Source of the DNA: Luteolibacter rhizosphaerae
GTDB lineage: Bacteria > Verrucomicrobiota > Verrucomicrobiia > Verrucomicrobiales > Akkermansiaceae
Assembly: GCF_025950095.1 (NCBI RefSeq)
Contig: NZ_JAPDDR010000009.1
Location: forward strand, 62,001 to 126,000
DNA: 64,000 nt
Reading direction: 5' to 3'
Of this stretch, positions 1 to 64,000 are shown in pieces. Made by a program: the position numbers and the translations under genes. The notes beneath the pieces were generated by a model, which had not been told where the DNA came from, ran no database searches, and was given only the letters and a program-made list of their open reading frames with translations. Numbering within the stretch: position 1 is the first letter of the stretch; each line of letters starts with the position of its first letter.

Positions 1-1
1 G

Positions 2-340
2 TCCGGCCCGCCCTCGCTGATCTCCACCTTCGATTTCCCGATCGAGAAAATCTACTACCGCGACAGCTCGGATGTTTACTGGTGCGCCGAGAACATCGAG
101 CGCGGCAAAGCTTTCGAGCCGCGCCAAGTGCAACCCACCGAGGTGCTGAGCTTCGTGAACGAGGCGAAGTCGAAGCTCTCGACGAGGAGTAAAGAGGCAC
201 TGTCGAAGCTTTCACCGCTTGAACGAGGCGACCGGCATTTCATCGCTGTTAGTGCCGCAGCGCCGGGTATCGATACGTTCAAGGGGATCGAGTGGAAGGA
301 GACGAAGACCTTCATCACCGGCCCCGTCGCTCTTCCCTGA
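2..340 (+). CDS. C-terminal part of an unrecognised protein (5' end outside window)
   Basis: An open frame runs from the window edge to TGA at 338-340, giving 112 residues of a C-terminus. It has no membrane segment or signal peptide. The readable part is mixed polar with segments such as SSDVYWCAENIERGKAF and FITGPVALP at the very end. I do not recognise a family. It lies 49 bases upstream of the ABC transporter ATPase on the same strand, but a run of 7-nt repeats separates the two, so it may belong to a different transcript. That it is coding rests on uninterrupted frame and codon choice; its function cannot be inferred. Confidence 0.6.
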   Translation, partial: SGPPSLISTFDFPIEKIYYRDSSDVYWCAENIERGKAFEPRQVQPTEVLSFVNEAKSKLSTRSKEALSKLSPLERGDRHFIAVSAAAPGIDTFKGIEWKETKTFITGPVALP

Positions 341-347
341 AGTCTCC

Positions 348-389
348 CCGACTTGGCACTTGTTACTTCTTACTTGGAACTTTTCCCCG
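348..389 (-). repeat. Degenerate 7-nt tandem repeat array (AAGTTCC type)
   Basis: Read on the minus strand, 382 to 348 is five consecutive heptads: AAGTTCC, AAGTAAG, AAGTAAC, AAGTGCC, AAGTCGG. The adjoining 383-389 ttccccg is in phase and ends exactly at the ATG of the ABC transporter ATPase. The same heptad type recurs at 3843-3912 and near 20665-20760. Confidence 0.75.
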
Positions 390-1409
390 ATGTCTGCCGC
401 ACCCGCAATCAAAGTCCATAACCTCTACCGTTACTTCGGCCAGCTCAAGGCGGTGAACGGGATCAGCTTCGAGATCCCGCACGGATCGGTGTGCGGGTTC
501 GTGGGAGCGAACGGGGCGGGTAAGACGACGACGATGCGGATTCTCGCCTCGCTCGACTACCCGACGATGGGAGTGGCCGAGATCTGCGGGATCAACGTGG
601 TGCACCACCCGGAGGAAGTGCGACGATTGATCGGTTGGATGCCGGACCACTTCGGCAACTACGAGCACATGACGGTGATGGAGTACCTGGACTTCTACGC
701 CCGGGCATTCGGCTACTCCGGTAAGGAGCGGAAGACGCGGGTGCAGGAAGTGATGGAATTCACCGACCTGATCCCGCTGGCGGAGCGTTTCTCTAACAAG
801 CTTTCGAAGGGGATGACCCAGCGGTTGTGTCTGGGACGCGCGCTGCTGCATGATCCACAGGTGCTGATCATGGATGAACCCGCCGCGGGTCTGGACCCGA
901 AGGCACGGGTGGAGCTGAAGCACTTGATCCGGGTGCTGGCGCAGGAGGGGAAGACGATCTTCATCTCCTCCCATATCCTCTCGGAACTGGGTGAGATGTG
1001 CGACTCGCTGCTATTCGTTAACGGCGGCCGGATCGTACACCATGGCGATGCCGAAACACTCAAACAGGGCACTGATGCCCATGGCGGCCTCCTTTACGAT
1101 GTGCAGGTGATTGGAGATCCCCAGTCAGTGGCCGACTGGTGCGTGGTGAACCCGAACGTGGAATTCCTGGAATCCCGCAAGGCCGGCGGGCGGATCCGGA
1201 TCGAGGCGGACGAGCCGGGCCGGGCGGCGGATGTGCTGGCGCGAATGGTGAAGGACGGGCTCAAGATCGTGGAATTCCACAAGGAGCAGCGGAATCTGGA
1301 AGACGCCTTCATCGACATGCTGGGGCGGATCGACCGCGGCGAGGGAGCGCTCCCAGAGATCGGCAAGCCGAAAGCGCCGAGCTTCACCCCCACGGATCTT
1401 CCGAACTGA
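390..1409 (+). CDS. ABC transporter ATP-binding protein (export type)
   Basis: This 339-residue cytoplasmic ATPase should power the permease encoded 6 bases downstream. It has the complete nucleotide-binding core: Walker A GANGAGKTT starting near residue 40, the signature loop LSKGMTQRL near 138, Walker B VLIMDEPAAGLDP near 158, and the switch histidine in SSHILSEL. The sequence after the core (about residues 225-339) is the accessory tail common in CcmA/NatA-like exporters. The frame is open upstream to 219, but the ATG at 390 begins at the usual place relative to the first strand (IKVHNLYRYFG), so it is preferred. No Shine-Dalgarno sequence precedes it. The substrate is unknown; in Verrucomicrobia and Planctomycetes such pairs often accompany DUF58/VWA gene clusters, as here. 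Confidence 0.93.
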   Translation: MSAAPAIKVHNLYRYFGQLKAVNGISFEIPHGSVCGFVGANGAGKTTTMRILASLDYPTMGVAEICGINVVHHPEEVRRLIGWMPDHFGNYEHMTVMEYLDFYARAFGYSGKERKTRVQEVMEFTDLIPLAERFSNKLSKGMTQRLCLGRALLHDPQVLIMDEPAAGLDPKARVELKHLIRVLAQEGKTIFISSHILSELGEMCDSLLFVNGGRIVHHGDAETLKQGTDAHGGLLYDVQVIGDPQSVADWCVVNPNVEFLESRKAGGRIRIEADEPGRAADVLARMVKDGLKIVEFHKEQRNLEDAFIDMLGRIDRGEGALPEIGKPKAPSFTPTDLPN

Positions 1410-1415
1410 TTTTCC

Positions 1416-2960
1416 ATGAGCACTGCCGCTGCCACCGCTGCGCCACCGCCCACCGTCGCCCCTCCGCGTGGAGGTCGCTTCGACGATTTCAGCGACAAGC
1501 TCTCGCCGATGCTCGTGAAGGAGCTGCGGCAGGGTCTGCGCGCGAGGACCTTCGTAGTTGTGTTCCTTTCGCTCCAAGCCCTGCTGGCCGTAGTGCTGTT
1601 AGGCGCGGTGGGAGCAAACTCGCCGGAGAAGGCGGGACAGGTGGTGAGCTCGGTGATCTTCCTATTCTTCTCGCTGGCGGTGCTGGTGGTGCAGCCGCTG
1701 CGAGGCATCGGAGCGCTGCACAACGAGATCAAGGGGAACACGATCGACCTGATGGTGCTAACGCGTCTGGGTGCGTGGCGGATCGTGCTGGGCAAGTGGG
1801 TGGCGATCGTGAGCCAATCGGCGCTGCTGCTCACCGCCATCGCGCCGTACCTGATCCTGCGCTACTTCTTCGGGCGGATGAACCTCTTCGCCGAGCTGCT
1901 GTTGCTCGTGCTGGTGTTCCTGGGGTCGGCGGTGTTCACGGCGGTGACGGTAGGGCTTTCGGCGATCGGGCCGATTATCATCCGCGGGCTGTTTCCGCTG
2001 GGGATGGGGCTGCTGCTGATCTTCGGGATTTTCGGAATCGTGTTCGACGATGGCTTGAACGAGATGATCGATTTCTGCACCCTGCAGGATAAGGATGAGG
2101 TCTGGGGACTGCTGGCGGCCTTGCTCTGCGGCACCTACCTCGCTTGGACCTGTCTCGCACTGGGTGCCTCGATGATCGCGCCGATGGCGGAGAACCACAG
2201 CACCTCGCGCCGCTTGATGGCGCTGGCTACCGTGGTCCTCACGGGAATCCTGGCATGGGCCGCCGACTTCCAGCGCGAGCAGGCCACGGTGATGCTGGTG
2301 CTCTTCTGTGTCCCTGCATTGTCGATCGCGTTGACGGAGTCCTTCCAACTGCTGCCGCCGATCTGCCGGCCCTTTTTGAGATTCGGAGCTCTGGGAAAAG
2401 TGGCCGGTCGGGTGCTTTATCCCGGTTGGCCTTCCGGCGTGATGTTCACCACCCTGCTTCTGGCTCTGGGCGCATTCGTGGTGCTGGTGATCACGCCAAA
2501 TTCGCACTACTCGGCGTATCACATGGATGCGCAGACGAGCATCACCATCCTGGTTTTCACCGGCACGCTGCTGCTTTCAGCGGTCTTTCTGCGCCTGCTG
2601 TCATCCAAGGTCCGGCAGCCCTTCACTTTCCTCATCCTCGTCGTGGTGGCGCTTTGCGTGCTCACGATCGGGCTCGGGATGATCGCGGACAAAACGGAGA
2701 ACGACGAGTTCCTCTGGCTCTTCTGCTGGCTACCCCCGGTGAAGTTCCTGATCACCGACATGATCCGAAGCGAATACTACGCGGCCATCCATAGCTCCGG
2801 GGGTAGTTACGCTTCGCCCGATCTTTCGCCGGTTCTGGTCACCGGATTGATCACGAACGGGATTTATCTTCTGACCCTTCTGACTTTTGCCTTCCGGCAG
2901 TTCCCGGCCATCGCGCGGGTTGAGGAGGAGGCCGAGAACAAACCGGAAACCAGCCCATGA
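1416..2960 (+). CDS. ABC transporter permease, many-spanning membrane protein
   Basis: A 514-residue integral membrane protein partnered with the ATPase at 390-1409. A short polar N-terminus rich in Ala and Pro leads into LVKELRQGLRAR, the amphipathic helix typical of ABC-2 type permeases just before the first membrane segment. By eye there are ten or more hydrophobic stretches, for example around residues 43-63, 75-95, 130-150 and 155-200. A soluble C-terminal tail rich in Glu ends the protein. Its last four bases (ATGA, 2957-2960) overlap the start of the DUF58 gene, so translation of the two is probably coupled. Substrate is not deducible. Confidence 0.9.
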   Translation: MSTAAATAAPPPTVAPPRGGRFDDFSDKLSPMLVKELRQGLRARTFVVVFLSLQALLAVVLLGAVGANSPEKAGQVVSSVIFLFFSLAVLVVQPLRGIGALHNEIKGNTIDLMVLTRLGAWRIVLGKWVAIVSQSALLLTAIAPYLILRYFFGRMNLFAELLLLVLVFLGSAVFTAVTVGLSAIGPIIIRGLFPLGMGLLLIFGIFGIVFDDGLNEMIDFCTLQDKDEVWGLLAALLCGTYLAWTCLALGASMIAPMAENHSTSRRLMALATVVLTGILAWAADFQREQATVMLVLFCVPALSIALTESFQLLPPICRPFLRFGALGKVAGRVLYPGWPSGVMFTTLLLALGAFVVLVITPNSHYSAYHMDAQTSITILVFTGTLLLSAVFLRLLSSKVRQPFTFLILVVVALCVLTIGLGMIADKTENDEFLWLFCWLPPVKFLITDMIRSEYYAAIHSSGGSYASPDLSPVLVTGLITNGIYLLTLLTFAFRQFPAIARVEEEAENKPETSP

Positions 2961-3838
2961 CCCGCGACGAGATCTCCCGCTGCCACTCCCGGGCACTGGC
3001 CGCATCCGGCCGCTTGCGCCTCCCCCTGCGCTCACGCGTGTGGAAGGGCCAGGCCGGTGAATTCCAAGGGGCGGGTGTCGGTTCCTCGCTCGATTTCCAA
3101 GACCACCGCACCTACGTGCCGGGGGACGATCCGCGCCACATCAACTGGCAGGCTTACGCAAGGACCGGCCAATATACGATGAAGCTCTACCGCGAGGAGG
3201 TCCGACCGGTGGTGGACGTGGTGCTGGATGCTTCCGAGTCGATGTTCTTCGACACGGAGAAGGCGGAGCGCAGCGCCGAGCTCTTTTGCTTCGCAGTGGA
3301 ATCGGCGCGTCGTTCGGGTGCCGCGACCGCGGTGTATCTGGTGCGCGGCGATGCAGTGCGACCGGTGCCTCCGGAGACGATAAGCGTGCACCGCTGGCTG
3401 GAGGAGGCGCGGGCGTTGAAGCCCTCCGACGCGGCGATGCCGCCGGACTTCTCCCGAATCCCCTTTCGTGGGAATGCGATCCGGGTGCTGGTGTCCGACC
3501 TGCTTTTCCCCGGCGATCCGGACCATGCGATCCGCCTGCTGGCGGCGCGGCAGGGCAGCCCGATCCTGCTTGCACCCTTCCTGCAGAAGGAAGCGGCTCC
3601 AGAGTGGACCGGGAACTACGAGTTCATCGATGCCGAGCGCAACTCGCGGCACCACCACCGGATCGAGCCCTCCGTGCTGAAACGCTACAAGGAGGCATAC
3701 ACCAACCACTTCGCTATGTGGAAGAACGCCGCGCGGCGGCACCAGTGCCGGATGGCGCGGGTGGCTTGTGAGACCGATCTCCAGACGGCGCTCTTCGCGG
3801 AAGCCCTGCCAAGCGGAGCGCTGGAGACGACGAATTAG
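2957..3838 (+). CDS. DUF58 domain protein (MoxR/VWA cluster component)
   Basis: A 293-residue soluble protein with the diagnostic DUF58 core: RTYVPGDDPRHINWQAYART at about residues 53-72, followed by a VWA-like fold whose first strand and metal-site-like loop reads VVLDASESM near residue 94. DUF58 proteins occur in MoxR-AAA+/VWA gene sets, thought to act with an AAA+ chaperone in assembling or activating envelope or metal-dependent complexes; that role is family knowledge and not shown here. No moxR gene is inside the window; it could lie left of base 1. The gene overlaps the permease by ATGA. The next VWA gene begins 755 bases later because a HicB-like gene and repeat arrays intervene. Confidence 0.9.
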   Translation: MTRDEISRCHSRALAASGRLRLPLRSRVWKGQAGEFQGAGVGSSLDFQDHRTYVPGDDPRHINWQAYARTGQYTMKLYREEVRPVVDVVLDASESMFFDTEKAERSAELFCFAVESARRSGAATAVYLVRGDAVRPVPPETISVHRWLEEARALKPSDAAMPPDFSRIPFRGNAIRVLVSDLLFPGDPDHAIRLLAARQGSPILLAPFLQKEAAPEWTGNYEFIDAERNSRHHHRIEPSVLKRYKEAYTNHFAMWKNAARRHQCRMARVACETDLQTALFAEALPSGALETTN

Positions 3839-3842
3839 GCCG

Positions 3843-3912
3843 AAGTTTCAAGTGAGAAGTTCCAAGCGGAAGGCGGGAAGATCCAAATTCTAAACTCTAA
3901 GATTCAAGTTTT
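3843..3912 (+). repeat. Ten consecutive degenerate 7-nt repeats (AAGTTCC type)
   Basis: Seventy bases divide without gaps into ten heptads: AAGTTTC, AAGTGAG, AAGTTCC, AAGCGGA, AGGCGGG, AAGATCC, AAATTCT, AAACTCT, AAGATTC, AAGTTTT. The array starts 5 bases after the DUF58 stop codon and ends 25 bases before the HicB-like start. It has no coding frame of its own. It resembles the short tandemly repeated heptamers described in cyanobacteria, but the consensus here is different and the copies are loose. Confidence 0.85.
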
Positions 3913-3936
3913 GTCCGGAGACCGAGGGTCGATAGC

Positions 3937-4599
3937 ATGCAAGTTATGAAGGGGAGGTTTACCGCAGTGATCGAGGCCGCCGAGGAGGGCGGCTTTTGGG
4001 CGTATTGCCCGGAGATCGCGGGTGCCAATGGCCAAGGCGACACGCAGGAAGAAGCTGAAGCAACCCTGAATCAAGCAATTCAGCTGCTGCTTGAGTCGCA
4101 GGCCTTGGAGGAAGCGCCTTGGATGTTTGAAGCCGCTCGTCTCGGAGTCGCGACGCCTGAATCCATCATAGCGTGGTCTGATGCGAAGGTCATGGATCTG
4201 GACCGCCCGCCCTTTTTCCTGATCGAGCTTTCGACATTGAGAAGCTCCGACAGCAGGAACTATGCGTCCGTGATCCAAGCTCACGTGCCTGAAACTCTGG
4301 ATGCCGAGCAGAGGATTTCCCTCGTTGTCACGGCCTTCGATCAACAGGTTATCGACTTGGACGAGGCCCTCCCTATCCTGTTCAGGCTGTGGCTTCCTTT
4401 GCCACCGGAAAAACCGACGAGCGGAATTCCGGAACATGTCGCCGACCTGTTGGCGGAATGGGACATTATCTCCGACGTGGAACCCCTGCCCGAGGACTTC
4501 GTCTCACGCTGCATGACGGTCTTCGCCCATCATCGTGAGCAGCACGGCAGCCCGCCATCCGCCATCTTCCATCTGCCATCCACCATCTCCTCGTGCTGA
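3937..4599 (+). CDS. HicB-like domain protein with unknown C-terminal region
   Basis: A 220-residue protein. Residues about 5-50 (FTAVIEAAEEGGFWAYCPEI, then a GDTQEEAEATLNQAIQLLL helix) match the HicB/UPF0150 fold, the partly degraded RNase-H-like domain used by HicB antitoxins. The remaining 170 residues are not recognised; there is no obvious ribbon-helix-helix DNA-binding domain and no hicA-sized toxin gene next to it, so an antitoxin role is doubtful. It is the odd one out in the ABC/DUF58/VWA cluster: codon use looks less GC-rich than its neighbours, a 7-nt repeat array precedes it and a second array (4554-4588) is read as its last residues, PPSAIFHLPSTISS. Its stop overlaps the next gene's GTG start. 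ATG at 3946 is an alternative start. Confidence 0.75.
   Translation: MQVMKGRFTAVIEAAEEGGFWAYCPEIAGANGQGDTQEEAEATLNQAIQLLLESQALEEAPWMFEAARLGVATPESIIAWSDAKVMDLDRPPFFLIELSTLRSSDSRNYASVIQAHVPETLDAEQRISLVVTAFDQQVIDLDEALPILFRLWLPLPPEKPTSGIPEHVADLLAEWDIISDVEPLPEDFVSRCMTVFAHHREQHGSPPSAIFHLPSTISSC
4554..4588 (+). repeat. Five degenerate 7-nt repeats (GCCATCY type) inside the 3' end of the HicB-like gene
   Basis: The heptads are GCCATCC, GCCATCT, TCCATCT, GCCATCC and ACCATCT in unbroken phase. They encode the atypical tail of the HicB-like protein and end just before the GTG start of the BatA-like gene at 4593. The unit differs from the AAGTTCC arrays but has the same 7-nt period. Confidence 0.8.
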
Positions 4600-6431
4600 C
4601 GCTTGCCAACCCTGCCGGCCTTTGGGCGCTCCTCGGGATTCCCGCGGTGCTGGCGATCCATTTCCTGCAACGGCAGTCGGTGTTGCTGCCGGTGTCCACC
4701 CTGTTCCTGTTAGAGAAGACGCAGCGCGAATCGGCGAGCGGACGGAAGTTCGACCGGCTGATGAACTCGGTACCGCTGTGGATGCAGTTACTCGGGGTGC
4801 TGCTGCTGACCTGGCTACTGGCGGAGCCGCGTTACCAGAAATCCCGCAGCACGCAGCGGGTGGCGATCGTACTGGATTCGTCCGCCTCGATGGCGGTGGC
4901 GAAGGACAAACTGAAGGAGAAGCTGGTAGCCTCCCTGCCCGACTTGCAAGGACCTGCCGCGGTGCTGGACCTGACGCTGCTGGAAAGCACGCCGGGCAAG
5001 CCGCGGCTCTATGCCGGAAATTCTCCCGAAGAGTTTGCCGCGGCGCTGGACGACTGGAAGCCGCGCGCGGGTCTGACCGATCCCGCCCATGCGCTGAGGC
5101 TGGCTCGCTCGCTGGTTTCACGCGACGGCATCGTGGTTTACGCCACGGACATCCCGATCGAGGCGCCGCCCTTCGACGCGCGCGTCGTCTCCGTGAGCGA
5201 GCCGGTGGACAATGTCGGCTTCACCGGTCTGAGCATCGGCGAGAAGGAAGGCGCACGGGTTTTCCAAGCGCTGGTGAGGAACTACTCCAAGTCCAGCAGC
5301 TCGCGGACCTGGCAATTAGAGCTGCCGGACGGACAGAAGACGGAGCCGAAGTCCTTCGACCTGGAACCGGGTGGGATCGTCACCTTGCAGGCGGCCTTCC
5401 CGACGAATGCCTTGAAGGCGCGGCTGGTGCTTTCGCCGGATGCCTTCACGCTCGACGACACGCTGCCAATGGTGGTGGCCCAGCCGAAGAAGCTGAACCT
5501 CTTCGCCGCCACGGGCGATGCCTACGAGGAACTCTCCAAGAAGTTGCTCCGCTCGCTGGAGTCCACGGAAGCGGTGAACGACACGGCCTCCGCCGACCTG
5601 ACGATCCTGTCCTACGATCCCCTGGATCCGGTGACGGCCACCGGCAATGCGATCGTTTTCGTGCGCGACGACACGCGCGGCGGTGCCTACCTGAAGGGCG
5701 GGATCGTGGCGGAGAAGAGCACGCTGATCGACGGGCTAAACTGGCAGTCCCTGCTGGTGCGCGAGACGATTCAACTGCAGCGTCGCGACGCCGACAGCGT
5801 GCTGCTGTGGCAGGGTGACCGGGCGCTGATTTTCCTGCGCGAGACCCCGGCCAGCGGAGAAACCCCCGCTTCGCGGCAGCTCTGCTTCAACTTCGACCTG
5901 CGGCTCTCGAACGCCGAGACCCAGCCGGCATTCATCGTGATGCTGCACCGTTTCGCGGAGGAGCTGCGAGCCGCGAAGGTGGCCCCGGCGACCGAGAATC
6001 TGGAGACAGCACAGCCCTTCGTGATCGCAGCGAAAACTGGAGCGGAGTCGCCCGACCTGCTGATCGAGACGCTGGACCTGGCGGGCAAGGTAATCGAGAC
6101 CAAGGACGAGCCTGTGGCTGGCAGCGTGCGTCTGGAAGCTCCGCTGGATTCCGGCTTCCTGCGAGTTCGGCAGGGTGACACGACGCTGCTGGAGGCGGGT
6201 GTCTACTTCGCCGACACCCGCGAGGCGGACTTTTCCCAATGCGCGGCGGTGGACACGATCGGCACGGGCAGCAGCGCGCTGGTCGAGCGGCATACCGAGG
6301 AAGATCACCTGTGGCGTACCTGGTTCCTGGTGCTGCTGGCCGCGCTGCTGATTTCATGGCATTTCACGCGTGAGCGGGAGGCCCGGAAATCGCAGGCTCC
6401 CCTTAGCCCCCAACAGGAGAATCCCGCATGA
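4593..6431 (+). CDS. BatA-like membrane protein with VWA domain
   Basis: A 612-residue inner-membrane protein. It opens with the BatA N-terminal signature: a first membrane helix (GLWALLGIPAVLAIHFLQRQ) and a second near residues 58-76, flanking SVLLPVSTLFLLEKTQRESA. A VWA-like domain follows, with the metal-site motif DSSASM near residue 94. The middle, about residues 200-550, is probably periplasmic and beta-rich. A final helix (WFLVLLAALLISWHF) near residue 575 gives a short cytoplasmic tail. The start is GTG at 4593, overlapping the preceding gene; no better start is visible. Its TGA overlaps the ATG of the lipoprotein gene. By family, it should work with the DUF58 protein, the double-VWA protein at 6829 and a MoxR ATPase not seen in the window. 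Confidence 0.87.
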   Translation: MLTLANPAGLWALLGIPAVLAIHFLQRQSVLLPVSTLFLLEKTQRESASGRKFDRLMNSVPLWMQLLGVLLLTWLLAEPRYQKSRSTQRVAIVLDSSASMAVAKDKLKEKLVASLPDLQGPAAVLDLTLLESTPGKPRLYAGNSPEEFAAALDDWKPRAGLTDPAHALRLARSLVSRDGIVVYATDIPIEAPPFDARVVSVSEPVDNVGFTGLSIGEKEGARVFQALVRNYSKSSSSRTWQLELPDGQKTEPKSFDLEPGGIVTLQAAFPTNALKARLVLSPDAFTLDDTLPMVVAQPKKLNLFAATGDAYEELSKKLLRSLESTEAVNDTASADLTILSYDPLDPVTATGNAIVFVRDDTRGGAYLKGGIVAEKSTLIDGLNWQSLLVRETIQLQRRDADSVLLWQGDRALIFLRETPASGETPASRQLCFNFDLRLSNAETQPAFIVMLHRFAEELRAAKVAPATENLETAQPFVIAAKTGAESPDLLIETLDLAGKVIETKDEPVAGSVRLEAPLDSGFLRVRQGDTTLLEAGVYFADTREADFSQCAAVDTIGTGSSALVERHTEEDHLWRTWFLVLLAALLISWHFTREREARKSQAPLSPQQENPA

Positions 6432-6832
6432 AGATGCTGCCCCTCATGACCCGCCCTACCCTGTGCGTGCTCGTCGGCCTGAGCGCCAGTTGCGCCAGCA
6501 CGAAGGCGTGGCGGCACAAGGACCAATCGGTGACGGTGGCCCGGAAGGGCACGCTCTTCAGCCCGGGCGAGCCAACCAGCTACTGGCTGGTGGGAGCCAA
6601 ACCGGGACAGATCCAGCGGGCCGATGATGTATCGATCTACCGCAAGCAGAAGGGCAGCAAGGCGATCCCGCTGAATTGCACCGGCTTCATCGACACCACG
6701 CACCGCGGCCGGATCGAGGTGCAGATCGCGGAGAAGATGGGCGGCAATTGGCAGATCGCCCGCGTGAACGGCACCCACAAGCTGCGCGACGAGAACGCGC
6801 CGAAGCCCTTTTATCACTGGCTCATCCCATGA
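6428..6832 (+). CDS. Small predicted lipoprotein in the VWA cluster
   Basis: A 134-residue protein with a hydrophobic N-terminus ending in the lipobox LSASC (Cys21), so it is probably lipid-anchored in the envelope after export. The mature part is small and basic, with two Trp/Tyr-containing strands (TSYWLVGAKPGQ) and the pattern of a small beta-barrel-like domain; no family is recognised. This is one of few genes here with a clear ribosome-binding site, AGGAGA seven to twelve bases before the ATG. Both ends overlap neighbours as ATGA (6428-6431 and 6829-6832), so it is firmly part of the VWA operon and may assist its membrane proteins. Confidence 0.8.
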   Translation: MKMLPLMTRPTLCVLVGLSASCASTKAWRHKDQSVTVARKGTLFSPGEPTSYWLVGAKPGQIQRADDVSIYRKQKGSKAIPLNCTGFIDTTHRGRIEVQIAEKMGGNWQIARVNGTHKLRDENAPKPFYHWLIP

Positions 6833-9555
6833 CTTTCGGCTCCCCAGAATGGTTCCTGATCATCCCCGTCTGCCTCTTCGCCGGGTGGTTCTGGAAGAGC
6901 CTGCGCCTGTGGTCGCCGCTGCGGCTGATCCTGGTATTGCTGGCAGCATTCGGGCTGGCGGATCCGAAGGTGAACGTGACCGAGGACGCGATGGACCTGT
7001 GGGTTCTGCTCGACCGATCCGAGTCCACGGAAGACTTGGTGGACAAGGGTCTGTTGGAATGGGAACCGCTGCTGGAGAAGGCCAAGCCAAGCCGCCGCGA
7101 CAAGATGCACCTCTTCGACTACGGGGGGGAGATCGTGGAGCACGGCAGCGATGGCGCGAGCTACACGGGATCGCGCAAGCTGACCCGCACCGGGCTGGCG
7201 ATTTCCCACGTGACGGCGCTGGCGAATGAGAAGCGCCCATCCCGGGTGCTGATCTTCACCGATGGCTTCGCCACGGAACCGCTGCATGAGGCGGTGGAGG
7301 AACTGCAAGCACGGGGTATCCCGCTGGACTTCCGCTTGGTGCGGGAGGAAACCCTGAATGACTTCCGCTTGTCCCGGATCGAGCTGCCGGAGCGGGTGCA
7401 GGCGGGCGAACCCTTCCTGATCGCGGCGACGGTGCGCGGTTCGACCGATGCCGACGTGAAGCTGATCCTGCGCCGTGGCAAGCAGACCCTCACCGAGACC
7501 ACGGTGAAGCTGGTGAACGGTGTGGGCCGGGCGGAGTTCACGGACCGGCTGACGCGTTCCGGATCCTTCCAGTATGAGGCGGAGGTGAGCGTGATCTCAG
7601 GCAGCGGACTGAGCGATGCTCATCCCGGCAACAACCGTGCAGCGCGTTGGATCGAGATCGCGGGCGGCCCCCGCGTGCTGCTGGTCAGCAAGTATACCGA
7701 CGACCCGGTGGCAAAGGTTCTGTCCTCGCTGGACTTCACCGTGGACGTGGCCACACCGCAGGAGCTGAACCCCGGCCGCCTGAGCGGGGCGCGGGCGGTG
7801 ATCTTCAACAACGTGCCGGCCTACGAGGTTCCCCTGCCCTTCATGAACGCGCTCGACTTCTTCGTGCGCGAGCAGGCGGGTGGCTTCCTGATGGCGGGCG
7901 GCAAGCAGTCCTTCGGCTCGGGAGGCTATTTCCAATCGGCGATCGACACGCTGCTGCCGGTTTCGATGGAGCTGAAGAACGAGCATCGCAAGCTGGCGGT
8001 GGCGCTGGCGATCGTGCTCGACCGCTCGGGCTCCATGTCGGTGAGCGTGGGTCCGGGTGCGGGTGGCATGGATCTGAAGAAGATGGACCTGGCGAATGCC
8101 GGTGCGGCGGAAGCGATCGGTCTGCTCGGCGTGCAGGACTACATCTGCGTGCATGCCGTGGACAGCCAGCCGGAGGAGGTGGTGCCGCTCACACAGGTGA
8201 AGGGCAACCACGCCGCGCTGCAGGCGCGGGTGCGCAAGGTGCAGTCGATGGGTGGCGGTATCTTCGTTTACGAAGGCTTGAAGGCTGCGTGGGACGAATT
8301 GAAAAACGCTCAGGTGGGAACGCGCCACGTGATCCTCTTCACCGACGCGAACGACACGGAAGAGCCGGGGGACTACAAGAACCTGCTGGAAGAGATGAAG
8401 AAAGAAGGCTGCACCGTTTCGGTGATCGGCCTCGGGACACCGGCGGATGTCGATGCGAAGCTGATCGAGGATATCGGCAAGCGCGGCGAGGGACGGGTCT
8501 TCTTCACCGACCGGCCGGTGGATATCCCGAAGATCTTCGCGCAGGAGACGGTGACGATCGCCCGCTCCGCGTTCCTGGAAGATCCGGTGGGTGCGCAGCC
8601 AACCGGGCGCTGGGCGGAGGTCTCGCCGAAGCTGTTGGAGTGGCTGCCGCAGGTCGACGGCTACAATCTTTCGTATGCGCGGGAAGACGCGACGACTTCG
8701 CTGGTGAGCAAGGACGAGTATGTAGCACCGCTGGTAGCGCATGCGCGGCGCGGCTTGGGCCGCAGCGCGGCGGTGTCCTTCCCGCTGGGCGGCGAGTTCT
8801 CGCAGGGGATCCGGGATTGGCAGGGGTACGGCGACTTCGTGCAGACCATGACGCGCTGGCTGATGGGGATGGATTTGCCACCGGGAATCGGCCTGAAGCA
8901 TCGGCTGGATGGCACACGACTGACGCTCGACCTGCTCTACGACCCGGAGCTGTGGTCCACCAAGCTGACCGCTGCTCCTCCGCTCTTGCGTATGATGGAG
9001 AGCGGTCCCGGGGCGAAGCCCTATGACGTGCCGTGGAAACGCATCGCGCCGGGCCATTTCTCCGTGACCCGGGATCTGGATGAAGGCGCGGTCGTGCGTG
9101 GCGCGATCCAAGTGGGCGAGCATGCGCTGCCCTTCGGCCCGCTGACGGTGGGATCCTCCGTGGAGTGGGCCTTCGAGCCGGAACGTCTGGCCGAGCTCCG
9201 CACGGTCTCCTCACTCACGGGTGGCCGGGAGCTGCTCGATCTGTCGAAAGCGTGGCTGCGCCCGCCCTCGAGGCAGGATGTCTCGCTGCGTCTGTGGATT
9301 GCGCTGGCGATGTTGGTCTTCCTTATCGCCGAAGCCCTGCTGACCCGGACCGGTTGGAAGCTGCCGATCCCGGCGCTGCCGAGCTTCGAAAAACGCGAGA
9401 AGATCGTGAAGCCGAAGAAGGTGAAGGCGCCGAAGCCGGAAGCTCCGGTGATGCCGACCGTGCCGGATGAGAAGCCAATCGTAACCGCCAAGCAGGAGCC
9501 AGCCGACGAGTCGGAGCGGCGATCGAGATATCAGCGCGCAAAAGATAAGCGATAG
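6829..9555 (+). CDS. Large membrane protein with two VWA-type metal sites and a glutamine-amidotransferase-like fold
   Basis: A 908-residue protein. Two N-terminal helices (residues about 6-36) lead into a first VWA-like domain with DRSES at 62-66 and TDGF near 141. A beta-sandwich stretch follows, then a class-I glutamine-amidotransferase-like Rossmann segment around 280-380 (RVLLVSKYTDD, FLMAGGKQSFGSGGY) that shows no clear catalytic Cys. A second VWA domain has the full metal motif DRSGSMS starting at D398 and FTDANDTEE later. A helix near residues 824-842 is followed by a Lys/Pro/Glu-rich cytoplasmic tail of about 60 residues. The frame is open upstream to 6676, but ATG 6829 overlaps the lipoprotein stop, the rule throughout this operon. 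By family it belongs with DUF58/BatA proteins; its substrate is unknown. Confidence 0.87.
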   Translation: MTFGSPEWFLIIPVCLFAGWFWKSLRLWSPLRLILVLLAAFGLADPKVNVTEDAMDLWVLLDRSESTEDLVDKGLLEWEPLLEKAKPSRRDKMHLFDYGGEIVEHGSDGASYTGSRKLTRTGLAISHVTALANEKRPSRVLIFTDGFATEPLHEAVEELQARGIPLDFRLVREETLNDFRLSRIELPERVQAGEPFLIAATVRGSTDADVKLILRRGKQTLTETTVKLVNGVGRAEFTDRLTRSGSFQYEAEVSVISGSGLSDAHPGNNRAARWIEIAGGPRVLLVSKYTDDPVAKVLSSLDFTVDVATPQELNPGRLSGARAVIFNNVPAYEVPLPFMNALDFFVREQAGGFLMAGGKQSFGSGGYFQSAIDTLLPVSMELKNEHRKLAVALAIVLDRSGSMSVSVGPGAGGMDLKKMDLANAGAAEAIGLLGVQDYICVHAVDSQPEEVVPLTQVKGNHAALQARVRKVQSMGGGIFVYEGLKAAWDELKNAQVGTRHVILFTDANDTEEPGDYKNLLEEMKKEGCTVSVIGLGTPADVDAKLIEDIGKRGEGRVFFTDRPVDIPKIFAQETVTIARSAFLEDPVGAQPTGRWAEVSPKLLEWLPQVDGYNLSYAREDATTSLVSKDEYVAPLVAHARRGLGRSAAVSFPLGGEFSQGIRDWQGYGDFVQTMTRWLMGMDLPPGIGLKHRLDGTRLTLDLLYDPELWSTKLTAAPPLLRMMESGPGAKPYDVPWKRIAPGHFSVTRDLDEGAVVRGAIQVGEHALPFGPLTVGSSVEWAFEPERLAELRTVSSLTGGRELLDLSKAWLRPPSRQDVSLRLWIALAMLVFLIAEALLTRTGWKLPIPALPSFEKREKIVKPKKVKAPKPEAPVMPTVPDEKPIVTAKQEPADESERRSRYQRAKDKR

Positions 9556-9607
9556 GCGGGTCTCAAGTTGCGGAGTTTTTGAAAATCAAGACTTCCTGAA
9601 TATCCGT

Positions 9608-9642
9608 TTGTAAAAAATCAGGGTTTTCAGTATGAGACTCTT
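9608..9642 (+). promoter_or_regulatory. Candidate leaderless promoter for the first M50-like gene
   Basis: TTGTAA (9608-9613) and TATGAG (9631-9636) are separated by exactly 17 bases, matching four of six consensus positions each for a housekeeping sigma factor. The expected transcription start falls at or next to the GTG at 9643, which would give a leaderless mRNA. This is pattern matching only. Confidence 0.35.
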
Positions 9643-12504
9643 GTGCTCGCCCTAAGCCTTTTCCCGTTTGACGCCATTTTGCCCGGATGGTGGCTCGCCG
9701 CCTACTTGGCTTTGATGGTTCTGCTTCCGGTCTTCGTGCTGGGGCTGATCGCGGTCAGGGTGCGAATGAAGCTCTGGCGGGTGCCGCAGCATTCTGAGGT
9801 CCAGCCCGCTCAGATCGCGGATGAGGTGCGGCGCTACACGCAGCCTTGGCTAGGACGCCTCGGGTTCCTGGGCTTTACCAACCAGAGCTGCGTTTCAGGA
9901 CGAGATGCAAACGATCGCGAGCACTACCAGTGGCGGATGGTCCACGGCAACGATCGCTGCGTGGCGCTGGTGAAGGCCTTGGTCTCCGGAGAGGGTCGCC
10001 CCCTGCTGCAACTCACGCTGCTCTCCTTCCTACCTGACGGTCGGGTGGTCGTGAGTGCCGACCGCCCGATCGCGCCGGTGTTGCCCAAGCACTGGGAGGA
10101 AGCGCACCGGCAATTCGCAACCCTGCAGGACCAGCTCCAGTTCCACCGCCAACGGATGGAAGGTCAGACGGCGGTAATGCCCCAGGCGGCCGCGCTGGGC
10201 AGCCGTCTCGCTGTGGAAGAGCAGGCCTTGTTCGACGCACTGATGGCAAGCGGCCGGTTTACCGCCATCCCCGGGGAAAGCCCGGCAGCCTGTGCGTCCA
10301 TCGCGGCCCTGCCGAAGCTCACGTTCCAAGGTTTTCTCGGACTGTTCAATGCCCGCGGCTCGGGACGCCGCACCGACGTGGCTTCCGTCTCCAAGCGCAA
10401 AGATCCGGACGAAGAAGGAGCACCGGCCGCGGAGTTCAAGCGGACGAAGGAGCAGATCGTGGAGGACTACCTGAAGTCCTACCGTGCGCGGACCGCTCGC
10501 AAAGCCGACGGAAAGTACTACTTCCTCCGTATCCTGATTACAGCGGTAACGGTGGCCGTGCTCTTCTTCGCTTTCGGCAAGGGCAATCCGGTCTCGACCG
10601 TTCTAACAGCATTGGGACTGATCGCTATCCATGACTTCGGCCACTGGATCATGATGAAGCTCTTCGGCTACCGCGGGATGGGCCGCTTCTTCATCCCTTT
10701 CATCAGCCCTGTCGACCGGGGACGGAAGCTGCATGCACCTGCATGGCAGCAGCTCACCGTGATCCTGGCAGGTCCGCTGCCCGGCCTGATGGTAGGCATG
10801 GCGGTGCTAGTGACCGGATACTTCAGCCCGAGCCTGCCGCCACTGGCACCGGAAATCGGGGCGATGGCGGTGCTGCTGAATGCCTTCCACCTGCTGCCAT
10901 TCCTGCCACTCGACGGCGGCAAGGTGGTGGACCTCCTGATCTTCCGTGACCTGCCTTTCCTGAGGCCTCTTTTCACGTTGAGCTCCGCAATCGCGGTGTT
11001 CGCCGCTTCGATCTTCACCGGGCCCGCCGGGCGGGTGCTGCGCTATGTCGCGATCACGATGTTCGCGGGACTGGCTTGGGACATCAAGATGATCAAGGTG
11101 GTCCGCGGCGGGCGCCGTCTCGGCTGGTCGGACGCCGAGGACGAGGACGAAACCCTACGCCGCATCTTCAAAGGCATCCATGAAGAGGAGAACAACGGGT
11201 TCTTCCGCGATCCGAAATGGCCGCGACAGATCGAAGTGCTACTGGGCGAAGTGATGCGCAAGCGTCCCGGCTTCCTGATGCGGATCTTCGGCGGCGGGCT
11301 CTACGGTGCGGTCTTCGTGCTCCCCTTCGCGCTCGTGATTGGTTCGCTGGCGATCGCTTCGTTCGGTCTCTTCGGAGCGATGGCGAATACGGGGGAAGCC
11401 GGGGAGGAATACGAGAAGGATTTCCCCACCATGACCGCCGGCATCCAACCGGCCCACACGGGTCCGATGGACCGGCTGCTGGAAGCCACCCATGATGAGG
11501 ACGAGAGCGAGGGTCTGGAGGATAGGTCCGGCAAGAAGCGGACCGAACTTGCTGCGGAGAATTCCGCCAAACTGCTGCCGCTGCTCGACCGGCTGAACTG
11601 GCAACATGCCGGGCTGGCTTACCACCAGGAAGATTTCCACGACTACGAACTCTCCCTCTGGCTGGAAGTTCTCTGCTCAAAGCTGGAAAGCAGCTGGAAG
11701 AGCGAGGCCCACGCCGAGGCCCTGGTCCGAGCCGAAACGCTGCTGCACGCCGTGAATTCGCTGGAGCCCGCGATGTCGCAGAAGGATCGAGAGTTGCTGT
11801 GCGATGCGGAGTTGCGGGCGCTGGCCGTAGTCGAACGTCTCGGAGCTTCCGGCAAGCTGGACGCCGTCGCGCTGGACCGCTTGGACAAACGTATCAGCCT
11901 CTTGAACAAGGCTCCCCTTCCCGAGGTGGAGAACAAGCTGCTGGTCTCCGGCTGGAACGAGGCTTGTCTTGAACGTGCGATCGGGCCGGTGGACATGGCC
12001 GACCCCGGGAAAGATGACGGCTCGGAAGTCTGGCAGGACGCCTACCGCCTGATCGGAGCAGGGATCGAGAATCTGGGTAATCTCGGCAGAAAGCCGGTAT
12101 GTCTGGCTCTCGCCGCAGAGTGGAAGAAAAGCCGGCGCGTGGGAATCCTGCCCGGAAACCTGGCAGGAGCGGAGCACATCAGTCCCCGCGAAGCCGATTA
12201 CATCACCCGCTTCTGCGACAATCACAACCGGATGGCTTGGAGGCGTCTGGTAACCCTCTCCGCGCTGAGATTGGAGGCCCATCGCCTGAAGAACGGAAGG
12301 CTCCCGGCGTTATGGAAGCACAGTCTCCCGGGGGGCGCCGTTGTGGAACTGGATCAGACTACCGGTCCCTACCTGCGGTTAAGCGACCGGCGTGGGCAGG
12401 TAGGGATGAATTTGCCTGCTTGGGTGACTCAGACGGGTGTCACGCAGGCCCGCCTGGACTACGACTGCCCGCTCTTCGGAGCACCCGAACTGTCGAAGAA
12501 GTAG
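9643..12504 (+). CDS. Large M50-like (site-2 protease family) membrane protein, variant HDFGH motif
   Basis: A 953-residue protein. An N-terminal membrane helix (residues about 10-40) precedes a roughly 250-residue cytoplasmic-type region, then a membrane core with the site-2 protease signatures: IAIHDFGHW (H330, D331, H334), HAPAWQQL, AGPLPG, and LLPFLPLDGGK with D424 as third metal ligand. The usual catalytic glutamate of HExxH is aspartate here. Two further membrane helices (about 563-590) lead to a 370-residue soluble C-terminus ending in a conserved motif (LDYDCPLFGAPE). Normal site-2 proteases are 350-450 residues, so this is much larger. The gene at 12951 is a full-length relative. Start GTG 9643 is chosen because it includes the first helix; ATG 9715 is possible. 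Possibly a regulatory or pseudo-protease partner. Confidence 0.82.
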   Translation: MLALSLFPFDAILPGWWLAAYLALMVLLPVFVLGLIAVRVRMKLWRVPQHSEVQPAQIADEVRRYTQPWLGRLGFLGFTNQSCVSGRDANDREHYQWRMVHGNDRCVALVKALVSGEGRPLLQLTLLSFLPDGRVVVSADRPIAPVLPKHWEEAHRQFATLQDQLQFHRQRMEGQTAVMPQAAALGSRLAVEEQALFDALMASGRFTAIPGESPAACASIAALPKLTFQGFLGLFNARGSGRRTDVASVSKRKDPDEEGAPAAEFKRTKEQIVEDYLKSYRARTARKADGKYYFLRILITAVTVAVLFFAFGKGNPVSTVLTALGLIAIHDFGHWIMMKLFGYRGMGRFFIPFISPVDRGRKLHAPAWQQLTVILAGPLPGLMVGMAVLVTGYFSPSLPPLAPEIGAMAVLLNAFHLLPFLPLDGGKVVDLLIFRDLPFLRPLFTLSSAIAVFAASIFTGPAGRVLRYVAITMFAGLAWDIKMIKVVRGGRRLGWSDAEDEDETLRRIFKGIHEEENNGFFRDPKWPRQIEVLLGEVMRKRPGFLMRIFGGGLYGAVFVLPFALVIGSLAIASFGLFGAMANTGEAGEEYEKDFPTMTAGIQPAHTGPMDRLLEATHDEDESEGLEDRSGKKRTELAAENSAKLLPLLDRLNWQHAGLAYHQEDFHDYELSLWLEVLCSKLESSWKSEAHAEALVRAETLLHAVNSLEPAMSQKDRELLCDAELRALAVVERLGASGKLDAVALDRLDKRISLLNKAPLPEVENKLLVSGWNEACLERAIGPVDMADPGKDDGSEVWQDAYRLIGAGIENLGNLGRKPVCLALAAEWKKSRRVGILPGNLAGAEHISPREADYITRFCDNHNRMAWRRLVTLSALRLEAHRLKNGRLPALWKHSLPGGAVVELDQTTGPYLRLSDRRGQVGMNLPAWVTQTGVTQARLDYDCPLFGAPELSKK

Positions 12505-12506
12505 GG

Positions 12507-12530
12507 AGGTAAGCTTCGGGAGAAGCACCT
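12507..12530 (+). terminator. Hairpin after the first M50-like gene
   Basis: AGGT-aa-GCTTC-ggga-GAAGC-ACCT forms a stem of nine pairs with a two-base bulge, beginning 3 bases after the stop codon. There is no T-run after it, so it may be a 3'-end stabiliser or a weak terminator. Confidence 0.45.
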
Positions 12531-12950
12531 TGTGGCTGGGGGATTGCACTGTAATCCGGCTACGAAATCATGTACAAATAGGCGGGGGACATGACGGGTT
12601 CTTTTAAAAACACCCTGAGACTACCCTTATCCTTGAAGCTGAGGACAAGGCAGCGGCCTAGCACCACGGCTCCATAGAATATCAATTTACCTTAAGTACT
12701 TCAATGAGATGCGGACAGGTAGACCGAGGGGGATTTTCGGACATCCGCGCTTGATCCCTACTCCAAAGCCAGATCGGTCGATCAGATCATAATATACCTA
12801 AAACCAACGAATAAGGACAAAACCAAGAGACGAAATCCGCCCAGGAAATTGTCACATTACGCGAAAAAGTCGCCCTTCGCGGAAAAAGTCATTTGCATGA
12901 AAGTAAAACGAACTTGATTTTTTTACAAATCAGACCTTACTCGGCCGCGG
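12531..12950. other. Long non-coding gap between the two M50-like genes
   Basis: About 420 bases without a credible gene and noticeably more A/T-rich than the surroundings. It holds a near-perfect direct repeat, GCGAAAAAGTC at 12861-12871 and GCGGAAAAAGTC at 12879-12890, 60-90 bases upstream of the second gene's ATG, and a T-rich stretch (12917-12924) followed by ACAAATCAG. A similar AAAATCAG stands upstream of the first gene. These are plausible regulatory sites. I see no tRNA or obvious structured RNA in it. Confidence 0.5.
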
Positions 12951-15806
12951 ATGCCCCCAGCATTTCTAGGCATGACCTTTGGTCTCGTCCTACTGGCCCT
13001 TGTCTTTGCGACGGGCCTGCCGCTGATCTGTGCCTTCATCGCTCTGATGAACGTGCGACGCTATCGGGTGAAGGCGCACCCCTGCGAAGCGCATGTGATC
13101 CCGACCGATGTGAAGCGCCGGATGGCGCCATGGTTGAACCGCTTGGGTCACTTCGGTTTCCGGCAGGTTCAGATCGCCCGTCTTGAAAGCGCCGGATTCG
13201 CGGAAGCCCACCGCTGGATTCTGGTAAACGACGAGGAGAAGACTTACGCGACGCTGGAGCGCACGGTGCCGGTCTCCGGTGCGGGTCCGCGGGTATCGCT
13301 CTCCCTCTTCACGCCGCTGCGGGATGGCACCCTGATCGTTACCCTTGATCGCCGTCTCACGCGCCATCCCCCCTCGTGGTGGCGGGACGTGCAGCGCTAC
13401 TTCGGCACGGTGACTTCCCAGTGGAAGCATCACTACGCCCGCATCCGCGGTGAGCAGGAGAGGATCCTGCCAGCGACGGAGAAGTTCACCGAGATGTTGG
13501 CCGCCGATGAGGAGGCCCGGCATGCGGCATTGGTGGCCGGCGGCGAGTTCACACCGACTCGCCAGGATCCTGACGTGCTGCGCCTGCGCTTGGCCTGTCT
13601 TCCTTCCCGGGTGCTGCCGATGCTGGGAGACTTCTTCCGTGGCGGTTACCTCGGTTCCACCTCGCGCCGGGACGTGGCGGCTCCAGCAAAGGCGAAGACG
13701 GATGAGTCCGAACGCATCGGAGGGGCCATCGGGCTTTCGCTGAATCAAGCGGTCGAGCAGGACCTCACCCGCTACCGTGCCCTGCAAGCGGTAGGATCCA
13801 GTCCTCTCGACCACGTGCGGCGCTTGGTGCTGCTCGCCGGAACGATCGCGTTCTTCATCTTCCTCTTCGGGCAGGATCAGCCGCTGCAAACGGCGCTCAC
13901 GGTGGTGGTGCTCTCCGCCTTGCACGAGGCCGGGCACTGGCTGCCGATGCGCCTCTTCGGGTATCGCGGGATTCCGCCGCTCTTCATCCCGTTCACCGGC
14001 GCGACCGAGCGCGGGCGCAAGCTCCATGCTCCGGCTTGGCAACAGCTGGTGGTGGCCCTTGGCGGTCCCCTGCCCGGCCTGATCGCCGGCCTGGCGATGC
14101 TGGCGCACGGCTATTTCCGCCCGGACACGCCGCTATGGCTGCTGGATGCGGCAGGCATGGCGGTGGCGCTGAATGCCCTTCACCTGCTGCCGGTGCTACC
14201 GATGGACGGCGGCAAGATCATCGACCTTCTGGTTTTCCGCGATCTGCCGCTGTTGCGCCCCTTCTTCACTGTCACCGCTTCGATTTCCGCCTTCGCCGCT
14301 GCAATGGTTCTGAAGTCGCGGGTGCTGAAGCACATCGCGATGGCGATGCTGGGCGGTGTGATCTGGGACGTGCGCACGATTCAAGTGGTGCGCGGTGCCC
14401 GCAAGCTACCATGGGCCGGAGAGGTGAACGACGAAGGCGAAGCCTTGCGCCGTATCTTCCGCGGCCTGCGCCAGGAGGGCCATGGCTCCTTCATCGGCAG
14501 CGATGGCTGGCACAAGAAAATCGAGGCACTCCTGATGGAGGTCATGCGGAAGCGACCGAACCTGGCGACCCGCTTCGCCGGTGGCGGCCTGCTTCTTACT
14601 GCCGGAGCGATGCCCTCGCTGCTTTTCGTCGGCGTGCTGCTCGGTCCCGTGCTCGGCGATGCCGGACGCATGGTGCGCACAGTCGAGCATGTGTCCGAGT
14701 TCCGGAAGATCTATCCGAGGGAGAACCGCACGCTTTCCGCCGAAGACCGGCTGACTCTTACCGAGCTCGCGGCGGATACCGAAAAGGCTCCCGACGGCAC
14801 GCCCACACCGAACCTCGACCGGCCGCGTGATGTGGCCGTGGCCTTGGCCTCCGTGCTCGGGCCGCGCGTCGACAAGGTGGATTGGCAGAAGGCGACGATC
14901 GCGTCACGCACCAACGTGATCAGTGCCCATGTCCTACCGATCTGGGTCGAGGTGCAGGTCCGCCAGCTTGAACTTTCCGCTGCGGACAACCGGGGACCGG
15001 AAACCGTTCGCCGCGCCGAAGTGCTGCTGCATCTTTTCTCCGAGATCGAGCCAGCCACCAGCTACGAGCGGCGCGAGGCCTTCACGCAGGCGGAGCTCCG
15101 GGTGCTCTCGATCGTCGAACGCGAAGCGGGTGCGGGCCGTCTCGACGGGATGTCTCTCGGCCGTCTCGACGAACGTATCTCCGAGCGCAACGTGGCCCCG
15201 GTGCCGGAGGTGGAAGGCCTTCTGCTGGTGGCCGCTTGGGCCGAACGCAGTCGTCTCTCCGCCATTTCGGATGCCGCCGCCCAGGCCTCCCTCGATCCCC
15301 GTTTCTGGCGCGATCTCTATCCGCGGATTCGCACGGTGCGGCGGCTTCTGGCAGAACAGAATTCCACCTTGGTGCCGGCTTCTGTTGCCCTTGCGCGCCA
15401 CTGGAACAACACACGCCGGGTGGGCGAGTTACCGCCGCAGATTGGCATGCCCGTCGCCGTGTCTGCCGGTGAGGCGTCCCTGATCCTGGACTTCTGCGAA
15501 CAGCATCGCCGTCTCACCTGGCGGCGTCTCTCCACGCTTTCCGCGCTGCGACTCGAAGGTCACCGCCAGAAAAAGGGCAGCCTGCCCCCGATGTGGAAGC
15601 ACACCGTTCCAGGTGGAGCGATCATCGAGTTGCACAAGGATTCCGGTCCTTATCTCCGGCTCACCGACCGCCGCGATCAGATCACGCGGCGCATTCCCAC
15701 CTGGCTTGCACCAGCCACCCTGCCGGTGCCTCCAAGCGGCCCCTCGCTCGATTACGATTGCCCGCTCTATGGTGCCCCTGCTCTTCCGGAGCTGTCGCAT
15801 AACTGA
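12951..15806 (+). CDS. Large M50-like (site-2 protease family) membrane protein, intact HEAGH motif
   Basis: A 951-residue relative of the preceding gene with the same layout: N-terminal helix (about residues 8-32), a long soluble region, a membrane protease core, two more helices near 540-575, and a soluble C-terminus closing with LDYDCPLYGAPA. Here the zinc/catalytic motif is complete: LHEAGHW (H325, E326, H329), with LLPVLPMDGGK supplying D419. The protein is therefore a plausible active intramembrane metalloprotease. Similarity to the first copy is strongest in the core (FGYRG, HAPAWQQL, GPLPGL) and in the last 70 residues (MWKHTVPGG, GPYLRLTDRR). Substrates are unknown. ATG 12951 is used; no Shine-Dalgarno sequence is visible. 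Confidence 0.85.
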   Translation: MPPAFLGMTFGLVLLALVFATGLPLICAFIALMNVRRYRVKAHPCEAHVIPTDVKRRMAPWLNRLGHFGFRQVQIARLESAGFAEAHRWILVNDEEKTYATLERTVPVSGAGPRVSLSLFTPLRDGTLIVTLDRRLTRHPPSWWRDVQRYFGTVTSQWKHHYARIRGEQERILPATEKFTEMLAADEEARHAALVAGGEFTPTRQDPDVLRLRLACLPSRVLPMLGDFFRGGYLGSTSRRDVAAPAKAKTDESERIGGAIGLSLNQAVEQDLTRYRALQAVGSSPLDHVRRLVLLAGTIAFFIFLFGQDQPLQTALTVVVLSALHEAGHWLPMRLFGYRGIPPLFIPFTGATERGRKLHAPAWQQLVVALGGPLPGLIAGLAMLAHGYFRPDTPLWLLDAAGMAVALNALHLLPVLPMDGGKIIDLLVFRDLPLLRPFFTVTASISAFAAAMVLKSRVLKHIAMAMLGGVIWDVRTIQVVRGARKLPWAGEVNDEGEALRRIFRGLRQEGHGSFIGSDGWHKKIEALLMEVMRKRPNLATRFAGGGLLLTAGAMPSLLFVGVLLGPVLGDAGRMVRTVEHVSEFRKIYPRENRTLSAEDRLTLTELAADTEKAPDGTPTPNLDRPRDVAVALASVLGPRVDKVDWQKATIASRTNVISAHVLPIWVEVQVRQLELSAADNRGPETVRRAEVLLHLFSEIEPATSYERREAFTQAELRVLSIVEREAGAGRLDGMSLGRLDERISERNVAPVPEVEGLLLVAAWAERSRLSAISDAAAQASLDPRFWRDLYPRIRTVRRLLAEQNSTLVPASVALARHWNNTRRVGELPPQIGMPVAVSAGEASLILDFCEQHRRLTWRRLSTLSALRLEGHRQKKGSLPPMWKHTVPGGAIIELHKDSGPYLRLTDRRDQITRRIPTWLAPATLPVPPSGPSLDYDCPLYGAPALPELSHN

Positions 15807-16152
15807 GCAGACAGTCGGTTGCGGCCGGAATTGTCGCTTGTGATTACGTGGGCTGCTAGTCTGCTGCGATCCCAACAGCGCATCGACCAAATCCCGATAA
15901 CTACTCCGTGAACTACGGGATGGGATTGTTCCCGAATTAAGGGAGACCCTGTTAGCTTAACCGGAGATAGGCGAGGAGATCTGAGCAACACCCCGCCAAT
16001 ACCCTGATACCAAGCGATTTGCAGAATGCATCCTTACGGAGAGGCGTGGTTAGAAATATCCATCCGCATTATACCGTCAGATTGATTTTCCGACTTGTTA
16101 TAGGATGCGGGATTATCTAACGGACGCACGGCATCTCCTGCCACCCCCAAGT
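15807..16152. other. Non-coding gap before the small secreted protein gene
   Basis: About 346 bases with no convincing reading frame on either strand and more A/T in its right half (for example 16044-16120). I see no clear promoter pair, tRNA or terminator-like hairpin. It probably holds the promoter of the gene at 16153, but I cannot place it. Confidence 0.4.
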
Positions 16153-16638
16153 ATGAAGACACTGTTCCTCCACCTCCTCGCATTCTGTGCGGTCCTCGCT
16201 CCCGTGAACATGGCGCAAGCCCGGGCACCCAAACCCCCGGTTATCATCGGCGGCTTTGAAGTCGGGAAGACCTTCACCCTGCCCATTACCTTCCGGGATT
16301 CCTCCTCCCAAGTGGCAGGCGGCGAGCCCCAGCCGGTGGCTCCGCCGGCCGGTATCCCGGCTTACACCGAAGGCCAACAGATCAAGTTCACCATCGGCAA
16401 GAAGGGCGAGCTGCTCGCCCCGGGAATCAAGATCCCCTTCAAGACCGCGACGGATCAGAACAACATTTACGTCGGGCTTCCCACTCGGAAGGCCCCGACC
16501 CCGCCGCTCGCCACGGTCTACAAGAACTCGGAAGGCGAGCCCACCGGCGTGTGGCTGCAATTCGTGAAGGTAAAGATCGTGAAGCGGATCCCGACCGTCT
16601 ACTACGTGAACTACGGTGTGGGTGACTTCCCGCGCTAA
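16153..16638 (+). CDS. Small predicted secreted protein, unknown function
   Basis: A 161-residue protein with a classic signal peptide (MKTLFLHLLAFCAVLAPVN, cleavage likely after AQA near residue 23). The mature part is about 138 residues, rich in Lys, Pro and Val, with a Pro-rich segment (QPVAPPAGIP) and alternating hydrophobic residues suggesting a small beta-sheet domain; it ends in VYYVNYGVGDFPR. No family is recognised. The frame extends upstream to 16105, but only the ATG at 16153 gives a proper signal peptide. It stands alone between long gaps, followed by a strong hairpin. Confidence 0.75.
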   Translation: MKTLFLHLLAFCAVLAPVNMAQARAPKPPVIIGGFEVGKTFTLPITFRDSSSQVAGGEPQPVAPPAGIPAYTEGQQIKFTIGKKGELLAPGIKIPFKTATDQNNIYVGLPTRKAPTPPLATVYKNSEGEPTGVWLQFVKVKIVKRIPTVYYVNYGVGDFPR

Positions 16639-16667
16639 GCGGCCCGGTTCGATTGAGTTCGTTGTCT

Positions 16668-16691
16668 GAAGGAGGGCTCCGGCCCTCCTTC
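16668..16691. terminator. Bidirectional hairpin between convergent genes
   Basis: GAAGGAGGGC-tccg-GCCCTCCTTC is a perfect 10-bp stem with a 4-base loop. It lies between the secreted-protein gene (ends 16638) and folC on the other strand, and its right arm includes the first bases of the folC stop codon. No T-run follows on either side. Confidence 0.7.
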
Positions 16692-17910
16692 ACTGCGTAC
16701 TGGCTTGGAACTCGCCGCCTTGCAGCTTGGCCTTGGCCTCGCCGACCAAGAAGAGAGATCCCGCGATCAGGATCGGACCATCGGCTCGCAGGGCGGCTCC
16801 AAGAGCGGCATCGAAACTTGGATGACATTCGTGCCCGGGTGAGCCCGGGGGCAAGCTGGCGGCGATCTCCTCCGTAGGCAGCGCCCGGGGTGTGTCGACC
16901 GGGGAGAGGTGAATCTCCGCTGCCAAGGGCGCGAGCAGAGCGAGAATGCCGCTGACATCCTTCGCTGCCACAGCGCTGAAGACGAGCACCGCCTTCCGAT
17001 CCCGGTATTGCTCGCGCCAAGTGCGGACCAGAACCTCCGCCCCTTGGGGATTGTGTGCGCCGTCCAAGATGACCTCGCGGTCACGATAAGTGATCACCTC
17101 GAAGCGGCCCGGCCAGCGGACCGTGGAGAGCCCGTGATGAAGCGTGCCGTAGTCGAGATGAATCCCTGCGGCATGCAGGCACTCCACGGCGAGGGCCGCG
17201 TTCCAGCGTTGGTGGAGCCCGGGCAACGCGATGGGATATCCCTCCAAAGGAAGCTCGATGAAGCTCAGAGGTGAGCGCCGCTCATTCGCTTCCTTTTTCA
17301 AGACGCGACGCACGCCGTCTTCCTGGGGAGCAGAGATGGCAGGCTTGCCCTCCACGAAGATGCCGGCCTTCTCGGCCGCGATCTGTTCGATGGTTTCACC
17401 CAGCCACTGCATGTGGTCGAGGCCGATCGGAGTGATCGCACACACATCCGCGGGAACCGCCGTGGTGGCGTCCAAGCGGCCGCCCATGCCGGTTTCCAGA
17501 ACGATGACCTCGCAATCCCTCTCGCGGAACCAACGCATGGCGAGAGCGAGAGTGATTTCGAAGAAGGTGGGGTGCGGATCGAGTCCCTCGCAGATGCCCC
17601 GGAGCTCGGTGAGCATCGCCGCGCAGTCGACCTCCGGAATCTCATTTCCGGAGACGCGGATACGCTCACGGAAATCGATGAGGTGGGGCGAAGTGAAGAG
17701 GCCGGTGCGATTGCCTGCGGAACGGGATACCGCGTCGATCATCGCGCAGGTGCTCCCCTTCCCGTTCGTGCCCGCGACATGGATCACCTTCACGCCGTGA
17801 TCGGGGTAGGCGAGATACTCTTTCAACAAACGCCGGGGCCCCTCTAGCCCCAGCTTGATGCCGAAAAGCTGCGTGGAGAAAAGCCAGTCGATGGATTCCT
17901 GATAGGTCAT
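16690..17910 (-). CDS. folC: Bifunctional folylpolyglutamate synthase/dihydrofolate synthase
   Basis: A 406-residue cytoplasmic ligase of the Mur/FolC superfamily that adds glutamate to folates, and in bacteria usually also makes dihydrofolate from dihydropteroate. It shows the ATP-binding loop VAGTNGKGSTCAM near residue 47, the FolC motif SPHLIDFRERIRV near 75, ETGMGGRLDATTA near 140, and the C-terminal DGAHNPQGAE near 284. Length is normal for the family. The start is ATG 17910. It lies 43 bases downstream of accD on the same strand, the accD-folC order seen in many bacteria, and the two are probably co-transcribed. Confidence 0.95.
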   Translation of the reverse strand: MTYQESIDWLFSTQLFGIKLGLEGPRRLLKEYLAYPDHGVKVIHVAGTNGKGSTCAMIDAVSRSAGNRTGLFTSPHLIDFRERIRVSGNEIPEVDCAAMLTELRGICEGLDPHPTFFEITLALAMRWFRERDCEVIVLETGMGGRLDATTAVPADVCAITPIGLDHMQWLGETIEQIAAEKAGIFVEGKPAISAPQEDGVRRVLKKEANERRSPLSFIELPLEGYPIALPGLHQRWNAALAVECLHAAGIHLDYGTLHHGLSTVRWPGRFEVITYRDREVILDGAHNPQGAEVLVRTWREQYRDRKAVLVFSAVAAKDVSGILALLAPLAAEIHLSPVDTPRALPTEEIAASLPPGSPGHECHPSFDAALGAALRADGPILIAGSLFLVGEAKAKLQGGEFQASTQ

Positions 17911-17953
17911 GAGGAATGACGAATAAGGAACTCTTGAATGACGCCATCGCCTG

Positions 17954-18787
17954 TCAGGCGACCGGCATCATATAGCCGAGCAACTGGGCCAGCTTGTCCC
18001 GGAGCTTGGGGCGCGGCACGATGGCATCGACGAGGCCGTGCTCGAGCATGAACTCCGCAGTCTGGAAACCGGGCGGCAGATTCTGGTGGGTTGTTTCCTT
18101 CACCACGCGCGGACCAGCGAAGCCGATCATGCATTTCGGTTCCGCGAGATTGATATCGCCGATGGTCGCGAAGGAGGCAGTGACCCCGCCCGTGGTCGGG
18201 TGGGTCATGACCGAGATGTAAGGCAGGCAGGCCTCCGAGAGACGGGCGAGAGCGCCGCAGGTCTTGGCCATCTGCATGAGGGAGAGCATGCCCTCCTGCA
18301 TACGGGCACCGGAGGATGCGGAGATGATCACCACGCCGCGTTTCTCCGCGATGGCGAGCTCCACGGCACGGGTGATTTTCTCACCGACCACCGAGCCCAT
18401 CGAGCCGGCAAAGAACTTGAAGTCCATGACCGCGATCATGGCGGGCTGACCGCCGATGCTGAGACGGCCGGTAACGACCGCATCATCCAAGCCGGTCTTG
18501 TCGCGCATGCCGCCGACCTTTTCGCGGTAGTTGGTGAAGCCCAGCGGGTTCGCGGAAATCATCCCCTGCTCGGTTTCCTGGAAGGTATTCGGATCCGCGA
18601 GGAGCTCGATGCGCTCGCGGGAATCCATCAGGAAGTGATAGCCGCAGTGATGGCAGGTCTGGAGGTGCTGCTTGAGCTCGAGCTTGTGCAGCATGGCCCC
18701 GCAGTCGGGACACTTGGCCCAGAGACCCTCCGGCATGTCATCGCGGCCGCGGCCGGGGCGGAGGGGAGGCTTGTTGAAGATACCCAT
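17954..18787 (-). CDS. accD: Acetyl-CoA carboxylase carboxyltransferase subunit beta
   Basis: A 277-residue subunit that, with AccA, moves the carboxyl group from biotin to acetyl-CoA, the first step of fatty acid synthesis. The N-terminal zinc ribbon is complete (C26, C29, C45, C48 in KCPDCG and TCHHCG). The crotonase-like core has the usual motifs, for example SSGARMQEGMLSLMQMAKT and PTTGGVTASFA. Length and order match the family. accA is not in the window. It sits between comF and folC, all leftward, with 21 and 43 base gaps, so an operon is likely. Confidence 0.96.
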   Translation of the reverse strand: MGIFNKPPLRPGRGRDDMPEGLWAKCPDCGAMLHKLELKQHLQTCHHCGYHFLMDSRERIELLADPNTFQETEQGMISANPLGFTNYREKVGGMRDKTGLDDAVVTGRLSIGGQPAMIAVMDFKFFAGSMGSVVGEKITRAVELAIAEKRGVVIISASSGARMQEGMLSLMQMAKTCGALARLSEACLPYISVMTHPTTGGVTASFATIGDINLAEPKCMIGFAGPRVVKETTHQNLPPGFQTAEFMLEHGLVDAIVPRPKLRDKLAQLLGYMMPVA

Positions 18788-18808
18788 GGGTCGTGTGAGG
18801 CGGCGACG

Positions 18809-19567
18809 CTAACCGCGCATTACGGTGAGGACAACCACCTTTTGAACCCCTTCCCGCCGCAAGATGCGGGCGCATTCGCCGGTGGTGGCACCGGTGGTGA
18901 AAACGTCGTCCACGAGCAAGGCTCCGGCGGGCTTCTCTCTAAAAAACCTGCGCCCTGCGGAGGATAGGCCGAAGGCCCCGTGGAGGTTCAGGAGACGCTG
19001 GGCCCGGCTGAGGCGGGTCTGGCTCTCCGTGCCCCGGAGCCGCTTCAGCCCGAGGAGCAGCGGTAGTCCCGTGAGCCGGGAGACGGGACGGGCGATCTCC
19101 TCGGCTTGGTTGAAGTGGCGCCAGAGCTTGCGACGGCGGTGCAAGGGAACCGGCACCAGCGGCCACTTCTGGTCCAAGGCTTCCAGAAGCCGGGGATCTT
19201 CCTCGAAGGAGCGGGCGGCCAAGCGGCCGAGCTCCGGGGCGAGGTGGATCCGCCGCTGGTACTTGAGCTGGTGGATCATGTCCAGAACCACCGGCTGATT
19301 GGCGATCGCCGGCCGGGCGAAGTCGAAGGAGAAGTCGAGATTCCGGCAGTTCGCGCACTCGAAATCCATCTCGATCTTGCCTTCGAAAGGTTCGGCACAG
19401 CGGAGGCAGAAAGGCGCCTCCAGCGAAGGGATGGCTGCCGAGCAGGTATCGCAGAGAGAACGCTCTCCGTGGGTGCGATCGCCGCAGACGTGGCAGATGC
19501 TCGGAAAAAGGAGGTCGAGCGCCCCGTTCCACAGGCGGCGGATGCCCTTGGCCGGGACGGTGTCCAT
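18809..19567 (-). CDS. ComF family phosphoribosyltransferase-like protein
   Basis: A 252-residue protein with two Cys pairs at the N-terminus (C25/C28, C39/C42) plus further Cys pairs near 54-80, forming the ComF double zinc finger, and a C-terminal type I phosphoribosyltransferase domain whose PRPP loop reads LLVDDVFTTGATT. ComF proteins are needed for DNA uptake in competent bacteria, but the family is widespread and the exact biochemical role is unclear. Located 21 bases upstream of accD and 6 bases downstream of the CPBP gene on the same strand. Confidence 0.9.
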   Translation of the reverse strand: MDTVPAKGIRRLWNGALDLLFPSICHVCGDRTHGERSLCDTCSAAIPSLEAPFCLRCAEPFEGKIEMDFECANCRNLDFSFDFARPAIANQPVVLDMIHQLKYQRRIHLAPELGRLAARSFEEDPRLLEALDQKWPLVPVPLHRRRKLWRHFNQAEEIARPVSRLTGLPLLLGLKRLRGTESQTRLSRAQRLLNLHGAFGLSSAGRRFFREKPAGALLVDDVFTTGATTGECARILRREGVQKVVVLTVMRG

Positions 19568-19573
19568 GGCGAT

Positions 19574-20638
19574 TCAGCTTCGATAATCGGCGATCTGCTC
19601 GCGCTCGCGGGTCATCGCGTGGACCAGGAAGCCGGTCACGGCGATCACCGAGAGCGGCAGAAGCCCCTCTTTCAAGGTTTCTCCCACGAACCAATGGAGT
19701 TCACTGGGCAAACCGCGGACCGGCCAAGTGGCAGCCTTGAACACCTTCTCCCCGAAAACCCAGCCGAGGTGGAGCCCTACGGGCAGCCACAGGGAGGCGG
19801 TGCGATAGCGGGAATAGGCCAGTACCACACCTACTGCCGAGAGCACGAGGAAGGTGGAAACCATCGGCATGGGGTCCGCGAACTGGCTGAAGATCTTCCC
19901 GAGGAGGAAGAAGCCGGCGCCGGAGGATTCCGGATCGGAGATCACGACACCCGGCGGGGGCTCCATGAAATGCACGAAGGCGAAGAGGAACGAAAGCACG
20001 GCAATGGCGACAGGCGGGCGCATCGCGCGGAGGAAAATGCCGAGGAGGATGCCGCGGAACAGGATCTCCTCGATCAGGCTGACGACCAGGGCGGCGGGGA
20101 TGGCCTTTTCCACCACCTTAAGCCATTGGATCGTTTCGATGAAGCGGTTCGGGACTCCACGGGTGGAAACCGGGGCATCCCGCCAGATAAAGCAGCCCGA
20201 CTGGACCATGACCCAGCCGGAGAAGAGCAGGAGGCCGGCGGCGAGCACGAAGCCGGTGCCGAATTGAAGCCAGCCATGCGGATTCCGCTGCAGCGGCTGG
20301 CCCAAGTCGCTGACCACGGCATGATCCGGCAAGCGCAGGGACCAAGGGGTATCCCGATAGCTACCCGGCGGGCGGCCCAAGCGCAGCCAACTGACAAAGG
20401 GGAAAAGCAGCACCACGGCGGAAAGCATCACCGCGCGGTTGAAGTAACGGGGGAAATCCGAACGGGCGGCGGCATCTGCCAAGTCCTTCACCGGCCAGCC
20501 GGAAGATTTCTCGGAGAACACCTCGGCAAAGCCCTTGCCCAACTGGAAAAGCCATGGGGAGATCAAAGCGGCGAGGGCAAGGGACGCTGCCACGTAGGCA
20601 AAGATCTTGAATACATCACTCTGCAAACCGCGCCGCAC
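19574..20638 (-). CDS. CPBP family intramembrane metalloprotease
   Basis: A 354-residue membrane protein with about eight hydrophobic segments. The CPBP (Abi/CAAX-protease-like) motifs are present: EEILFRG (Glu-Glu and Arg of motif 1), FAFVHF (motif 2 His), and the last conserved His in LPVGLHLGW. Bacterial members are membrane endopeptidases or bacteriocin-immunity-like proteins; the substrate here is unknown. GTG at 20638 is the start in this frame; upstream lies a block of 7-nt repeats and a palindrome, so transcription of the leftward operon probably begins there. Confidence 0.85.
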   Translation of the reverse strand: MRRGLQSDVFKIFAYVAASLALAALISPWLFQLGKGFAEVFSEKSSGWPVKDLADAAARSDFPRYFNRAVMLSAVVLLFPFVSWLRLGRPPGSYRDTPWSLRLPDHAVVSDLGQPLQRNPHGWLQFGTGFVLAAGLLLFSGWVMVQSGCFIWRDAPVSTRGVPNRFIETIQWLKVVEKAIPAALVVSLIEEILFRGILLGIFLRAMRPPVAIAVLSFLFAFVHFMEPPPGVVISDPESSGAGFFLLGKIFSQFADPMPMVSTFLVLSAVGVVLAYSRYRTASLWLPVGLHLGWVFGEKVFKAATWPVRGLPSELHWFVGETLKEGLLPLSVIAVTGFLVHAMTREREQIADYRS

Positions 20639-20664
20639 GCCCGGATCATGTGGTTCCTAGCTGA

Positions 20665-20760
20665 AAGTTCCAAGTTCCAAGTTACGGCAAAGCTTTGCCG
20701 ATGGCGTCATGGGCTTACCTCGGGCTTTGAAACTTGGAGCTTCTCCCCATTGGCACTTGG
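20665..20760. repeat. 7-nt repeat arrays facing each other around a perfect 14-bp palindrome
   Basis: Left arm: AAGTTCC, AAGTTCC, AAGTTAC (20665-20685). Then GGCAAAGCTTTGCC (20686-20699), a perfect palindrome. After a 30-base spacer the complementary type appears: GAAACTT, GGAGCTT, and TTGGCAC twice near 20750-20763. The whole block fills the gap between the divergent CPBP gene and the Trp-rich small gene. Confidence 0.8.
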
Positions 20761-20791
20761 CACTCCCGGCCGGAAACTTCAGGCTTCCCGC

Positions 20792-21040
20792 ATGGAAATG
20801 CACGAGTGGCGCGAGCGAACGGAGGAAGGACTGCGCTTCTGGCGTGCCTCCCGCTATGCGAACAAGTGGACCTTCCAAACCACGCTGAAGACCGATCCCG
20901 ACTGGGAGCCGGTGGACCCCGTTCCGCGCGAGCTGTGGGCCGAGCTGCGGGAGATCCTGTGGCGCAAATACCAGCGGAAACGCTGCCCTTGGGAATGGAT
21001 CGAGGCGATCGACAAGAGACTCGCCGAGGACGCGGAATGA
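20792..21040 (+). CDS. Small Trp-rich conserved-looking protein, unknown function
   Basis: An 82-residue soluble protein with eight tryptophans (about one in ten) and many Arg/Glu, for example MEMHEWRERTEEGLRFWRAS and CPWEWIEAID. It looks mostly helical. No domain is recognised. The frame is open far upstream, but ATG 20792 follows the repeat block directly and everything before it is antisense to the CPBP gene. An ATG two codons in (20798) is also possible. It is 81 bases upstream of the sigma factor gene and may be co-transcribed with it. Confidence 0.65.
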   Translation: MEMHEWRERTEEGLRFWRASRYANKWTFQTTLKTDPDWEPVDPVPRELWAELREILWRKYQRKRCPWEWIEAIDKRLAEDAE

Positions 21041-21121
21041 CCGCTCCGGAGGATTGATTGATTTCACGCCGCGCTTTTTTCCGGTCACATTCCGCCGGTG
21101 GTGCCGGATTCCGGCAGAATC

Positions 21122-23050
21122 ATGGAAGCGAGCGACCGCCAGCTGCTGAGCCGCTACATCGCCGGGCGCGATGAGACGGCCTTCCGTGCGCTGGTGATGA
21201 GGCATCTGCCGCTGGTCCACGGGGTGGCGCGGCGGGTCACGGCGAACGAGGATCTGGCGCGTGACGTGGCCCAGACGACTTTCATCCGGCTGGCGGAGCG
21301 TGCCGCCATGATTCCGCCGAATCTCCCACTGCCGGTGTGGCTGCACCGGATCTGCCGCCATCTCGCGATCGATCTGGTGAGATCGGAAGAGCGGAGGAAG
21401 AAGCGCGAACAGCTAGCACCCTCCGCCATGAACGAGCCGCAAGAGCCCGGGTGGTCCGCCTTGGCACCGCTGGTGGACCAATTGGTGAACGAACTGCCGG
21501 AGGCTGAGCGGCAGGTACTGCTGCTGCGGTATTTCTGCGATCAGGGGCATGCTTCCATCGCGGGCCAGCTCGGCGTGAGCGAGGTAGTCGCCCGGAAGCG
21601 GGCGTCGCGGGCCTTGGAGCGGCTGCGCGGCGCACTGGCCAAGCGCGGCATCGTCACCACGGCAGCAGCACTGGCGGCAGGCTTGCCTGCCCATGCCGCC
21701 CCCTCCCCGCCGGCGGCCTTGGCTGCGGGAGTCTTTGAAGCCACGCGGGGTATCGCACCGCTGGCCCCCTCCCCTTTTCACGCCGCCCTGATTGCCATGA
21801 ATGCCACGCAGAAAGCCTCCATCGCCGCTGCCTCGCTGATCTTCCTGATGTCCGCAAGCTACTCCGTGATCACGAGTGGCAGGGATGCGAGGGCGGACAC
21901 TTCATCCAACGGTGCTATCCCGTCCTTTGCAGTGGAGGGCGCGGGGGCATCCGAGCGCAGCCGCCGGGAAGCGCGTTTGCCGAGCAGCACGGCGGGACGC
22001 TTGGAACGGCTGAAGGAGATCCTGGAGATCGAGAGTCATGCGAGGCGCTACCGCGAGCTGACTTCGTTCATCGACAGATTGCGGCCCAATCAATTCCCCG
22101 AGGCGGCGGCGTTCCTCGGAGATCGTAACAAGGACCAATACACCTCCGTCGACGAGTACCACCTCTTCTTGGCCGCGTGGACCAAGGTGGATGTGCACGC
22201 CGCCCTGGCGCATGTGATGGCCGGGAAGAACATGTTCCATCTGGGGCGGGTTCTGGAGAGCTGGGCAGAGCAGGATCCCGGTGCGGCGCTTGCCTGGGCA
22301 AAGGCCAACCCGATCGGGAAGGAATCCAACAGATGTCTAGGTGATGTGCTCAGCGGCATCGCGGCCACGGATGTGAAAAGGGCTGTCGACGTCATCGAGA
22401 AGATTCCGGATCAAGCAACGAGGATCAGGATCTTGCTCGATCTGTGGGGGAGCTTTCACGAGCAGGCCGATGCGATGCCGAGATTGCTCCAGGAAATCGA
22501 GGAGCCGGCGCTACGCGAACGCTTGGTCGAGCGGGGCGTCATGATGGTGGCACATAGCTATCCTCCCGCGGCCGTGGACCTTCTGCTCCGGCACCCCGCG
22601 GTCGGAGGGCCCAACAAGATCGCCGAGGTCTATCAGGGTTGGGCGCAGCAGATGCCCGATGGCGCGATCTTGGGGCTAAACAAGCTTCAACCGGGGGCGA
22701 TCCGGCAGCAGGCGGTGATGCAGGTCTGCTTCACCGTCTCGATGACCGACCCAGCGAAGGCATTCAAGGTTCTGGAGAAGTATCCGGAGACGGCAACCGA
22801 TACCGGTGTGGCGAAGCTCGCCACCACCGCTGTCCTCGTAGACCCGCCCGGCATGATGGGTCGGATGATGGCTATTCAAGACACACGTCTCCGGGAGGAG
22901 ACGCTGCCGAATGCCCTGCATCACTGGCAAGAGCAGGATAAGGAGGCAGCGGAAGAATGGATCCGCCGGAATCCCATCCCGGAATCCGTGCAACAAGAGC
23001 TACGCGAGCAGCCGTCCGAAAACACCAACCTCGATCCCTCCGGCATATGA
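21122..23050 (+). CDS. ECF-type sigma factor fused to a membrane helix and helical-repeat domain
   Basis: A 642-residue protein. Residues 1-185 are an ECF sigma factor: region 2 (DETAFRALVMRHLPLVHGVA, DLARDVAQTTFIRLAERA, VWLHRICRHLAIDL) and region 4 (LPEAERQVLLLRYFCDQGHA, then the LGVSEVVARKRASRALERL helix-turn-helix). An Ala/Pro linker leads to one membrane helix near 231-251 (ASIAAASLIFLMSASYSVI). The remaining 390 residues should be outside the cytoplasm and consist of helical repeats with the recurring pattern DPxxALAWA. No separate anti-sigma gene is present, so the extension probably controls the sigma part. ATG 21122 starts two residues before the conserved region-2 sequence; GTG 21098 is an alternative. 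ATGA overlap links it to the next gene. Confidence 0.88.
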   Translation: MEASDRQLLSRYIAGRDETAFRALVMRHLPLVHGVARRVTANEDLARDVAQTTFIRLAERAAMIPPNLPLPVWLHRICRHLAIDLVRSEERRKKREQLAPSAMNEPQEPGWSALAPLVDQLVNELPEAERQVLLLRYFCDQGHASIAGQLGVSEVVARKRASRALERLRGALAKRGIVTTAAALAAGLPAHAAPSPPAALAAGVFEATRGIAPLAPSPFHAALIAMNATQKASIAAASLIFLMSASYSVITSGRDARADTSSNGAIPSFAVEGAGASERSRREARLPSSTAGRLERLKEILEIESHARRYRELTSFIDRLRPNQFPEAAAFLGDRNKDQYTSVDEYHLFLAAWTKVDVHAALAHVMAGKNMFHLGRVLESWAEQDPGAALAWAKANPIGKESNRCLGDVLSGIAATDVKRAVDVIEKIPDQATRIRILLDLWGSFHEQADAMPRLLQEIEEPALRERLVERGVMMVAHSYPPAAVDLLLRHPAVGGPNKIAEVYQGWAQQMPDGAILGLNKLQPGAIRQQAVMQVCFTVSMTDPAKAFKVLEKYPETATDTGVAKLATTAVLVDPPGMMGRMMAIQDTRLREETLPNALHHWQEQDKEAAEEWIRRNPIPESVQQELREQPSENTNLDPSGI

Positions 23051-24303
23051 AAGCGGCGACGCTTACTTTCGTGATCACCGGTTCGTTGCTGGCAGGCTCG
23101 GTCTGCTTGCTGGCCCTGCCTCATGTTAGAAGATCTTCGACACAGGAAGAAGGCGCCGGCGTGGCCACGGACCAAGCCGCGATAAAGCCGGGAAAGTCCC
23201 CCGGTTCGGCATTGGCCCGAGGCGAAGGAAGCGGCAACGCGGGAGAGGATCCGGAAGCCACCGCCGCACGAGTGCATGCGGGTATCGGCGAGGCGAGAGA
23301 GCAGCTTCTCAAGGTTTGTGCCACGGGTAACGTGGCGGAGCGATATCGAAACCTGGCCAAGCTGTTCGATCGCTATAGCAGCGCGGATTATCTGGATGCT
23401 GCCGAAGCGTTGATCACACTGGGATTCGGTCCAGAATCAAAGGAATGCTTGATGCTACTATCCGCATGGGTGGAGAGGGAGCCGGAGCGAGCCCTCACCG
23501 AGTTGGTGAATTCGCCACGGCAGGAGATTCTACCGCCATTGATCCGCGCTTGGGCGGAGAGTGATCCCAAGGCGGCGCTTGCTTGGATCGAGACAACCAA
23601 GCCCGAGCAGAAGATCGTTCTCCAGAATCAAGTCGTCAGTGTTCTGATGCGGAGAGATCCGGCTGCGGCGAAGGCCCTGCTCGAAAGCATGCCACCAGAC
23701 CAGCAGGGAGTGGCACTCTACTCGATCGTTCCGCGAGATCTCGGTTTGAGGGACAGGGCCGGGTTGCAAGCATGGATCGATGCGCTGCCAGCAGCACTCC
23801 GGCAGCAAGCTCTCGGCCTGATGCTGCAATCCCTCCCGGGATCGCGCACGGCTGAGAAGCTGGAGTGGATGCAGCGCTACCCGAGCCTTGCGAGCCCGGG
23901 CCCGGTGAATCACATGTATGCGGACTGGATCCGGAGCGACGAGGCCGCTGCGCTCTCATCCATCGAGACCCTGGACAAGCCCGAGCTGCGCGAAGCCGCC
24001 TACGAAGGCATCTCGCGAACCTATCTGATCATGGGCAAGGAGAAGGAATCGTTCGAGGCCATGCAGCGTTCCACACCGGAATACAACGAGGAAAGGCTGG
24101 AGCTATGGCTGACGAGTCCGAGAAACGGAGCCCCGCTGGTAGCACTGGAACAGATCACGAACATTCGCGACGAATCCAGACGGAAGCCGATCTACCGGCG
24201 GCTGTTGAGCGATTGGCAGGAAGCCGATCCGAAGGCCGCCAAAGAGTGGATGAACACACACGAGATCCCGGAGGATGTGCGGAAGGCGCTGGAAGAGCGT
24301 TAG
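23047..24303 (+). CDS. Membrane-anchored or secreted helical-repeat protein, relative of the sigma factor's C-terminal domain
   Basis: A 418-residue protein. The N-terminus (MKAATLTFVITGSLLAGSVC) is a signal peptide or membrane anchor; the sequence that follows is Gly/Ser/Ala-rich. From about residue 75 onward it has the same helical-repeat style as the C-terminal half of the preceding sigma factor: SDPKAALAWIETT, and a final EADPKAAKEWMNTHEIPEDV that parallels EQDKEAAEEWIRRNPIPESV in its neighbour. It has no sigma region. ATG 23047 overlaps the sigma stop codon (ATGA), suggesting coupled translation and a joint role across the membrane. No biochemical function can be named. Confidence 0.8.
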   Translation: MKAATLTFVITGSLLAGSVCLLALPHVRRSSTQEEGAGVATDQAAIKPGKSPGSALARGEGSGNAGEDPEATAARVHAGIGEAREQLLKVCATGNVAERYRNLAKLFDRYSSADYLDAAEALITLGFGPESKECLMLLSAWVEREPERALTELVNSPRQEILPPLIRAWAESDPKAALAWIETTKPEQKIVLQNQVVSVLMRRDPAAAKALLESMPPDQQGVALYSIVPRDLGLRDRAGLQAWIDALPAALRQQALGLMLQSLPGSRTAEKLEWMQRYPSLASPGPVNHMYADWIRSDEAAALSSIETLDKPELREAAYEGISRTYLIMGKEKESFEAMQRSTPEYNEERLELWLTSPRNGAPLVALEQITNIRDESRRKPIYRRLLSDWQEADPKAAKEWMNTHEIPEDVRKALEER

Positions 24304-24319
24304 AGGAAGAAGGGCGAAA

Positions 24320-24346
24320 CCGCGGATGGCGCGGATAGCACGGATG
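24320..24346 (+). repeat. Three tandem 9-nt repeats in a convergent junction
   Basis: CCGCGGATG, GCGCGGATA, GCACGGATG follow one another without a gap, between the helical-repeat gene (ends 24303) and gspF-type gene on the other strand (ends 24394). The 9-nt period sets it apart from the 7-nt arrays. Confidence 0.65.
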
Positions 24347-24393
24347 AAGAGAATCCGAGGTGATTGTTCCAGCTTTGTGAAGAAGTCCCCGCT

Positions 24394-25704
24394 TCAGTGC
24401 TGGAGGTTCTTGATGGTCTGGAAGATCGCCGTGATCATCAGGTAGGCCATGGTGCCGATGAGGCTGGCCATGATGATGAGGATGGTCGGCATGATCAGCG
24501 CCATGATGCGGGAGAGGCTCTTATCGAGTTCCTTGTCATAACGCTCCGCGGCCCGGCGGAGGGAGAGATCCAGCTTACCGGTCTGCTCACCCACCGAGAC
24601 CATGTCGATCAAGAGCGGAGGGAAGGCACCGGTGCGGATGAGAGCCTTCGAGAAGGCACGGCCATCGCCGACTTGGTCGATTACCGTATTCAGGTTCGCG
24701 CGCAGGGCGAGGTTCTGGGTGGCATCGCGGGAAAGCTCGAGGGCGCGCAGAAGCGGCAAGCCGTTGCCGGCGAGGTTCGCCATCGTTTCGAGGAACTGCA
24801 CGTAGAAGCGGCTGGCGACCACGGGGCCGATCATCGGGGCATTCAGCTTGAAGCGGTCCCAAGTCATGCGGTTGTCGGGATTGTCCTTCCATGCCTTGAA
24901 GAACAGACCTGCCGCGATCAGCAGGATCGCGATGACATACCAGTAGGCTTTGATCAGCTCGGTGGCCTTCATCATGAGCTGGATCGGCAGCGGCAATTTG
25001 CCGCCGGGAGTGCTCTCGATGAGGGTGGTGAGCTGGGGAATGAGAATGGTAACGAAGACCACCGCCACGCCGATACCCGCCAGCACGAGGAAGGCCGGAT
25101 AGATCAAGGCGAGGATCAGGCGGCCTTGGAGTTCCGCCAAAGTTTTCAGGTAATGGGCCTGACGCTTGAGGATGGTATCGAGCGCGCCGGAAGCCTCGCC
25201 CGCCGCGGCGAGGGAGCAGTAGAGCGGGCCGAAGCTGGGGCTCACCCGCTTGAGCGCGGTGGAGAAGTTCATGCCATCGCGCACGAGCTGGCGGATACCG
25301 CTCGCGACAGCTTTCAGGCCGCCAAGTTCCTGGCGGCCTTCCATCGACTGGAGCGCGGGCTCTAGCTGCAGGCCGGCACCGAGCATGTCCGAGAGTTCCT
25401 CGGTGAACATGATTACCTCCGCGCGCTTCAGCTTGAGCGGACCATCGGGAGTTTTGTCATCGCCCTCCTTGAGCTTGTCCTTCGCGGCTGCCTTCGACGA
25501 CGGCTTCGCCGGAGCAGCAGCACCATCGCTCTTCGCCTTCTTCTTGGCCGGACCGGCGGAGGAAGCCGCGGACTCCTTCAAGCTCACCGGTTGCAGGCCG
25601 CGGCGGTCGAGCACGCGCAACGCCTCGGGCCGGTCAGCAGCATCCACCTCGCCGGTTTGCACACCGCCGGAGGAACTCAGGGCTTTGTAAGAGAAGACTG
25701 GCAC
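24394..25704 (-). CDS. Type II secretion/type IV pilus inner-membrane platform protein (GspF/PilC family)
   Basis: A 436-residue inner-membrane protein. It begins with the short family N-terminus (PVFSYKALSSSGGVQTGEVD), then an Ala/Lys/Pro-rich linker at about residues 50-88, then two GspF domains. The first GspF motif (MLGAGLQLEPALQSM) and the second (MANLAGNGLPLLRALELS) each precede membrane helices; helices lie near 198-225, 252-270 and 400-428. It should form the membrane platform on which the GspE/PilB-type ATPase (19 bases upstream) acts. The start is GTG. Which system it serves cannot be settled: no pilin or secretin gene is in the window. Confidence 0.92.
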   Translation of the reverse strand: MPVFSYKALSSSGGVQTGEVDAADRPEALRVLDRRGLQPVSLKESAASSAGPAKKKAKSDGAAAPAKPSSKAAAKDKLKEGDDKTPDGPLKLKRAEVIMFTEELSDMLGAGLQLEPALQSMEGRQELGGLKAVASGIRQLVRDGMNFSTALKRVSPSFGPLYCSLAAAGEASGALDTILKRQAHYLKTLAELQGRLILALIYPAFLVLAGIGVAVVFVTILIPQLTTLIESTPGGKLPLPIQLMMKATELIKAYWYVIAILLIAAGLFFKAWKDNPDNRMTWDRFKLNAPMIGPVVASRFYVQFLETMANLAGNGLPLLRALELSRDATQNLALRANLNTVIDQVGDGRAFSKALIRTGAFPPLLIDMVSVGEQTGKLDLSLRRAAERYDKELDKSLSRIMALIMPTILIIMASLIGTMAYLMITAIFQTIKNLQH

Positions 25705-25723
25705 GAGGGCAGATGAATGAAAA

Positions 25724-27436
25724 TTACTCGGTCGCGATGTCGGTCGAGGTCACGGAGATGACTTCCTCGATCGTGGTCATGCCCTGCATCACTTTGATCC
25801 AGCCGTAACCGCGCATCGGAACGAAGCCCTCCTTCACGGACTGCGCGCGGATATCCGGGGCGGACGCACCATGGGCGACCATGTCCTGCATGGCTTGGCT
25901 AAGGACCACCACCTCGTAGATCGCGAGGCGGCCTTGGAAACCGGTATTGCGGCAGCGGTCGCAACCTTTCGCCACGAAGGGCTGGCCTTCCAGATTCATC
26001 GGAATGCCGAGGTCGCGGCGGTCGTCCATGGTCAACTCGCGCGGCACCTTGCAGTGCGGGCAGAGGCGACGGACGAGGCGCTGGGCGAGGAAGGCACGGA
26101 CAGCGGCGGAGACCAGGAAAGGCTCCACGCCCATGTCGATCAGACGGCTGATACCACCGAGCGCGTCGTTGGTGTGGAGCGTGGAGAACACCAAGTGACC
26201 GGTAAGCGAGGCGCGGATGGCAATCTCCGCGGTCTCAAGGTCACGGATTTCCCCGATCATCACCACGTTCGGGTCGGCACGGAGAATCGAGCGGAGACCG
26301 GCGGCGAAGGTGAGGCCGATGTCGGACTTCACCGCGATCTGCATCACCCCGGAGAGCTTGTTTTCCACCGGATCCTCGATCGTGACGATGCGGCGGTCCG
26401 GGTGGTTGATCTCGCTGAGGAAGGAGTAGAGGCTGGTCGACTTACCCGAACCGGTGGGACCGGTGATCAGGATGATGCCGTTCGAGAGGTGGAGCAGGCC
26501 CTCGATCTTAGAGCGCACGTGGTGCTCCATGCCCAGCTTGTCCAAGTTGAACTTCTCCTGGTTAAGGAGACGCAGGGCGACGCTTTCGCCCTCGACCGTC
26601 GGCACGGTGGCGACGCGGACGTCGATGGTGCGGCCTTCGAACTGGAGGTTGATACGTCCGTCCTGCGGCAGGCGGCGCTCGGCGATGTCGAGGCGCGACA
26701 TGATCTTGAGACGGGCGATCACGGAGCTTTGCAGCGCCTTGATGTTCTCCGGCACCGTGACTTCCAAGAGCTTGCCGTCAATGCGGTAGCGGATCCGCAG
26801 GTTATTCGCGAGCGGCTCGACGTGGATATCCGTGGCCCGCTGCTCGAGCGATTCACGGATGATCTGGTTCACGAACTTCACCACGCTGGCCTCTTCATCC
26901 TCGTCGGCGTCGATGACGTTCGCCTCGTCGTGCCCTTCGAGGTTCTCGTAGTCCAGCTCACGACCCTCGAGGATCTGCTCGAAGGTATCCGCACCCACCC
27001 CGTAGAGCTTGCGCAGGGATTCGTGGATGCGGCGGCGGGAAGCCATACACCACTCCACCGGCATCGCGATCTCCTGGGCGACGGCCTGGCGAGCGACGAG
27101 ATTGAAAGGGTCGAAGGTGGCGAGCTTCAGGTGCGGCACTTCGCCCTCGCCGCCGGTGATGGCCACGGGCAGGAGGCGGTAACGCAGAGCCACGCGGGGA
27201 CCGCAGGCCTCGCGAAGCGGCAGGGGGGCCTCGGCTTGCGGAATATTCTCCAGCCACTCCATATCGAGCTCCGCGGCGAGTTCCCGCATGTAGGCCTCCT
27301 CATCCACCACTCCGGCATCCAGCACGTCGTCGATGGGCGAGCGCTGCCGCTGGACGGCGCCTTCCAGGACTTCGCCGAGTTTTTCCAAGTCTTGGCAGCC
27401 GCTGCGGCGGGCGGGGTCGATCAACAAATCGGTCAT
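25724..27436 (-). CDS. Type II secretion/type IV pilus assembly ATPase (GspE/PilB family)
   Basis: A 570-residue cytoplasmic hexameric ATPase. Residues about 1-150 are an MshEN-type N-terminal domain. The ATPase core has Walker A GPTGSGKST near residue 326, the Asp box and Walker B (NVVMIGEIRDLETAEIA) near 390, and the His box (TGHLVFSTLHTNDALG). Four cysteines in two CxxC pairs (CPHC near 458 and CDRC near 491) form the zinc-binding insertion of extension ATPases, as opposed to PilT retraction ATPases, which lack it. Start ATG 27436. It pairs with the GspF-type gene directly downstream. Confidence 0.94.
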   Translation of the reverse strand: MTDLLIDPARRSGCQDLEKLGEVLEGAVQRQRSPIDDVLDAGVVDEEAYMRELAAELDMEWLENIPQAEAPLPLREACGPRVALRYRLLPVAITGGEGEVPHLKLATFDPFNLVARQAVAQEIAMPVEWCMASRRRIHESLRKLYGVGADTFEQILEGRELDYENLEGHDEANVIDADEDEEASVVKFVNQIIRESLEQRATDIHVEPLANNLRIRYRIDGKLLEVTVPENIKALQSSVIARLKIMSRLDIAERRLPQDGRINLQFEGRTIDVRVATVPTVEGESVALRLLNQEKFNLDKLGMEHHVRSKIEGLLHLSNGIILITGPTGSGKSTSLYSFLSEINHPDRRIVTIEDPVENKLSGVMQIAVKSDIGLTFAAGLRSILRADPNVVMIGEIRDLETAEIAIRASLTGHLVFSTLHTNDALGGISRLIDMGVEPFLVSAAVRAFLAQRLVRRLCPHCKVPRELTMDDRRDLGIPMNLEGQPFVAKGCDRCRNTGFQGRLAIYEVVVLSQAMQDMVAHGASAPDIRAQSVKEGFVPMRGYGWIKVMQGMTTIEEVISVTSTDIATE

Positions 27437-27517
27437 TCGGCGGGGTCTTCTGCTGGCAGTCTTGTCCCGTAAAACCGCCGGGAGGGCAACTTGTCTCTGG
27501 AAAATTCCCCGGAGAAC

Positions 27518-27946
27518 TCAATCCGACCGCAAATCTTTGGTTTTCAGAAGCTCCCCAAGCATCCCCGGAGACTGAAGCCGGTAATAATGCCCGCCGATCT
27601 GGACTGGCAGGAAATCGCCCGATCCACGGAACAGGGTAATATTCAAGACCTTTACCCCATCCTGGCGGAGTTCCAATTGCCCGACGAACACCCATTTCAT
27701 CGGCTCCCTATCAAAGTCGGCTGCCTCCAATTCCGAGCGCAAGCGCCCAAGATCGGCGGAAGGCAGTTCCTGCTTCACGAGTCCTTCCAAGGCGATGTCA
27801 TGGCGGAAAAGCGAGGCCGAATCAAAAGCCGGTAAGTGGGGCGCGGGCTGATGCCGCCATAGGACCACGGCCAGAAACACGAGCACGAAGAACGCGACCA
27901 GAACCGCAAGTCCAATCCCGAGGATACGCTTGCCGGGAGCTTTCAT
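27518..27946 (-). CDS. Small membrane-anchored protein upstream of the GspE-type gene
   Basis: A 142-residue protein with one N-terminal membrane helix (LGIGLAVLVAFFVLVFLAVV, residues about 10-29) and a soluble part of about 105 residues probably outside the cytoplasm. The soluble part has a helical stretch (LEGLVKQELPSADLGRLRSEL) and beta-type ends (MKWVFVGQLEL, VQIGGHYYRLQS). No family is recognised. It is leftward, 81 bases upstream of the GspE-type gene, and overlaps the tiny frame at 27943-28104 by ATGA. A pilus/secretion accessory role is possible from position only. Confidence 0.72.
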   Translation of the reverse strand: MKAPGKRILGIGLAVLVAFFVLVFLAVVLWRHQPAPHLPAFDSASLFRHDIALEGLVKQELPSADLGRLRSELEAADFDREPMKWVFVGQLELRQDGVKVLNITLFRGSGDFLPVQIGGHYYRLQSPGMLGELLKTKDLRSD

Positions 27947-28104
27947 GATTTGAAGTCGTCGGCTGAAGAGAGAAGCCGCAGGAGGCCAGTTATTTGCACC
28001 AGCCCCCCCTTAAACATCAAGCTAGCAGATTCCCGCCCTCCAAGGCTATGGCCACCGGCGGCCTCAGCATCGATTGCCTGCTTGGAGACCAAGACGAACT
28101 TCAC
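27943..28104 (-). CDS. Possible 53-residue protein between methyltransferase and membrane-protein genes
   Basis: The frame from GTG 28104 to TGA 27943 encodes 53 residues (starts MKFVLVSKQAIDAEAA, ends SSADDFKS) and fills the gap between the methyltransferase stop (28125) and the ATG at 27946, which it overlaps as ATGA. The N-terminal strand and the KGGLVQITGLLRLLSS segment look protein-like. There is no ribosome-binding site and no family match, so it is a weak call supported mainly by the tight overlap. Confidence 0.4.
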   Translation of the reverse strand: MKFVLVSKQAIDAEAAGGHSLGGRESASLMFKGGLVQITGLLRLLSSADDFKS

Positions 28105-28124
28105 GGAATCGGCCCCAAATGAGG

Positions 28125-29159
28125 CTAAGGTTTCCCCGCTGTCATCACGCCCCGGTCCGCTGCGGTCGTCCGGAAGCTGAATCCGCGGAATCCCGCCTCC
28201 GTGGCGAGCACCTCGTACTCCGCGGTGGAATAGCATTTGCCTTGGGTGGAGTGCATGAGGAGGGCGGAATATTCCGCGACCGGGAGTGGACCGCACTTGT
28301 CCGCATCGATAAAGGCGTCGTGGATCAGGAGCATGCCACCGGGCGCGAGGGCCCGGAACGAGGCAGCCAGAAGCTGGCGGACCTCCGGAAGATCCCAGTC
28401 GTGCAGGACGTTCGAGTAGAGGTGGAGATCGTAGCCGCCGGGGAGCTCCTCCTTCAGCATGTCCCCTGCCCTGACATCCACCCGGTCCGCGTAGCCGAGC
28501 TCGGCAATGCGGGTGCGGGCGATCTTCTCCACCGAGAATTGATCGAAGACCGTGGCGCTGAGTTTAGGATGATTCGCCACCAGGGAGCAGGCGTAGATGC
28601 CGGAGCCACCTCCGATATCCAGCAGGCGGGAGAAGCGCGAGAGATCCAGCGCCTGCGCCATGGCGGGACCCATCAGCACGCCTCGACAGTCCATGGCCGC
28701 GGTGAATTGCCGGGCGAAGGCCTCATCCTCCATCGCGCGGTGCCAATCGGCGGACTCGTCATAGCCACCCCAGTTCGCCGGCTTTCCGGTGCTGAGCACC
28801 TTCAGGTAGTCCTTCGTGACCGGGCGGTCCTTGAGCGAGCGATAGTAGGGAGCGAGGGACCACGGTGAGCTGGCGAGCAGGAAGTCCCGGCCGGAGTCCG
28901 AGAGATGGAAGACATCCCCTTCCCTGGTCACGAAGCCATTCGCGCAGAAGAGGGTCATCATCACATCGGCGGGACGCCCGGCGAAACCGAAGTGGCGACA
29001 GATGGCCGCCAGATCGGACGGGTTCGCAGCGAGCCAGGTGAAGAAATCGAGGTGCACCAAGGCGGCGGTCACCAAGTCCGCCGCATACAGGCCGTCCCGG
29101 TAGCGGTAGGCGCGGAGCGGGTCGGAGCTCGGGATTCGGCGCAGATCGGTGGCTTCCAT
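28125..29159 (-). CDS. SAM-dependent O-methyltransferase (plant/fungal-type family 2 fold)
   Basis: A 344-residue enzyme. Residues about 1-110 form a winged-helix dimerisation domain (YAADLVTAALVHLDFFTWLA, then FVTREGDVFHLSDSGRDFL). The Rossmann SAM domain has LLDIGGGSGIYACSL near residue 182, VFDQFSVEK as second-strand acidic motif, and LYSNVLHDW near 250, where the His-Asp pair matches the family's catalytic region. Such enzymes methylate hydroxyl groups of phenolic or polyketide-type small molecules; the substrate is not predictable and no biosynthetic cluster is near. The frame extends upstream to 29264, but the ATG at 29159 starts where homologous proteins would, so the longer, basic N-terminus is rejected. 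Confidence 0.85.
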   Translation of the reverse strand: MEATDLRRIPSSDPLRAYRYRDGLYAADLVTAALVHLDFFTWLAANPSDLAAICRHFGFAGRPADVMMTLFCANGFVTREGDVFHLSDSGRDFLLASSPWSLAPYYRSLKDRPVTKDYLKVLSTGKPANWGGYDESADWHRAMEDEAFARQFTAAMDCRGVLMGPAMAQALDLSRFSRLLDIGGGSGIYACSLVANHPKLSATVFDQFSVEKIARTRIAELGYADRVDVRAGDMLKEELPGGYDLHLYSNVLHDWDLPEVRQLLAASFRALAPGGMLLIHDAFIDADKCGPLPVAEYSALLMHSTQGKCYSTAEYEVLATEAGFRGFSFRTTAADRGVMTAGKP

Positions 29160-29308
29160 GACGATGAGCGCGCTCCGGGAAGGGACTGATGACAAGGGCA
29201 ATCGGCGGCAGCCGCCCGCTTGCGGGCGCTCATGTTTCGATTTCTTCACACAATGAGGATTCAAGCAGGAGCCCCGAGCCTAGCCTTCTCTTGCTCCGAA
29301 TCCGGGCC

Positions 29309-30133
29309 ATGAAACACGTTCTTCTTTTCGCCGCACTGCTGTCCACCCCGCTCGCCGCCCATCCGGATCCCCGGCACACGCTCGACGAGATCGAAGAGCA
29401 CCTGCTGGAAACGCCGAATGACCCGGAGCTTCTGATCCGGAAGGCGGACCTGTTTCTGCAGACCAAGAAGCACGATGAAGCCGCCGAGATCATCGCCAAG
29501 CTCTTGGAAGCCCAGCCGAAGAATCCGGAAGTCCGCCTGCTCGATATCCGTCTGCTACTGGATCAGGAGCAGGGCGAGGAGGCGGCGTCCAAGGCGAGCG
29601 TGCTGACCGAGGCACATCCGCGCCATGCGGAAGCTTGGCGGGTGCGCGCCCGCGCGGAAGAAGCTCGTGGCCAGCGGGAGGAAGCGATCATGGCGTTGAG
29701 CAAGCACATGGATCTGGCCGCGAAGCCGAATCCCGGCGATGCTCTGATGGGTGCCGGCTGGATGGAGGAGAAAGGAGATGCCGCCGGCGCGGTGAAGATC
29801 CTGGACCAATGCCTGAGCAAAGTGGGCTGCTTGAGCGGCCTCCAACAAAGGGCGATCGGGCTGGAGATCGGGCTCGAACGATACGACTCCGCCCTGCGCC
29901 GCATCGATGCGCTGGAAGCCCGCTTCCGCCCTTCCGTCGAGCTCTCCCTCAAGCGTGCTGAGATCCTCGAGAAGGCGAAGCGCTTCGGCGAGGCGGCAAA
30001 CGCCTGCGACTCCGCGCTGGCGTTGTTAGAGGCACAACCTTCCGCGAAGAAGCGCGGCGTGGTCTATCAGCACCACTTCCAGGTCCTGAGCACGCGCAAG
30101 GCGGAAAACCAGAAGAAGGCCGGCGTCCGCTGA
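29309..30133 (+). CDS. Secreted TPR-repeat protein
   Basis: A 274-residue protein with a signal peptide (MKHVLLFAALLSTPLAAHP, cleavage after LAA) followed by tetratricopeptide-like helical pairs from about residue 25 to 260, with consensus fragments such as ELLIRKADLFLQTKKHDEAA, EAWRVRARAEEARGQREEAI and LKRAEILEKAKRFGEAANAC. TPR arrays are protein-binding scaffolds. The upstream extension to 29189 lacks a signal peptide and overlaps the divergent promoter region of the methyltransferase, so ATG 29309 is used. It precedes the large metallophosphoesterase by 129 bases with a hairpin between. Confidence 0.82.
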   Translation: MKHVLLFAALLSTPLAAHPDPRHTLDEIEEHLLETPNDPELLIRKADLFLQTKKHDEAAEIIAKLLEAQPKNPEVRLLDIRLLLDQEQGEEAASKASVLTEAHPRHAEAWRVRARAEEARGQREEAIMALSKHMDLAAKPNPGDALMGAGWMEEKGDAAGAVKILDQCLSKVGCLSGLQQRAIGLEIGLERYDSALRRIDALEARFRPSVELSLKRAEILEKAKRFGEAANACDSALALLEAQPSAKKRGVVYQHHFQVLSTRKAENQKKAGVR

Positions 30134-30137
30134 GCTG

Positions 30138-30158
30138 AAGATTCCGTCACGAAATCTT
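30138..30158 (+). terminator. Hairpin after the TPR gene
   Basis: AAGATT-c-CG-tca-CG-a-AATCTT is an eight-pair stem with one mismatch, 5 bases after the TPR stop codon. No T-run follows, so termination is uncertain. Confidence 0.4.
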
Positions 30159-30262
30159 GGCACGGCGTCGTAGCAAGTGACCAAATCTTCACGTCGCGAT
30201 TTCCTCACATGATGGAGGTTTGACGGAAATGGTGAGCGGTTAGGCCTCTGCGGACTCCCGCC

Positions 30263-33200
30263 ATGACGTTCACGTTCCCCGCACGCCTGCTTCTTCTCTC
30301 GGCCGCCCTTTCCACCACGATCCACGCTGCCGAATTCGGCACGCTGCGGGTCACGCAGCTTGCCAACAATAACAATCCGCTGAGCCATGCCACGCCGGGC
30401 ATCTCGATTGCCAAGGGCACGGGCAGCACCAGCGGCGGGAACTTCGAGAGCGGCGCGAACCGCGGCGACTATGACATGAGCTTCGGCAGCAGCAATGACG
30501 TCACCGGCGGCGTCTTGCTGAGTTCGCTGGCCCAGCGCGTCCGTAATGACAGCGCGACCGGCGGTCCGGCGACCGGAGATTTCTTCGCCACCAGCAGCAG
30601 CGCGATCAACGGTACAGGCGACAAATACTGGCTGGCGATCCATTGGGCCGAGGTGGATGACAGCGTCGAGGTGAACTACGATACCTCCTACGCGCACCTG
30701 CCCTATGATGAGTTCATCGGCGGCGTGGTGACGAACAGCGTGAACAACGGCGAGATGAGCACGCTGACCGGCAGCCCGGGCATCGCGCTGGGAACGCAGT
30801 TCGTGGACCTCGCGACACCCGGGGGCCAATACTCGCTCGACATCAACGGTCTGGTTCCAAACGCGTCGCAGGTCGGGGTGCTACTGGTGACCGGCGTGCG
30901 GAACGAGGACAACTTCGCCCTCTCCCGCGCCAATGCGGACGGCAGCTTCAACATCTTCTGCCACGACAGCGGCACCAACGGTGCGAGCTACGAAAACGAT
31001 GGCGTCGGATTCGCCTATCTGCCCGTGAGCGCGGTGGGCAGCAATCACCTGGCAGCCGTGGGTCGCGTGAATGGCAATGCCTCGACCGATGTAGCAGGCG
31101 GAAACTTCACCGTGACCAAGGGCGGCACCGGCCAATGGTATCTTCAAATCCCCGGCCATTCCGAAGCGACCGGCACCTTGATTGTGAGCCCGGAAGGCGG
31201 CGGCACGAACAACATCGACAACATTATCGCCACCAGCTGGGACGCGGCGAACAACCGCTGGATCATCGAGAGCCGCGATCTGAACGGCACAGCCCCCCAA
31301 GTTCCCACTCTCCAGAACATGGCAAATGCCGCGGAGGACGCCTTCAGCTTCGCCTTCTTTTCGCTCGCTGCCACCGGCACGAATACCGCGCCCACCGCTT
31401 CGATCGTCTCTCCCGCGGAAGAAGCGATCAAGGTGCCGGTGAATGCCGAGCTGCGTGTGAATGCCGGGGATGTGGACGGCGGCAACTTGCAGGTGACCTT
31501 CCACGGACGCCGTGTCGCTGCGGTGGAGCCCTCGGACTCTTTCTCCGTCGTCGCACTCCCGGACACGCAATTCTACTCCGAGAACACCGGCGGCAACCGC
31601 GCCGCGATCTTCTCCGCGCAGACCGACTGGATCGTGGCGGAGCGTGAAGCGGAGAATATCGGCTTCGTGCTGCACTTGGGCGATATCACCCAGCGCGGCG
31701 ACAACCCGGCGACCGCCGCCGAGGAGTGGGCGAATGCCTCGAACGCGATGTATCGTCTGGAGAATCCAGCCACGACTTTCCTGGCAGAAGGCGTGCCCTA
31801 CATCATGGCGGTGGGGAACCACGACCAGTACCCCATCGGGGATGCCGAAGGGACCACCGAATGGTTCAACCGCTACTTCGGCGTGCACCCGGAGACCGGC
31901 ATCAATCACTTCCACGACAAGTCCTACTACGGCGGCACCTCCGAACCGACCAAAGCCGATAACAACTACACGCTCTTCACCGCAGGCGGGATGGACTTCA
32001 TCGTGATCAGCTTCGAGTACGACACGACGCCGGACACCGTCGATCTCGACTGGGCGGATGCCTTGCTGAAAGCGCACCCGCAGCGCCGCGGCATCGTGAT
32101 CACCCACCACATGGTGAACACCGGCAATCCGGCCAACTTCAGCACCCAGGGTTCCGCGATCTACGAAGCCCTGAAGGACAACCCGAACCTGATCCTGATG
32201 CACGGCGGCCACATCCATGGTGAAGGCCGCCGCACCGACACCTTCCAGGGCCGGACGGTCCATTCGCTCCTGGCCGACTACCAGGGCCGCAGCAATGGCG
32301 GCGACGGCTGGCTGCGGATCATGAAGTTCCGCCCCTCGCTGAATCGCGTGGACGTGCAGACTTACTCGCCCACGCTCGACCAATACGAGACCGACGGGGA
32401 CAGCCAGTTCTCCATTGATATCGATCTGAAGAACGGCATGGGCCCCTTCAGCCAGATCGGCCAGATTTCCACGACCCCGGGCCAAGCATCCCTTGTCTGG
32501 AGCGGTTTGGAACCCGGCACCCGCTACGAGTGGTATGCCACGGTGAGCGATGGCATCGCGTCCGTGAGCACTCCGGTACAGAGCTTCATCACCGATGGGG
32601 TGGACTTCGAGCCGCGTGTCGAGATCACATCCCCGGCCAATGGCACGGTCGCCTCGGCCCCGGCGAGCATCGTGCTTGAGGCCGATGCCTCGGACATCGA
32701 TGGCAGCATCAGCCGCGTGGAGTTCTACCGCGGGACCACCTTGATCGGCCAGGATGACACCGCACCCTATTCCGTGAACTGGAATGGCGTCTCGACCGGC
32801 AACTACACGATCATCGCGAAGGCGATCGACAACGAAGGCAACACCGGAGTGGCCGCCCCTGTCTCCGTGCTGGTGACGACCGAGCCTGCTGCTCCTACCG
32901 CGGCGACGGCGTCCTCCGCGGTCATCATCCCCGCTTGGCAAGTGGAGGCGGGAACGCCTGCCCCGCGTAACTTCACCGCACCCGGCAGCAACGCGGGTGA
33001 CATCGAGCTCAAGATCAACGGGACCGCTGCCAACTACGCGGCCGGTGTCACGCTAGCGACTCCGGCCGGTGCGGGCGAGGCGCGGGACAACATTTCCCTG
33101 CCCTACGCCAGCGCCAGCGGGAAGGCATGGGTGAGCGTGCTCGACAACACCAACGACAACGCGGCCGACGCCAATCCCGCGACGGCGGAAGAGAACGAGC

Positions 33201-34561
33201 GCACGGCTGTGGCCTACCTGCCCTACTCCGGCGGATGGACCGGAGCTTCGATCTCCGCGAATGGCGATATCCTGAGCGGCAACCTGCCCTCCGGCACAAG
33301 CGTTGTGCGCAGCGGCGACGGGCTTTATGTGATCTCGGGCCTCTCGACCTCGGGCAACTTCATGGCCTTCGCCACCGGCAATGGCGGAACCGACGGGGAC
33401 AACGTGCTCTCCATCCGCAAGGGGCAGGGCCAATGGTTCGTGCAGACACGCGACAACTCCTCCGAGGAGCAGAACGGCGCCTTCAACTTCCTTTACATCC
33501 CCTCCTCCACCCCGGGAGTTCTGAGCGGCCGCATCCGCGCCAATGGCACGGTGACCGCGCTGAACGGACAATTGGCCACGGTGGGAGCGACGCTGGTGGA
33601 TACCTCCACCCACTGCGACCTCACCTTCGGCAATGGCACCCAATTCAATCCATCCAACTGCGCGCTGTTCCTGACGCCGGATGCAAGCGACTCCTCCGCC
33701 GCGCCGGACAATCTGGTAAGCTACTCGGCCAGCGGAAATGCCTTCCGGATCTTCAGCCAGGATCTGCCGCAGCTTGCGGGGAACTTCCAGAAGATCGACA
33801 TGCGCTTCGTGGCCATTCCTTACGCAGCTTCCGCGGCGGTGCCGACCGAAGTGAGCATCGAGGGCACGGACGCGATCGGAGGCGAGTATGGCGAAGATCG
33901 CAGCATGAGCTTCACGGTAAGCCGGACGGGATCCACCGATACCACGTTGACGGTTGCCTACTCGACCTCCGGCACGGCTCAGGCGGGACTCGACTTCACC
34001 GCGCCTCCGGGCTTCGTCCAGATCCCGGCCGGTCAGGGCTCGGCGGTCGTGACCATCCAGATTTTGGAAGACTCTGCGGCAGAGGGAGATGAGACCGTGA
34101 TCCTGACTTTGATCGATGGCGACTTCCATGAGCTGTCCGCGGCGGTGTCTGCCACGGGCACCATCAAGGATCGCCCGCTGCAGGCCTTCCTCCGTGCCGG
34201 CGGCATGAGCAACCCGGAAGCCGATGACGATGGCGACGGCAGCCCGAACATCTTGGAGTACTATTTCGGTAGCCCCCCGGAGCATGCGACGGTTCAGGCA
34301 GTCTCCGTCGGTGAGGGCAGCTTCACCGCGCGATTCCCCCGTTCGAAAAGCGCGACCGACGTGAATGCCAAGGTGCAGTGGTCGACCGATCTGGCCGGCT
34401 GGCACGATTCCGGAGCGAGCGATGGCAAGCGCACCGGGAGCATTGCCACCCGCACCGTTTCGCCCGAGATGGAAGATCCGGAAACCATCGAGGCTGTGCT
34501 CACATTCCCGGAGGGACCGGCTCCGGCAGCCGTTTACCTCCGCCTGACGGTGACGCCCTGA
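30263..34561 (+). CDS. Very large secreted multidomain metallophosphoesterase
   Basis: A 1432-residue exported protein. After a signal peptide (residues 1-22, ending IHA) comes a beta-rich domain of about 350 residues. The calcineurin-type phosphoesterase domain (about 425-690) has all five motif blocks: ALPDTQFYS, LHLGDITQRGD, GNHDQYP, ITHHM and HGGHIHGEG. Then follow a fibronectin-like segment, an Ig-like domain near 790-880 (VEITSPANGTVASAPASIVL), a second beta-rich domain of about 300 residues resembling the N-terminal one, a Calx-beta domain near 1190-1300, and a tail with a calcium-binding stretch (DDDGDGSPNILEYYFG) and a final beta region ending YLRLTVTP. Codon use is uniform. Substrate might be a phosphodiester or phosphomonoester in extracellular matrix or polymers; this is inference. 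Confidence 0.88.
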   Translation: MTFTFPARLLLLSAALSTTIHAAEFGTLRVTQLANNNNPLSHATPGISIAKGTGSTSGGNFESGANRGDYDMSFGSSNDVTGGVLLSSLAQRVRNDSATGGPATGDFFATSSSAINGTGDKYWLAIHWAEVDDSVEVNYDTSYAHLPYDEFIGGVVTNSVNNGEMSTLTGSPGIALGTQFVDLATPGGQYSLDINGLVPNASQVGVLLVTGVRNEDNFALSRANADGSFNIFCHDSGTNGASYENDGVGFAYLPVSAVGSNHLAAVGRVNGNASTDVAGGNFTVTKGGTGQWYLQIPGHSEATGTLIVSPEGGGTNNIDNIIATSWDAANNRWIIESRDLNGTAPQVPTLQNMANAAEDAFSFAFFSLAATGTNTAPTASIVSPAEEAIKVPVNAELRVNAGDVDGGNLQVTFHGRRVAAVEPSDSFSVVALPDTQFYSENTGGNRAAIFSAQTDWIVAEREAENIGFVLHLGDITQRGDNPATAAEEWANASNAMYRLENPATTFLAEGVPYIMAVGNHDQYPIGDAEGTTEWFNRYFGVHPETGINHFHDKSYYGGTSEPTKADNNYTLFTAGGMDFIVISFEYDTTPDTVDLDWADALLKAHPQRRGIVITHHMVNTGNPANFSTQGSAIYEALKDNPNLILMHGGHIHGEGRRTDTFQGRTVHSLLADYQGRSNGGDGWLRIMKFRPSLNRVDVQTYSPTLDQYETDGDSQFSIDIDLKNGMGPFSQIGQISTTPGQASLVWSGLEPGTRYEWYATVSDGIASVSTPVQSFITDGVDFEPRVEITSPANGTVASAPASIVLEADASDIDGSISRVEFYRGTTLIGQDDTAPYSVNWNGVSTGNYTIIAKAIDNEGNTGVAAPVSVLVTTEPAAPTAATASSAVIIPAWQVEAGTPAPRNFTAPGSNAGDIELKINGTAANYAAGVTLATPAGAGEARDNISLPYASASGKAWVSVLDNTNDNAADANPATAEENERTAVAYLPYSGGWTGASISANGDILSGNLPSGTSVVRSGDGLYVISGLSTSGNFMAFATGNGGTDGDNVLSIRKGQGQWFVQTRDNSSEEQNGAFNFLYIPSSTPGVLSGRIRANGTVTALNGQLATVGATLVDTSTHCDLTFGNGTQFNPSNCALFLTPDASDSSAAPDNLVSYSASGNAFRIFSQDLPQLAGNFQKIDMRFVAIPYAASAAVPTEVSIEGTDAIGGEYGEDRSMSFTVSRTGSTDTTLTVAYSTSGTAQAGLDFTAPPGFVQIPAGQGSAVVTIQILEDSAAEGDETVILTLIDGDFHELSAAVSATGTIKDRPLQAFLRAGGMSNPEADDDGDGSPNILEYYFGSPPEHATVQAVSVGEGSFTARFPRSKSATDVNAKVQWSTDLAGWHDSGASDGKRTGSIATRTVSPEMEDPETIEAVLTFPEGPAPAAVYLRLTVTP

Positions 34562-34568
34562 TCGGACC

Positions 34569-34586
34569 GTCGCATCTTCATGCGAC
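34569..34586 (+). terminator. Hairpin after the metallophosphoesterase gene
   Basis: GTCGCAT-cttc-ATGCGAC is a perfect 7-bp stem with a tetraloop, starting 8 bases after the stop codon and followed by tcttgc. It is likely a terminator, separating this gene from the sensor kinase. Confidence 0.5.
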
Positions 34587-34664
34587 TCTTGCAGGTTCCT
34601 CGCGGGCTGTCAGGCTTACGAGACAGGCGGGGCTTTCCGGCGTAAGCTCCCGTCTGGAAAGGCG

Positions 34665-36773
34665 ATGCTGTTCCGGAAACCCATCCTCGGCCTGCTCCTG
34701 GCCGGCGGCCTTCAGGCTGCCCCGCTGCTGCCGCTCCGTGTCGTGGAATCGACGCAGATGAACTTCGGCCACCCTCTGTCCGAGCTTCTGGATGGCGATG
34801 TGAACGCGGGCAATGGCCTGGACATGGACCGGGCACAATTTCAGGAGCAGGTGATCGTCTTCGCCACGGAGAAGCCGCTCTTCGCGCAGGTATTCCAGTT
34901 CACTACCTGGCACATCTCCAAGGAGAAGGGGGCCTACCCGGCCCAACTGGAGCTTGCGGTCACTTCGGACGACAAGCCGAGCCGCCAAGGCAACTGGAAG
35001 CCGCTCAAGCCGAGCCAAGTGCTCACCGATTCCTTTCCGCGGAATCCGGGGCTGATCCGCTCGGAGGGCGACTGGATCTACATGTCGGAGGGGCTCGACC
35101 AAACGGTGCTGACCGTGCGCGCCCCTGCGGCGCTCACCGGGGTGACTGGTTTCCGCCTCCGTTTCCTACAGGTCGAGGCGAGCCACATCAGCGGCCAGCG
35201 CGTGATCGGCCGCAGCCGGAACGGGAACTGCGTGATCAACGAGTTCCAGATCCAGGCGGATCCGCTGCGCTCGTCGAATGTCGCACTGGGCCGACCGGTA
35301 AGGGCATCGGGCGCCGTCTACGACGGACTGTATCCGCATTTCCTCACGGACGGGTTCGCGGCGTCCTTCTCCCACCCGGCGGACTGGCAACCGGCGCGGG
35401 ATTTCCACTTCGAGGTGGATCTAGGCAGCACCCGTTCGCTCGACTACATCGTGCTGCGCAGCCGGCTCGACGGCACGGCACCGGAGCGACTCGGCGACTA
35501 TGAGCTGCAGGTGCTGGCCGATGATGGCAGCGGCCAACCCGGAGAGATTCGATGGCGTGCCCGCATGCGGCAGGATGGCTCGCATGTTCCGCCGGGAGGC
35601 CGGGATATCATTCAGGCGGAGGATGGCACCGGTGAAAGTTTCTCCGGACGCTTCGTCCGCATCGTGAACCCCATCGATGCGATCTGCCGCCCGCAGGTGG
35701 GAGAACTGGAGGTCTATCCGCAGCTTCACCCGCGCATTGCCGGGATCAGTGCGGACAGCCAGGAGATCGGGCAGTCGGAGAGCTTGCCGCCGGGCACGAA
35801 ACGACTCGACTTCAACTTTGCGGCGGGGAAAGACGATGTCGCCCCGGAACTGCTGGTCTTCCGCTGGCGTCAGGCTGCGACGAACTCGGCATGGCTCGAG
35901 TGCGGAGCCGGAGAGCTTGCCACAATCTCCTGCGAGAATCCCGGCGTTTACCCGATCGAATTCCAAGCGCGCCACACCGACGGACGCTGGAGCCGGCAGA
36001 TCCAATCGCATGTCTTCACCATCCCTACCCCGTGGTGGCGGAGCCCGATCCGGATGGGTGCGCTCGCGCTGGGAGGATTCCTACTGGCGGCGGGCCTGGC
36101 GTGGTGGGCCTCGGTGCGGCGGCTCCGCCACAAGCTGCAGCTCGCCCAGGCGGCGCGTGCCATTGAGCAGGACCGGCTCCGCATCGCACGGGACATGCAC
36201 GATGACATCGGTGCCCGTCTCACCCACATGGCCTTGCTCGCGGACCGGCTGAAGCGCTCGCCCGGGCACGATCCCTCGCTTCTCACGAAACTCGCCGGGG
36301 AGGCGCGCGGCACCGTCGGCGCGCTCGACCAGATCGTGTGGGCGGTGAACCCACGCCACGACACCCTCGGCAGCCTCTCGGATTACCTCTGCAATCATGC
36401 GACCGGCTATCTCGCAGATGCCGGTCTCTCCTGCCATTTTGAATCGCCGCCCTCGAACCGTGAATCCATCCTGCCCTTTGCCATCCGCCATCCGCTGCTG
36501 ATGGCGGTGAAGGAAGCGCTCCAGAACGTGGTGAAACATGCCGGTGCCAGCCGCGTAACCATCAGCCTGCACTCGAAGGGCGACGCCATCGAGCTGGACC
36601 TGAGCGACGACGGCAAAGGGATCAAGCCCGATGTTAGCGTGCCCGACGATGGCGACGGCCTCTCAAACATGCGTGGGCGCTTGGCCGAAATCGGCGGGAC
36701 CTGCGTGATCGCCCCCTCACCTGCGGGAGGAACCCGCGTCACCCTTTCGGTCCCATGGACCGCCGGAGCATGA
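34665..36773 (+). CDS. Sensor histidine kinase with discoidin-like and Y_Y_Y-type sensor domains
   Basis: A 702-residue membrane kinase. A signal sequence (residues 1-19) precedes two discoidin (F5/8 type C)-like regions, about 20-200 and 205-355; the second reads SNVALGRPVRASG ... DLGSTRSLDYIVLRSRLDG. Residues about 360-455 end in QARHTDGRWS and FTIPTPWWRSP, the typical exit of a Y_Y_Y domain. One membrane helix spans about 463-484. The cytoplasmic part is a HisKA_3 kinase with the phospho-acceptor H512 in ARDMHDDIGARL, then an HATPase with N box EALQNVVKHAGA and G boxes DDGKGI and GLSNMRGR. An SD-like GGAAAGG lies before the ATG. It overlaps the response regulator gene (ATGA), so the two are a pair. 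The ligand is probably a glycan, by inference. Confidence 0.9.
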   Translation: MLFRKPILGLLLAGGLQAAPLLPLRVVESTQMNFGHPLSELLDGDVNAGNGLDMDRAQFQEQVIVFATEKPLFAQVFQFTTWHISKEKGAYPAQLELAVTSDDKPSRQGNWKPLKPSQVLTDSFPRNPGLIRSEGDWIYMSEGLDQTVLTVRAPAALTGVTGFRLRFLQVEASHISGQRVIGRSRNGNCVINEFQIQADPLRSSNVALGRPVRASGAVYDGLYPHFLTDGFAASFSHPADWQPARDFHFEVDLGSTRSLDYIVLRSRLDGTAPERLGDYELQVLADDGSGQPGEIRWRARMRQDGSHVPPGGRDIIQAEDGTGESFSGRFVRIVNPIDAICRPQVGELEVYPQLHPRIAGISADSQEIGQSESLPPGTKRLDFNFAAGKDDVAPELLVFRWRQAATNSAWLECGAGELATISCENPGVYPIEFQARHTDGRWSRQIQSHVFTIPTPWWRSPIRMGALALGGFLLAAGLAWWASVRRLRHKLQLAQAARAIEQDRLRIARDMHDDIGARLTHMALLADRLKRSPGHDPSLLTKLAGEARGTVGALDQIVWAVNPRHDTLGSLSDYLCNHATGYLADAGLSCHFESPPSNRESILPFAIRHPLLMAVKEALQNVVKHAGASRVTISLHSKGDAIELDLSDDGKGIKPDVSVPDDGDGLSNMRGRLAEIGGTCVIAPSPAGGTRVTLSVPWTAGA

Positions 36774-37405
36774 AACCTTGTACGATCAGCCTAGTAGAAG
36801 ACAACCTGCCGCTTGCCGAGGAACTGCAAGCATTGTTCGACAGCCAGCCGGACATGCAGGTGCTTGCCGCCTATCCCTCCGCGGAGGAGGCGCTCAACGC
36901 CCTTCCCGCGAAGCTTCCGGACATCCTCGTCGTGGACATCCGGCTCCCCGGAATGGATGGGGTGGAGCTGATTTCCACCTTGAAGCCGCGCTTCAAGGAC
37001 CTGCCGATCCTCGTGCTCACAATGTACGAGGAGAGCGACCTGATCTTCGACGCGCTCAAGGCCGGAGCCTCCGGCTACCTCTTGAAGCGGGCGGCGGGCG
37101 AAGAACTCTGCGAAGCCGTGCGGCAGATCCGCAGCGGCGGCTCGCCGATGTCGCCCAGCATCGCCCGGAAGGTCGTGGACTCCTTCCGGGCTCCCAGCCC
37201 ACCGGAACCGGAGGGTGCAAGACTCTCGCCCCGCGAACAGGAGATCCTCGGTCTGTTAGCCAATGGTGCGCTCTACAAGGAGATCGCCGGAACCCTCGGT
37301 ATCAGTTTGGACACGGTGCGCACCCACCTGCGCCGGATCTATGAGAAGCTGCACGTACACACCCGCACGGAAGCGGTGGTGAAGTACTTGGGACATCGTA
37401 GGTGA
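36770..37405 (+). CDS. LuxR/NarL-family response regulator
   Basis: A 211-residue regulator: receiver domain (residues 1-120) with acidic pocket VEDN, phospho-acceptor D56 in VVDIRLPGMDG, Thr in VLTMYEE and Lys in LLKRAAG; then a C-terminal LuxR-type helix-turn-helix (LSPREQEILGLLANGALYKE, then TVRTHLRRIYEKLHVHTR). It is the partner of the HisKA_3 kinase encoded upstream, with which it overlaps by ATGA; an in-frame ATG at 36755 is less likely. Probable targets include nearby genes such as the LamG/beta-strand protein and alpha-L-fucosidase, by position only. Confidence 0.94.
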   Translation: MKPCTISLVEDNLPLAEELQALFDSQPDMQVLAAYPSAEEALNALPAKLPDILVVDIRLPGMDGVELISTLKPRFKDLPILVLTMYEESDLIFDALKAGASGYLLKRAAGEELCEAVRQIRSGGSPMSPSIARKVVDSFRAPSPPEPEGARLSPREQEILGLLANGALYKEIAGTLGISLDTVRTHLRRIYEKLHVHTRTEAVVKYLGHRR

Positions 37406-37427
37406 CAGGGACACACATCCTGTCACC
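37401..37427 (+). terminator. Hairpin at the end of the two-component operon
   Basis: GGTGACAGG and CCTGTCACC form a perfect 9-bp stem around a 9-base loop, overlapping the response regulator stop codon. There is no T-run, so it may act as a terminator or a 3'-end stabiliser. Confidence 0.5.
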
Positions 37428-37709
37428 CAAGCATGCGACTGACGGAAGTCGCCAACATGGTCTTGGATGTAAGCGTTCCTGAAACCCGGGAGCGCTTGAT
37501 CCACCCAAGATCATGAATCCAAGCCCAGACTCCTCTCCCCTTCTCTCTCCGGCGCGCTGTTCCGCACGCCCGGCCGCCGCGATTTCGCGCCGCGGTCGCT
37601 TGTACTGATTTCCAGGAGGTCACGGTGGCGTCCCGGCACAACCCGGGGCGCTGCCGATTTCCGGGCCATGACTCTCCCCCGGCCTCCGTCCCGCCGATTC
37701 CCGAAACCC
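37428..37709. other. Non-coding leader upstream of the LamG/beta-strand-repeat gene
   Basis: About 280 bases with no convincing gene. The right half is pyrimidine-rich with many CCCG/CCGCC runs. No clear promoter, riboswitch or tRNA was recognised. It should contain the promoter for the gene at 37710, and may hold a binding site for the adjacent response regulator. Confidence 0.35.
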
Positions 37710-40640
37710 ATGAAAACCCGCCCCATCGTATCCACCGCCATCTTCGCCTCGCTGCTGGCCACCGCAGCGAACGCCGCGATCTATCCCTACGCCGAGTATC
37801 ACCTCGGCGAAGCAGGAAGCCTCGGAGCCAGCAACAAGCCGCAGGACGCCACCGGCAACAACCGCCACTTCTCGGACGACATCAACGGCGGCTCCGCCGT
37901 CACCGGAAGCGCCTCCTTCCACCCGAACGCCACGGGATCGACCGCCTACCTCGATACCTCCGCGAGCGGCAACGAAGGCTGGTACTCCGGCAACATGTAT
38001 TCCTCCCTGCCGACGGACAACTTCGCCTTCGGGGTCTTCGCCCGTGCGTCCTCGAACGACGGCGACCATCAAGGCGACATCTTCACGCTCGGCAACACGG
38101 GCGGCTCGCACAAGCTCTCGCTCGAAGGCAACGGCTGGTCCTCCAGCGCGCACAACGTGAACTGGATCGCACCGCCGGGAGGCGTGCCCGGTTCCTTCCA
38201 GCCCGATACCTGGGTGCACCTGGCCCTGATTCGCAAGGGGGGCGTGACGACTTTCTACGTGAACGGCGTGGCCAACGGGACTTTCAGCGGGGCCGCCGTG
38301 CATGCCTCTCCCCACATGTCCGTGGCACCGGGTGGCGGCTCCTACTTCGACGGGCATCTGGATGAAGCCCGTGTGGTCAGCTTCACCTCCGACGAAGCGG
38401 TCGAGGACATCCTCACCGCTTTGCAGAGTGGCATCGTGCCATCCTCCTTCGTGGAAACCGGGGTGGGAGCCACGTTCCAATCCGCGGGTCTCTCAACCGA
38501 CGAGGAGTCCATCTTCCGTCTCGGTGGCGCGGTGCAGGACTCCGCGGTCCTTACCCAAACGGACGGTCTCTCGGTGGCAGCCGGAACCGCACCGAAGCAC
38601 ATCATCAACATTTCCCAGGAAGGCGAGATCCCGGTCGGCAGCTATCCTTTGATCTACTATACCGGCAGTATCGGTGGGCTCGGCTTCACCGGCTTGCAGC
38701 TCGCACCGCTTCCGGGGCGCATCACCGGCACCTTGGTGAACAATACCGTGGATTCCACCATCGATCTGGTAGTGACCGCCTCCGAGCCGGGCGACATCAC
38801 CTGGACCGGCACCGGCAGCAGCACTTGGAACATCCAAGGCAACTCGAATTGGAAGTTCACCGGCGGCAGCACCGCGACGCAATTCTTCCCGGGCGACGCC
38901 GTGCGCTTCGATGAGACGGCCACGAATAAGAACGTAAGCGTGGGCGTCGCAGTCACTCCTTCCACTGTCTATATCACCGGCGGGCAAAACTATAGCTTCA
39001 GTGGTGCCGGCATCGCCGGCTCCGCAGCGCTTGAAATTACCGGCGGAGGCACCGTCACCTTCACGAATGCCAACACCCACAGCGGCTCGATCTACGTGGA
39101 CGGCTCCAATATCGTGGTCGGTGACGGAGGAACGACCGGCTCGCTGGGCACCGGGAACACCACGCTCAACGGCAACCTGCTGGTGAACCGCAGCGGCAGC
39201 TTGACCATGCCCAACGCCATCACCGGAGATGCCAGCATTCAGAAAACCGGCGACGGCCGTCTGGTGCTCGGCGGATCCAGCAGCTTCAGCGGACCGGTGA
39301 CCTTGACCAGCGGGGTGATCGCTTCCGCCAACTCTTCCAGCCTTGGAAGCGATAGCGCCGGAACCACCGTCGCCGCGGGTGCCACGCTCGATGTCTTCAC
39401 CGCAGGCGTGGGGAACGAACCGGTCACGATCAACGGCAGCGGGATCAACGGCGAGGGCGCGATCATCAACACCGCTGCGGCGGGCCAGCTCGACGGGGTG
39501 AGGCAACTCATCCTGGCGAGCGATTCAAGTATCGGCGGCCCCAACCGTTGGGATGTCCGCGGCAGCGGTTCCTCCGTGACGGGCAACTTCAAGCTGACCA
39601 AGATCGGAAACAATCACATCAGCATGGTGCTGGGCACGGTGTCCGTGAAGGACATCGAGGTGAATGGAGGTCTCCTCTCCTTCGAAGCCGGTGCCACCGT
39701 GGATAACACCAATCCCGGTTCGATCACGGTGAACTCCGGCACACTCGGCTTCAGCAACTACTTCGCTCCGGTGACCTGCACCAAGCCGATCGTGATGAAC
39801 GGCGGACGCATCAGCACCACCGCCTCCGGTGTCGATGGTAGCGCGAGCATCGAGTCCACCGTGACCTTGAGCGCGCCATCCACCACCATCCATGCCGATG
39901 GCGGTGCTACGATCACCTTGAGCGGTTCTGCAAGCGGCACAGGCGCGCTGAACAAAGATGGCACCGGGACACTTCTACTGTCCGGCAACCATGCCTACCA
40001 GGGGAACACCACCGTGGCGGAAGGCACCCTGTCCCTCACGGCAACAGGTCTTGCGGATGCTTCCACGGTGAACCTGGGCAGCGCCGCGGTGCTCGACATG
40101 GGCTACGGCGGAACGGATACCGTCGCGGCGCTTTTCATCAATGGCGTCCAGCAAGCCGCCGGAGTCTATGCCGCCGCTCATGCCAGCGGACGTTTCAGCG
40201 GCATCGGCAGCCTGACCGTGACCAGCGGCCCCACTACCACGCCCTATCAAACTTGGGAGACTACAAACGGCATCTCCGGCGCGGGCTCAGCCGCGGACTC
40301 CGACAACGATGGCATTGCCAACGGCATCGAGTTCGTGCTCGGCGGCGATCCAAGCGGACCGGGCTCCAACTCGACATCGCTGCTGCCCACCGCCACCAAG
40401 GATGCCACCCACTTCGAATTCACATTCCGCCGCACCGACGAGTCGGCAGCATCGACACCCTTTGTCGAATATGGCTCGGACCTCAGTGGCTGGGCCATCG
40501 CCCAGAACGGCACGGCCGGGGTGACCATCAGCAACGACAACGATTTCCACGGTCAGGGGATCGATCGGGTCCGAGTGAGGATTCCCCTGCCCTCGGGTGA
40601 AACCTCCCTCTTCGCCCGACTGAGGGTCGATATTCCCTGA
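37710..40640 (+). CDS. Secreted LamG and autotransporter-associated beta-strand repeat protein
   Basis: A 976-residue exported protein. Signal peptide residues 1-22 (ends TAANA). Residues about 25-230 form a LamG/concanavalin-like jelly-roll (YAEYHLGEAGSLG, WVHLALIRKGGVTTFYVNG, FDGHLDEARV). From about 370 to 840 the sequence is Gly/Ser/Thr-rich parallel-beta-helix type with autotransporter-associated repeats, the clearest being GTLLLSGNHAYQGNTTV. A calcium-binding stretch (DSDNDGIANGIEFVLGGDP) begins the C-terminal tail that ends in LFARLRVDIP. There is no autotransporter beta-barrel, so export must use another route. Cell-surface adhesion or glycan binding is plausible. ATG 37710 is chosen because it starts the signal peptide. 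Confidence 0.88.
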   Translation: MKTRPIVSTAIFASLLATAANAAIYPYAEYHLGEAGSLGASNKPQDATGNNRHFSDDINGGSAVTGSASFHPNATGSTAYLDTSASGNEGWYSGNMYSSLPTDNFAFGVFARASSNDGDHQGDIFTLGNTGGSHKLSLEGNGWSSSAHNVNWIAPPGGVPGSFQPDTWVHLALIRKGGVTTFYVNGVANGTFSGAAVHASPHMSVAPGGGSYFDGHLDEARVVSFTSDEAVEDILTALQSGIVPSSFVETGVGATFQSAGLSTDEESIFRLGGAVQDSAVLTQTDGLSVAAGTAPKHIINISQEGEIPVGSYPLIYYTGSIGGLGFTGLQLAPLPGRITGTLVNNTVDSTIDLVVTASEPGDITWTGTGSSTWNIQGNSNWKFTGGSTATQFFPGDAVRFDETATNKNVSVGVAVTPSTVYITGGQNYSFSGAGIAGSAALEITGGGTVTFTNANTHSGSIYVDGSNIVVGDGGTTGSLGTGNTTLNGNLLVNRSGSLTMPNAITGDASIQKTGDGRLVLGGSSSFSGPVTLTSGVIASANSSSLGSDSAGTTVAAGATLDVFTAGVGNEPVTINGSGINGEGAIINTAAAGQLDGVRQLILASDSSIGGPNRWDVRGSGSSVTGNFKLTKIGNNHISMVLGTVSVKDIEVNGGLLSFEAGATVDNTNPGSITVNSGTLGFSNYFAPVTCTKPIVMNGGRISTTASGVDGSASIESTVTLSAPSTTIHADGGATITLSGSASGTGALNKDGTGTLLLSGNHAYQGNTTVAEGTLSLTATGLADASTVNLGSAAVLDMGYGGTDTVAALFINGVQQAAGVYAAAHASGRFSGIGSLTVTSGPTTTPYQTWETTNGISGAGSAADSDNDGIANGIEFVLGGDPSGPGSNSTSLLPTATKDATHFEFTFRRTDESAASTPFVEYGSDLSGWAIAQNGTAGVTISNDNDFHGQGIDRVRVRIPLPSGETSLFARLRVDIP

Positions 40641-40653
40641 TCATCCGTTGGAG

Positions 40654-40691
40654 TCCGGCATCGCTGCCTGGCGGCGGTGCCGGATTTTTTT
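40654..40691 (+). terminator. Intrinsic terminator after the LamG/beta-strand protein gene
   Basis: TCCGGCA (40654-40660) and TGCCGGA (40678-40684) form a perfect 7-bp stem, with further G-C pairs possible in the loop, followed by seven T residues (40685-40691). This is the best classical rho-independent terminator in the window. Confidence 0.8.
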
Positions 40692-40726
40692 GGTTTCGTT
40701 CCGCCTGCTTTCGCTAGCATTCCGCA

Positions 40727-42610
40727 ATGTCATCCGAACCGGTTCCCGGACTGCGCGCGCAGCGTCTTACTGTGAGGACTACGCGGGCTGCGATCCTCGC
40801 GCTGCTTGGGGTTACATGGTGCTTCGCCGAGGACGCGAGCAAGGGCGATCCGGAGATGCTACCCTACGCCGGGAGTGATGAATGGCGGGCCGATCACGAG
40901 CAGCGCGTGAAGTGGTTCCGCGAGGCCCGCTTCGGCATGTTCATTCACCTCGGTCTGTATTCGGGGGCGGGTGGCTATTGGCCGCCCGACCGGACGATCG
41001 GCAGGCTCTACGAGCAACCGCAGACCGAGCGGATCCGCACCTGGGCCTCGGTGCCCGAACCGGAATACGGTCGCCTGCTCAAGCCGCTCTTCAATCCCGA
41101 GCCCGGCTGCACCGATGCTTGGGCCGAACTTGCGAAGGAGGCCGGCATGCGCTACGCGGTCTTCACGGCAAAGCACCACGAGGGCTACACTCTTTTCAAC
41201 AGCAAGGCTGAGTATTCCGCCCACAATCCAGCCACCGGCAGCACCAACATCTCACCGCCCGGTCGCGATCTCTTCCGCGAGTATACGGATAGCTTCCGCC
41301 GCGAAGGTCTGGTGCCCGGAGCCTACTACTCGCTGATCGATTGGCAGTACCCCGATCCCGCACGCTACCGCCGCTACCTGCACCAGCATCTGGCCGAACT
41401 CGCATCGGGCTACGGCCCGCTCGGAATCCTGTGGGTGGACTACTCCTCCGCCGGGAATGAAGGGGCCCATTGGGGAACCCGCTCGATCCTCGACATCTGG
41501 CGGACCCACCAACCCGCCGCGATCTTCAACAACCGCTTCTGGAACGGGCTGGAGAACCCGAACGGCGACTTCTTCACGCCCGAGCGTTATGTACCCCCTG
41601 CCGGTTATCACGGTCGTATCTTCGAGGCCTGCCACACGCTGAACGAAAGCTTCGGTTTCAGCTATCACGACGACTCGTGGAAGGGCCCTGCCGACGTCAT
41701 CCGCCTCCTGTCCGATGTGGCCAGCAAGGGTGGGAATCTATTGCTCAATGTAGGACCGGACGCACGAGGCCGCATCCCCGATCCCGCAGTCCGCACGCTG
41801 AAAGAGGTTGGTGCCTGGCTCCGGACCCATGGCGAGGCAATCTATGGCACCACCGCGTCCCCCCTTCTTTATCCGCCCTTCAAAGGCCGCATCACGCTCT
41901 CCGCGGATGAGCGCGATCCGACGCTCTACTGCCACCTGAGCGAATGGCCCGAGGGCGGGCTGCTCTCGGTGGAGGGCCTTCAAACCCAGTGCAGCTCGGC
42001 CACGCTGTTGGGAGGCGGCTTCCTGCCGCTCGACCAAACACAGGGAGGACCACCGGTAATCCGGCTGCCCGCCACGCCGCCCGACCCGACTGATCCCCTG
42101 CCGATCGTGGCCATCCGTTTGAACGGTCCGCCGGTCTTCGATTCATCTCCCTACCCGCGTCAGGCGGCGGACCGATCCATCGCCCTGTCCGCCAGCCAAG
42201 CGATCCTCGCGCCCTCCGTGACGGCCACCAATCCGATCAGGCTGGAGGAGAGCCACATCGGATTCTGGTCGGATACCGGCGAGAGTGTCTGGTTTCCTTT
42301 CGTGCTTCGCGTTCCGTGGACGACCCGGATGGTCGGCGACAAGGCCGAGAAGATCCCGGGGAAATTCGATGTCTATCTGGACGCTGCCATCGCACCGGAT
42401 GCCGGTGGCGAAGTGGAGATCCGATTGCTCGACCAGACCCTGAATCACCGTTTGGCCGCGACTGCCCACTGGCGCGACTTCCAAGAGATCAAGGTCGGAA
42501 CCGTGACCGTGGGGCAGGCAGGGCTAATGTCGCTGCATGTGCGCCCGCTCTCCATCAAGGGCATCGGCCTGATGAACCTGCGAGGCGTGAAGCTGGTGCC
42601 AGTACCCTGA
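40727..42610 (+). CDS. Alpha-L-fucosidase, glycoside hydrolase family 29
   Basis: A 627-residue enzyme expected to release terminal alpha-L-fucose from glycans. The catalytic barrel starts with the family hallmark WFREARFGMFIHLGLYSG near residue 63 and includes YAVFTAKHHEGY near 146, the nucleophile D238 in GILWVDYSS, and NLLLNVGPDARG near 337. A C-terminal beta-sandwich region of about 200 residues follows. The N-terminus is basic (RAQRLTVRTTR) followed by a hydrophobic run (AAILALLGVTWCFA), consistent with a signal peptide, so the enzyme is probably periplasmic or secreted. The gene follows a strong terminator and so has its own promoter. Neighbouring sensor and surface-protein genes fit a polysaccharide-use role. 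Confidence 0.92.
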   Translation: MSSEPVPGLRAQRLTVRTTRAAILALLGVTWCFAEDASKGDPEMLPYAGSDEWRADHEQRVKWFREARFGMFIHLGLYSGAGGYWPPDRTIGRLYEQPQTERIRTWASVPEPEYGRLLKPLFNPEPGCTDAWAELAKEAGMRYAVFTAKHHEGYTLFNSKAEYSAHNPATGSTNISPPGRDLFREYTDSFRREGLVPGAYYSLIDWQYPDPARYRRYLHQHLAELASGYGPLGILWVDYSSAGNEGAHWGTRSILDIWRTHQPAAIFNNRFWNGLENPNGDFFTPERYVPPAGYHGRIFEACHTLNESFGFSYHDDSWKGPADVIRLLSDVASKGGNLLLNVGPDARGRIPDPAVRTLKEVGAWLRTHGEAIYGTTASPLLYPPFKGRITLSADERDPTLYCHLSEWPEGGLLSVEGLQTQCSSATLLGGGFLPLDQTQGGPPVIRLPATPPDPTDPLPIVAIRLNGPPVFDSSPYPRQAADRSIALSASQAILAPSVTATNPIRLEESHIGFWSDTGESVWFPFVLRVPWTTRMVGDKAEKIPGKFDVYLDAAIAPDAGGEVEIRLLDQTLNHRLAATAHWRDFQEIKVGTVTVGQAGLMSLHVRPLSIKGIGLMNLRGVKLVPVP

Positions 42611-42629
42611 GGAAGGCACGAAGCACCGA

Positions 42630-43499
42630 CTAATCCACCTTCTCCACCTCCACGGAGACGGACATCTTGCCGTGGCCATTGCCGTGGTAGCTGCCCTTCA
42701 CCGGTGCCACATCGTCGTAATCGCGGCCGACCGCGATCTTGATGTAGCGTTCATCCGCCAAGGTCTCGTTGGTGGGATCGAAGCCGATCCAGCCGACGCT
42801 CGGGAAGAAGACCTCCGGCCATGCATGCGAGGCCTGCGCACCGACAAGCGAATCGCGCGGGCCGTTGTAGAGGTAGCCGGAAGCATAGCGCGCCGGAATC
42901 CCGACCGCGCGGCAGAGCCCCAGCATCACATGCGTGAAATCCTGACAGACACCGCGGCGAAGCGCGAAGGCTTCCTCGATGCGCGTGCTCACATTCGTGG
43001 TGCCAGCTTGATAGCGGAAGTTCGCGTGGATCCAATGCATGATCGCCACGGCTTGCTCGAAGACCGGGCCGATCCCGCTGGTGATATCGAGCGCCTGACG
43101 CCAGACATACGGATTCCGCGAAACGAAGGGGCTGTCCTGGAGGTAAGCCCAGGTGCGTTCTGGAATGTCATCGCCGCGATACTCGTGGAGAAGCGCTTTC
43201 TGGTCTGACTCCGGCACCACCAGCGGAAGGTTTTGAATGCGGATGCGGCTCTCGATCTCCAGCCTCCTGTGATCGCCGGGGACCTCGAAGTGATGAGTCA
43301 CGTTCTCGAAGAGATCATGGAAGCGCCGTACGCGGGTGGCGGGCAGCACCTTCACCACGGCGGAAAGGGTGCGCTGGAAAGGAAAGGTGCGCGGCTCCAA
43401 ATGCAGCGTGTTGATGCTGTCCCGCACCGGCGCGTCGTAATCGAACACGGTGCGGTGGAGAACTTTGAAAACAGGGCCTGGCTGCGGAGGCTGTGCCAT
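42630..43499 (-). CDS. Transglutaminase-like cysteine protease family protein
   Basis: A 289-residue protein. An N-terminal beta domain (FKVLHRTVFDYDAPVRDSIN ... LHLEPRTFPFQ) is followed by a transglutaminase core with the complete catalytic triad: C185 in RRGVCQDFTH, H225 in ASHAWPEVFF, and D241 in IGFDPTN. Members of this subgroup are linked to alpha-E and circularly permuted ATP-grasp genes, and are predicted to cleave or cross-link a peptide made by the ATP-grasp protein. The frame extends upstream to 43883, but the extra N-terminus is Arg/Ser-rich shadow sequence; ATG 43499 matches the family. It is the last gene of the leftward trio, 79 bases after the alpha-E gene. Confidence 0.9.
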   Translation of the reverse strand: MAQPPQPGPVFKVLHRTVFDYDAPVRDSINTLHLEPRTFPFQRTLSAVVKVLPATRVRRFHDLFENVTHHFEVPGDHRRLEIESRIRIQNLPLVVPESDQKALLHEYRGDDIPERTWAYLQDSPFVSRNPYVWRQALDITSGIGPVFEQAVAIMHWIHANFRYQAGTTNVSTRIEEAFALRRGVCQDFTHVMLGLCRAVGIPARYASGYLYNGPRDSLVGAQASHAWPEVFFPSVGWIGFDPTNETLADERYIKIAVGRDYDDVAPVKGSYHGNGHGKMSVSVEVEKVD

Positions 43500-43578
43500 C
43501 GGTCCGGGAGTCGGCGCACGGCGCGCGACCAATTCAGGGGCTGATAAGGTCAAAAGCGGGATCTCGGGTTGCCGCGGA

Positions 43579-44613
43579 TCACTGCTGCTGCTGGGCCATT
43601 TGCCAAGCAACAACCGCGGACATATTCGCCGCCGGGATTGGCGGGCGGGCATTGTTGGCGTCCTGCAACAGCACGTAGGTGCGGAACAACTCCTCCCCGA
43701 TCGAATTGAACTTCTCCTGCGTCTGGTCGAGGAACTGGTGCAGACCGCTCTCCAGCACCTCCTCGGTGGAGCCGTAGGAAAGCTCGGACAACAAACGGCC
43801 CGCAACCCGTTCGGCATCATTGGAATAGGTACCGCGCGGCGCCCCGGAAATGCGGTGCAGGTTGCGGTCGATCCGGTCGACACAAAAGCGCACCGAGCGC
43901 GGGAACTCCCGCGAGAAAATCAGGAAATCCACCACGCTGTCCGGATCCGGTTCACCCTGATGCGAAGCCCGGAAGGCCCCGAGAGCCCCGCAGGAGCGCA
44001 GGATCGCCGTCCAGTGGAAGGTGGCGGTGCCATTCGCCGGAACTTCCTCCTCCGGCAAGAAGCTGGTGATATCGAGAAAGCGGGTGGTCTTGTCCGCACG
44101 CTCCAGATGCCGTCCGAGATCCATGAACTCCCAAGCCTCGTTGCGTGCGATCGAAGCCGCCGCGATGCCGTGGAAGGTGAAGGTGGCGCGCCGGATCGTT
44201 TCGTAGTAACGGGTCGGGTCCGCGGAAAGCAGTAGCTCGCCATCACGCGAATTGATGAAGAGGTAGAGCGAGTTCAACTCTTCCCAAAGTTCTTCAGAGA
44301 GCTGGTCGCGCACCATCCGGGCGTTCTCGCGGGCCTGCGCGATGGACGAGACGATGCTGCTCGGATTCTTCCGGTCGTCCGTCAGAAAGCGGATCACCTC
44401 CGCGCTCCCCGCCTCGCTGTAGAGATCGGAGAAGAGCGTCTCGTCCCCCGTGCTGAGGATGATCGGCTTCCAGAAAGCGCGCAGGCGCTCGCTATCGAGA
44501 CGTTCGTGATCGAGAAGCAACTGGCCGTTGACTTCGATTAGACGGGCGAGGTTATCGGCCCGCTCGATGTAGCGGACCATCCAGTAGAGGCTATTGGCAA
44601 CGCGGGAGAGCAT
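43579..44613 (-). CDS. Alpha-E domain protein
   Basis: A 344-residue, mostly helical cytoplasmic protein matching the alpha-E (DUF403) family from its first residues, MLSRVANSLYWMVRYIERAD, through HLERADKTTRFLD near residue 167. The biochemical role is unknown; genomic linkage to ATP-grasp and transglutaminase-like genes led to the prediction that it helps form or modify a peptide tag. The C-terminus ends in a Gln run. It is 9 bases downstream of the ATP-grasp gene and 79 bases upstream of the transglutaminase-like gene on the same strand. Confidence 0.92.
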   Translation of the reverse strand: MLSRVANSLYWMVRYIERADNLARLIEVNGQLLLDHERLDSERLRAFWKPIILSTGDETLFSDLYSEAGSAEVIRFLTDDRKNPSSIVSSIAQARENARMVRDQLSEELWEELNSLYLFINSRDGELLLSADPTRYYETIRRATFTFHGIAAASIARNEAWEFMDLGRHLERADKTTRFLDITSFLPEEEVPANGTATFHWTAILRSCGALGAFRASHQGEPDPDSVVDFLIFSREFPRSVRFCVDRIDRNLHRISGAPRGTYSNDAERVAGRLLSELSYGSTEEVLESGLHQFLDQTQEKFNSIGEELFRTYVLLQDANNARPPIPAANMSAVVAWQMAQQQQ

Positions 44614-44622
44614 GTCGGAAAA

Positions 44623-46050
44623 TTATTTCAAAACCCAGGTATCCTTGCTGCCGCCGCCTTGGGAAGAATTGACCACCAGCGAGCCTTTGCGCAGGGCGAC
44701 GCGGGTCAGGCCGCCAGGCACGATCTTCACGTCGTTGCCGTAGATAATGTAGGGACGCAGGTCGATGTGGCGGCCTTCCATGTTCCCCTCGCACCAAGTA
44801 GGCGAACGGGACAAGGATACCACCGGCTGGGCGATAAAATTCCGAGGATCCTCGATGATCTTGTCCTTAAACTTGGCGATTTCCTCGCTGCTCGCTGAGG
44901 GTCCCATCAGCATGCCGTAGCCGCCGGATTCATTGGCCGCCTTCACTACCAAGTCCTTCAGGTTCTCCAGGATGTATTTGCGATCGCTCTCCTCGGAAGC
45001 GAGGTAAGTCGGCACGTTCGGCAGGATCGGATCCTGGCCGAGGTAGTACTCAATGATCTTCGGCACGAAGTAGTAGATCACCTTGTCGTCCGCCACACCG
45101 GTCCCGACCGCATTGGCCAAGGCGACATTGCCCGCCTGATAGGCACGCATGATCCCCGGCACGCCGAGCACCGAGTCCTTCCGGAACACCGTCGGGTCCA
45201 GGAAATCGTCATCGATACGGCGGTAGATCACGTCCACCCGCACCAGACCCTTGGTCGTACGCATGTAGACGAAGTCATCCATCACCACCAGATCGCGGCC
45301 TTCCACGATCTCGATACCCATCTCGCGGGCCAGATAACAGTGCTCGAAGTAGGCGCTATTGTAGCATCCCGGCGTGAGCAGCACACAAACCGGCTCGCCC
45401 TCGCGGTGCGGGGAGACGTGGTGCAGCATCTCCAGAAGCTCGCGCGGATAAGCATCCACGGAGCGGACACCCAGCGATTCGAACAAGCTCGGGAAAGCGC
45501 GCTTCAAGGCGTTCCGGTTCTCCAGGAGATAGGAAGCGCCCGAAGGGCAACGGCCGTTATCCTCCAGCACGTAGTATGTCCCATCCCCACCACGGATCAG
45601 GTCGCTGCCGCAGATGTGGATGTAGATGTCCTTCGGCACCTTCATCCCCCGGAACTCCGGGCGGTAGTGCTTCGCTTCCTCGATGTAGAAGCGCGGGATG
45701 ATTCCATCGCGCAGGATGTGCTGCTCGTGGTAGATATCGTGCAGGAAAAGATTCAGCGCGATGATCCGCTGCGTGAGGCCTGCCTCCAGATGATCCCACT
45801 CATCCGCCGGGATAACCCGCGGGACGGGGTCGAAAGGGAAGATGCGCTCGGTGCCGCGGTCGTCGTGGTAGACGTTGAAGGTCACGCCCTGCCGGAGGAA
45901 GTGCTGGTCGCAGGAGGCCCGGCGCGCCTCGAAATCTTCAGGGGGGAAAGCGGAGAAGCGGCTGAGCAACGCCCGGTAGTGCGATCTCACCTCGCCGTTC
46001 CCGGCGAACATCTCATCGAAAAATCCGTCTGCCTCGTAGGCTTCAAACAT
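44623..46050 (-). CDS. Circularly permuted type 2 ATP-grasp protein
   Basis: A 475-residue ligase-like enzyme of the family in which the ATP-grasp lobes are circularly permuted. Recognisable pieces are [33 protein letters not shown], the ATP/metal part [18 protein letters not shown], and the C-terminal [20 protein letters not shown]. Members are predicted ATP-dependent amide-bond (peptide) ligases working with alpha-E and transglutaminase-like partners, which are the next two genes downstream here. ATG 46050 ([15 protein letters not shown]) is preferred because the family starts this way; GTG 46074 would add eight residues. Confidence 0.92.
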
Positions 46051-46217
46051 GTGCAGTCTTGGGGTGAAACTCACTTTAGCAGGGCATGGGCCAAGTCACC
46101 CTACTTTCCTATTAGGTCATTCGCCGTTGCGGCATTTGGCGAGACAAAACAGGCATTTTCCGGGCTCCCTCCACTTTTTCCGTGCCGCCCGGACTGTGTC
46201 ATGCTTTGAACAGGCCC

Positions 46218-47018
46218 GTGGCCTACCTCGAAATCCGCGATCTCCAGACTCACTTCAAGAAGCGTGCCGGTTCCGTCTTCGCTCCGGCGGTGGAGACCAT
46301 CAAGGCGGTCGATGGCGTGAGCCTTTTCATCGAGAAGGGCGAGATCCTCGGTTTGGTCGGGGAATCCGGGTGCGGCAAGTCCACGCTCTCCCGCACGATC
46401 ATGCAGCTGATCCGGCCCACCGCTGGATCCATCATGCTGAACGGCGAGTTTCTAGGCCAACTGAGCAGCTCGGAAGTCCGCAAGCGCCGCTTGGATTTCC
46501 AGATGATCTTCCAAGACCCTTACGCCTCCCTGAATCCGCGCATGACGGTCTTTTCGACCCTTGCGGAAGCGATCAAGCAGCGCCACCCCGGCGTCAAGGG
46601 TGCCGACTTGACCGCCCGGGTAACCCGGCTGATGGAAACCGTGGGCCTCGATCCGCGCTTCCAGAAGAAGTACCCGCACGAATTCTCCGGCGGCCAGCGC
46701 CAGCGCATTGCCATCGCCCGAGCCCTCGCCCCGGAACCGAAGCTGGTGATCGCGGACGAGCCGGTTTCCGCGCTGGACGTCTCGATCCAGTCCCAGATCC
46801 TGAATCTGCTCAAAAAGCTGCGCGCCGAGCTGGGCCTAACCATGATTTTCATCACGCACGATCTCGGCGTGGTCCGCTATCTGGCCGATCGCATCGTGGT
46901 GATGTACAAGGGCAAGATCGTGGAGGAAGGTGAAGCCGAGGCGCTCTTCGCCAATCCGCAAAACGCCTACACCAAGAAGCTGCTGGCGGCGATTCCGAAG
47001 CTCGAGGCGAGCGTCTGA
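46218..47018 (+). CDS. OppF/DppF-like oligopeptide ABC transporter ATPase
   Basis: A 266-residue cytoplasmic ATPase of the peptide/nickel importer subfamily. Walker A is GESGCGKST near residue 52, the signature loop is FSGGQRQR near 155, and Walker B is LVIADEPVSALDVSIQSQIL near 176, a wording specific to the OppD/OppF group. The last 25 residues (TKKLLAAIP) match the family's C-terminal motif. GTG 46218 places the first residues (AYLEIRDLQTHF) as expected; GTG 46182 would add an unlikely segment. No permease, partner ATPase or solute-binding protein is adjacent, so its partners must be elsewhere. It diverges from the ATP-grasp trio across about 165 bases. Confidence 0.9.
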   Translation: MAYLEIRDLQTHFKKRAGSVFAPAVETIKAVDGVSLFIEKGEILGLVGESGCGKSTLSRTIMQLIRPTAGSIMLNGEFLGQLSSSEVRKRRLDFQMIFQDPYASLNPRMTVFSTLAEAIKQRHPGVKGADLTARVTRLMETVGLDPRFQKKYPHEFSGGQRQRIAIARALAPEPKLVIADEPVSALDVSIQSQILNLLKKLRAELGLTMIFITHDLGVVRYLADRIVVMYKGKIVEEGEAEALFANPQNAYTKKLLAAIPKLEASV

Positions 47019-47110
47019 GCCGATCGGGGGGCCTCACCCGCCACCTGAGTTGCTGCTCCGGGGAGGTTTGACTTGCCCGGTGAGAGGGCCGCGGGAGAGA
47101 TTCGGGGGTC

Positions 47111-47449
47111 ATGGATCCTTTCCTCCTCAAAACGCTCCACATCGTGGGTGCCCTCGGAGCATTCGCGGGTATCGGGGCGATCATCGCCGCTGCGGACGAC
47201 AAGCACCGCAAACTGGCCGGAGCCCTGCACGGGATCTCCCTTCTTGTGCTCCTGCTAATGGGCTTCGCGATGCTGAAGAAGCCGCCGATGGATCAGCATT
47301 GGTGGCAGGTGAAGCTGGTGATCTGGCTTTTCATCGGAGCCGCACCCGCCTTCGCCAAGCGCAAGGTGCTGCCGGCGGGCGCCTTGGTGGGCATCTGTCT
47401 GGCTCTGGGCGCCACCGCCGCCTACCTCGCTCTTGCCAAGCCGTTTTAA
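47111..47449 (+). CDS. Small four-helix membrane protein, unknown function
   Basis: A 112-residue protein with four hydrophobic segments (about residues 7-26, 36-52, 66-81 and 87-107), the first reading HIVGALGAFAGIGAIIAAAD. It is short, with charged loops, and resembles widespread small inner-membrane proteins placed near sdh or cytochrome genes. No heme ligands pattern or catalytic motif is obvious. It is followed by its own terminator, so it is probably not co-transcribed with sdhCA. Confidence 0.75.
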   Translation: MDPFLLKTLHIVGALGAFAGIGAIIAAADDKHRKLAGALHGISLLVLLLMGFAMLKKPPMDQHWWQVKLVIWLFIGAAPAFAKRKVLPAGALVGICLALGATAAYLALAKPF

Positions 47450-47469
47450 TCCGCCGGATTTGCTTTTTT
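47448..47469 (+). terminator. Intrinsic terminator before sdhC
   Basis: AATCC-gcc-GGATT followed by tgc and TTTTTT (47464-47469). The stem is short (5 bp) and begins within the stop codon of the small membrane protein gene. Confidence 0.6.
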
Positions 47470-47482
47470 CACGCCAGATCCT

Positions 47483-47510
47483 GCATGTGGGGGAGTCTCC
47501 CCTTGCATGC
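47483..47510. repeat. Inverted repeat in the sdhC leader
   Basis: GCATG-tg-GGGGA-gtc-TCCCC-ttg-CATGC: two matched arms separated by small internal loops, 53 bases upstream of the sdhC ATG. It could be an operator or an RNA stem in the leader. Confidence 0.5.
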
Positions 47511-47562
47511 CCGCGGGCCGGGTTCTAATTCTCCCGCGCGCTGATCCGATTATCGCCGCCCC

Positions 47563-48279
47563 ATGAGTGCCGCTGCCGTTACTTCATTTCCAATCGTTTC
47601 CCGTGTCTGGAAGTCTTCCATCGGGCGAAAACTGATCGTCGCCCTGACCGGCTTGGCCCTCGTGGGCTTCCTCGCCGGCCACCTCTCGGGTAACCTGCTC
47701 GTCTTCGTCGGACGGGAAGCCTTCAACGATTACGCGCAGATGCTGCACGAGTTGCTCCACGGGGCAGGCGTCTGGATCGCCCGGATCGGCCTGCTGGTCG
47801 TCGTGGTCCTGCACGTCGCCGCCACCATCTCGCTCACCCGCGAGAACCGCGCCTCCCGCCAAGCCTACGCTCACCCGACCACGATCCAGACCACGAAGTC
47901 GGCCAAGGGCATGATTTTCTCCGGCCTGACCATCCTGGCCTTCGTGATCTTCCACCTGCTCCACTTCACGGTGCGGGTGACTTTCCCGGCGGATCGCTAC
48001 GTCGATCGCGACAAGTTCGGCGAACAACGTTTCGACGCCTGGCAGATGGTGATCGACGGCTTCAGCAATCCGCTGGTGGTGCTCTTCTACCTGATCGCGA
48101 TGACAATGCTCTGCTCGCACCTGAGCCACGGCGTCGGCTCGATGTTCCAGACCCTCGGCCTGCGCTCTAAAAAATCCGCTCCAGTCGTCACGGCGATTTC
48201 AAAGGGCTACGCGGTCCTGATCTGGGTCGGCTTCATCTCGATCCCGATCTCCATTCTCGTCTTCGGCTACGGTCGCTAA
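47563..48279 (+). CDS. sdhC: Succinate dehydrogenase/fumarate reductase cytochrome b subunit
   Basis: A 238-residue membrane subunit of the Bacillus/Bacteroidetes type that anchors the complex and carries heme and the quinone site. Five membrane helices are visible, with His residues in typical places: FLAGHLSGNLLVF near residue 45, VVVLHVAATISL near 86, FHLLHFTVR near 129 and CSHLSHGVG near 184. Family members use these as heme ligands. It precedes sdhA by 18 bases on the same strand. Its start has no Shine-Dalgarno sequence but a pyrimidine-rich leader. Confidence 0.93.
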   Translation: MSAAAVTSFPIVSRVWKSSIGRKLIVALTGLALVGFLAGHLSGNLLVFVGREAFNDYAQMLHELLHGAGVWIARIGLLVVVVLHVAATISLTRENRASRQAYAHPTTIQTTKSAKGMIFSGLTILAFVIFHLLHFTVRVTFPADRYVDRDKFGEQRFDAWQMVIDGFSNPLVVLFYLIAMTMLCSHLSHGVGSMFQTLGLRSKKSAPVVTAISKGYAVLIWVGFISIPISILVFGYGR

Positions 48280-48297
48280 CTCTTTCTCCCTTTCGTC

Positions 48298-50268
48298 ATG
48301 TCTCTTGATAGCAAGATTCCTTCCGGGCCGATGGACCAGAAGTGGTCCAACCACAAGTTCAACTCCAAGCTGATCAACCCGGCGAACAAACGGAAATACA
48401 CGATCCTCGTCGTGGGCTCCGGTCTTGCCGGCGGTGCTGCTGCCGCGACTCTCGCCGAGCTCGGCTATCAGGTGAAGTGCTTCTGCTACCAGGATAGCCC
48501 GCGCCGCGCCCACTCGATCGCCGCGCAGGGTGGCATCAATGCCGCGAAGAACTACCAGAACGACGGCGACTCCGTGGATCGCCTCTTCTACGACACCGTG
48601 AAGGGTGGTGACTTCCGCGCCCGCGAAGCGAACGTCCGCCGCCTCGCCGAGGTCTCGGTCAATATCATCGACCAGTGCGTGGCGCAGGGTGTTCCTTTCG
48701 CCCGCGAATACGGCGGTCTGTTAGATAACCGTTCCTTCGGCGGCGCTCAAGTCTCCCGCACTTTCTACGCCCGCGGCCAGACCGGCCAGCAGCTCCTCAT
48801 CGGTTGCTACCAAGCTCTGGAGAAGGAGATCCACAAGGGTGGCGTGAAGATGTATCCCCGCACCGAGATGCTCGATCTCGTGCTCGTGGAAGGCCATGCC
48901 AAGGGCATCGTCGTCCGCGACATGACCACAGGCAAGATCGAGTCCCACGCGGGCGATGCCGTGATCATGGCCACCGGCGGCTACGGCAACGTGTTCTTCC
49001 TTTCGACCAACGCGATGGGTTGCAACGTGACCTCCACGTGGCGCGCCGCACGTCGCGGGGCCTACTTCGCCAATCCCTGCTACACCCAGATTCACCCGAC
49101 CTGCATCCCGGTCAGCGGCGACTACCAGTCGAAGCTTACCCTGATGTCGGAGTCGCTCCGCAATGACGGCCGCGTCTGGGCACCGAAGGAGCGCGCCATC
49201 GCCGAGAAGATCCGCAAGGGCGAGCTCAAGCCCGCCGACGTGCCGGAGGACGCCCGCGATTACTACCTCGAGCGCAAGTATCCGTCCTTCGGCAACCTCG
49301 CCCCGCGCGACATCTCCTCGCGTGCCGCGAAGGAAGCCTGCGATGACGGCCGCGGCGTGGCCAAGACCGGGCTGGGCGTTTACCTTGATTTCCGCGATGC
49401 CACCGCCCGCCTCGGCGAGCCCACCATCCGCGCCCGTTACGGCAACCTCTTCCAGATGTATGAGAAGATCGCCGGCGAGGATCCCTACAAGCAGCCGATG
49501 ATGATCTACCCCGCGGTGCACTACACCATGGGCGGCCTCTGGGTGGACTACAACCTGATGTCGAACGTCCCCGGCCTGCACGTGCTGGGCGAGGCGAACT
49601 TCTCCGACCACGGTGCGAACCGTCTCGGCGCCTCCGCACTCATGCAGGGCCTTGCCGATGGCTACTTCGTCATCCCCTCCACCATCGCGATCTATCTCGC
49701 CACCCAGAAGCCCGGCACGGTGAAAACCGATCACCCGGAATTCAAAAAGGTGGAGGAAGAAGTCACGGCCCGCACCAACCGCCTGCTCAACATCAACGGC
49801 AAGCGCACCGTGGACAGCTTCCACAAGCAGCTCGGCGAGATCATGTGGGACAAGTGCGGCATGGCCCGTTCCCGCGAAGGTCTCACCGAAGCCATCGCGG
49901 AGATCCCGAAGATCCGCGAGGAGTTCTGGCAGAATGTCCGCGTCCCCGGCTCCGGCAACATCACCAACATGGAACTGGAGAAGGCCGGCCGCGTCGCCGA
50001 CTTCCTCGAGTTTGCCGAGATGATGTGCTACGACGCCCGCGACCGCGAGGAGTCCTGCGGCGGTCACTTCCGCGTCGAACACCAGTTCACCGAGGCCGAC
50101 CCCGAAGTCCAGGCAGGCAAGACCCAGCCAGGCGAGGCCAAGCGCCACGACGACAAATTCTGCCACGTCTCCGCTTGGGAGTACAAGGGCGAAGGTGCCG
50201 AGCCGGAACTCCACAAGGAGCCGCTCGCCTTCGAGGCCGTGCACCTCTCGATCCGCAGCTACGCTTGA
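48298..50268 (+). CDS. sdhA: Succinate dehydrogenase/fumarate reductase flavoprotein subunit
   Basis: A 656-residue flavoprotein that oxidises succinate to fumarate. It has the FAD-binding start [20 protein letters not shown] near residue 35, [15 protein letters not shown] near 71 with the FAD-linking His, HPTCIPVSG near 268, active-site residues in [12 protein letters not shown] near 410, and [20 protein letters not shown]. The extended length and C-terminus are typical of the Bacteroidetes/Bacillus-type enzyme. In most such operons sdhB (iron-sulfur subunit) follows directly, but here a hairpin and a convergent gene follow instead. Confidence 0.96.
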
Positions 50269-50304
50269 TCCTGCCGGTTAGCTATCCCGAAGTGGTAGGG
50301 ACAA

Positions 50305-50330
50305 GGTGCCGGTTCATTGTAACCGGCACC
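50305..50330. terminator. Strong hairpin between sdhA and the convergent propeller gene
   Basis: GGTGCCGGTT-cattgt-AACCGGCACC is a perfect 10-bp stem with a 6-base loop, 36 bases after the sdhA stop and 11 bases from the stop of the convergent gene. It can serve transcripts from both sides; no long T-run is present. Confidence 0.75.
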
Positions 50331-50341
50331 GTGCCCCAGCT

Positions 50342-52948
50342 CTAGTCCTGCTCGAACCAGAAGAACGCCGCGTCTTCCGGAGATGCGAACTCAAATTGGA
50401 TGCCACGGGAAGCGGTGAACGACACCGAAGACCCCACGGACGCCGGGAGATCGATGAACTCGCTGAGATCCGTGGATTTCTTCCAATCCATCGTAATCTT
50501 GTAGCGGCCGCTCACAGGATCTTTGGCAATCAGTTTTCCTTCCGCCTCGAAGGCCGCGACCTGCGCCGGGGTGAAGAAGCCCAGCTTGTTTGCATTTGCG
50601 AGGTAGGTATCGACCAACGCGCTTTGATTCACCTGCCAGTCGAAGTTGAGCGCGGCCATGTTAAACTCCGCGGCATCGCTCATTCCGTCTCCGTCCGTGT
50701 CGGTGGTGAAAGACAAGGCGGTGCCGCTAAGATTGAGGACCAACGGACTGCCGCCGTCGCTGGTGGGCATGGACAGGGAGGCCGCCTTCGGTCCTGTCCC
50801 CGTCGGGGTGAAGCGTACTTTGAAAGTCGTCCTGCCGCCGTAGCCGATCACCGGACTGCTCGGCTGGGCGGTCACGGTAAAGTCGCTGCTGCCGGTGAGG
50901 GTGATCTTCGGGTCACCGGTCAGAATCAGGTCGTTAGTACCTCGGCTGATCAAATCAAGCGTGACCTCGCTGCTGCCCCCCGCGACGACGGGTCCGAATG
51001 ACTTGGTTCCTCCGAGAGATATATTGATCCAGTTCTCCTCGATGGCGATCTCGAAGGGCGCGGGATTGAGATGCATCACATACACCGCTCCGGAAGTCTG
51101 GGCATCATTGTTGCTTTGGTTGCCATTCACACCGGTGGCAGAGCTGTCTTCGTACTTAGCCCCTATGACCACCGTATCACCTCCGATCGCCACCACTTCG
51201 CCAAAGCCATCCCCCGCCCCCGTGTTGCTGGCCTTCAAATAAGCCTGTCGCGTCCAAGTCGTTCCATTGCGATGGAAGACCCAAGCCGCACCGGAGTACT
51301 CGGCTCCGGTGGCGTTCGGGTTACCATTCACTCCGGTGGCATTACTACTGTCGCCGTCGGCTCCTACGACCACCGTATCGCCCGAGATACCCACGGAGGA
51401 GCCGAAGCCTCCGCCCAAACTACCGGCCCGGAGCGAAGCCTGCTGCGTCCAAGAGGTCCCGCTACGGGTAAACACATAGGCAGCTCCGGCACTCCTCGCT
51501 CCGGTGACAAGCGTATCACCGGAGATCCCAACGGAGGCACCGGCTCCGTCAAAGTCGGCGACTTTAAGGTAAGCTTGCTGGCCCCATGCCGCCCCATTGT
51601 GGGTGTATACATAGACTACTCCCTGGCGGGAGGCTCCAACGACCAAGGTGCCGTTTGAGATGGCCACAGACTGGCCGAAGTAGGAGAACTGAGGCGCAGA
51701 GTGAGCCTCGATGAGAGACTGCTCCGTCCAAATCCCGCCGCTGCGGATATAGGTACAAACCGCACCTCTCTCCTTCACGGCACCGGCGCCGGGAGCACCC
51801 ACCGCTAACAGATCCCCCTCGATAGCCACGGAGTTTCCGAAGTTGTAACTGACTCCCGTGGCGTAGTGAAGGACGCCCTTGATATAAGCCTGTTGGGTCC
51901 AAGTCGTGCCGCTGCGGGTGAAGACGTAAGCGGCCCCTGAACTGGAGAGCGAGTTGTCGGCTTGGTTTCCGCCCACGCCTCCGGAACTGCTATCCTCGCC
52001 GATCGCCCCGACCACCAGAGTGTCGCCGGAGATCGCTACCGACCGGCCGAACAGATCGCCGCTTTCGGTATTGCTGCCTTTCAGACGGGCCTGCTGGGTC
52101 CAGACTCCACCGCTGCGGGTGAAGACAAATGCGGTGCCGCTGTTCGAGCCGGTCTGATAACCGTCGATGGAAGCGCCAATTACCACCGTGTTGCCGGAGA
52201 TTGCCACGGAATCACCAAACCAATAAGCCCGGTGGTTAGCCTTCAAGTAAGCCTGTTGGGCGATGGGATCGATCGTGATGGGATAGCGCGCCCCTTGGTC
52301 CTCCACCGCAATGCGGAAGCGCCTCCCCTCTCCCTGCTCGAAACGCACGGGAAGTTTCTTGCCCTCGGCATCCCAAGCCTTGAGGCCACCGTAGCTGAGC
52401 GCGCTACCGCCGTGCTCGTGGTGGAAGGAAACGCAATCTCCGCTTTCGTTCACCCGCGGCAGGACGCTACCGCGGGTGCTCAGGTGCAGTTGCAGCGCGG
52501 CGCCCGGATCGGCTCGCTCGGGACGAACCCGGATATCCCACCCCTGCTCCAGACCGCGGCTGTCGTTGATGAACCACTCGGTCAGGTTCCCGTCCCGCTG
52601 GCAGGAGATCCGTCCCCCCTCGTGAGTGAGTTGCGATGGAGCGGTCGAGGTGGAGAAGCCAAGATCCCCATATCCTGTTAGATCAAGACCCCAGGTCCAC
52701 GCACCGTCATCCGGCGTGACCGTGAAGCCCTTGCCATCGAACTCCGTGTGCCACTGCTGACCGGGATTGCGGACACGCAGGCAACCGTCGTCCGCGCGTT
52801 GCGGCGCATGCTGCGCGGCCTCATGGGCGGCACGGATCGCGGACCAATCGGCGGGGGACAGGCCTTCGGGCACCTTGCCAGCCCCCAAGGGTGCGGCTGC
52901 TACAAGACCGGTCAAAGCGAGGACGAGGAGGGAAATCAGGGATTTCAT
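50342..52948 (-). CDS. Secreted protein with seven FG-GAP repeats (predicted beta-propeller), copy 1
   Basis: An 868-residue exported protein. Signal peptide about residues 1-18 (MKSLISLLVLALTGLVAAA). Residues 20-235 form a conserved N-terminal region (GLSPADWSAIRAAHEAAQHA, EWFINDSRGLEQGWDI, ARYPITIDPIAQQAYLK). Seven consecutive repeats follow (about 235-640), each starting with a QQAYLKA-like strand, then FGxSVAISGDTVVVGA, and ending in an AYVFTRSGTTWT-like strand; seven such units suggest a closed seven-bladed propeller. Next comes an ASPM/SPD-2-like beta-sandwich (about 650-750), a calcium-binding stretch (DTDGDGMSDAAEFNM) and a C-terminal tail ending AAFFWFEQD. It is a tandem relative of the gene at 52994, 45 bases upstream of it. 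Function unknown; surface adhesion is likely by architecture. Confidence 0.87.
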   Translation of the reverse strand: MKSLISLLVLALTGLVAAAPLGAGKVPEGLSPADWSAIRAAHEAAQHAPQRADDGCLRVRNPGQQWHTEFDGKGFTVTPDDGAWTWGLDLTGYGDLGFSTSTAPSQLTHEGGRISCQRDGNLTEWFINDSRGLEQGWDIRVRPERADPGAALQLHLSTRGSVLPRVNESGDCVSFHHEHGGSALSYGGLKAWDAEGKKLPVRFEQGEGRRFRIAVEDQGARYPITIDPIAQQAYLKANHRAYWFGDSVAISGNTVVIGASIDGYQTGSNSGTAFVFTRSGGVWTQQARLKGSNTESGDLFGRSVAISGDTLVVGAIGEDSSSGGVGGNQADNSLSSSGAAYVFTRSGTTWTQQAYIKGVLHYATGVSYNFGNSVAIEGDLLAVGAPGAGAVKERGAVCTYIRSGGIWTEQSLIEAHSAPQFSYFGQSVAISNGTLVVGASRQGVVYVYTHNGAAWGQQAYLKVADFDGAGASVGISGDTLVTGARSAGAAYVFTRSGTSWTQQASLRAGSLGGGFGSSVGISGDTVVVGADGDSSNATGVNGNPNATGAEYSGAAWVFHRNGTTWTRQAYLKASNTGAGDGFGEVVAIGGDTVVIGAKYEDSSATGVNGNQSNNDAQTSGAVYVMHLNPAPFEIAIEENWINISLGGTKSFGPVVAGGSSEVTLDLISRGTNDLILTGDPKITLTGSSDFTVTAQPSSPVIGYGGRTTFKVRFTPTGTGPKAASLSMPTSDGGSPLVLNLSGTALSFTTDTDGDGMSDAAEFNMAALNFDWQVNQSALVDTYLANANKLGFFTPAQVAAFEAEGKLIAKDPVSGRYKITMDWKKSTDLSEFIDLPASVGSSVSFTASRGIQFEFASPEDAAFFWFEQD

Positions 52949-52993
52949 CGCGGATGAGAGAGGTGGTGATCGAGGAAGTCTGAGGTCCGGGTT

Positions 52994-55600
52994 TCAGTCG
53001 GGTTCGATCCTGATCAATGTGGCGTCGTCCGGATACGAGAACTCGAACTCGATATCGCCGGCAGGGTTGACCGATACGGATGATCCGACGGGAGCGGGGA
53101 ACTCGAGGAAGTCGACAAGGTTCATCGATTTCTTCCACCGCGTGGTGAGCTTGACCCGGCCGTTAGCTGCATCTCTGGCGACCGACGTCTTCTCCACACC
53201 AAGGGCCTGGACCTTCATGAGGCCTGCAGCGGCCGTGTTGTTCAGGTAAGTCTTCACCAAGCCGGGCTGATTCACCTGCCAATTGAATCCCAGCGCTGCC
53301 ATGTTGATCTCCCAAGCGTCGCTCAATCCGTCGCCATCGCTGTCGGGAGCGAAGGCCACACCGGTTCCCGTCAGAGAGAGGACGAAGAGGCTCTCATCCA
53401 CCCGGTTGGTGGGGATATAAAGATATGCGGACTTGGGGCCCGGGCCGGTGGGGCTAAAGCGCACCTTGAAGGAGGAACTGCCTCCGGAACCGGCAAGGGG
53501 GCTGGCAGGCTGGGCAGTCACGGTGAAGTCACTGCCGCTTGTCATGTAGGCCTTGGGCTCACCAGTCAGGATCAGGGGTGACCCGCCATTATTGAGAAGA
53601 TTAAAGGCGATCTCGATGGCACCACCGAGGTGGATAGGCCCCAACGACATCATCGAACCGCTTTGAAGATTGATCCCACCTGTCACCGCGGCGATGCTAG
53701 GAGGTGGCGGGTTGAGATTGATAATGTAGGCAGCTCCGGAGCCACCGGAGCTGTTATTCTCCGGGTCTCCGTTCACGCCGGTCGCATTGCTGCTCTCATC
53801 TCTGGCCCCGATTACGACCGTATCGCCGGAGATCGCTACCGCGGAGGCGAAGGCATCGCTCTCTCCCGGATAACTGGTGGCCAGCTTGGGCTGCCGCGTC
53901 CACGTGCCACCGCTGCGGGTGAAAAGATGAGCGGTTCCGGTCCGCAAAGTCCCGACCACCACTGCGTCCCCGGAGATTGCCACGGAAGCGCCGAACGCGT
54001 CGGCTCCTGTCGGGATATCCGCCTGGAGAGCGGCTCCCTGCGGAGCCCATGTCGTTCCGCTGCGGACATAGATGCTGGCGCTACCGGCCACGGTGTTGTT
54101 CTGGTCCTCAGCCATCGCTCCCACCACCAGCGTGTCGCCGGAGAGCGCCACGGCACAGCCGAAGAGCTGATGCTGGTATCCCCTGCTAAGATATGCCTGC
54201 TGGTTCCAAGTCGTGCCGCCGCGGGTGAAAACGTAGACAGCCCCGGCGTTCACGGCGGTATTGCCCGGGTTGCGTTCGTGCCACGCTCCGACGGCCACCG
54301 TGTCCCCGGAGATGGCAACGCTATATCCGAATTCGTCCCCGGGATCGGGATTGCTCGCTTGGAGCGCCGCTTGCTGCGTCCACTCCGCACCGGTGCGGGT
54401 GAAAACATAGGCATACTGCCGCTGGGGAGCTCCCACCACGACGGTATCGCCTGAAATCCCCACGGAACGCCCGAAGTAGTTGATCGCGCCGCTAGCGCCG
54501 GCCTTGAGATAAGCCTGCTGACTCCAGGTGCTGCCCTCGCGGTGAAAGACGTAGGCGGCACCGGCGTCGGAAAAGCTGCTGTTGCTCTGATCGCCATTCA
54601 CGCCGGAGGCATTGCTATCCTCGCGACAGGCACCGATCACGATCGTATCGCCCGAGATGGCCACCGCGGACCCGAATTCATCCTCCGGACCGGTGTTGCT
54701 AGCCTTCAGATAGGCCTGCTGGGTCCACCCGCTGCTGCTGCGGGTAAAGACGTAGGCAGCGCCCGACTCGGGAGCATCACCATTCGCCTGGTCTCCATTC
54801 ACCCCGGTGGCTCCGCTACCCTCATCGGGAGCACCCACAACCACCGTGTCGCCCGAGATGGCCACCGCGGACCCGAAACTATCACCCGGACCGGTGTTAC
54901 TCGCTTTCAGATAGGCCTGCCGGGCGACCGGATCGATGGTGATCGGGTAACGAGCGCTCAGGTCATCCACCAAGATGTGGATCTCTCTCCCACCGGTTTG
55001 CTCGAAACTTACCTCCAGCTTCTTGCCGTCCGCATCCCACGCCTTAAGCCCGCCGTAAGTCAAGGCGCTCTCGCCCTCCCCATCTTGGAAGAAAACACTG
55101 TCCCCCCGCGCGGAGACCTGCGGATGGACATTCCCGCGGCTTGCTAACTGAAGCCGCAGCGGCTCCGACAGATTGGTCCGCTCCGGACGCTTCTTGATAT
55201 CCCATCCTTGCTCAAGGCCGCGGCTGTCGTTGATGAACCACTCGCTGAGGTTCTCATCCCGCTGGCAGATGATCCGTTTTCCGTCGGATCGGAGCGGCGA
55301 AACCTCTGGCGGCAGTTCCAGCTCGCCGTAGCGGGTCAGTTCCAGCCCCCAGCTCCATGCCCCGTGATCCGGCGTGATGGTGAAGCCCCTGCCATCGAAT
55401 TCCGTGGACCACTGCTGCCCCGGATTACGAGCGACCATACGACCGCTCTCCAGAGGTTTCGGAGCATGCCGGGCCGCTTCATAGGCAGCCCGAATACCCG
55501 CCCAGTCGGAAGGCGCCACACCTTCAGGCACAATCGGGGTAGCCTCATTGGCCAAGACGATTCCTAGAGACCCGGCAAAAAGGGAAAGGAGGGTTTTCAT
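52994..55600 (-). CDS. Secreted protein with seven FG-GAP repeats (predicted beta-propeller), copy 2
   Basis: An 868-residue protein, the same length as its downstream twin and the same layout. Signal peptide about residues 1-17 (MKTLLSLFAGSLGIVLA). The conserved N-terminal region shares EWFINDSRGLEQGWDI and RYPITIDPVARQAYLKA. Seven repeats follow, the best preserved with FGSAVAISGDTVVVGAP. The ASPM/SPD-2-like sandwich (SDFTVTAQPASPLAGSGG) and calcium-binding stretch (DSDGDGLSDAWEINM) come next, and the tail ends TLIRIEPD. It is upstream in the leftward transcript and starts at ATG 55600. Repeats within and between the two genes are similar at DNA level, making recombination likely. Confidence 0.87.
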   Translation of the reverse strand: MKTLLSLFAGSLGIVLANEATPIVPEGVAPSDWAGIRAAYEAARHAPKPLESGRMVARNPGQQWSTEFDGRGFTITPDHGAWSWGLELTRYGELELPPEVSPLRSDGKRIICQRDENLSEWFINDSRGLEQGWDIKKRPERTNLSEPLRLQLASRGNVHPQVSARGDSVFFQDGEGESALTYGGLKAWDADGKKLEVSFEQTGGREIHILVDDLSARYPITIDPVARQAYLKASNTGPGDSFGSAVAISGDTVVVGAPDEGSGATGVNGDQANGDAPESGAAYVFTRSSSGWTQQAYLKASNTGPEDEFGSAVAISGDTIVIGACREDSNASGVNGDQSNSSFSDAGAAYVFHREGSTWSQQAYLKAGASGAINYFGRSVGISGDTVVVGAPQRQYAYVFTRTGAEWTQQAALQASNPDPGDEFGYSVAISGDTVAVGAWHERNPGNTAVNAGAVYVFTRGGTTWNQQAYLSRGYQHQLFGCAVALSGDTLVVGAMAEDQNNTVAGSASIYVRSGTTWAPQGAALQADIPTGADAFGASVAISGDAVVVGTLRTGTAHLFTRSGGTWTRQPKLATSYPGESDAFASAVAISGDTVVIGARDESSNATGVNGDPENNSSGGSGAAYIINLNPPPPSIAAVTGGINLQSGSMMSLGPIHLGGAIEIAFNLLNNGGSPLILTGEPKAYMTSGSDFTVTAQPASPLAGSGGSSSFKVRFSPTGPGPKSAYLYIPTNRVDESLFVLSLTGTGVAFAPDSDGDGLSDAWEINMAALGFNWQVNQPGLVKTYLNNTAAAGLMKVQALGVEKTSVARDAANGRVKLTTRWKKSMNLVDFLEFPAPVGSSVSVNPAGDIEFEFSYPDDATLIRIEPD

Positions 55601-55901
55601 CGAGAGGGGTAGGCGGCAAAGGACGCCGGGGTCCAGCCCGTGAGCCTATGATCCAACCTATCCTACAAAGACAACAGAAAGATATGAACGCGGTCCACCT
55701 CCCTTTTGTGAAAATTGCGTGCGCTTTTTCGACTATTCTCTCCATCGAAGAGTGCTGCACCAAGTGCTGCTCACCCACCAGACATCTGATTGCGCAGCCG
55801 AGATTCCCTCGCCATCAGGGCCAGCCCCGGCCTCTTGCCCCCTCATCCCTGCCGTTTTTGTAGCGATGACTAACCGCCCTCCGAATAGCCAGAACTCCAC
55901 T
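55601..55901. other. Non-coding gap between lpxD and the propeller gene pair
   Basis: About 301 bases. A 71-codon frame at 55648-55863 on the plus strand has no signal, domain or start site and looks like chance. The region should hold the promoter for the leftward propeller genes (adjacent to 55600), but no convincing -35/-10 pair was seen, nor a clear terminator for lpxD. Confidence 0.4.
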
Positions 55902-56933
55902 TCACTCCGGAGCCGTCTTCTTCTCCAAGGCCTTTACCCGCTCCACCAACTTCGGTAACTGGCGAATCAGGGCCCGCGAGCGCTGTTCTTCCATGAAGGG
56001 GCGTGCCGGCATTCCACTGTAGGTCTGCCCGCCTTCCAGATCTGCGGTCGCACCGGCTCTTCCAGCCAACACGGACTTTGCGCCGATCGTGACATGCCCC
56101 CCCACCCCGGCCTGCGCGGCCACCACCACGTAGTTCTGGACGCGAGCGCTGCCGGCGATTCCGGCTTGGGACACGACAAGGCAGTGCTTCCCGATCTGCA
56201 CGTTGTGCGCGATCTGCACGAGGTTATCGATCTTCGTTCCCTCGCCAATCACCGTGCGACCGAAGCGAGCTCGGTCGATGGTGGTGTTCGCACCCACTTC
56301 GACATCATTCTGGATCTCCACGATCCCGACTTGATCGACCTTCACATGGCGGCCCTCGACGAGTTCATAGCCGTAGCCGTCTGAACCGATCACCGCGCCG
56401 GGTTGGATGATCACCCGATCGCCCACGAGGCAGCGCTCCCGCACGGAAACGTTGGCGTAGAGCAGGCAATCGCGGCCTACCTTGGCATTCTCGCCAACCA
56501 CGGAATTCGGCCCGATCTCCGAGCCCTCGCCGATCTCGGCACCCGCCATGATCACGGCACCGGCATGGATCCGAACCTTGGCCGGATCCAGCTTCGCGGA
56601 ATCGTCCACCACTGCCTTGGGATGAATCCCCGGCGTGAAGGTCCGCTCCACCGAAGCGACGAAGTGTTTCACCGCCAGCCCGAAGGCGAAGGACGGATTC
56701 TCCGCGGCAATCAAGGCGCAGCCTTCGGGCCCTTCCTCCACTCCGCGCGGCACGATCACCGCGCCCGCCCGCGTCACCAGATACAGGGCGCGATACTTCT
56801 CGTTGCCGAGGAAGGACAACTCGGAGGCTCCCGCTTCATCCAGTGAAGCAATGCCATCCACCAAAAGATCGAGCTCGCCGCGGACGATGTCTCCATCGAC
56901 CAAACGGGCGAGCTCGGAAAGAGTCAGGGCCAC
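55902..56933 (-). CDS. lpxD: UDP-3-O-acylglucosamine N-acyltransferase
   Basis: A 343-residue enzyme of lipid A synthesis that adds the second acyl chain to UDP-3-O-acylglucosamine; its presence shows the cell has lipopolysaccharide. The N-terminal uridine-binding domain spans about 1-100 (SELSFLGNEKYRALY), followed by a left-handed beta-helix of hexapeptide repeats (about 100-310; for example VRIHAGAVIMAGAEIGEGSE). The catalytic His is H243 in IAHNVQIGKHCLV. A C-terminal helix (ALIRQLPKLVERVKALEKK) is typical for the family. The start is GTG 56933. It follows the OmpH-type gene by 16 bases in a leftward operon. Confidence 0.95.
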   Translation of the reverse strand: MALTLSELARLVDGDIVRGELDLLVDGIASLDEAGASELSFLGNEKYRALYLVTRAGAVIVPRGVEEGPEGCALIAAENPSFAFGLAVKHFVASVERTFTPGIHPKAVVDDSAKLDPAKVRIHAGAVIMAGAEIGEGSEIGPNSVVGENAKVGRDCLLYANVSVRERCLVGDRVIIQPGAVIGSDGYGYELVEGRHVKVDQVGIVEIQNDVEVGANTTIDRARFGRTVIGEGTKIDNLVQIAHNVQIGKHCLVVSQAGIAGSARVQNYVVVAAQAGVGGHVTIGAKSVLAGRAGATADLEGGQTYSGMPARPFMEEQRSRALIRQLPKLVERVKALEKKTAPE

Positions 56934-56949
56934 CAGAGTAGAGCTGGAA

Positions 56950-57591
56950 TCACTCGCCCGGTGCCGGAGCTGGCTCGGGAGCGGGAGCTTCGCCTTCGGT
57001 CGGCTTGCTTTCGGCCGGAGCGTCCTTGTTCAGCTCCTTGAGCAGCACGGCGGTGATGTCCGTTGCGTCCTTGGTGTAGAGGAAGAAGGGAACCTGCGAG
57101 GTGCTGAGGCCGGACTTGTCGAAGACGTAGTCAAAGTCTTCACCCTTGGCCTTTTCTTCCACCAGCTTGCGGATCTCTTCAAGGATGCCCTTCATGCGCT
57201 GGACCATCTTCTCGTTGAGGCCTTGGTTGCGGCGCTGGAGGAACTCGCGGCGCTCACGGTCGAGGGCGATGCCCTCCTGCTGCTTCACGTTCCACTCGTT
57301 GAAAACGGTTTGCTTCTTGGAGTCCGCGATCGAGGGGTCCTCGAACTGCTTGCGCATCGTCTGCAGCTCGGTGTCGAGCTGGCGGATGCGGTCAAGGCGT
57401 TCGTTGTTGTCCTTCTGGATCTTGGCGCGCTCGACGTTGATCTCCTTTTGCGCCTCGTTGGTGCGATGGTATTCCTTGAAAAGCTGCTGCATGTCGACCG
57501 TGGCGATCTTCAGCTTGCCTTCCTGAGCCGCGGCGGCTCCGCACAGGGCGGTGGCGGCTACGAGGGCGGTGATACGGCGAATGATGGTCAT
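56950..57591 (-). CDS. OmpH/Skp-family periplasmic chaperone
   Basis: A 213-residue exported protein. Signal peptide about residues 1-22 (RITALVAATALCGAAAAQ). The mature part begins with the OmpH strand IATVDMQQLFKEY and continues as a long charged coiled coil (about 40-140) with many Lys/Glu/Arg, then strands around FDYVFDKSGLS and FFLYTKDATDIT. A C-terminal Ala/Pro/Glu tail (about 185-213) is unusual. Skp/OmpH proteins carry unfolded outer-membrane proteins across the periplasm; the link to lpxD is the classical ompH-lpxD order. It diverges from panC. Confidence 0.92.
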   Translation of the reverse strand: MTIIRRITALVAATALCGAAAAQEGKLKIATVDMQQLFKEYHRTNEAQKEINVERAKIQKDNNERLDRIRQLDTELQTMRKQFEDPSIADSKKQTVFNEWNVKQQEGIALDRERREFLQRRNQGLNEKMVQRMKGILEEIRKLVEEKAKGEDFDYVFDKSGLSTSQVPFFLYTKDATDITAVLLKELNKDAPAESKPTEGEAPAPEPAPAPGE

Positions 57592-57701
57592 GAATGGAGG
57601 TTCCCCTTGGGATTGAAAGGACGTTGAACCGAAATTCCCGGAGCGTCAACGCCCCATCCGGCCCTTGCGGTGACAGGTCCGGCGCAGCATCTTCCGCCGT
57701 C

Positions 57702-58547
57702 ATGCGCACCGCAGCCACCGCCCCGGATCTCCGCCGCGAAATCGCCTCCCTGCCCCGCCCGCTTGTCCTCGTCCCGACCATGGGAGCCCTGCACGAGGGG
57801 CACCTCGCCCTCGTCCGCCGTGCCCGGGAGGCGGCCGGGGATTCCGGCACAGTGGCGGTCTCGATCTTCGTGAATCCGATCCAGTTCGACCGGCCCGGCG
57901 ATCTGGCGGCCTACCCGAAGCCACTGGAGGACGACCTCGAAAAATGCCGCCAAGCGGGCGTGGACCTGGTCTTCACCCCGGAAGCCGGATCGATGTATTT
58001 CCCGGACCGCTCGATCACGGTCACCGAGTCCTTGCTTTCGACCCACCTCTGCGGGGCCACCCGGCCCGGCCACTTCGACGGGGTCTGCACGGTGGTGCTG
58101 AAGCTCTTCAATCTCTTCCAGCCGGATGCCGCAGTCTTCGGCGAGAAGGACGTCCAGCAGCTCGCCATCCTGCGGCGCATGGTCCGGGATCTCGATGTGC
58201 CGGTGGAGATGATCGGCTACCCCACCGTCCGGGAGTCGGACGGCCTCGCCATGTCCTCCCGCAATGTCCGCCTGAGCCCGGAGCACCGCAACGATGCCCC
58301 GCGCATCCGCCGCGCGCTGGAAGGCGCCCGCTCGCTGCTTCAATTCGGCGAACGCGCCGCCGCCCCCTTCCTCGCGGCCGCACGGAAGCATTTGGAAGAA
58401 TCCCCGTCCCTCCGGATCGATTACCTGGAGCTGGTGGACGCCGAGACCCTCCAGCCCGTGGGACAGATCAGAAAGCCAGCAGTTCTAGCAACGGCGGTGT
58501 TTTATGGGGACGTCCGGCTTATCGATCATGTGGGGCTGCTGCCCTAA
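57702..58547 (+). CDS. panC: Pantoate-beta-alanine ligase (pantothenate synthetase)
   Basis: A 281-residue enzyme that joins pantoate and beta-alanine using ATP, the last step of vitamin B5 synthesis. The HIGH-type ATP motif PTMGALHEGH lies at residues 25-34. Other family motifs are FVNPIQF, GATRPGHFDGVCTVV near 120, FGEKDVQQL near 147 and the KMSKS-like site MSSRNVRLS near 185. The length is normal. The frame is open upstream to 57594, but ATG 57702 fits the family. It is divergent from the ompH-lpxD operon. No panB or panD gene is nearby. Confidence 0.96.
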   Translation: MRTAATAPDLRREIASLPRPLVLVPTMGALHEGHLALVRRAREAAGDSGTVAVSIFVNPIQFDRPGDLAAYPKPLEDDLEKCRQAGVDLVFTPEAGSMYFPDRSITVTESLLSTHLCGATRPGHFDGVCTVVLKLFNLFQPDAAVFGEKDVQQLAILRRMVRDLDVPVEMIGYPTVRESDGLAMSSRNVRLSPEHRNDAPRIRRALEGARSLLQFGERAAAPFLAAARKHLEESPSLRIDYLELVDAETLQPVGQIRKPAVLATAVFYGDVRLIDHVGLLP

Positions 58548-58563
58548 GAATATTAGCCCCGGG

Positions 58564-58851
58564 TCAACGGCCTTTCCTCTCGCGGTTCTTCGCCAACTCG
58601 GAATGCAGACTCTCCGCATTGCGGCTGTAGCTGAAGCGATCTGCTTCCGAGTACACAAATCGCAGCCTTCCCCGTGCTCGAAGAATCGCGACGCCGACGT
58701 TGAACCCGACTCCCAACGCGGCCGAGACCCAAAACAAAACCTCCGCAACCGTCTGAAGCCTCTCCTGAGTCAGAAAGATTATTCCTGCAAAAGAGATCGC
58801 GATGAGCAACCTGCCGAGATTGTTGATCCATCTCCAAATGCCATACCGCAT
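58564..58851 (-). CDS. Small two-helix membrane protein, unknown function
   Basis: A 95-residue protein with a hydrophobic run RLLIAISFAGIIF (about residues 12-26), a second helix LFWVSAALGVGFNVGVAIL (about 37-56), and a charged, probably cytoplasmic C-terminal tail (RFVYSEADRFSYSRNAESLH). ATG 58851 is used; TTG 58866 would add five residues. It is convergent with panC, 16 bases away, and its own promoter must lie left of nadB. No family recognised. Confidence 0.6.
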   Translation of the reverse strand: MRYGIWRWINNLGRLLIAISFAGIIFLTQERLQTVAEVLFWVSAALGVGFNVGVAILRARGRLRFVYSEADRFSYSRNAESLHSELAKNRERKGR

Positions 58852-58989
58852 CGTGATCACAACCAACCCTATTACAGGGGAGGGACCGTAGAAGCACGAT
58901 TTGCGTCGGGAGTCTCACTGTAGGCCAATGATGCCCTGACGGTTTTTGCCCTTTTCGTCACGTTTCATGTCGCCATCCTCCCCGCCTCC

Positions 58990-60603
58990 ATGACGTGCGA
59001 CTTTCTGGTGATCGGCGCGGGCATCGCCGGTCTCTCCTTTGCGATCCGGGCGGCAGCCCACGGCTCCGTGATCGTGCTGATGAAAGGCACGGCCTACGAC
59101 TCGAACACCGCTTGGGCGCAGGGAGGCATCGCTTCGGTGCTTCCGGAAGGACTCCGGGACGAGGGAGACTCAGTCGAACTCCACATCGCCGATACCCTGG
59201 ATGCCGGGGCCGGGCTCTGTAACGAGGAGGTTGTCCGCACCATCATCACGGAAGGAGCGGCCACGATCGACGACCTCGTCGGTCACGGCGTGAATTTCGA
59301 TCGCGAGAACGGTCACTATCAACTGGGCAAGGAAGGCGGCCACTCGAAACGCCGCATCCTCCATGCGCGCGACACCACCGGGCGGGAGATCGCCGAGTCC
59401 TTGGTAGAAGTCGCCCGCCGCACGCCGAATCTCACGCTGCTGGAGCACCACTTCGCCATCGACCTGATCACAACCGGCAAGCTGGGCATGGTCACGGAGG
59501 ACCGCGTGCTGGGGGCCTACGTGCTTGAGACCAAAACCGGCGAGGTGAAGATTTTCCGATCGGATCGCGTGATGCTGGCGACCGGCGGCTGCGGCAAGGT
59601 CTACCTCTACACCACAAATCCGGACTCCTCCACCGGCGACGGGGTGGCCATGGCATGGCGGGCCGGGGCCAACGTGGCGAACATGGAGTTCATCCAGTTC
59701 CACCCCACCTGCTTCTACAATCCCGCGGCGGTGGGCGCCGAGGCCCGCTCCTTCCTGGTGAGCGAGGCGGTCCGTGGTGAGGGCGCGATCCTGATCAACT
59801 CCCGGGGTGAGGATTTCACCAAAAAGGCGGACCCGCGGGGCTCACTCGCCCCCCGCGACATCGTCGCCCGGGCGATCGACCGGGAGATCAAGCGCACCGG
59901 CGCACCCTGCGTTTACCTCGATGTGACGCACAAGCCCCCGGGCTTCATGCGGGAGCGCTTTCCTTTCATCCACGAAAAGCTGCTGGCCTTCGGCCTCGAT
60001 TGCGAGAAGCAGCCGATTCCCGTCGTCCCCGCAGCCCACTACCAGTGTGGCGGGGTGGTCACGGACGTGAACGGCAAGACTTCGATCCGCGGACTCTACG
60101 CCGTGGGCGAGGTTGCCTGCACCGGACTCCACGGCGCCAACCGACTGGCATCCAACTCCTTGCTCGAAGGAAACGTCACTGCCCGACGAGCCTTGGAGGA
60201 TATCCTTCACCACTACGGGGTGGAGAAGAACGGCCCGGAATTCGTGGATATCCCCGGCTGGCACCATGGCGACGTCGCCGTGCCGGACGAGTTGGTGGTC
60301 ATTTACCACAATTGGGACGAGCTCCGCCGCCTGATGTGGGACTACGTTTCGATCGTGCGGACGGATAATCGCCTCCGCCGTGCGGCCACGCGTTTGCGTA
60401 ATTTGAAAAAAGAGGTCCGCGAGTTCTACTGGGGACACCGCGTAACCGCGGACATTCTAGAGTTGCGCAACCTCGTCGCAGTCGCTTCTCTGGTGGTCGA
60501 CTGCGCGATACGACGCCGGGAATCGCGGGGACTCCATCATACCTTGGACTACCCCGGACCGGACGAAAGATTTCTCGGAGATACCGTCCTCCGGCGATTT
60601 TAA
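58990..60603 (+). CDS. nadB: L-aspartate oxidase
   Basis: A 537-residue flavoprotein that oxidises aspartate to iminoaspartate, the first step of de novo NAD synthesis. The FAD-binding start is CDFLVIGAGIAGLSFAIRA, followed by NTAWAQGGIASVL near residue 38, GHSKRRILHARDTTG near 117, EFIQFHPTCFY near 236, and the family motif CTGLHGANRLASNSLLEG near 378. The C-terminal helical region includes WDELRRLMWDYVSIVR. NadA, the partner, is not in the window. The start is ATG 58990, without a Shine-Dalgarno sequence. The following gene is 14 bases downstream. Confidence 0.95.
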   Translation: MTCDFLVIGAGIAGLSFAIRAAAHGSVIVLMKGTAYDSNTAWAQGGIASVLPEGLRDEGDSVELHIADTLDAGAGLCNEEVVRTIITEGAATIDDLVGHGVNFDRENGHYQLGKEGGHSKRRILHARDTTGREIAESLVEVARRTPNLTLLEHHFAIDLITTGKLGMVTEDRVLGAYVLETKTGEVKIFRSDRVMLATGGCGKVYLYTTNPDSSTGDGVAMAWRAGANVANMEFIQFHPTCFYNPAAVGAEARSFLVSEAVRGEGAILINSRGEDFTKKADPRGSLAPRDIVARAIDREIKRTGAPCVYLDVTHKPPGFMRERFPFIHEKLLAFGLDCEKQPIPVVPAAHYQCGGVVTDVNGKTSIRGLYAVGEVACTGLHGANRLASNSLLEGNVTARRALEDILHHYGVEKNGPEFVDIPGWHHGDVAVPDELVVIYHNWDELRRLMWDYVSIVRTDNRLRRAATRLRNLKKEVREFYWGHRVTADILELRNLVAVASLVVDCAIRRRESRGLHHTLDYPGPDERFLGDTVLRRF

Positions 60604-60617
60604 AAAGCAAACGAAAG

Positions 60618-61553
60618 ATGGGAAGATTCGAGACCCCCCGCTCAGAAAGCTCACCCGCCCGGCCCAAGTCCGGTGGTGTGGCGTGGTCGTCTCTTCCCGT
60701 TTTGCTCGTCTTGTTCTCCTTTTCGTCGCCGTCCGCAGCTCAAACCGCGACCACGACGAATGCGGCCCTGCCGCGTGTGGTGATCCCCACCACCACGAAC
60801 CGCAACGTCGCACCGACCCGACCGAGCGGTCCCGCCAAAGGGATCCTCTACCCATGGCGGCAGAATATCACCGCCACGGTTTTCTGGGTCGGCGAGATGC
60901 CTACCCAGAACAATCCGACCCCGAATCACAAGTCCTCCTGGGACCAGAAGTGGGCGGAGAACTTCGGCGGTTACGACAATCCGGACCCCGGCTCCCGCAT
61001 TGCCGACCATCGCAGCGGCGAGTTCCGCCCCAAGAATTTCACCCCGCGGCTGAATCCCTTCTACGTCGCCCTGCCCTATAACGACGTGGCCGGATGGGCC
61101 GCCCACAAGCCGGAGGCCTGCAAGGTCATCCCGTGGTTCGCCCGCATGAAGCCGGATCCGGGCAAGACCGTGCTGAAGGGCCGCTGGATCCAGATCTATA
61201 ACGGCAAGCGCAGTTGCTACGCCCAATGGGAAGACTGCGGTCCGTGGGTCACGGACGATTGGGAGTACGTTTTCCAAGGCAAACCGCCGAAGAACACTTC
61301 CAACAAAGCCGCCGGCATCGACATCTCTCCCTCGGTCCGGGACTACCTCGACCTGCAATCGGGCCAGAAGTGCCACTGGCGCTTCGTGGAAGCCTCTCAG
61401 GTGCCTTACGGCCCTTGGAAAAAGTATGGTCAGGAAGGCGGAGCCGCCGGTCCTGAAGCCGACGCCCAACGCCGCTACCTCGAATACCTCCGCAAGCTCC
61501 GCGACGAGCAATACCAGCGGAAATCGAAAACGGAGATGGAGAGCGGACGCTGA
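60618..61553 (+). CDS. Predicted secreted protein, possibly a double-psi beta-barrel (RlpA/expansin-like) fold
   Basis: A 311-residue protein. A long basic start precedes a hydrophobic segment (SLPVLLVLFSFSSPSAAQ) typical of a signal peptide; in-frame GTG 60678 would shorten the start by 20 residues. The mature protein has NPFYVALPYNDVAGW, GRWIQIYNGKRSCYAQWEDC and KAAGIDISPSVRDYLDL. This order (strand with FY-VALPYND, a middle QIYNGK-type strand with EDCGPW, then GIDIS) matches the double-psi beta-barrel pattern of RlpA/expansin domains, which bind or cut cell-wall glycans. Key residues for lytic activity cannot be confirmed. Three Cys may form disulfides. The C-terminus is a charged helix. 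It follows nadB by 14 bases, perhaps in the same transcript. Confidence 0.6.
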   Translation: MGRFETPRSESSPARPKSGGVAWSSLPVLLVLFSFSSPSAAQTATTTNAALPRVVIPTTTNRNVAPTRPSGPAKGILYPWRQNITATVFWVGEMPTQNNPTPNHKSSWDQKWAENFGGYDNPDPGSRIADHRSGEFRPKNFTPRLNPFYVALPYNDVAGWAAHKPEACKVIPWFARMKPDPGKTVLKGRWIQIYNGKRSCYAQWEDCGPWVTDDWEYVFQGKPPKNTSNKAAGIDISPSVRDYLDLQSGQKCHWRFVEASQVPYGPWKKYGQEGGAAGPEADAQRRYLEYLRKLRDEQYQRKSKTEMESGR

Positions 61554-61619
61554 ACCCGCTCCTTGGCCTCCCCAAAACAACTCACGGACCGGCTCTTATG
61601 AATACATAGCACCCCGGTC

Positions 61620-63959
61620 GTGATCCTCCGTTTTCTCCTCCCCTTTCTTGCTGCCGTCGTGATCTCTCACGCGGCCGAGCCCTTTGTCCCGGATATCGCC
61701 GGAAATGCCACCCGTCCATGGCCCGGCAAGGACTTCTGGTCCAACCCTGCCGAAGACTGGAACCTCTCCCAAGGTCGCTTTGAAAACACCTTCTCCGGCG
61801 GCAACAGGAACATCGTGCTGCTCACCGCGGAGATGGGCTCCAAGTCGGAACCCTTTAGCGCCAAGGTAAACCTCGAACAAATCTCCTTTGAACTCTTCGG
61901 GGATGGTTTCGTGGGCTTCCAAGCCGGACTGCAAAGCCCGTCCGGCGACTACCGGGAAACCGCGGTTTCCGGAACCGGCTTCGGTGCGGGTATCGATTTC
62001 AAGGGCCGCCCCTTCATCGGGAATCCCGGAGGCAAGGCCACCGCCCTGCCTCTGCCCTTGCGCGGCATTACCTTGGAGTTGAAGGGCGAACCCCAGGCAA
62101 GCGGTACTTACGAACTCCAACTGACCGCGCTGGATGAATCAGGCAAAGTGTTGTCGGTCGCGAAGGCCACTGCCGAGCGGAGTTGGCTGCAAGGCATGAT
62201 CTCCCTGACGAGTTCGACCCAAGCGCCGCCGAAAGTGGATCTCACTACTGCACGCCCGGCGCAGATCCCTCCGATCTCGCAGCAACGGGATGGAGAAGGG
62301 CGCTTCGCTCTCTCGAAGCTGGTTCTTGCGGGCGAGAAATTCGAGCTCCGTCCCGAGCAAGCATTCGGACCCGTCCTCTGGACCACTTATACCTTTGATA
62401 ACGATGGAACGCTCTGCCTGCTCGCACAGGCAGCGCCCTTCGCCCGTAACGAGAAACTGGAAGGAGAGCTGACCTTGGAAGGCAGGGATCCGCAGAAAGC
62501 GAATCTGGACGCCGCTTCGCGCACGCTCCGCTTTCGACTGCTCAAGGTCGACCCCACCAAGGACCACCCTTTCCAAGTCACTTTGGCGGGGGATGTTTAC
62601 AAGGGTATCGTGCGCGCTACGCCAAGAGGTCGTCCGGTGAAGGTGGCATCCCTATCCTGCAACGACGCGGTCGGTTTCCCACACCACGATCTCGTGACAA
62701 ATGTCGGGGCCCAGGAGCCCGACCTGCTGGCCTTTCTCGGGGATCAGATCTACGAGGAGATCGGCGGCTACGGTCTGCTCTACGACCAGCGCCCGAACGA
62801 CCGCGCCATCGTCTGCTATCTCCGCAAGTATGCCCTGCATGGCTGGACGTGGCGTGATTTGCTCCGCGATCGCCCTTCGATCACGCTCCCGGATGATCAC
62901 GATGTCTTCCACGGCAATCTCTGGGGTGCGGGAGGAAAGGCCGCGGAGGTCTCTCATGGATATTCGGGACCGGCCCAAGACTCCGGCGGCTACAAGATGT
63001 CCCCCGAGTTCGTAAATTCGGTGCACCGCACCCAGACGGGAAACCTGCCCGATCCGGGTGACCCGGCACCCTGCCGCAGCGGCATCTCGGTTTACTTCAC
63101 GCGTCACGCTTGGGGCCCGTTGGACTTCGTGATTCTGGCCGACCGCCAGTTCAAGTCCGCGCCAGCCCCGCTCTTTCCGCAGGCCCAGATCAAGAACGGT
63201 TGGAGCACGGATGCGGAGTGGAATCCGAAGACCGATTCGGTCGCGGCGGATTCAGACCTTCTCGGGATCCGACAGGAGAACTATCTCGCACGCTGGGCGA
63301 AGTCTCCGGCGAAGGATGCGAAGTTCCGCATCGCACTCTCGCAGACCCCCTTCTGCGCTCCGCAAACCTTACCAAAAACCGTGGAGGACGATAGCGAGGT
63401 GCCGAATCTCAAGATCTATCCTGCCGGAGGCTATGCCCAGAATGATGAACCGAAGCCGGACTTCGACACCAACGCTTGGCCCCAAGCCCCTCGTCTGAAA
63501 GCCCTCAAGCTGCTTGCCGAAGCCCATGCGGTCCATCTCACCGGCGACCAGCATCTGGGAAGCACGGGCCAGTACGGAGTGAGCGGATGGAACGACGGAC
63601 CTTGGTGGGTCTGTTCGCCTGCCATCGCGAACATCTGGCCGCGACGCTGGATGCCACTTGAAGAGGGCAAACACCGTAGGGACGGCGCGCCGAAATACAC
63701 CGGCGAGTTCTCAGATGGCTTTGGCAACGCCATCACCATCCACGCCGTGGCGAATCCGCATGACGATTCCCGGGAGCCTTCACATCTCTACGATCGCGCT
63801 CCGGGCTACACCATCACCACCTGGGAACCTTCCAGCGGTCACGTGAAGATCGAGAACTGGCCTTACTGGGCATCTCCTGCGAAGGCGGCACCTGACAACA
63901 AGCCTTATGACGGTTGGCCCATCGTGATCGATCCGGCCAGCGGCAAGCGCTTGGAATGA
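61620..63959 (+). CDS. PhoD-like metallophosphatase (alkaline phosphatase D family), secreted
   Basis: A 779-residue exported protein. GTG 61620 starts a signal peptide (MILRFLLPFLAAVVISHAAE). Residues about 20-190 form a beta-sandwich-like domain, and the PhoD-like catalytic domain covers about 330-700: SLSCNDAVG, LAFLGDQIYEEIGGYG, TLPDDHDVFHGNLWG and HLTGDQHLGSTGQYG contain the Asp, His and Asn metal ligands expected. Substrate is unknown; homologues in marine and planctomycete-like bacteria are linked to phosphate-ester or polymer breakdown. No pho-box-like site was recognised upstream. Confidence 0.88.
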   Translation: MILRFLLPFLAAVVISHAAEPFVPDIAGNATRPWPGKDFWSNPAEDWNLSQGRFENTFSGGNRNIVLLTAEMGSKSEPFSAKVNLEQISFELFGDGFVGFQAGLQSPSGDYRETAVSGTGFGAGIDFKGRPFIGNPGGKATALPLPLRGITLELKGEPQASGTYELQLTALDESGKVLSVAKATAERSWLQGMISLTSSTQAPPKVDLTTARPAQIPPISQQRDGEGRFALSKLVLAGEKFELRPEQAFGPVLWTTYTFDNDGTLCLLAQAAPFARNEKLEGELTLEGRDPQKANLDAASRTLRFRLLKVDPTKDHPFQVTLAGDVYKGIVRATPRGRPVKVASLSCNDAVGFPHHDLVTNVGAQEPDLLAFLGDQIYEEIGGYGLLYDQRPNDRAIVCYLRKYALHGWTWRDLLRDRPSITLPDDHDVFHGNLWGAGGKAAEVSHGYSGPAQDSGGYKMSPEFVNSVHRTQTGNLPDPGDPAPCRSGISVYFTRHAWGPLDFVILADRQFKSAPAPLFPQAQIKNGWSTDAEWNPKTDSVAADSDLLGIRQENYLARWAKSPAKDAKFRIALSQTPFCAPQTLPKTVEDDSEVPNLKIYPAGGYAQNDEPKPDFDTNAWPQAPRLKALKLLAEAHAVHLTGDQHLGSTGQYGVSGWNDGPWWVCSPAIANIWPRRWMPLEEGKHRRDGAPKYTGEFSDGFGNAITIHAVANPHDDSREPSHLYDRAPGYTITTWEPSSGHVKIENWPYWASPAKAAPDNKPYDGWPIVIDPASGKRLE

Positions 63960-64000
63960 AACACGTTTCTTAAGGCCATGAGGGGCTTTTGACGAATCCG

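Follow-up and report, generated by a model that had tools for sequence, protein, structure and literature searches.

Two large M50 genes at the locus

The window (the whole stretch of Luteolibacter rhizosphaerae DNA that was analysed, 64,000 nucleotides) contains two neighbouring large genes, designated A and B. As an earlier sequence-only reading had claimed, these are ORFs encoding 953 and 951 residues with an M50 core: both are intact, they are homologous over their full length (39-40% identity) and each encodes a Pfam Peptidase_M50 domain. About 290 residues precede the M50B-type core in each protein and 400-470 follow it. The two genes are separated by an AT-richer gap of 447 bp. Their features are as follows.

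9643..12504 (+): gene A; 953 aa, GTG start, ORF intact; fast-evolving M50B paralogue with the motif HDFGH
9781..10296 (+): A, N-terminal alpha+beta domain, approximately residues 47-218 (alignments and hhalign N-domain profile)
10510..11103 (+): A, six-helix M50 core, approximately residues 290-487 (Pfam PF02163; SpoIVFB 2.1e-7, phmmer)
10630..10644 (+): A, HDFGH (residues 330-334), with codon GAC at 10633-10635 in place of the catalytic Glu
10903..10920 (+): A, LPLDGG with the third zinc ligand Asp424 (motif alignment)
11281..11391 (+): A, extra transmembrane helix C-terminal to the core (hydropathy)
11395..12501 (+): A, C-terminal helical domain, probably periplasmic, in which Cys858 and Cys942 are invariant
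12951..15806 (+): gene B; 951 aa, ATG start, ORF intact; slowly evolving M50B protease by sequence, with the motif HEAGH
12963..13064 (+): B, first transmembrane helix, residues ~5-38 (AlphaFold2 [AF2] helix 5-38; hydropathy)
13068..13586 (+): B, N-terminal alpha+beta domain (residues 40-212), mobile, predicted cytoplasmic (AF2 of the domain alone)
13803..14390 (+): B, six-helix S2P core (residues 285-480; Pfam, sequence matches, AF2, Foldseek)
13923..13937 (+): B, HEAGH zinc and catalytic motif (residues 325-329; motif alignment)
14196..14213 (+): B, LPMDGG (residues 416-421) with the third zinc ligand Asp419; the usual Asn of this segment is His411
14391..14561 (+): B, basic linker after the core (residues 481-537), predicted cytoplasmic (AF2; residue composition)
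14562..14681 (+): B, extra transmembrane helix, residues ~538-577 (AF2; hydropathy)
14682..15803 (+): B, C-terminal helical domain (residues 578-951), predicted periplasmic; it contains a long helix at 839-875, strands at its end, and Cys849 and Cys937

The M50 core

Peptidase_M50 is the sole domain detected by Pfam in either protein, and in both it lies mid-protein. The match in B (2.7e-7, 30.6 bits) is above the 27.2-bit cut-off and that in A (3e-5, 23.9 bits) is below it. PF02163 covers the core in all 20 aligned family members, and no CBS domain was found by Pfam in these 20. Neither protein matches an NCBIfam model, including the RseP equivalog TIGR00054. Sequence comparison with solved structures identifies SpoIVFB and MjS2P. 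The same two proteins are found by Foldseek with the AF2 model of full-length B (pLDDT 76, pTM 0.48), each with a probability of 1.00 and with modest E-values (3e-3 to 8e-2).

The HEAGH motif of B falls inside a predicted helix (residues 311-335). B thus has an HEXXH motif in a transmembrane helix, the Asp of a DG motif in a later helix, and PF02163 together with an S2P fold. HEXXH and DGG are kept in 11/11 B orthologues, and identity between the B protein described here and the other ten is 61-83%. By its motifs, fold and Pfam match B can be classified as an M50B member, and it is predicted to be an active one.

One residue near the active site departs from the usual pattern across the clade. 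The Asn of the N-x-x-P-x-x-P-x-D-G segment is commonly conserved in M50 proteins, and it is not taken here as family-defining. It is absent from B, where all 11 B proteins have His (His411, 14181-14183). The corresponding residue of A is 416 (10888-10890), which is His in most A proteins and Tyr or Gln in two. A sister lineage has Thr or Ala at this position, and most wider relatives retain Asn. This clade-wide replacement could alter catalysis, in B as well as in A.

Two further M50 frames are present in the host genome, one of 484 aa for an RseP-like protein and one of 407 aa, and A and B are thus additional to these. These other members are about half the size of A and B or less, in line with the earlier remark that ordinary site-2 proteases are less than half as large. 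An assignment of A or B as the RseP orthologue was rejected, given the separate RseP-like protein and the lack of any NCBIfam match.

Replacement of the catalytic glutamate in A

That A and B share an M50 core was correctly recognized from the letters alone; the difference between their catalytic motifs, HDFGH in the first and HEAGH in the second, had been missed. When 19 orthologues of A and B are aligned across the 196-residue core, the change of Glu to Asp (D331) is the sole departure of A from positions that are invariant in the 18 other proteins. The catalytic Glu is present in all 18 of these, including the seven other A orthologues (HEFGH in 7/7), and in 80 of 81 M50 relatives from a scan of public genomes (the remaining one is unreadable). 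The codon for residue 331, GAC, is one base away from GAG or GAA and is known from one assembly. The zinc ligands of A are complete (H330, H334 and D424).

A therefore lacks the catalytic Glu expected of an active M50B peptidase, and is an M50 homologue whose activity is in doubt. In SpoIVFB, the equivalent residue E44 is presumed to activate water (PMC9042235), and the E44Q substitution completely abolishes activity (PMC11486902). Asp is a milder substitution than Gln and can leave some activity, so that A may still cut, though slowly. Because it lacks the catalytic Glu but keeps the zinc ligands and the rest of the core, A of this genome is more likely to be a weakened enzyme, a decoy or a regulator than a second full protease.

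The core is the most conserved part of A, with a mean identity of 62% vs 40-57% elsewhere in the protein. A is only 43-46% identical to its orthologues, whereas B proteins from the same genome pairs are 72-83% identical; the much faster evolution of A extends to all of its domains.

The N-terminal domain

The N-terminal domain of B was modelled alone with high confidence (AF2; pLDDT 91.3, pTM 0.85) and consists of a helix, six strands and a helix. It has no sequence match in Pfam, NCBIfam or the PDB, and a fold search against the PDB gave no meaningful match (best E-value: 0.08, TM < 0.3). The flanks had been described as matching nothing recognizable. This holds as far as a name or an assigned role in Pfam, NCBIfam or the PDB is concerned; the N-terminal flank, however, is a recurrent domain that is also found in other phyla.

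M50 proteins of 850-1050 aa also occur in other Verrucomicrobiota, in Planctomycetota, in Vicinamibacteria and in Undibacterium. A profile was built from ten such proteins, with Undibacterium left out. Comparison by hhalign relates the N-terminal flanks (probability 98, E-value: 2.7e-13, 166 columns) and the cores (probability 100) of A and B to those of the ten. The N-terminal flank is thus homologous, by profile comparison, to that of large M50 proteins in other Verrucomicrobiota, Planctomycetota and Vicinamibacteria. Contrary to the earlier reading, neither the size nor the flanking regions can be called peculiar to this pair, since proteins of this size are found in four other groups and the N-terminal flank is homologous in three of them.

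The domain is also found in proteins of ~450-590 aa that lack M50 and have approximately four transmembrane segments; there it is placed C-terminally. One of these is encoded in the host genome (L172:538-1944; G000:C2, around 407507), and in two congeners, G006 and G008, they occur as neighbouring pairs (L199, L200, L203 and L204). The domain is found once behind a GYF_2 domain, in a 297-aa protein (L184). Because it is present in proteins with and without M50, it is a mobile domain, mostly of membrane proteins. This confidently modelled unit (pLDDT 91), which occurs with and without a protease, could be given a name and studied as a module.

The C-terminal domain and membrane topology

In the model, the C-terminal domain of B is mainly helical (pLDDT about 90), and a long helix and short strands form its end. 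A near-identical LDYDCPL-GAP motif had been noted at the C-termini of A and B. The motif is real and common to the pair; across the family its Cys is invariant (19/19) and most of its other positions vary. The C-terminal domain has two invariant cysteines, Cys849 and Cys937 in B (19/19; Cys858 and Cys942 in A).

The profile search proposed for both flanks was successful for the N-terminal one and found no C-terminal homologue outside the lineage: by hhalign, the C-terminal flank has no detectable relation to the C-terminal flanks of the ten distant large M50 proteins. Outside the host genome, a sequence-level survey of 188 sampled genomes of the class detected the domain in no other proteins, and searches against the PDB gave no sequence match and no clear fold match. 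At the level of sequence, it appears confined to the Luteolibacter-type A/B lineage. In the sister lineage, partial alignments extend past the core (L046, L085), and these C-terminal flanks may represent a diverged version of the domain. A pseudopilin-like fold for the C-terminal end was suggested by the long helix and strands of the model; no search supported it.

Basic residues are concentrated around the N-terminal domain and after the core, and the stretch past the last helix is not basic. The active site of an S2P core faces the cytoplasm. Taken together with the invariant Cys pair, this K/R bias and core topology suggest that the N-terminal domain is cytoplasmic, that the core is arranged as in SpoIVFB, and that the C-terminal domain is periplasmic and disulfide-bonded.

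Distribution and pairing

The host belongs to the Akkermansiaceae (Verrucomicrobiota). Across 260 genomes of this family, 12 of 18 congeners gave strong matches, the host genome included; weaker, core-level matches were found in three genomes of one other genus. Named relatives within the genus include Haloferula sp. BvORR071 and Luteolibacter marinus. Ten other genomes of the genus carry full-length orthologues, which speaks against a chance occurrence, and a partial one is present in G004. Within the genus the sequences form two groups, A and B. In the tree, the B proteins form one supported clade, at whose base lies the only G004 protein, and the relations among the A proteins are partly resolved.

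B is found in 11 genomes and A in eight. A never occurs without B (8/8), and B occurs without A in 3/11 (G003, G011 and G012). Only three of the eight genomes with both genes have them adjoining (the host genome G000, G009 and G015), and those of G015 are separated by other ORFs. In the five genomes where A is at a different locus from B, the two are ~14 kb apart (G006, G008) or on different contigs (G005, G007, G010). A paired system whose members are always in tandem, which phylogeny and occurrence were to check, is not borne out by these counts: the tandem arrangement is a trait of a few genomes and not of the system. Co-expression of A and B is not assured, because the gap between them is 447 bp and AT-richer and because other ORFs can intervene. 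A tblastn search of B against PLSDB gave no match, so B does not appear to be plasmid-borne.

Gene neighbourhood

In most genomes B adjoins the same genes, which encode a small secreted protein, FolC, AccD, a ComF-like protein and a CPBP/Rce1-like protein (identified in part by Pfam and otherwise read from sequence). In the window, the small secreted protein (16105-16638, 177 aa) has no Pfam match; its gene is kept near FolC and is usually next to B. It was considered as a substrate of B, and this was rejected because in G011 it is apart from B and still near FolC, so that the linkage is not specific to B. No obvious candidate substrate is conserved beside the A and B genes in the congener neighbourhoods examined.

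Just upstream of A (219-9555) is a run of genes encoding an ABC transporter, an unnamed 514-aa protein, and DUF58, BatA and VWA proteins. A functional link between A and this run was rejected, as no homologous run is near A in the congeners examined. In G008 (L035/L036) and G006 (L037/L038), a giant SdrD_B-containing gene (> 3,500 aa) and three conserved genes lie between A and B. A role as a defence system was also considered; PADLOC gave no match.

Two other features of the window may be recorded here. The gene at 21098-23050 encodes a 650-aa sigma-70 protein of the ECF type, whose long C-terminal extension follows a putative transmembrane segment. A tandem pair of 868-aa FG-GAP repeat proteins (50342-55600, - strand; 54% identical) represents another tandem duplication.

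Proposed model and alternatives

The proposed model is that B is an accessory, active site-2 (M50B) protease and that A is an old, faster-evolving paralogue which in this genome is catalytically impaired (probability roughly 0.55). In B, an N-terminal helix and the compact domain on the cytoplasmic side would lead into the six-helix core, where His325, His329 and Asp419 would bind zinc and Glu326 would activate water. The basic cytoplasmic linker would be followed by a seventh helix, and the C-terminal domain that this carries, helical and probably disulfide-bonded, would lie in the periplasm. The substrate of B would be a membrane protein, cut within the bilayer, and the soluble domains of B would sense a signal, pick this substrate, or both. 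Soluble domains that sense or select substrate are known from other site-2 proteases: SpoIVFB has a CBS domain and RseP has PDZ domains in this role. A, with its catalytic Glu changed to Asp and the remaining core conserved, probably binds metal and substrate and cuts slowly or not at all. Being poor at cutting, it may act as a modulator or decoy for B.

A possible reading, although with the odds against it, is that both proteins are active S2P-type proteases with different substrates. Asp331 would then be tolerated with reduced activity, and the two genes would be the products of an old duplication with no physical partnership. The HEFGH motif of all seven other A orthologues fits this, as does the conservation of the A core above its flanks, which selection for catalysis predicts. 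The separate loci of A and B in five genomes and the B genes without A agree with it also. However, Glu is otherwise invariant at the position of residue 331, its replacement in SpoIVFB (E44Q) is fatal to activity (PMC11486902), and A is found only together with B (8/8).

The proposed impairment of A can also be taken further. A would then be a recently disarmed pseudoprotease, one Glu-to-Asp change removed from an active enzyme, that titrates substrates or regulates B, and the pair would have a previously undescribed architecture in which a mobile cytoplasmic domain is combined with a periplasmic, disulfide-bonded sensor. This extension is offered tentatively, and the odds against it are considerable.

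An obligate heterodimer, the paired system of the earlier reading, in which A and B form one complex with one fully active subunit, is unlikely: A is never without B and is adjacent to it in G000, G009 and G015 and within ~14 kb in G006 and G008, but B stands alone in three genomes and is outpaced by A, by far, in the evolution of every domain. Most improbable is a base-call or assembly error that makes an ordinary active paralogue look impaired, since a single third-position base in one assembly and an otherwise unremarkable core are set against an ORF intact over 953 codons and an assembly that is 98% complete with 0 contamination.

The large multidomain site-2 proteases of Verrucomicrobiota, Planctomycetota and Vicinamibacteria have flanks with neither a family in Pfam or NCBIfam nor a relative of solved structure, and a search of the literature on M50 proteins of these groups found nothing relevant. 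If A is indeed a disarmed copy beside an active one, it would be a bacterial pseudo-S2P set apart from its active orthologues by one catalytic residue. To our knowledge, pseudo-S2Ps are known mainly from the plant protein EGY3.

Comparison with known systems

RseP, which has PDZ domains and four transmembrane helices, is like A and B an M50 intramembrane protease; unlike it, A and B match no RseP NCBIfam model. MjS2P of Methanocaldococcus jannaschii (M50B) shares with B the core fold (Foldseek probability 1.00, TM 0.56 target-normalised) and the zinc ligands. It consists of a core of ~220 aa only, and the flanking domains are absent.

SpoIVFB of Bacillus subtilis (M50B) is the best or second-best solved relative of A and B. 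All three have a six-helix S2P core, HEXXH-type and DG motifs and a soluble domain after the core. SpoIVFB differs in lacking such an N-terminal domain and the seventh helix, and its PDB chain is 288-314 aa vs 951. It also keeps the Asn of TM4 that is replaced in the A/B clade, and its C-terminal domain is a cytosolic CBS domain (PMC11486902), which A and B do not have.

Among the closest known proteins are the large M50 proteins of Verrucomicrobiota, Planctomycetota and Vicinamibacteria (such as L057, L058, L060, L062 and L064; ~850-1005 aa), which have a homologous N-terminal domain, an M50 core and HEXXH. Unlike A and B, they have a C-terminal domain that is not detectably related and they keep the TM4 Asn.

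EGY3, a pseudo-S2P of Arabidopsis, resembles A in being an S2P homologue with a defective catalytic motif and active paralogues (PMC12389704). EGY3 has no HExxH motif, whereas A changes one residue of it and keeps all of the zinc ligands.
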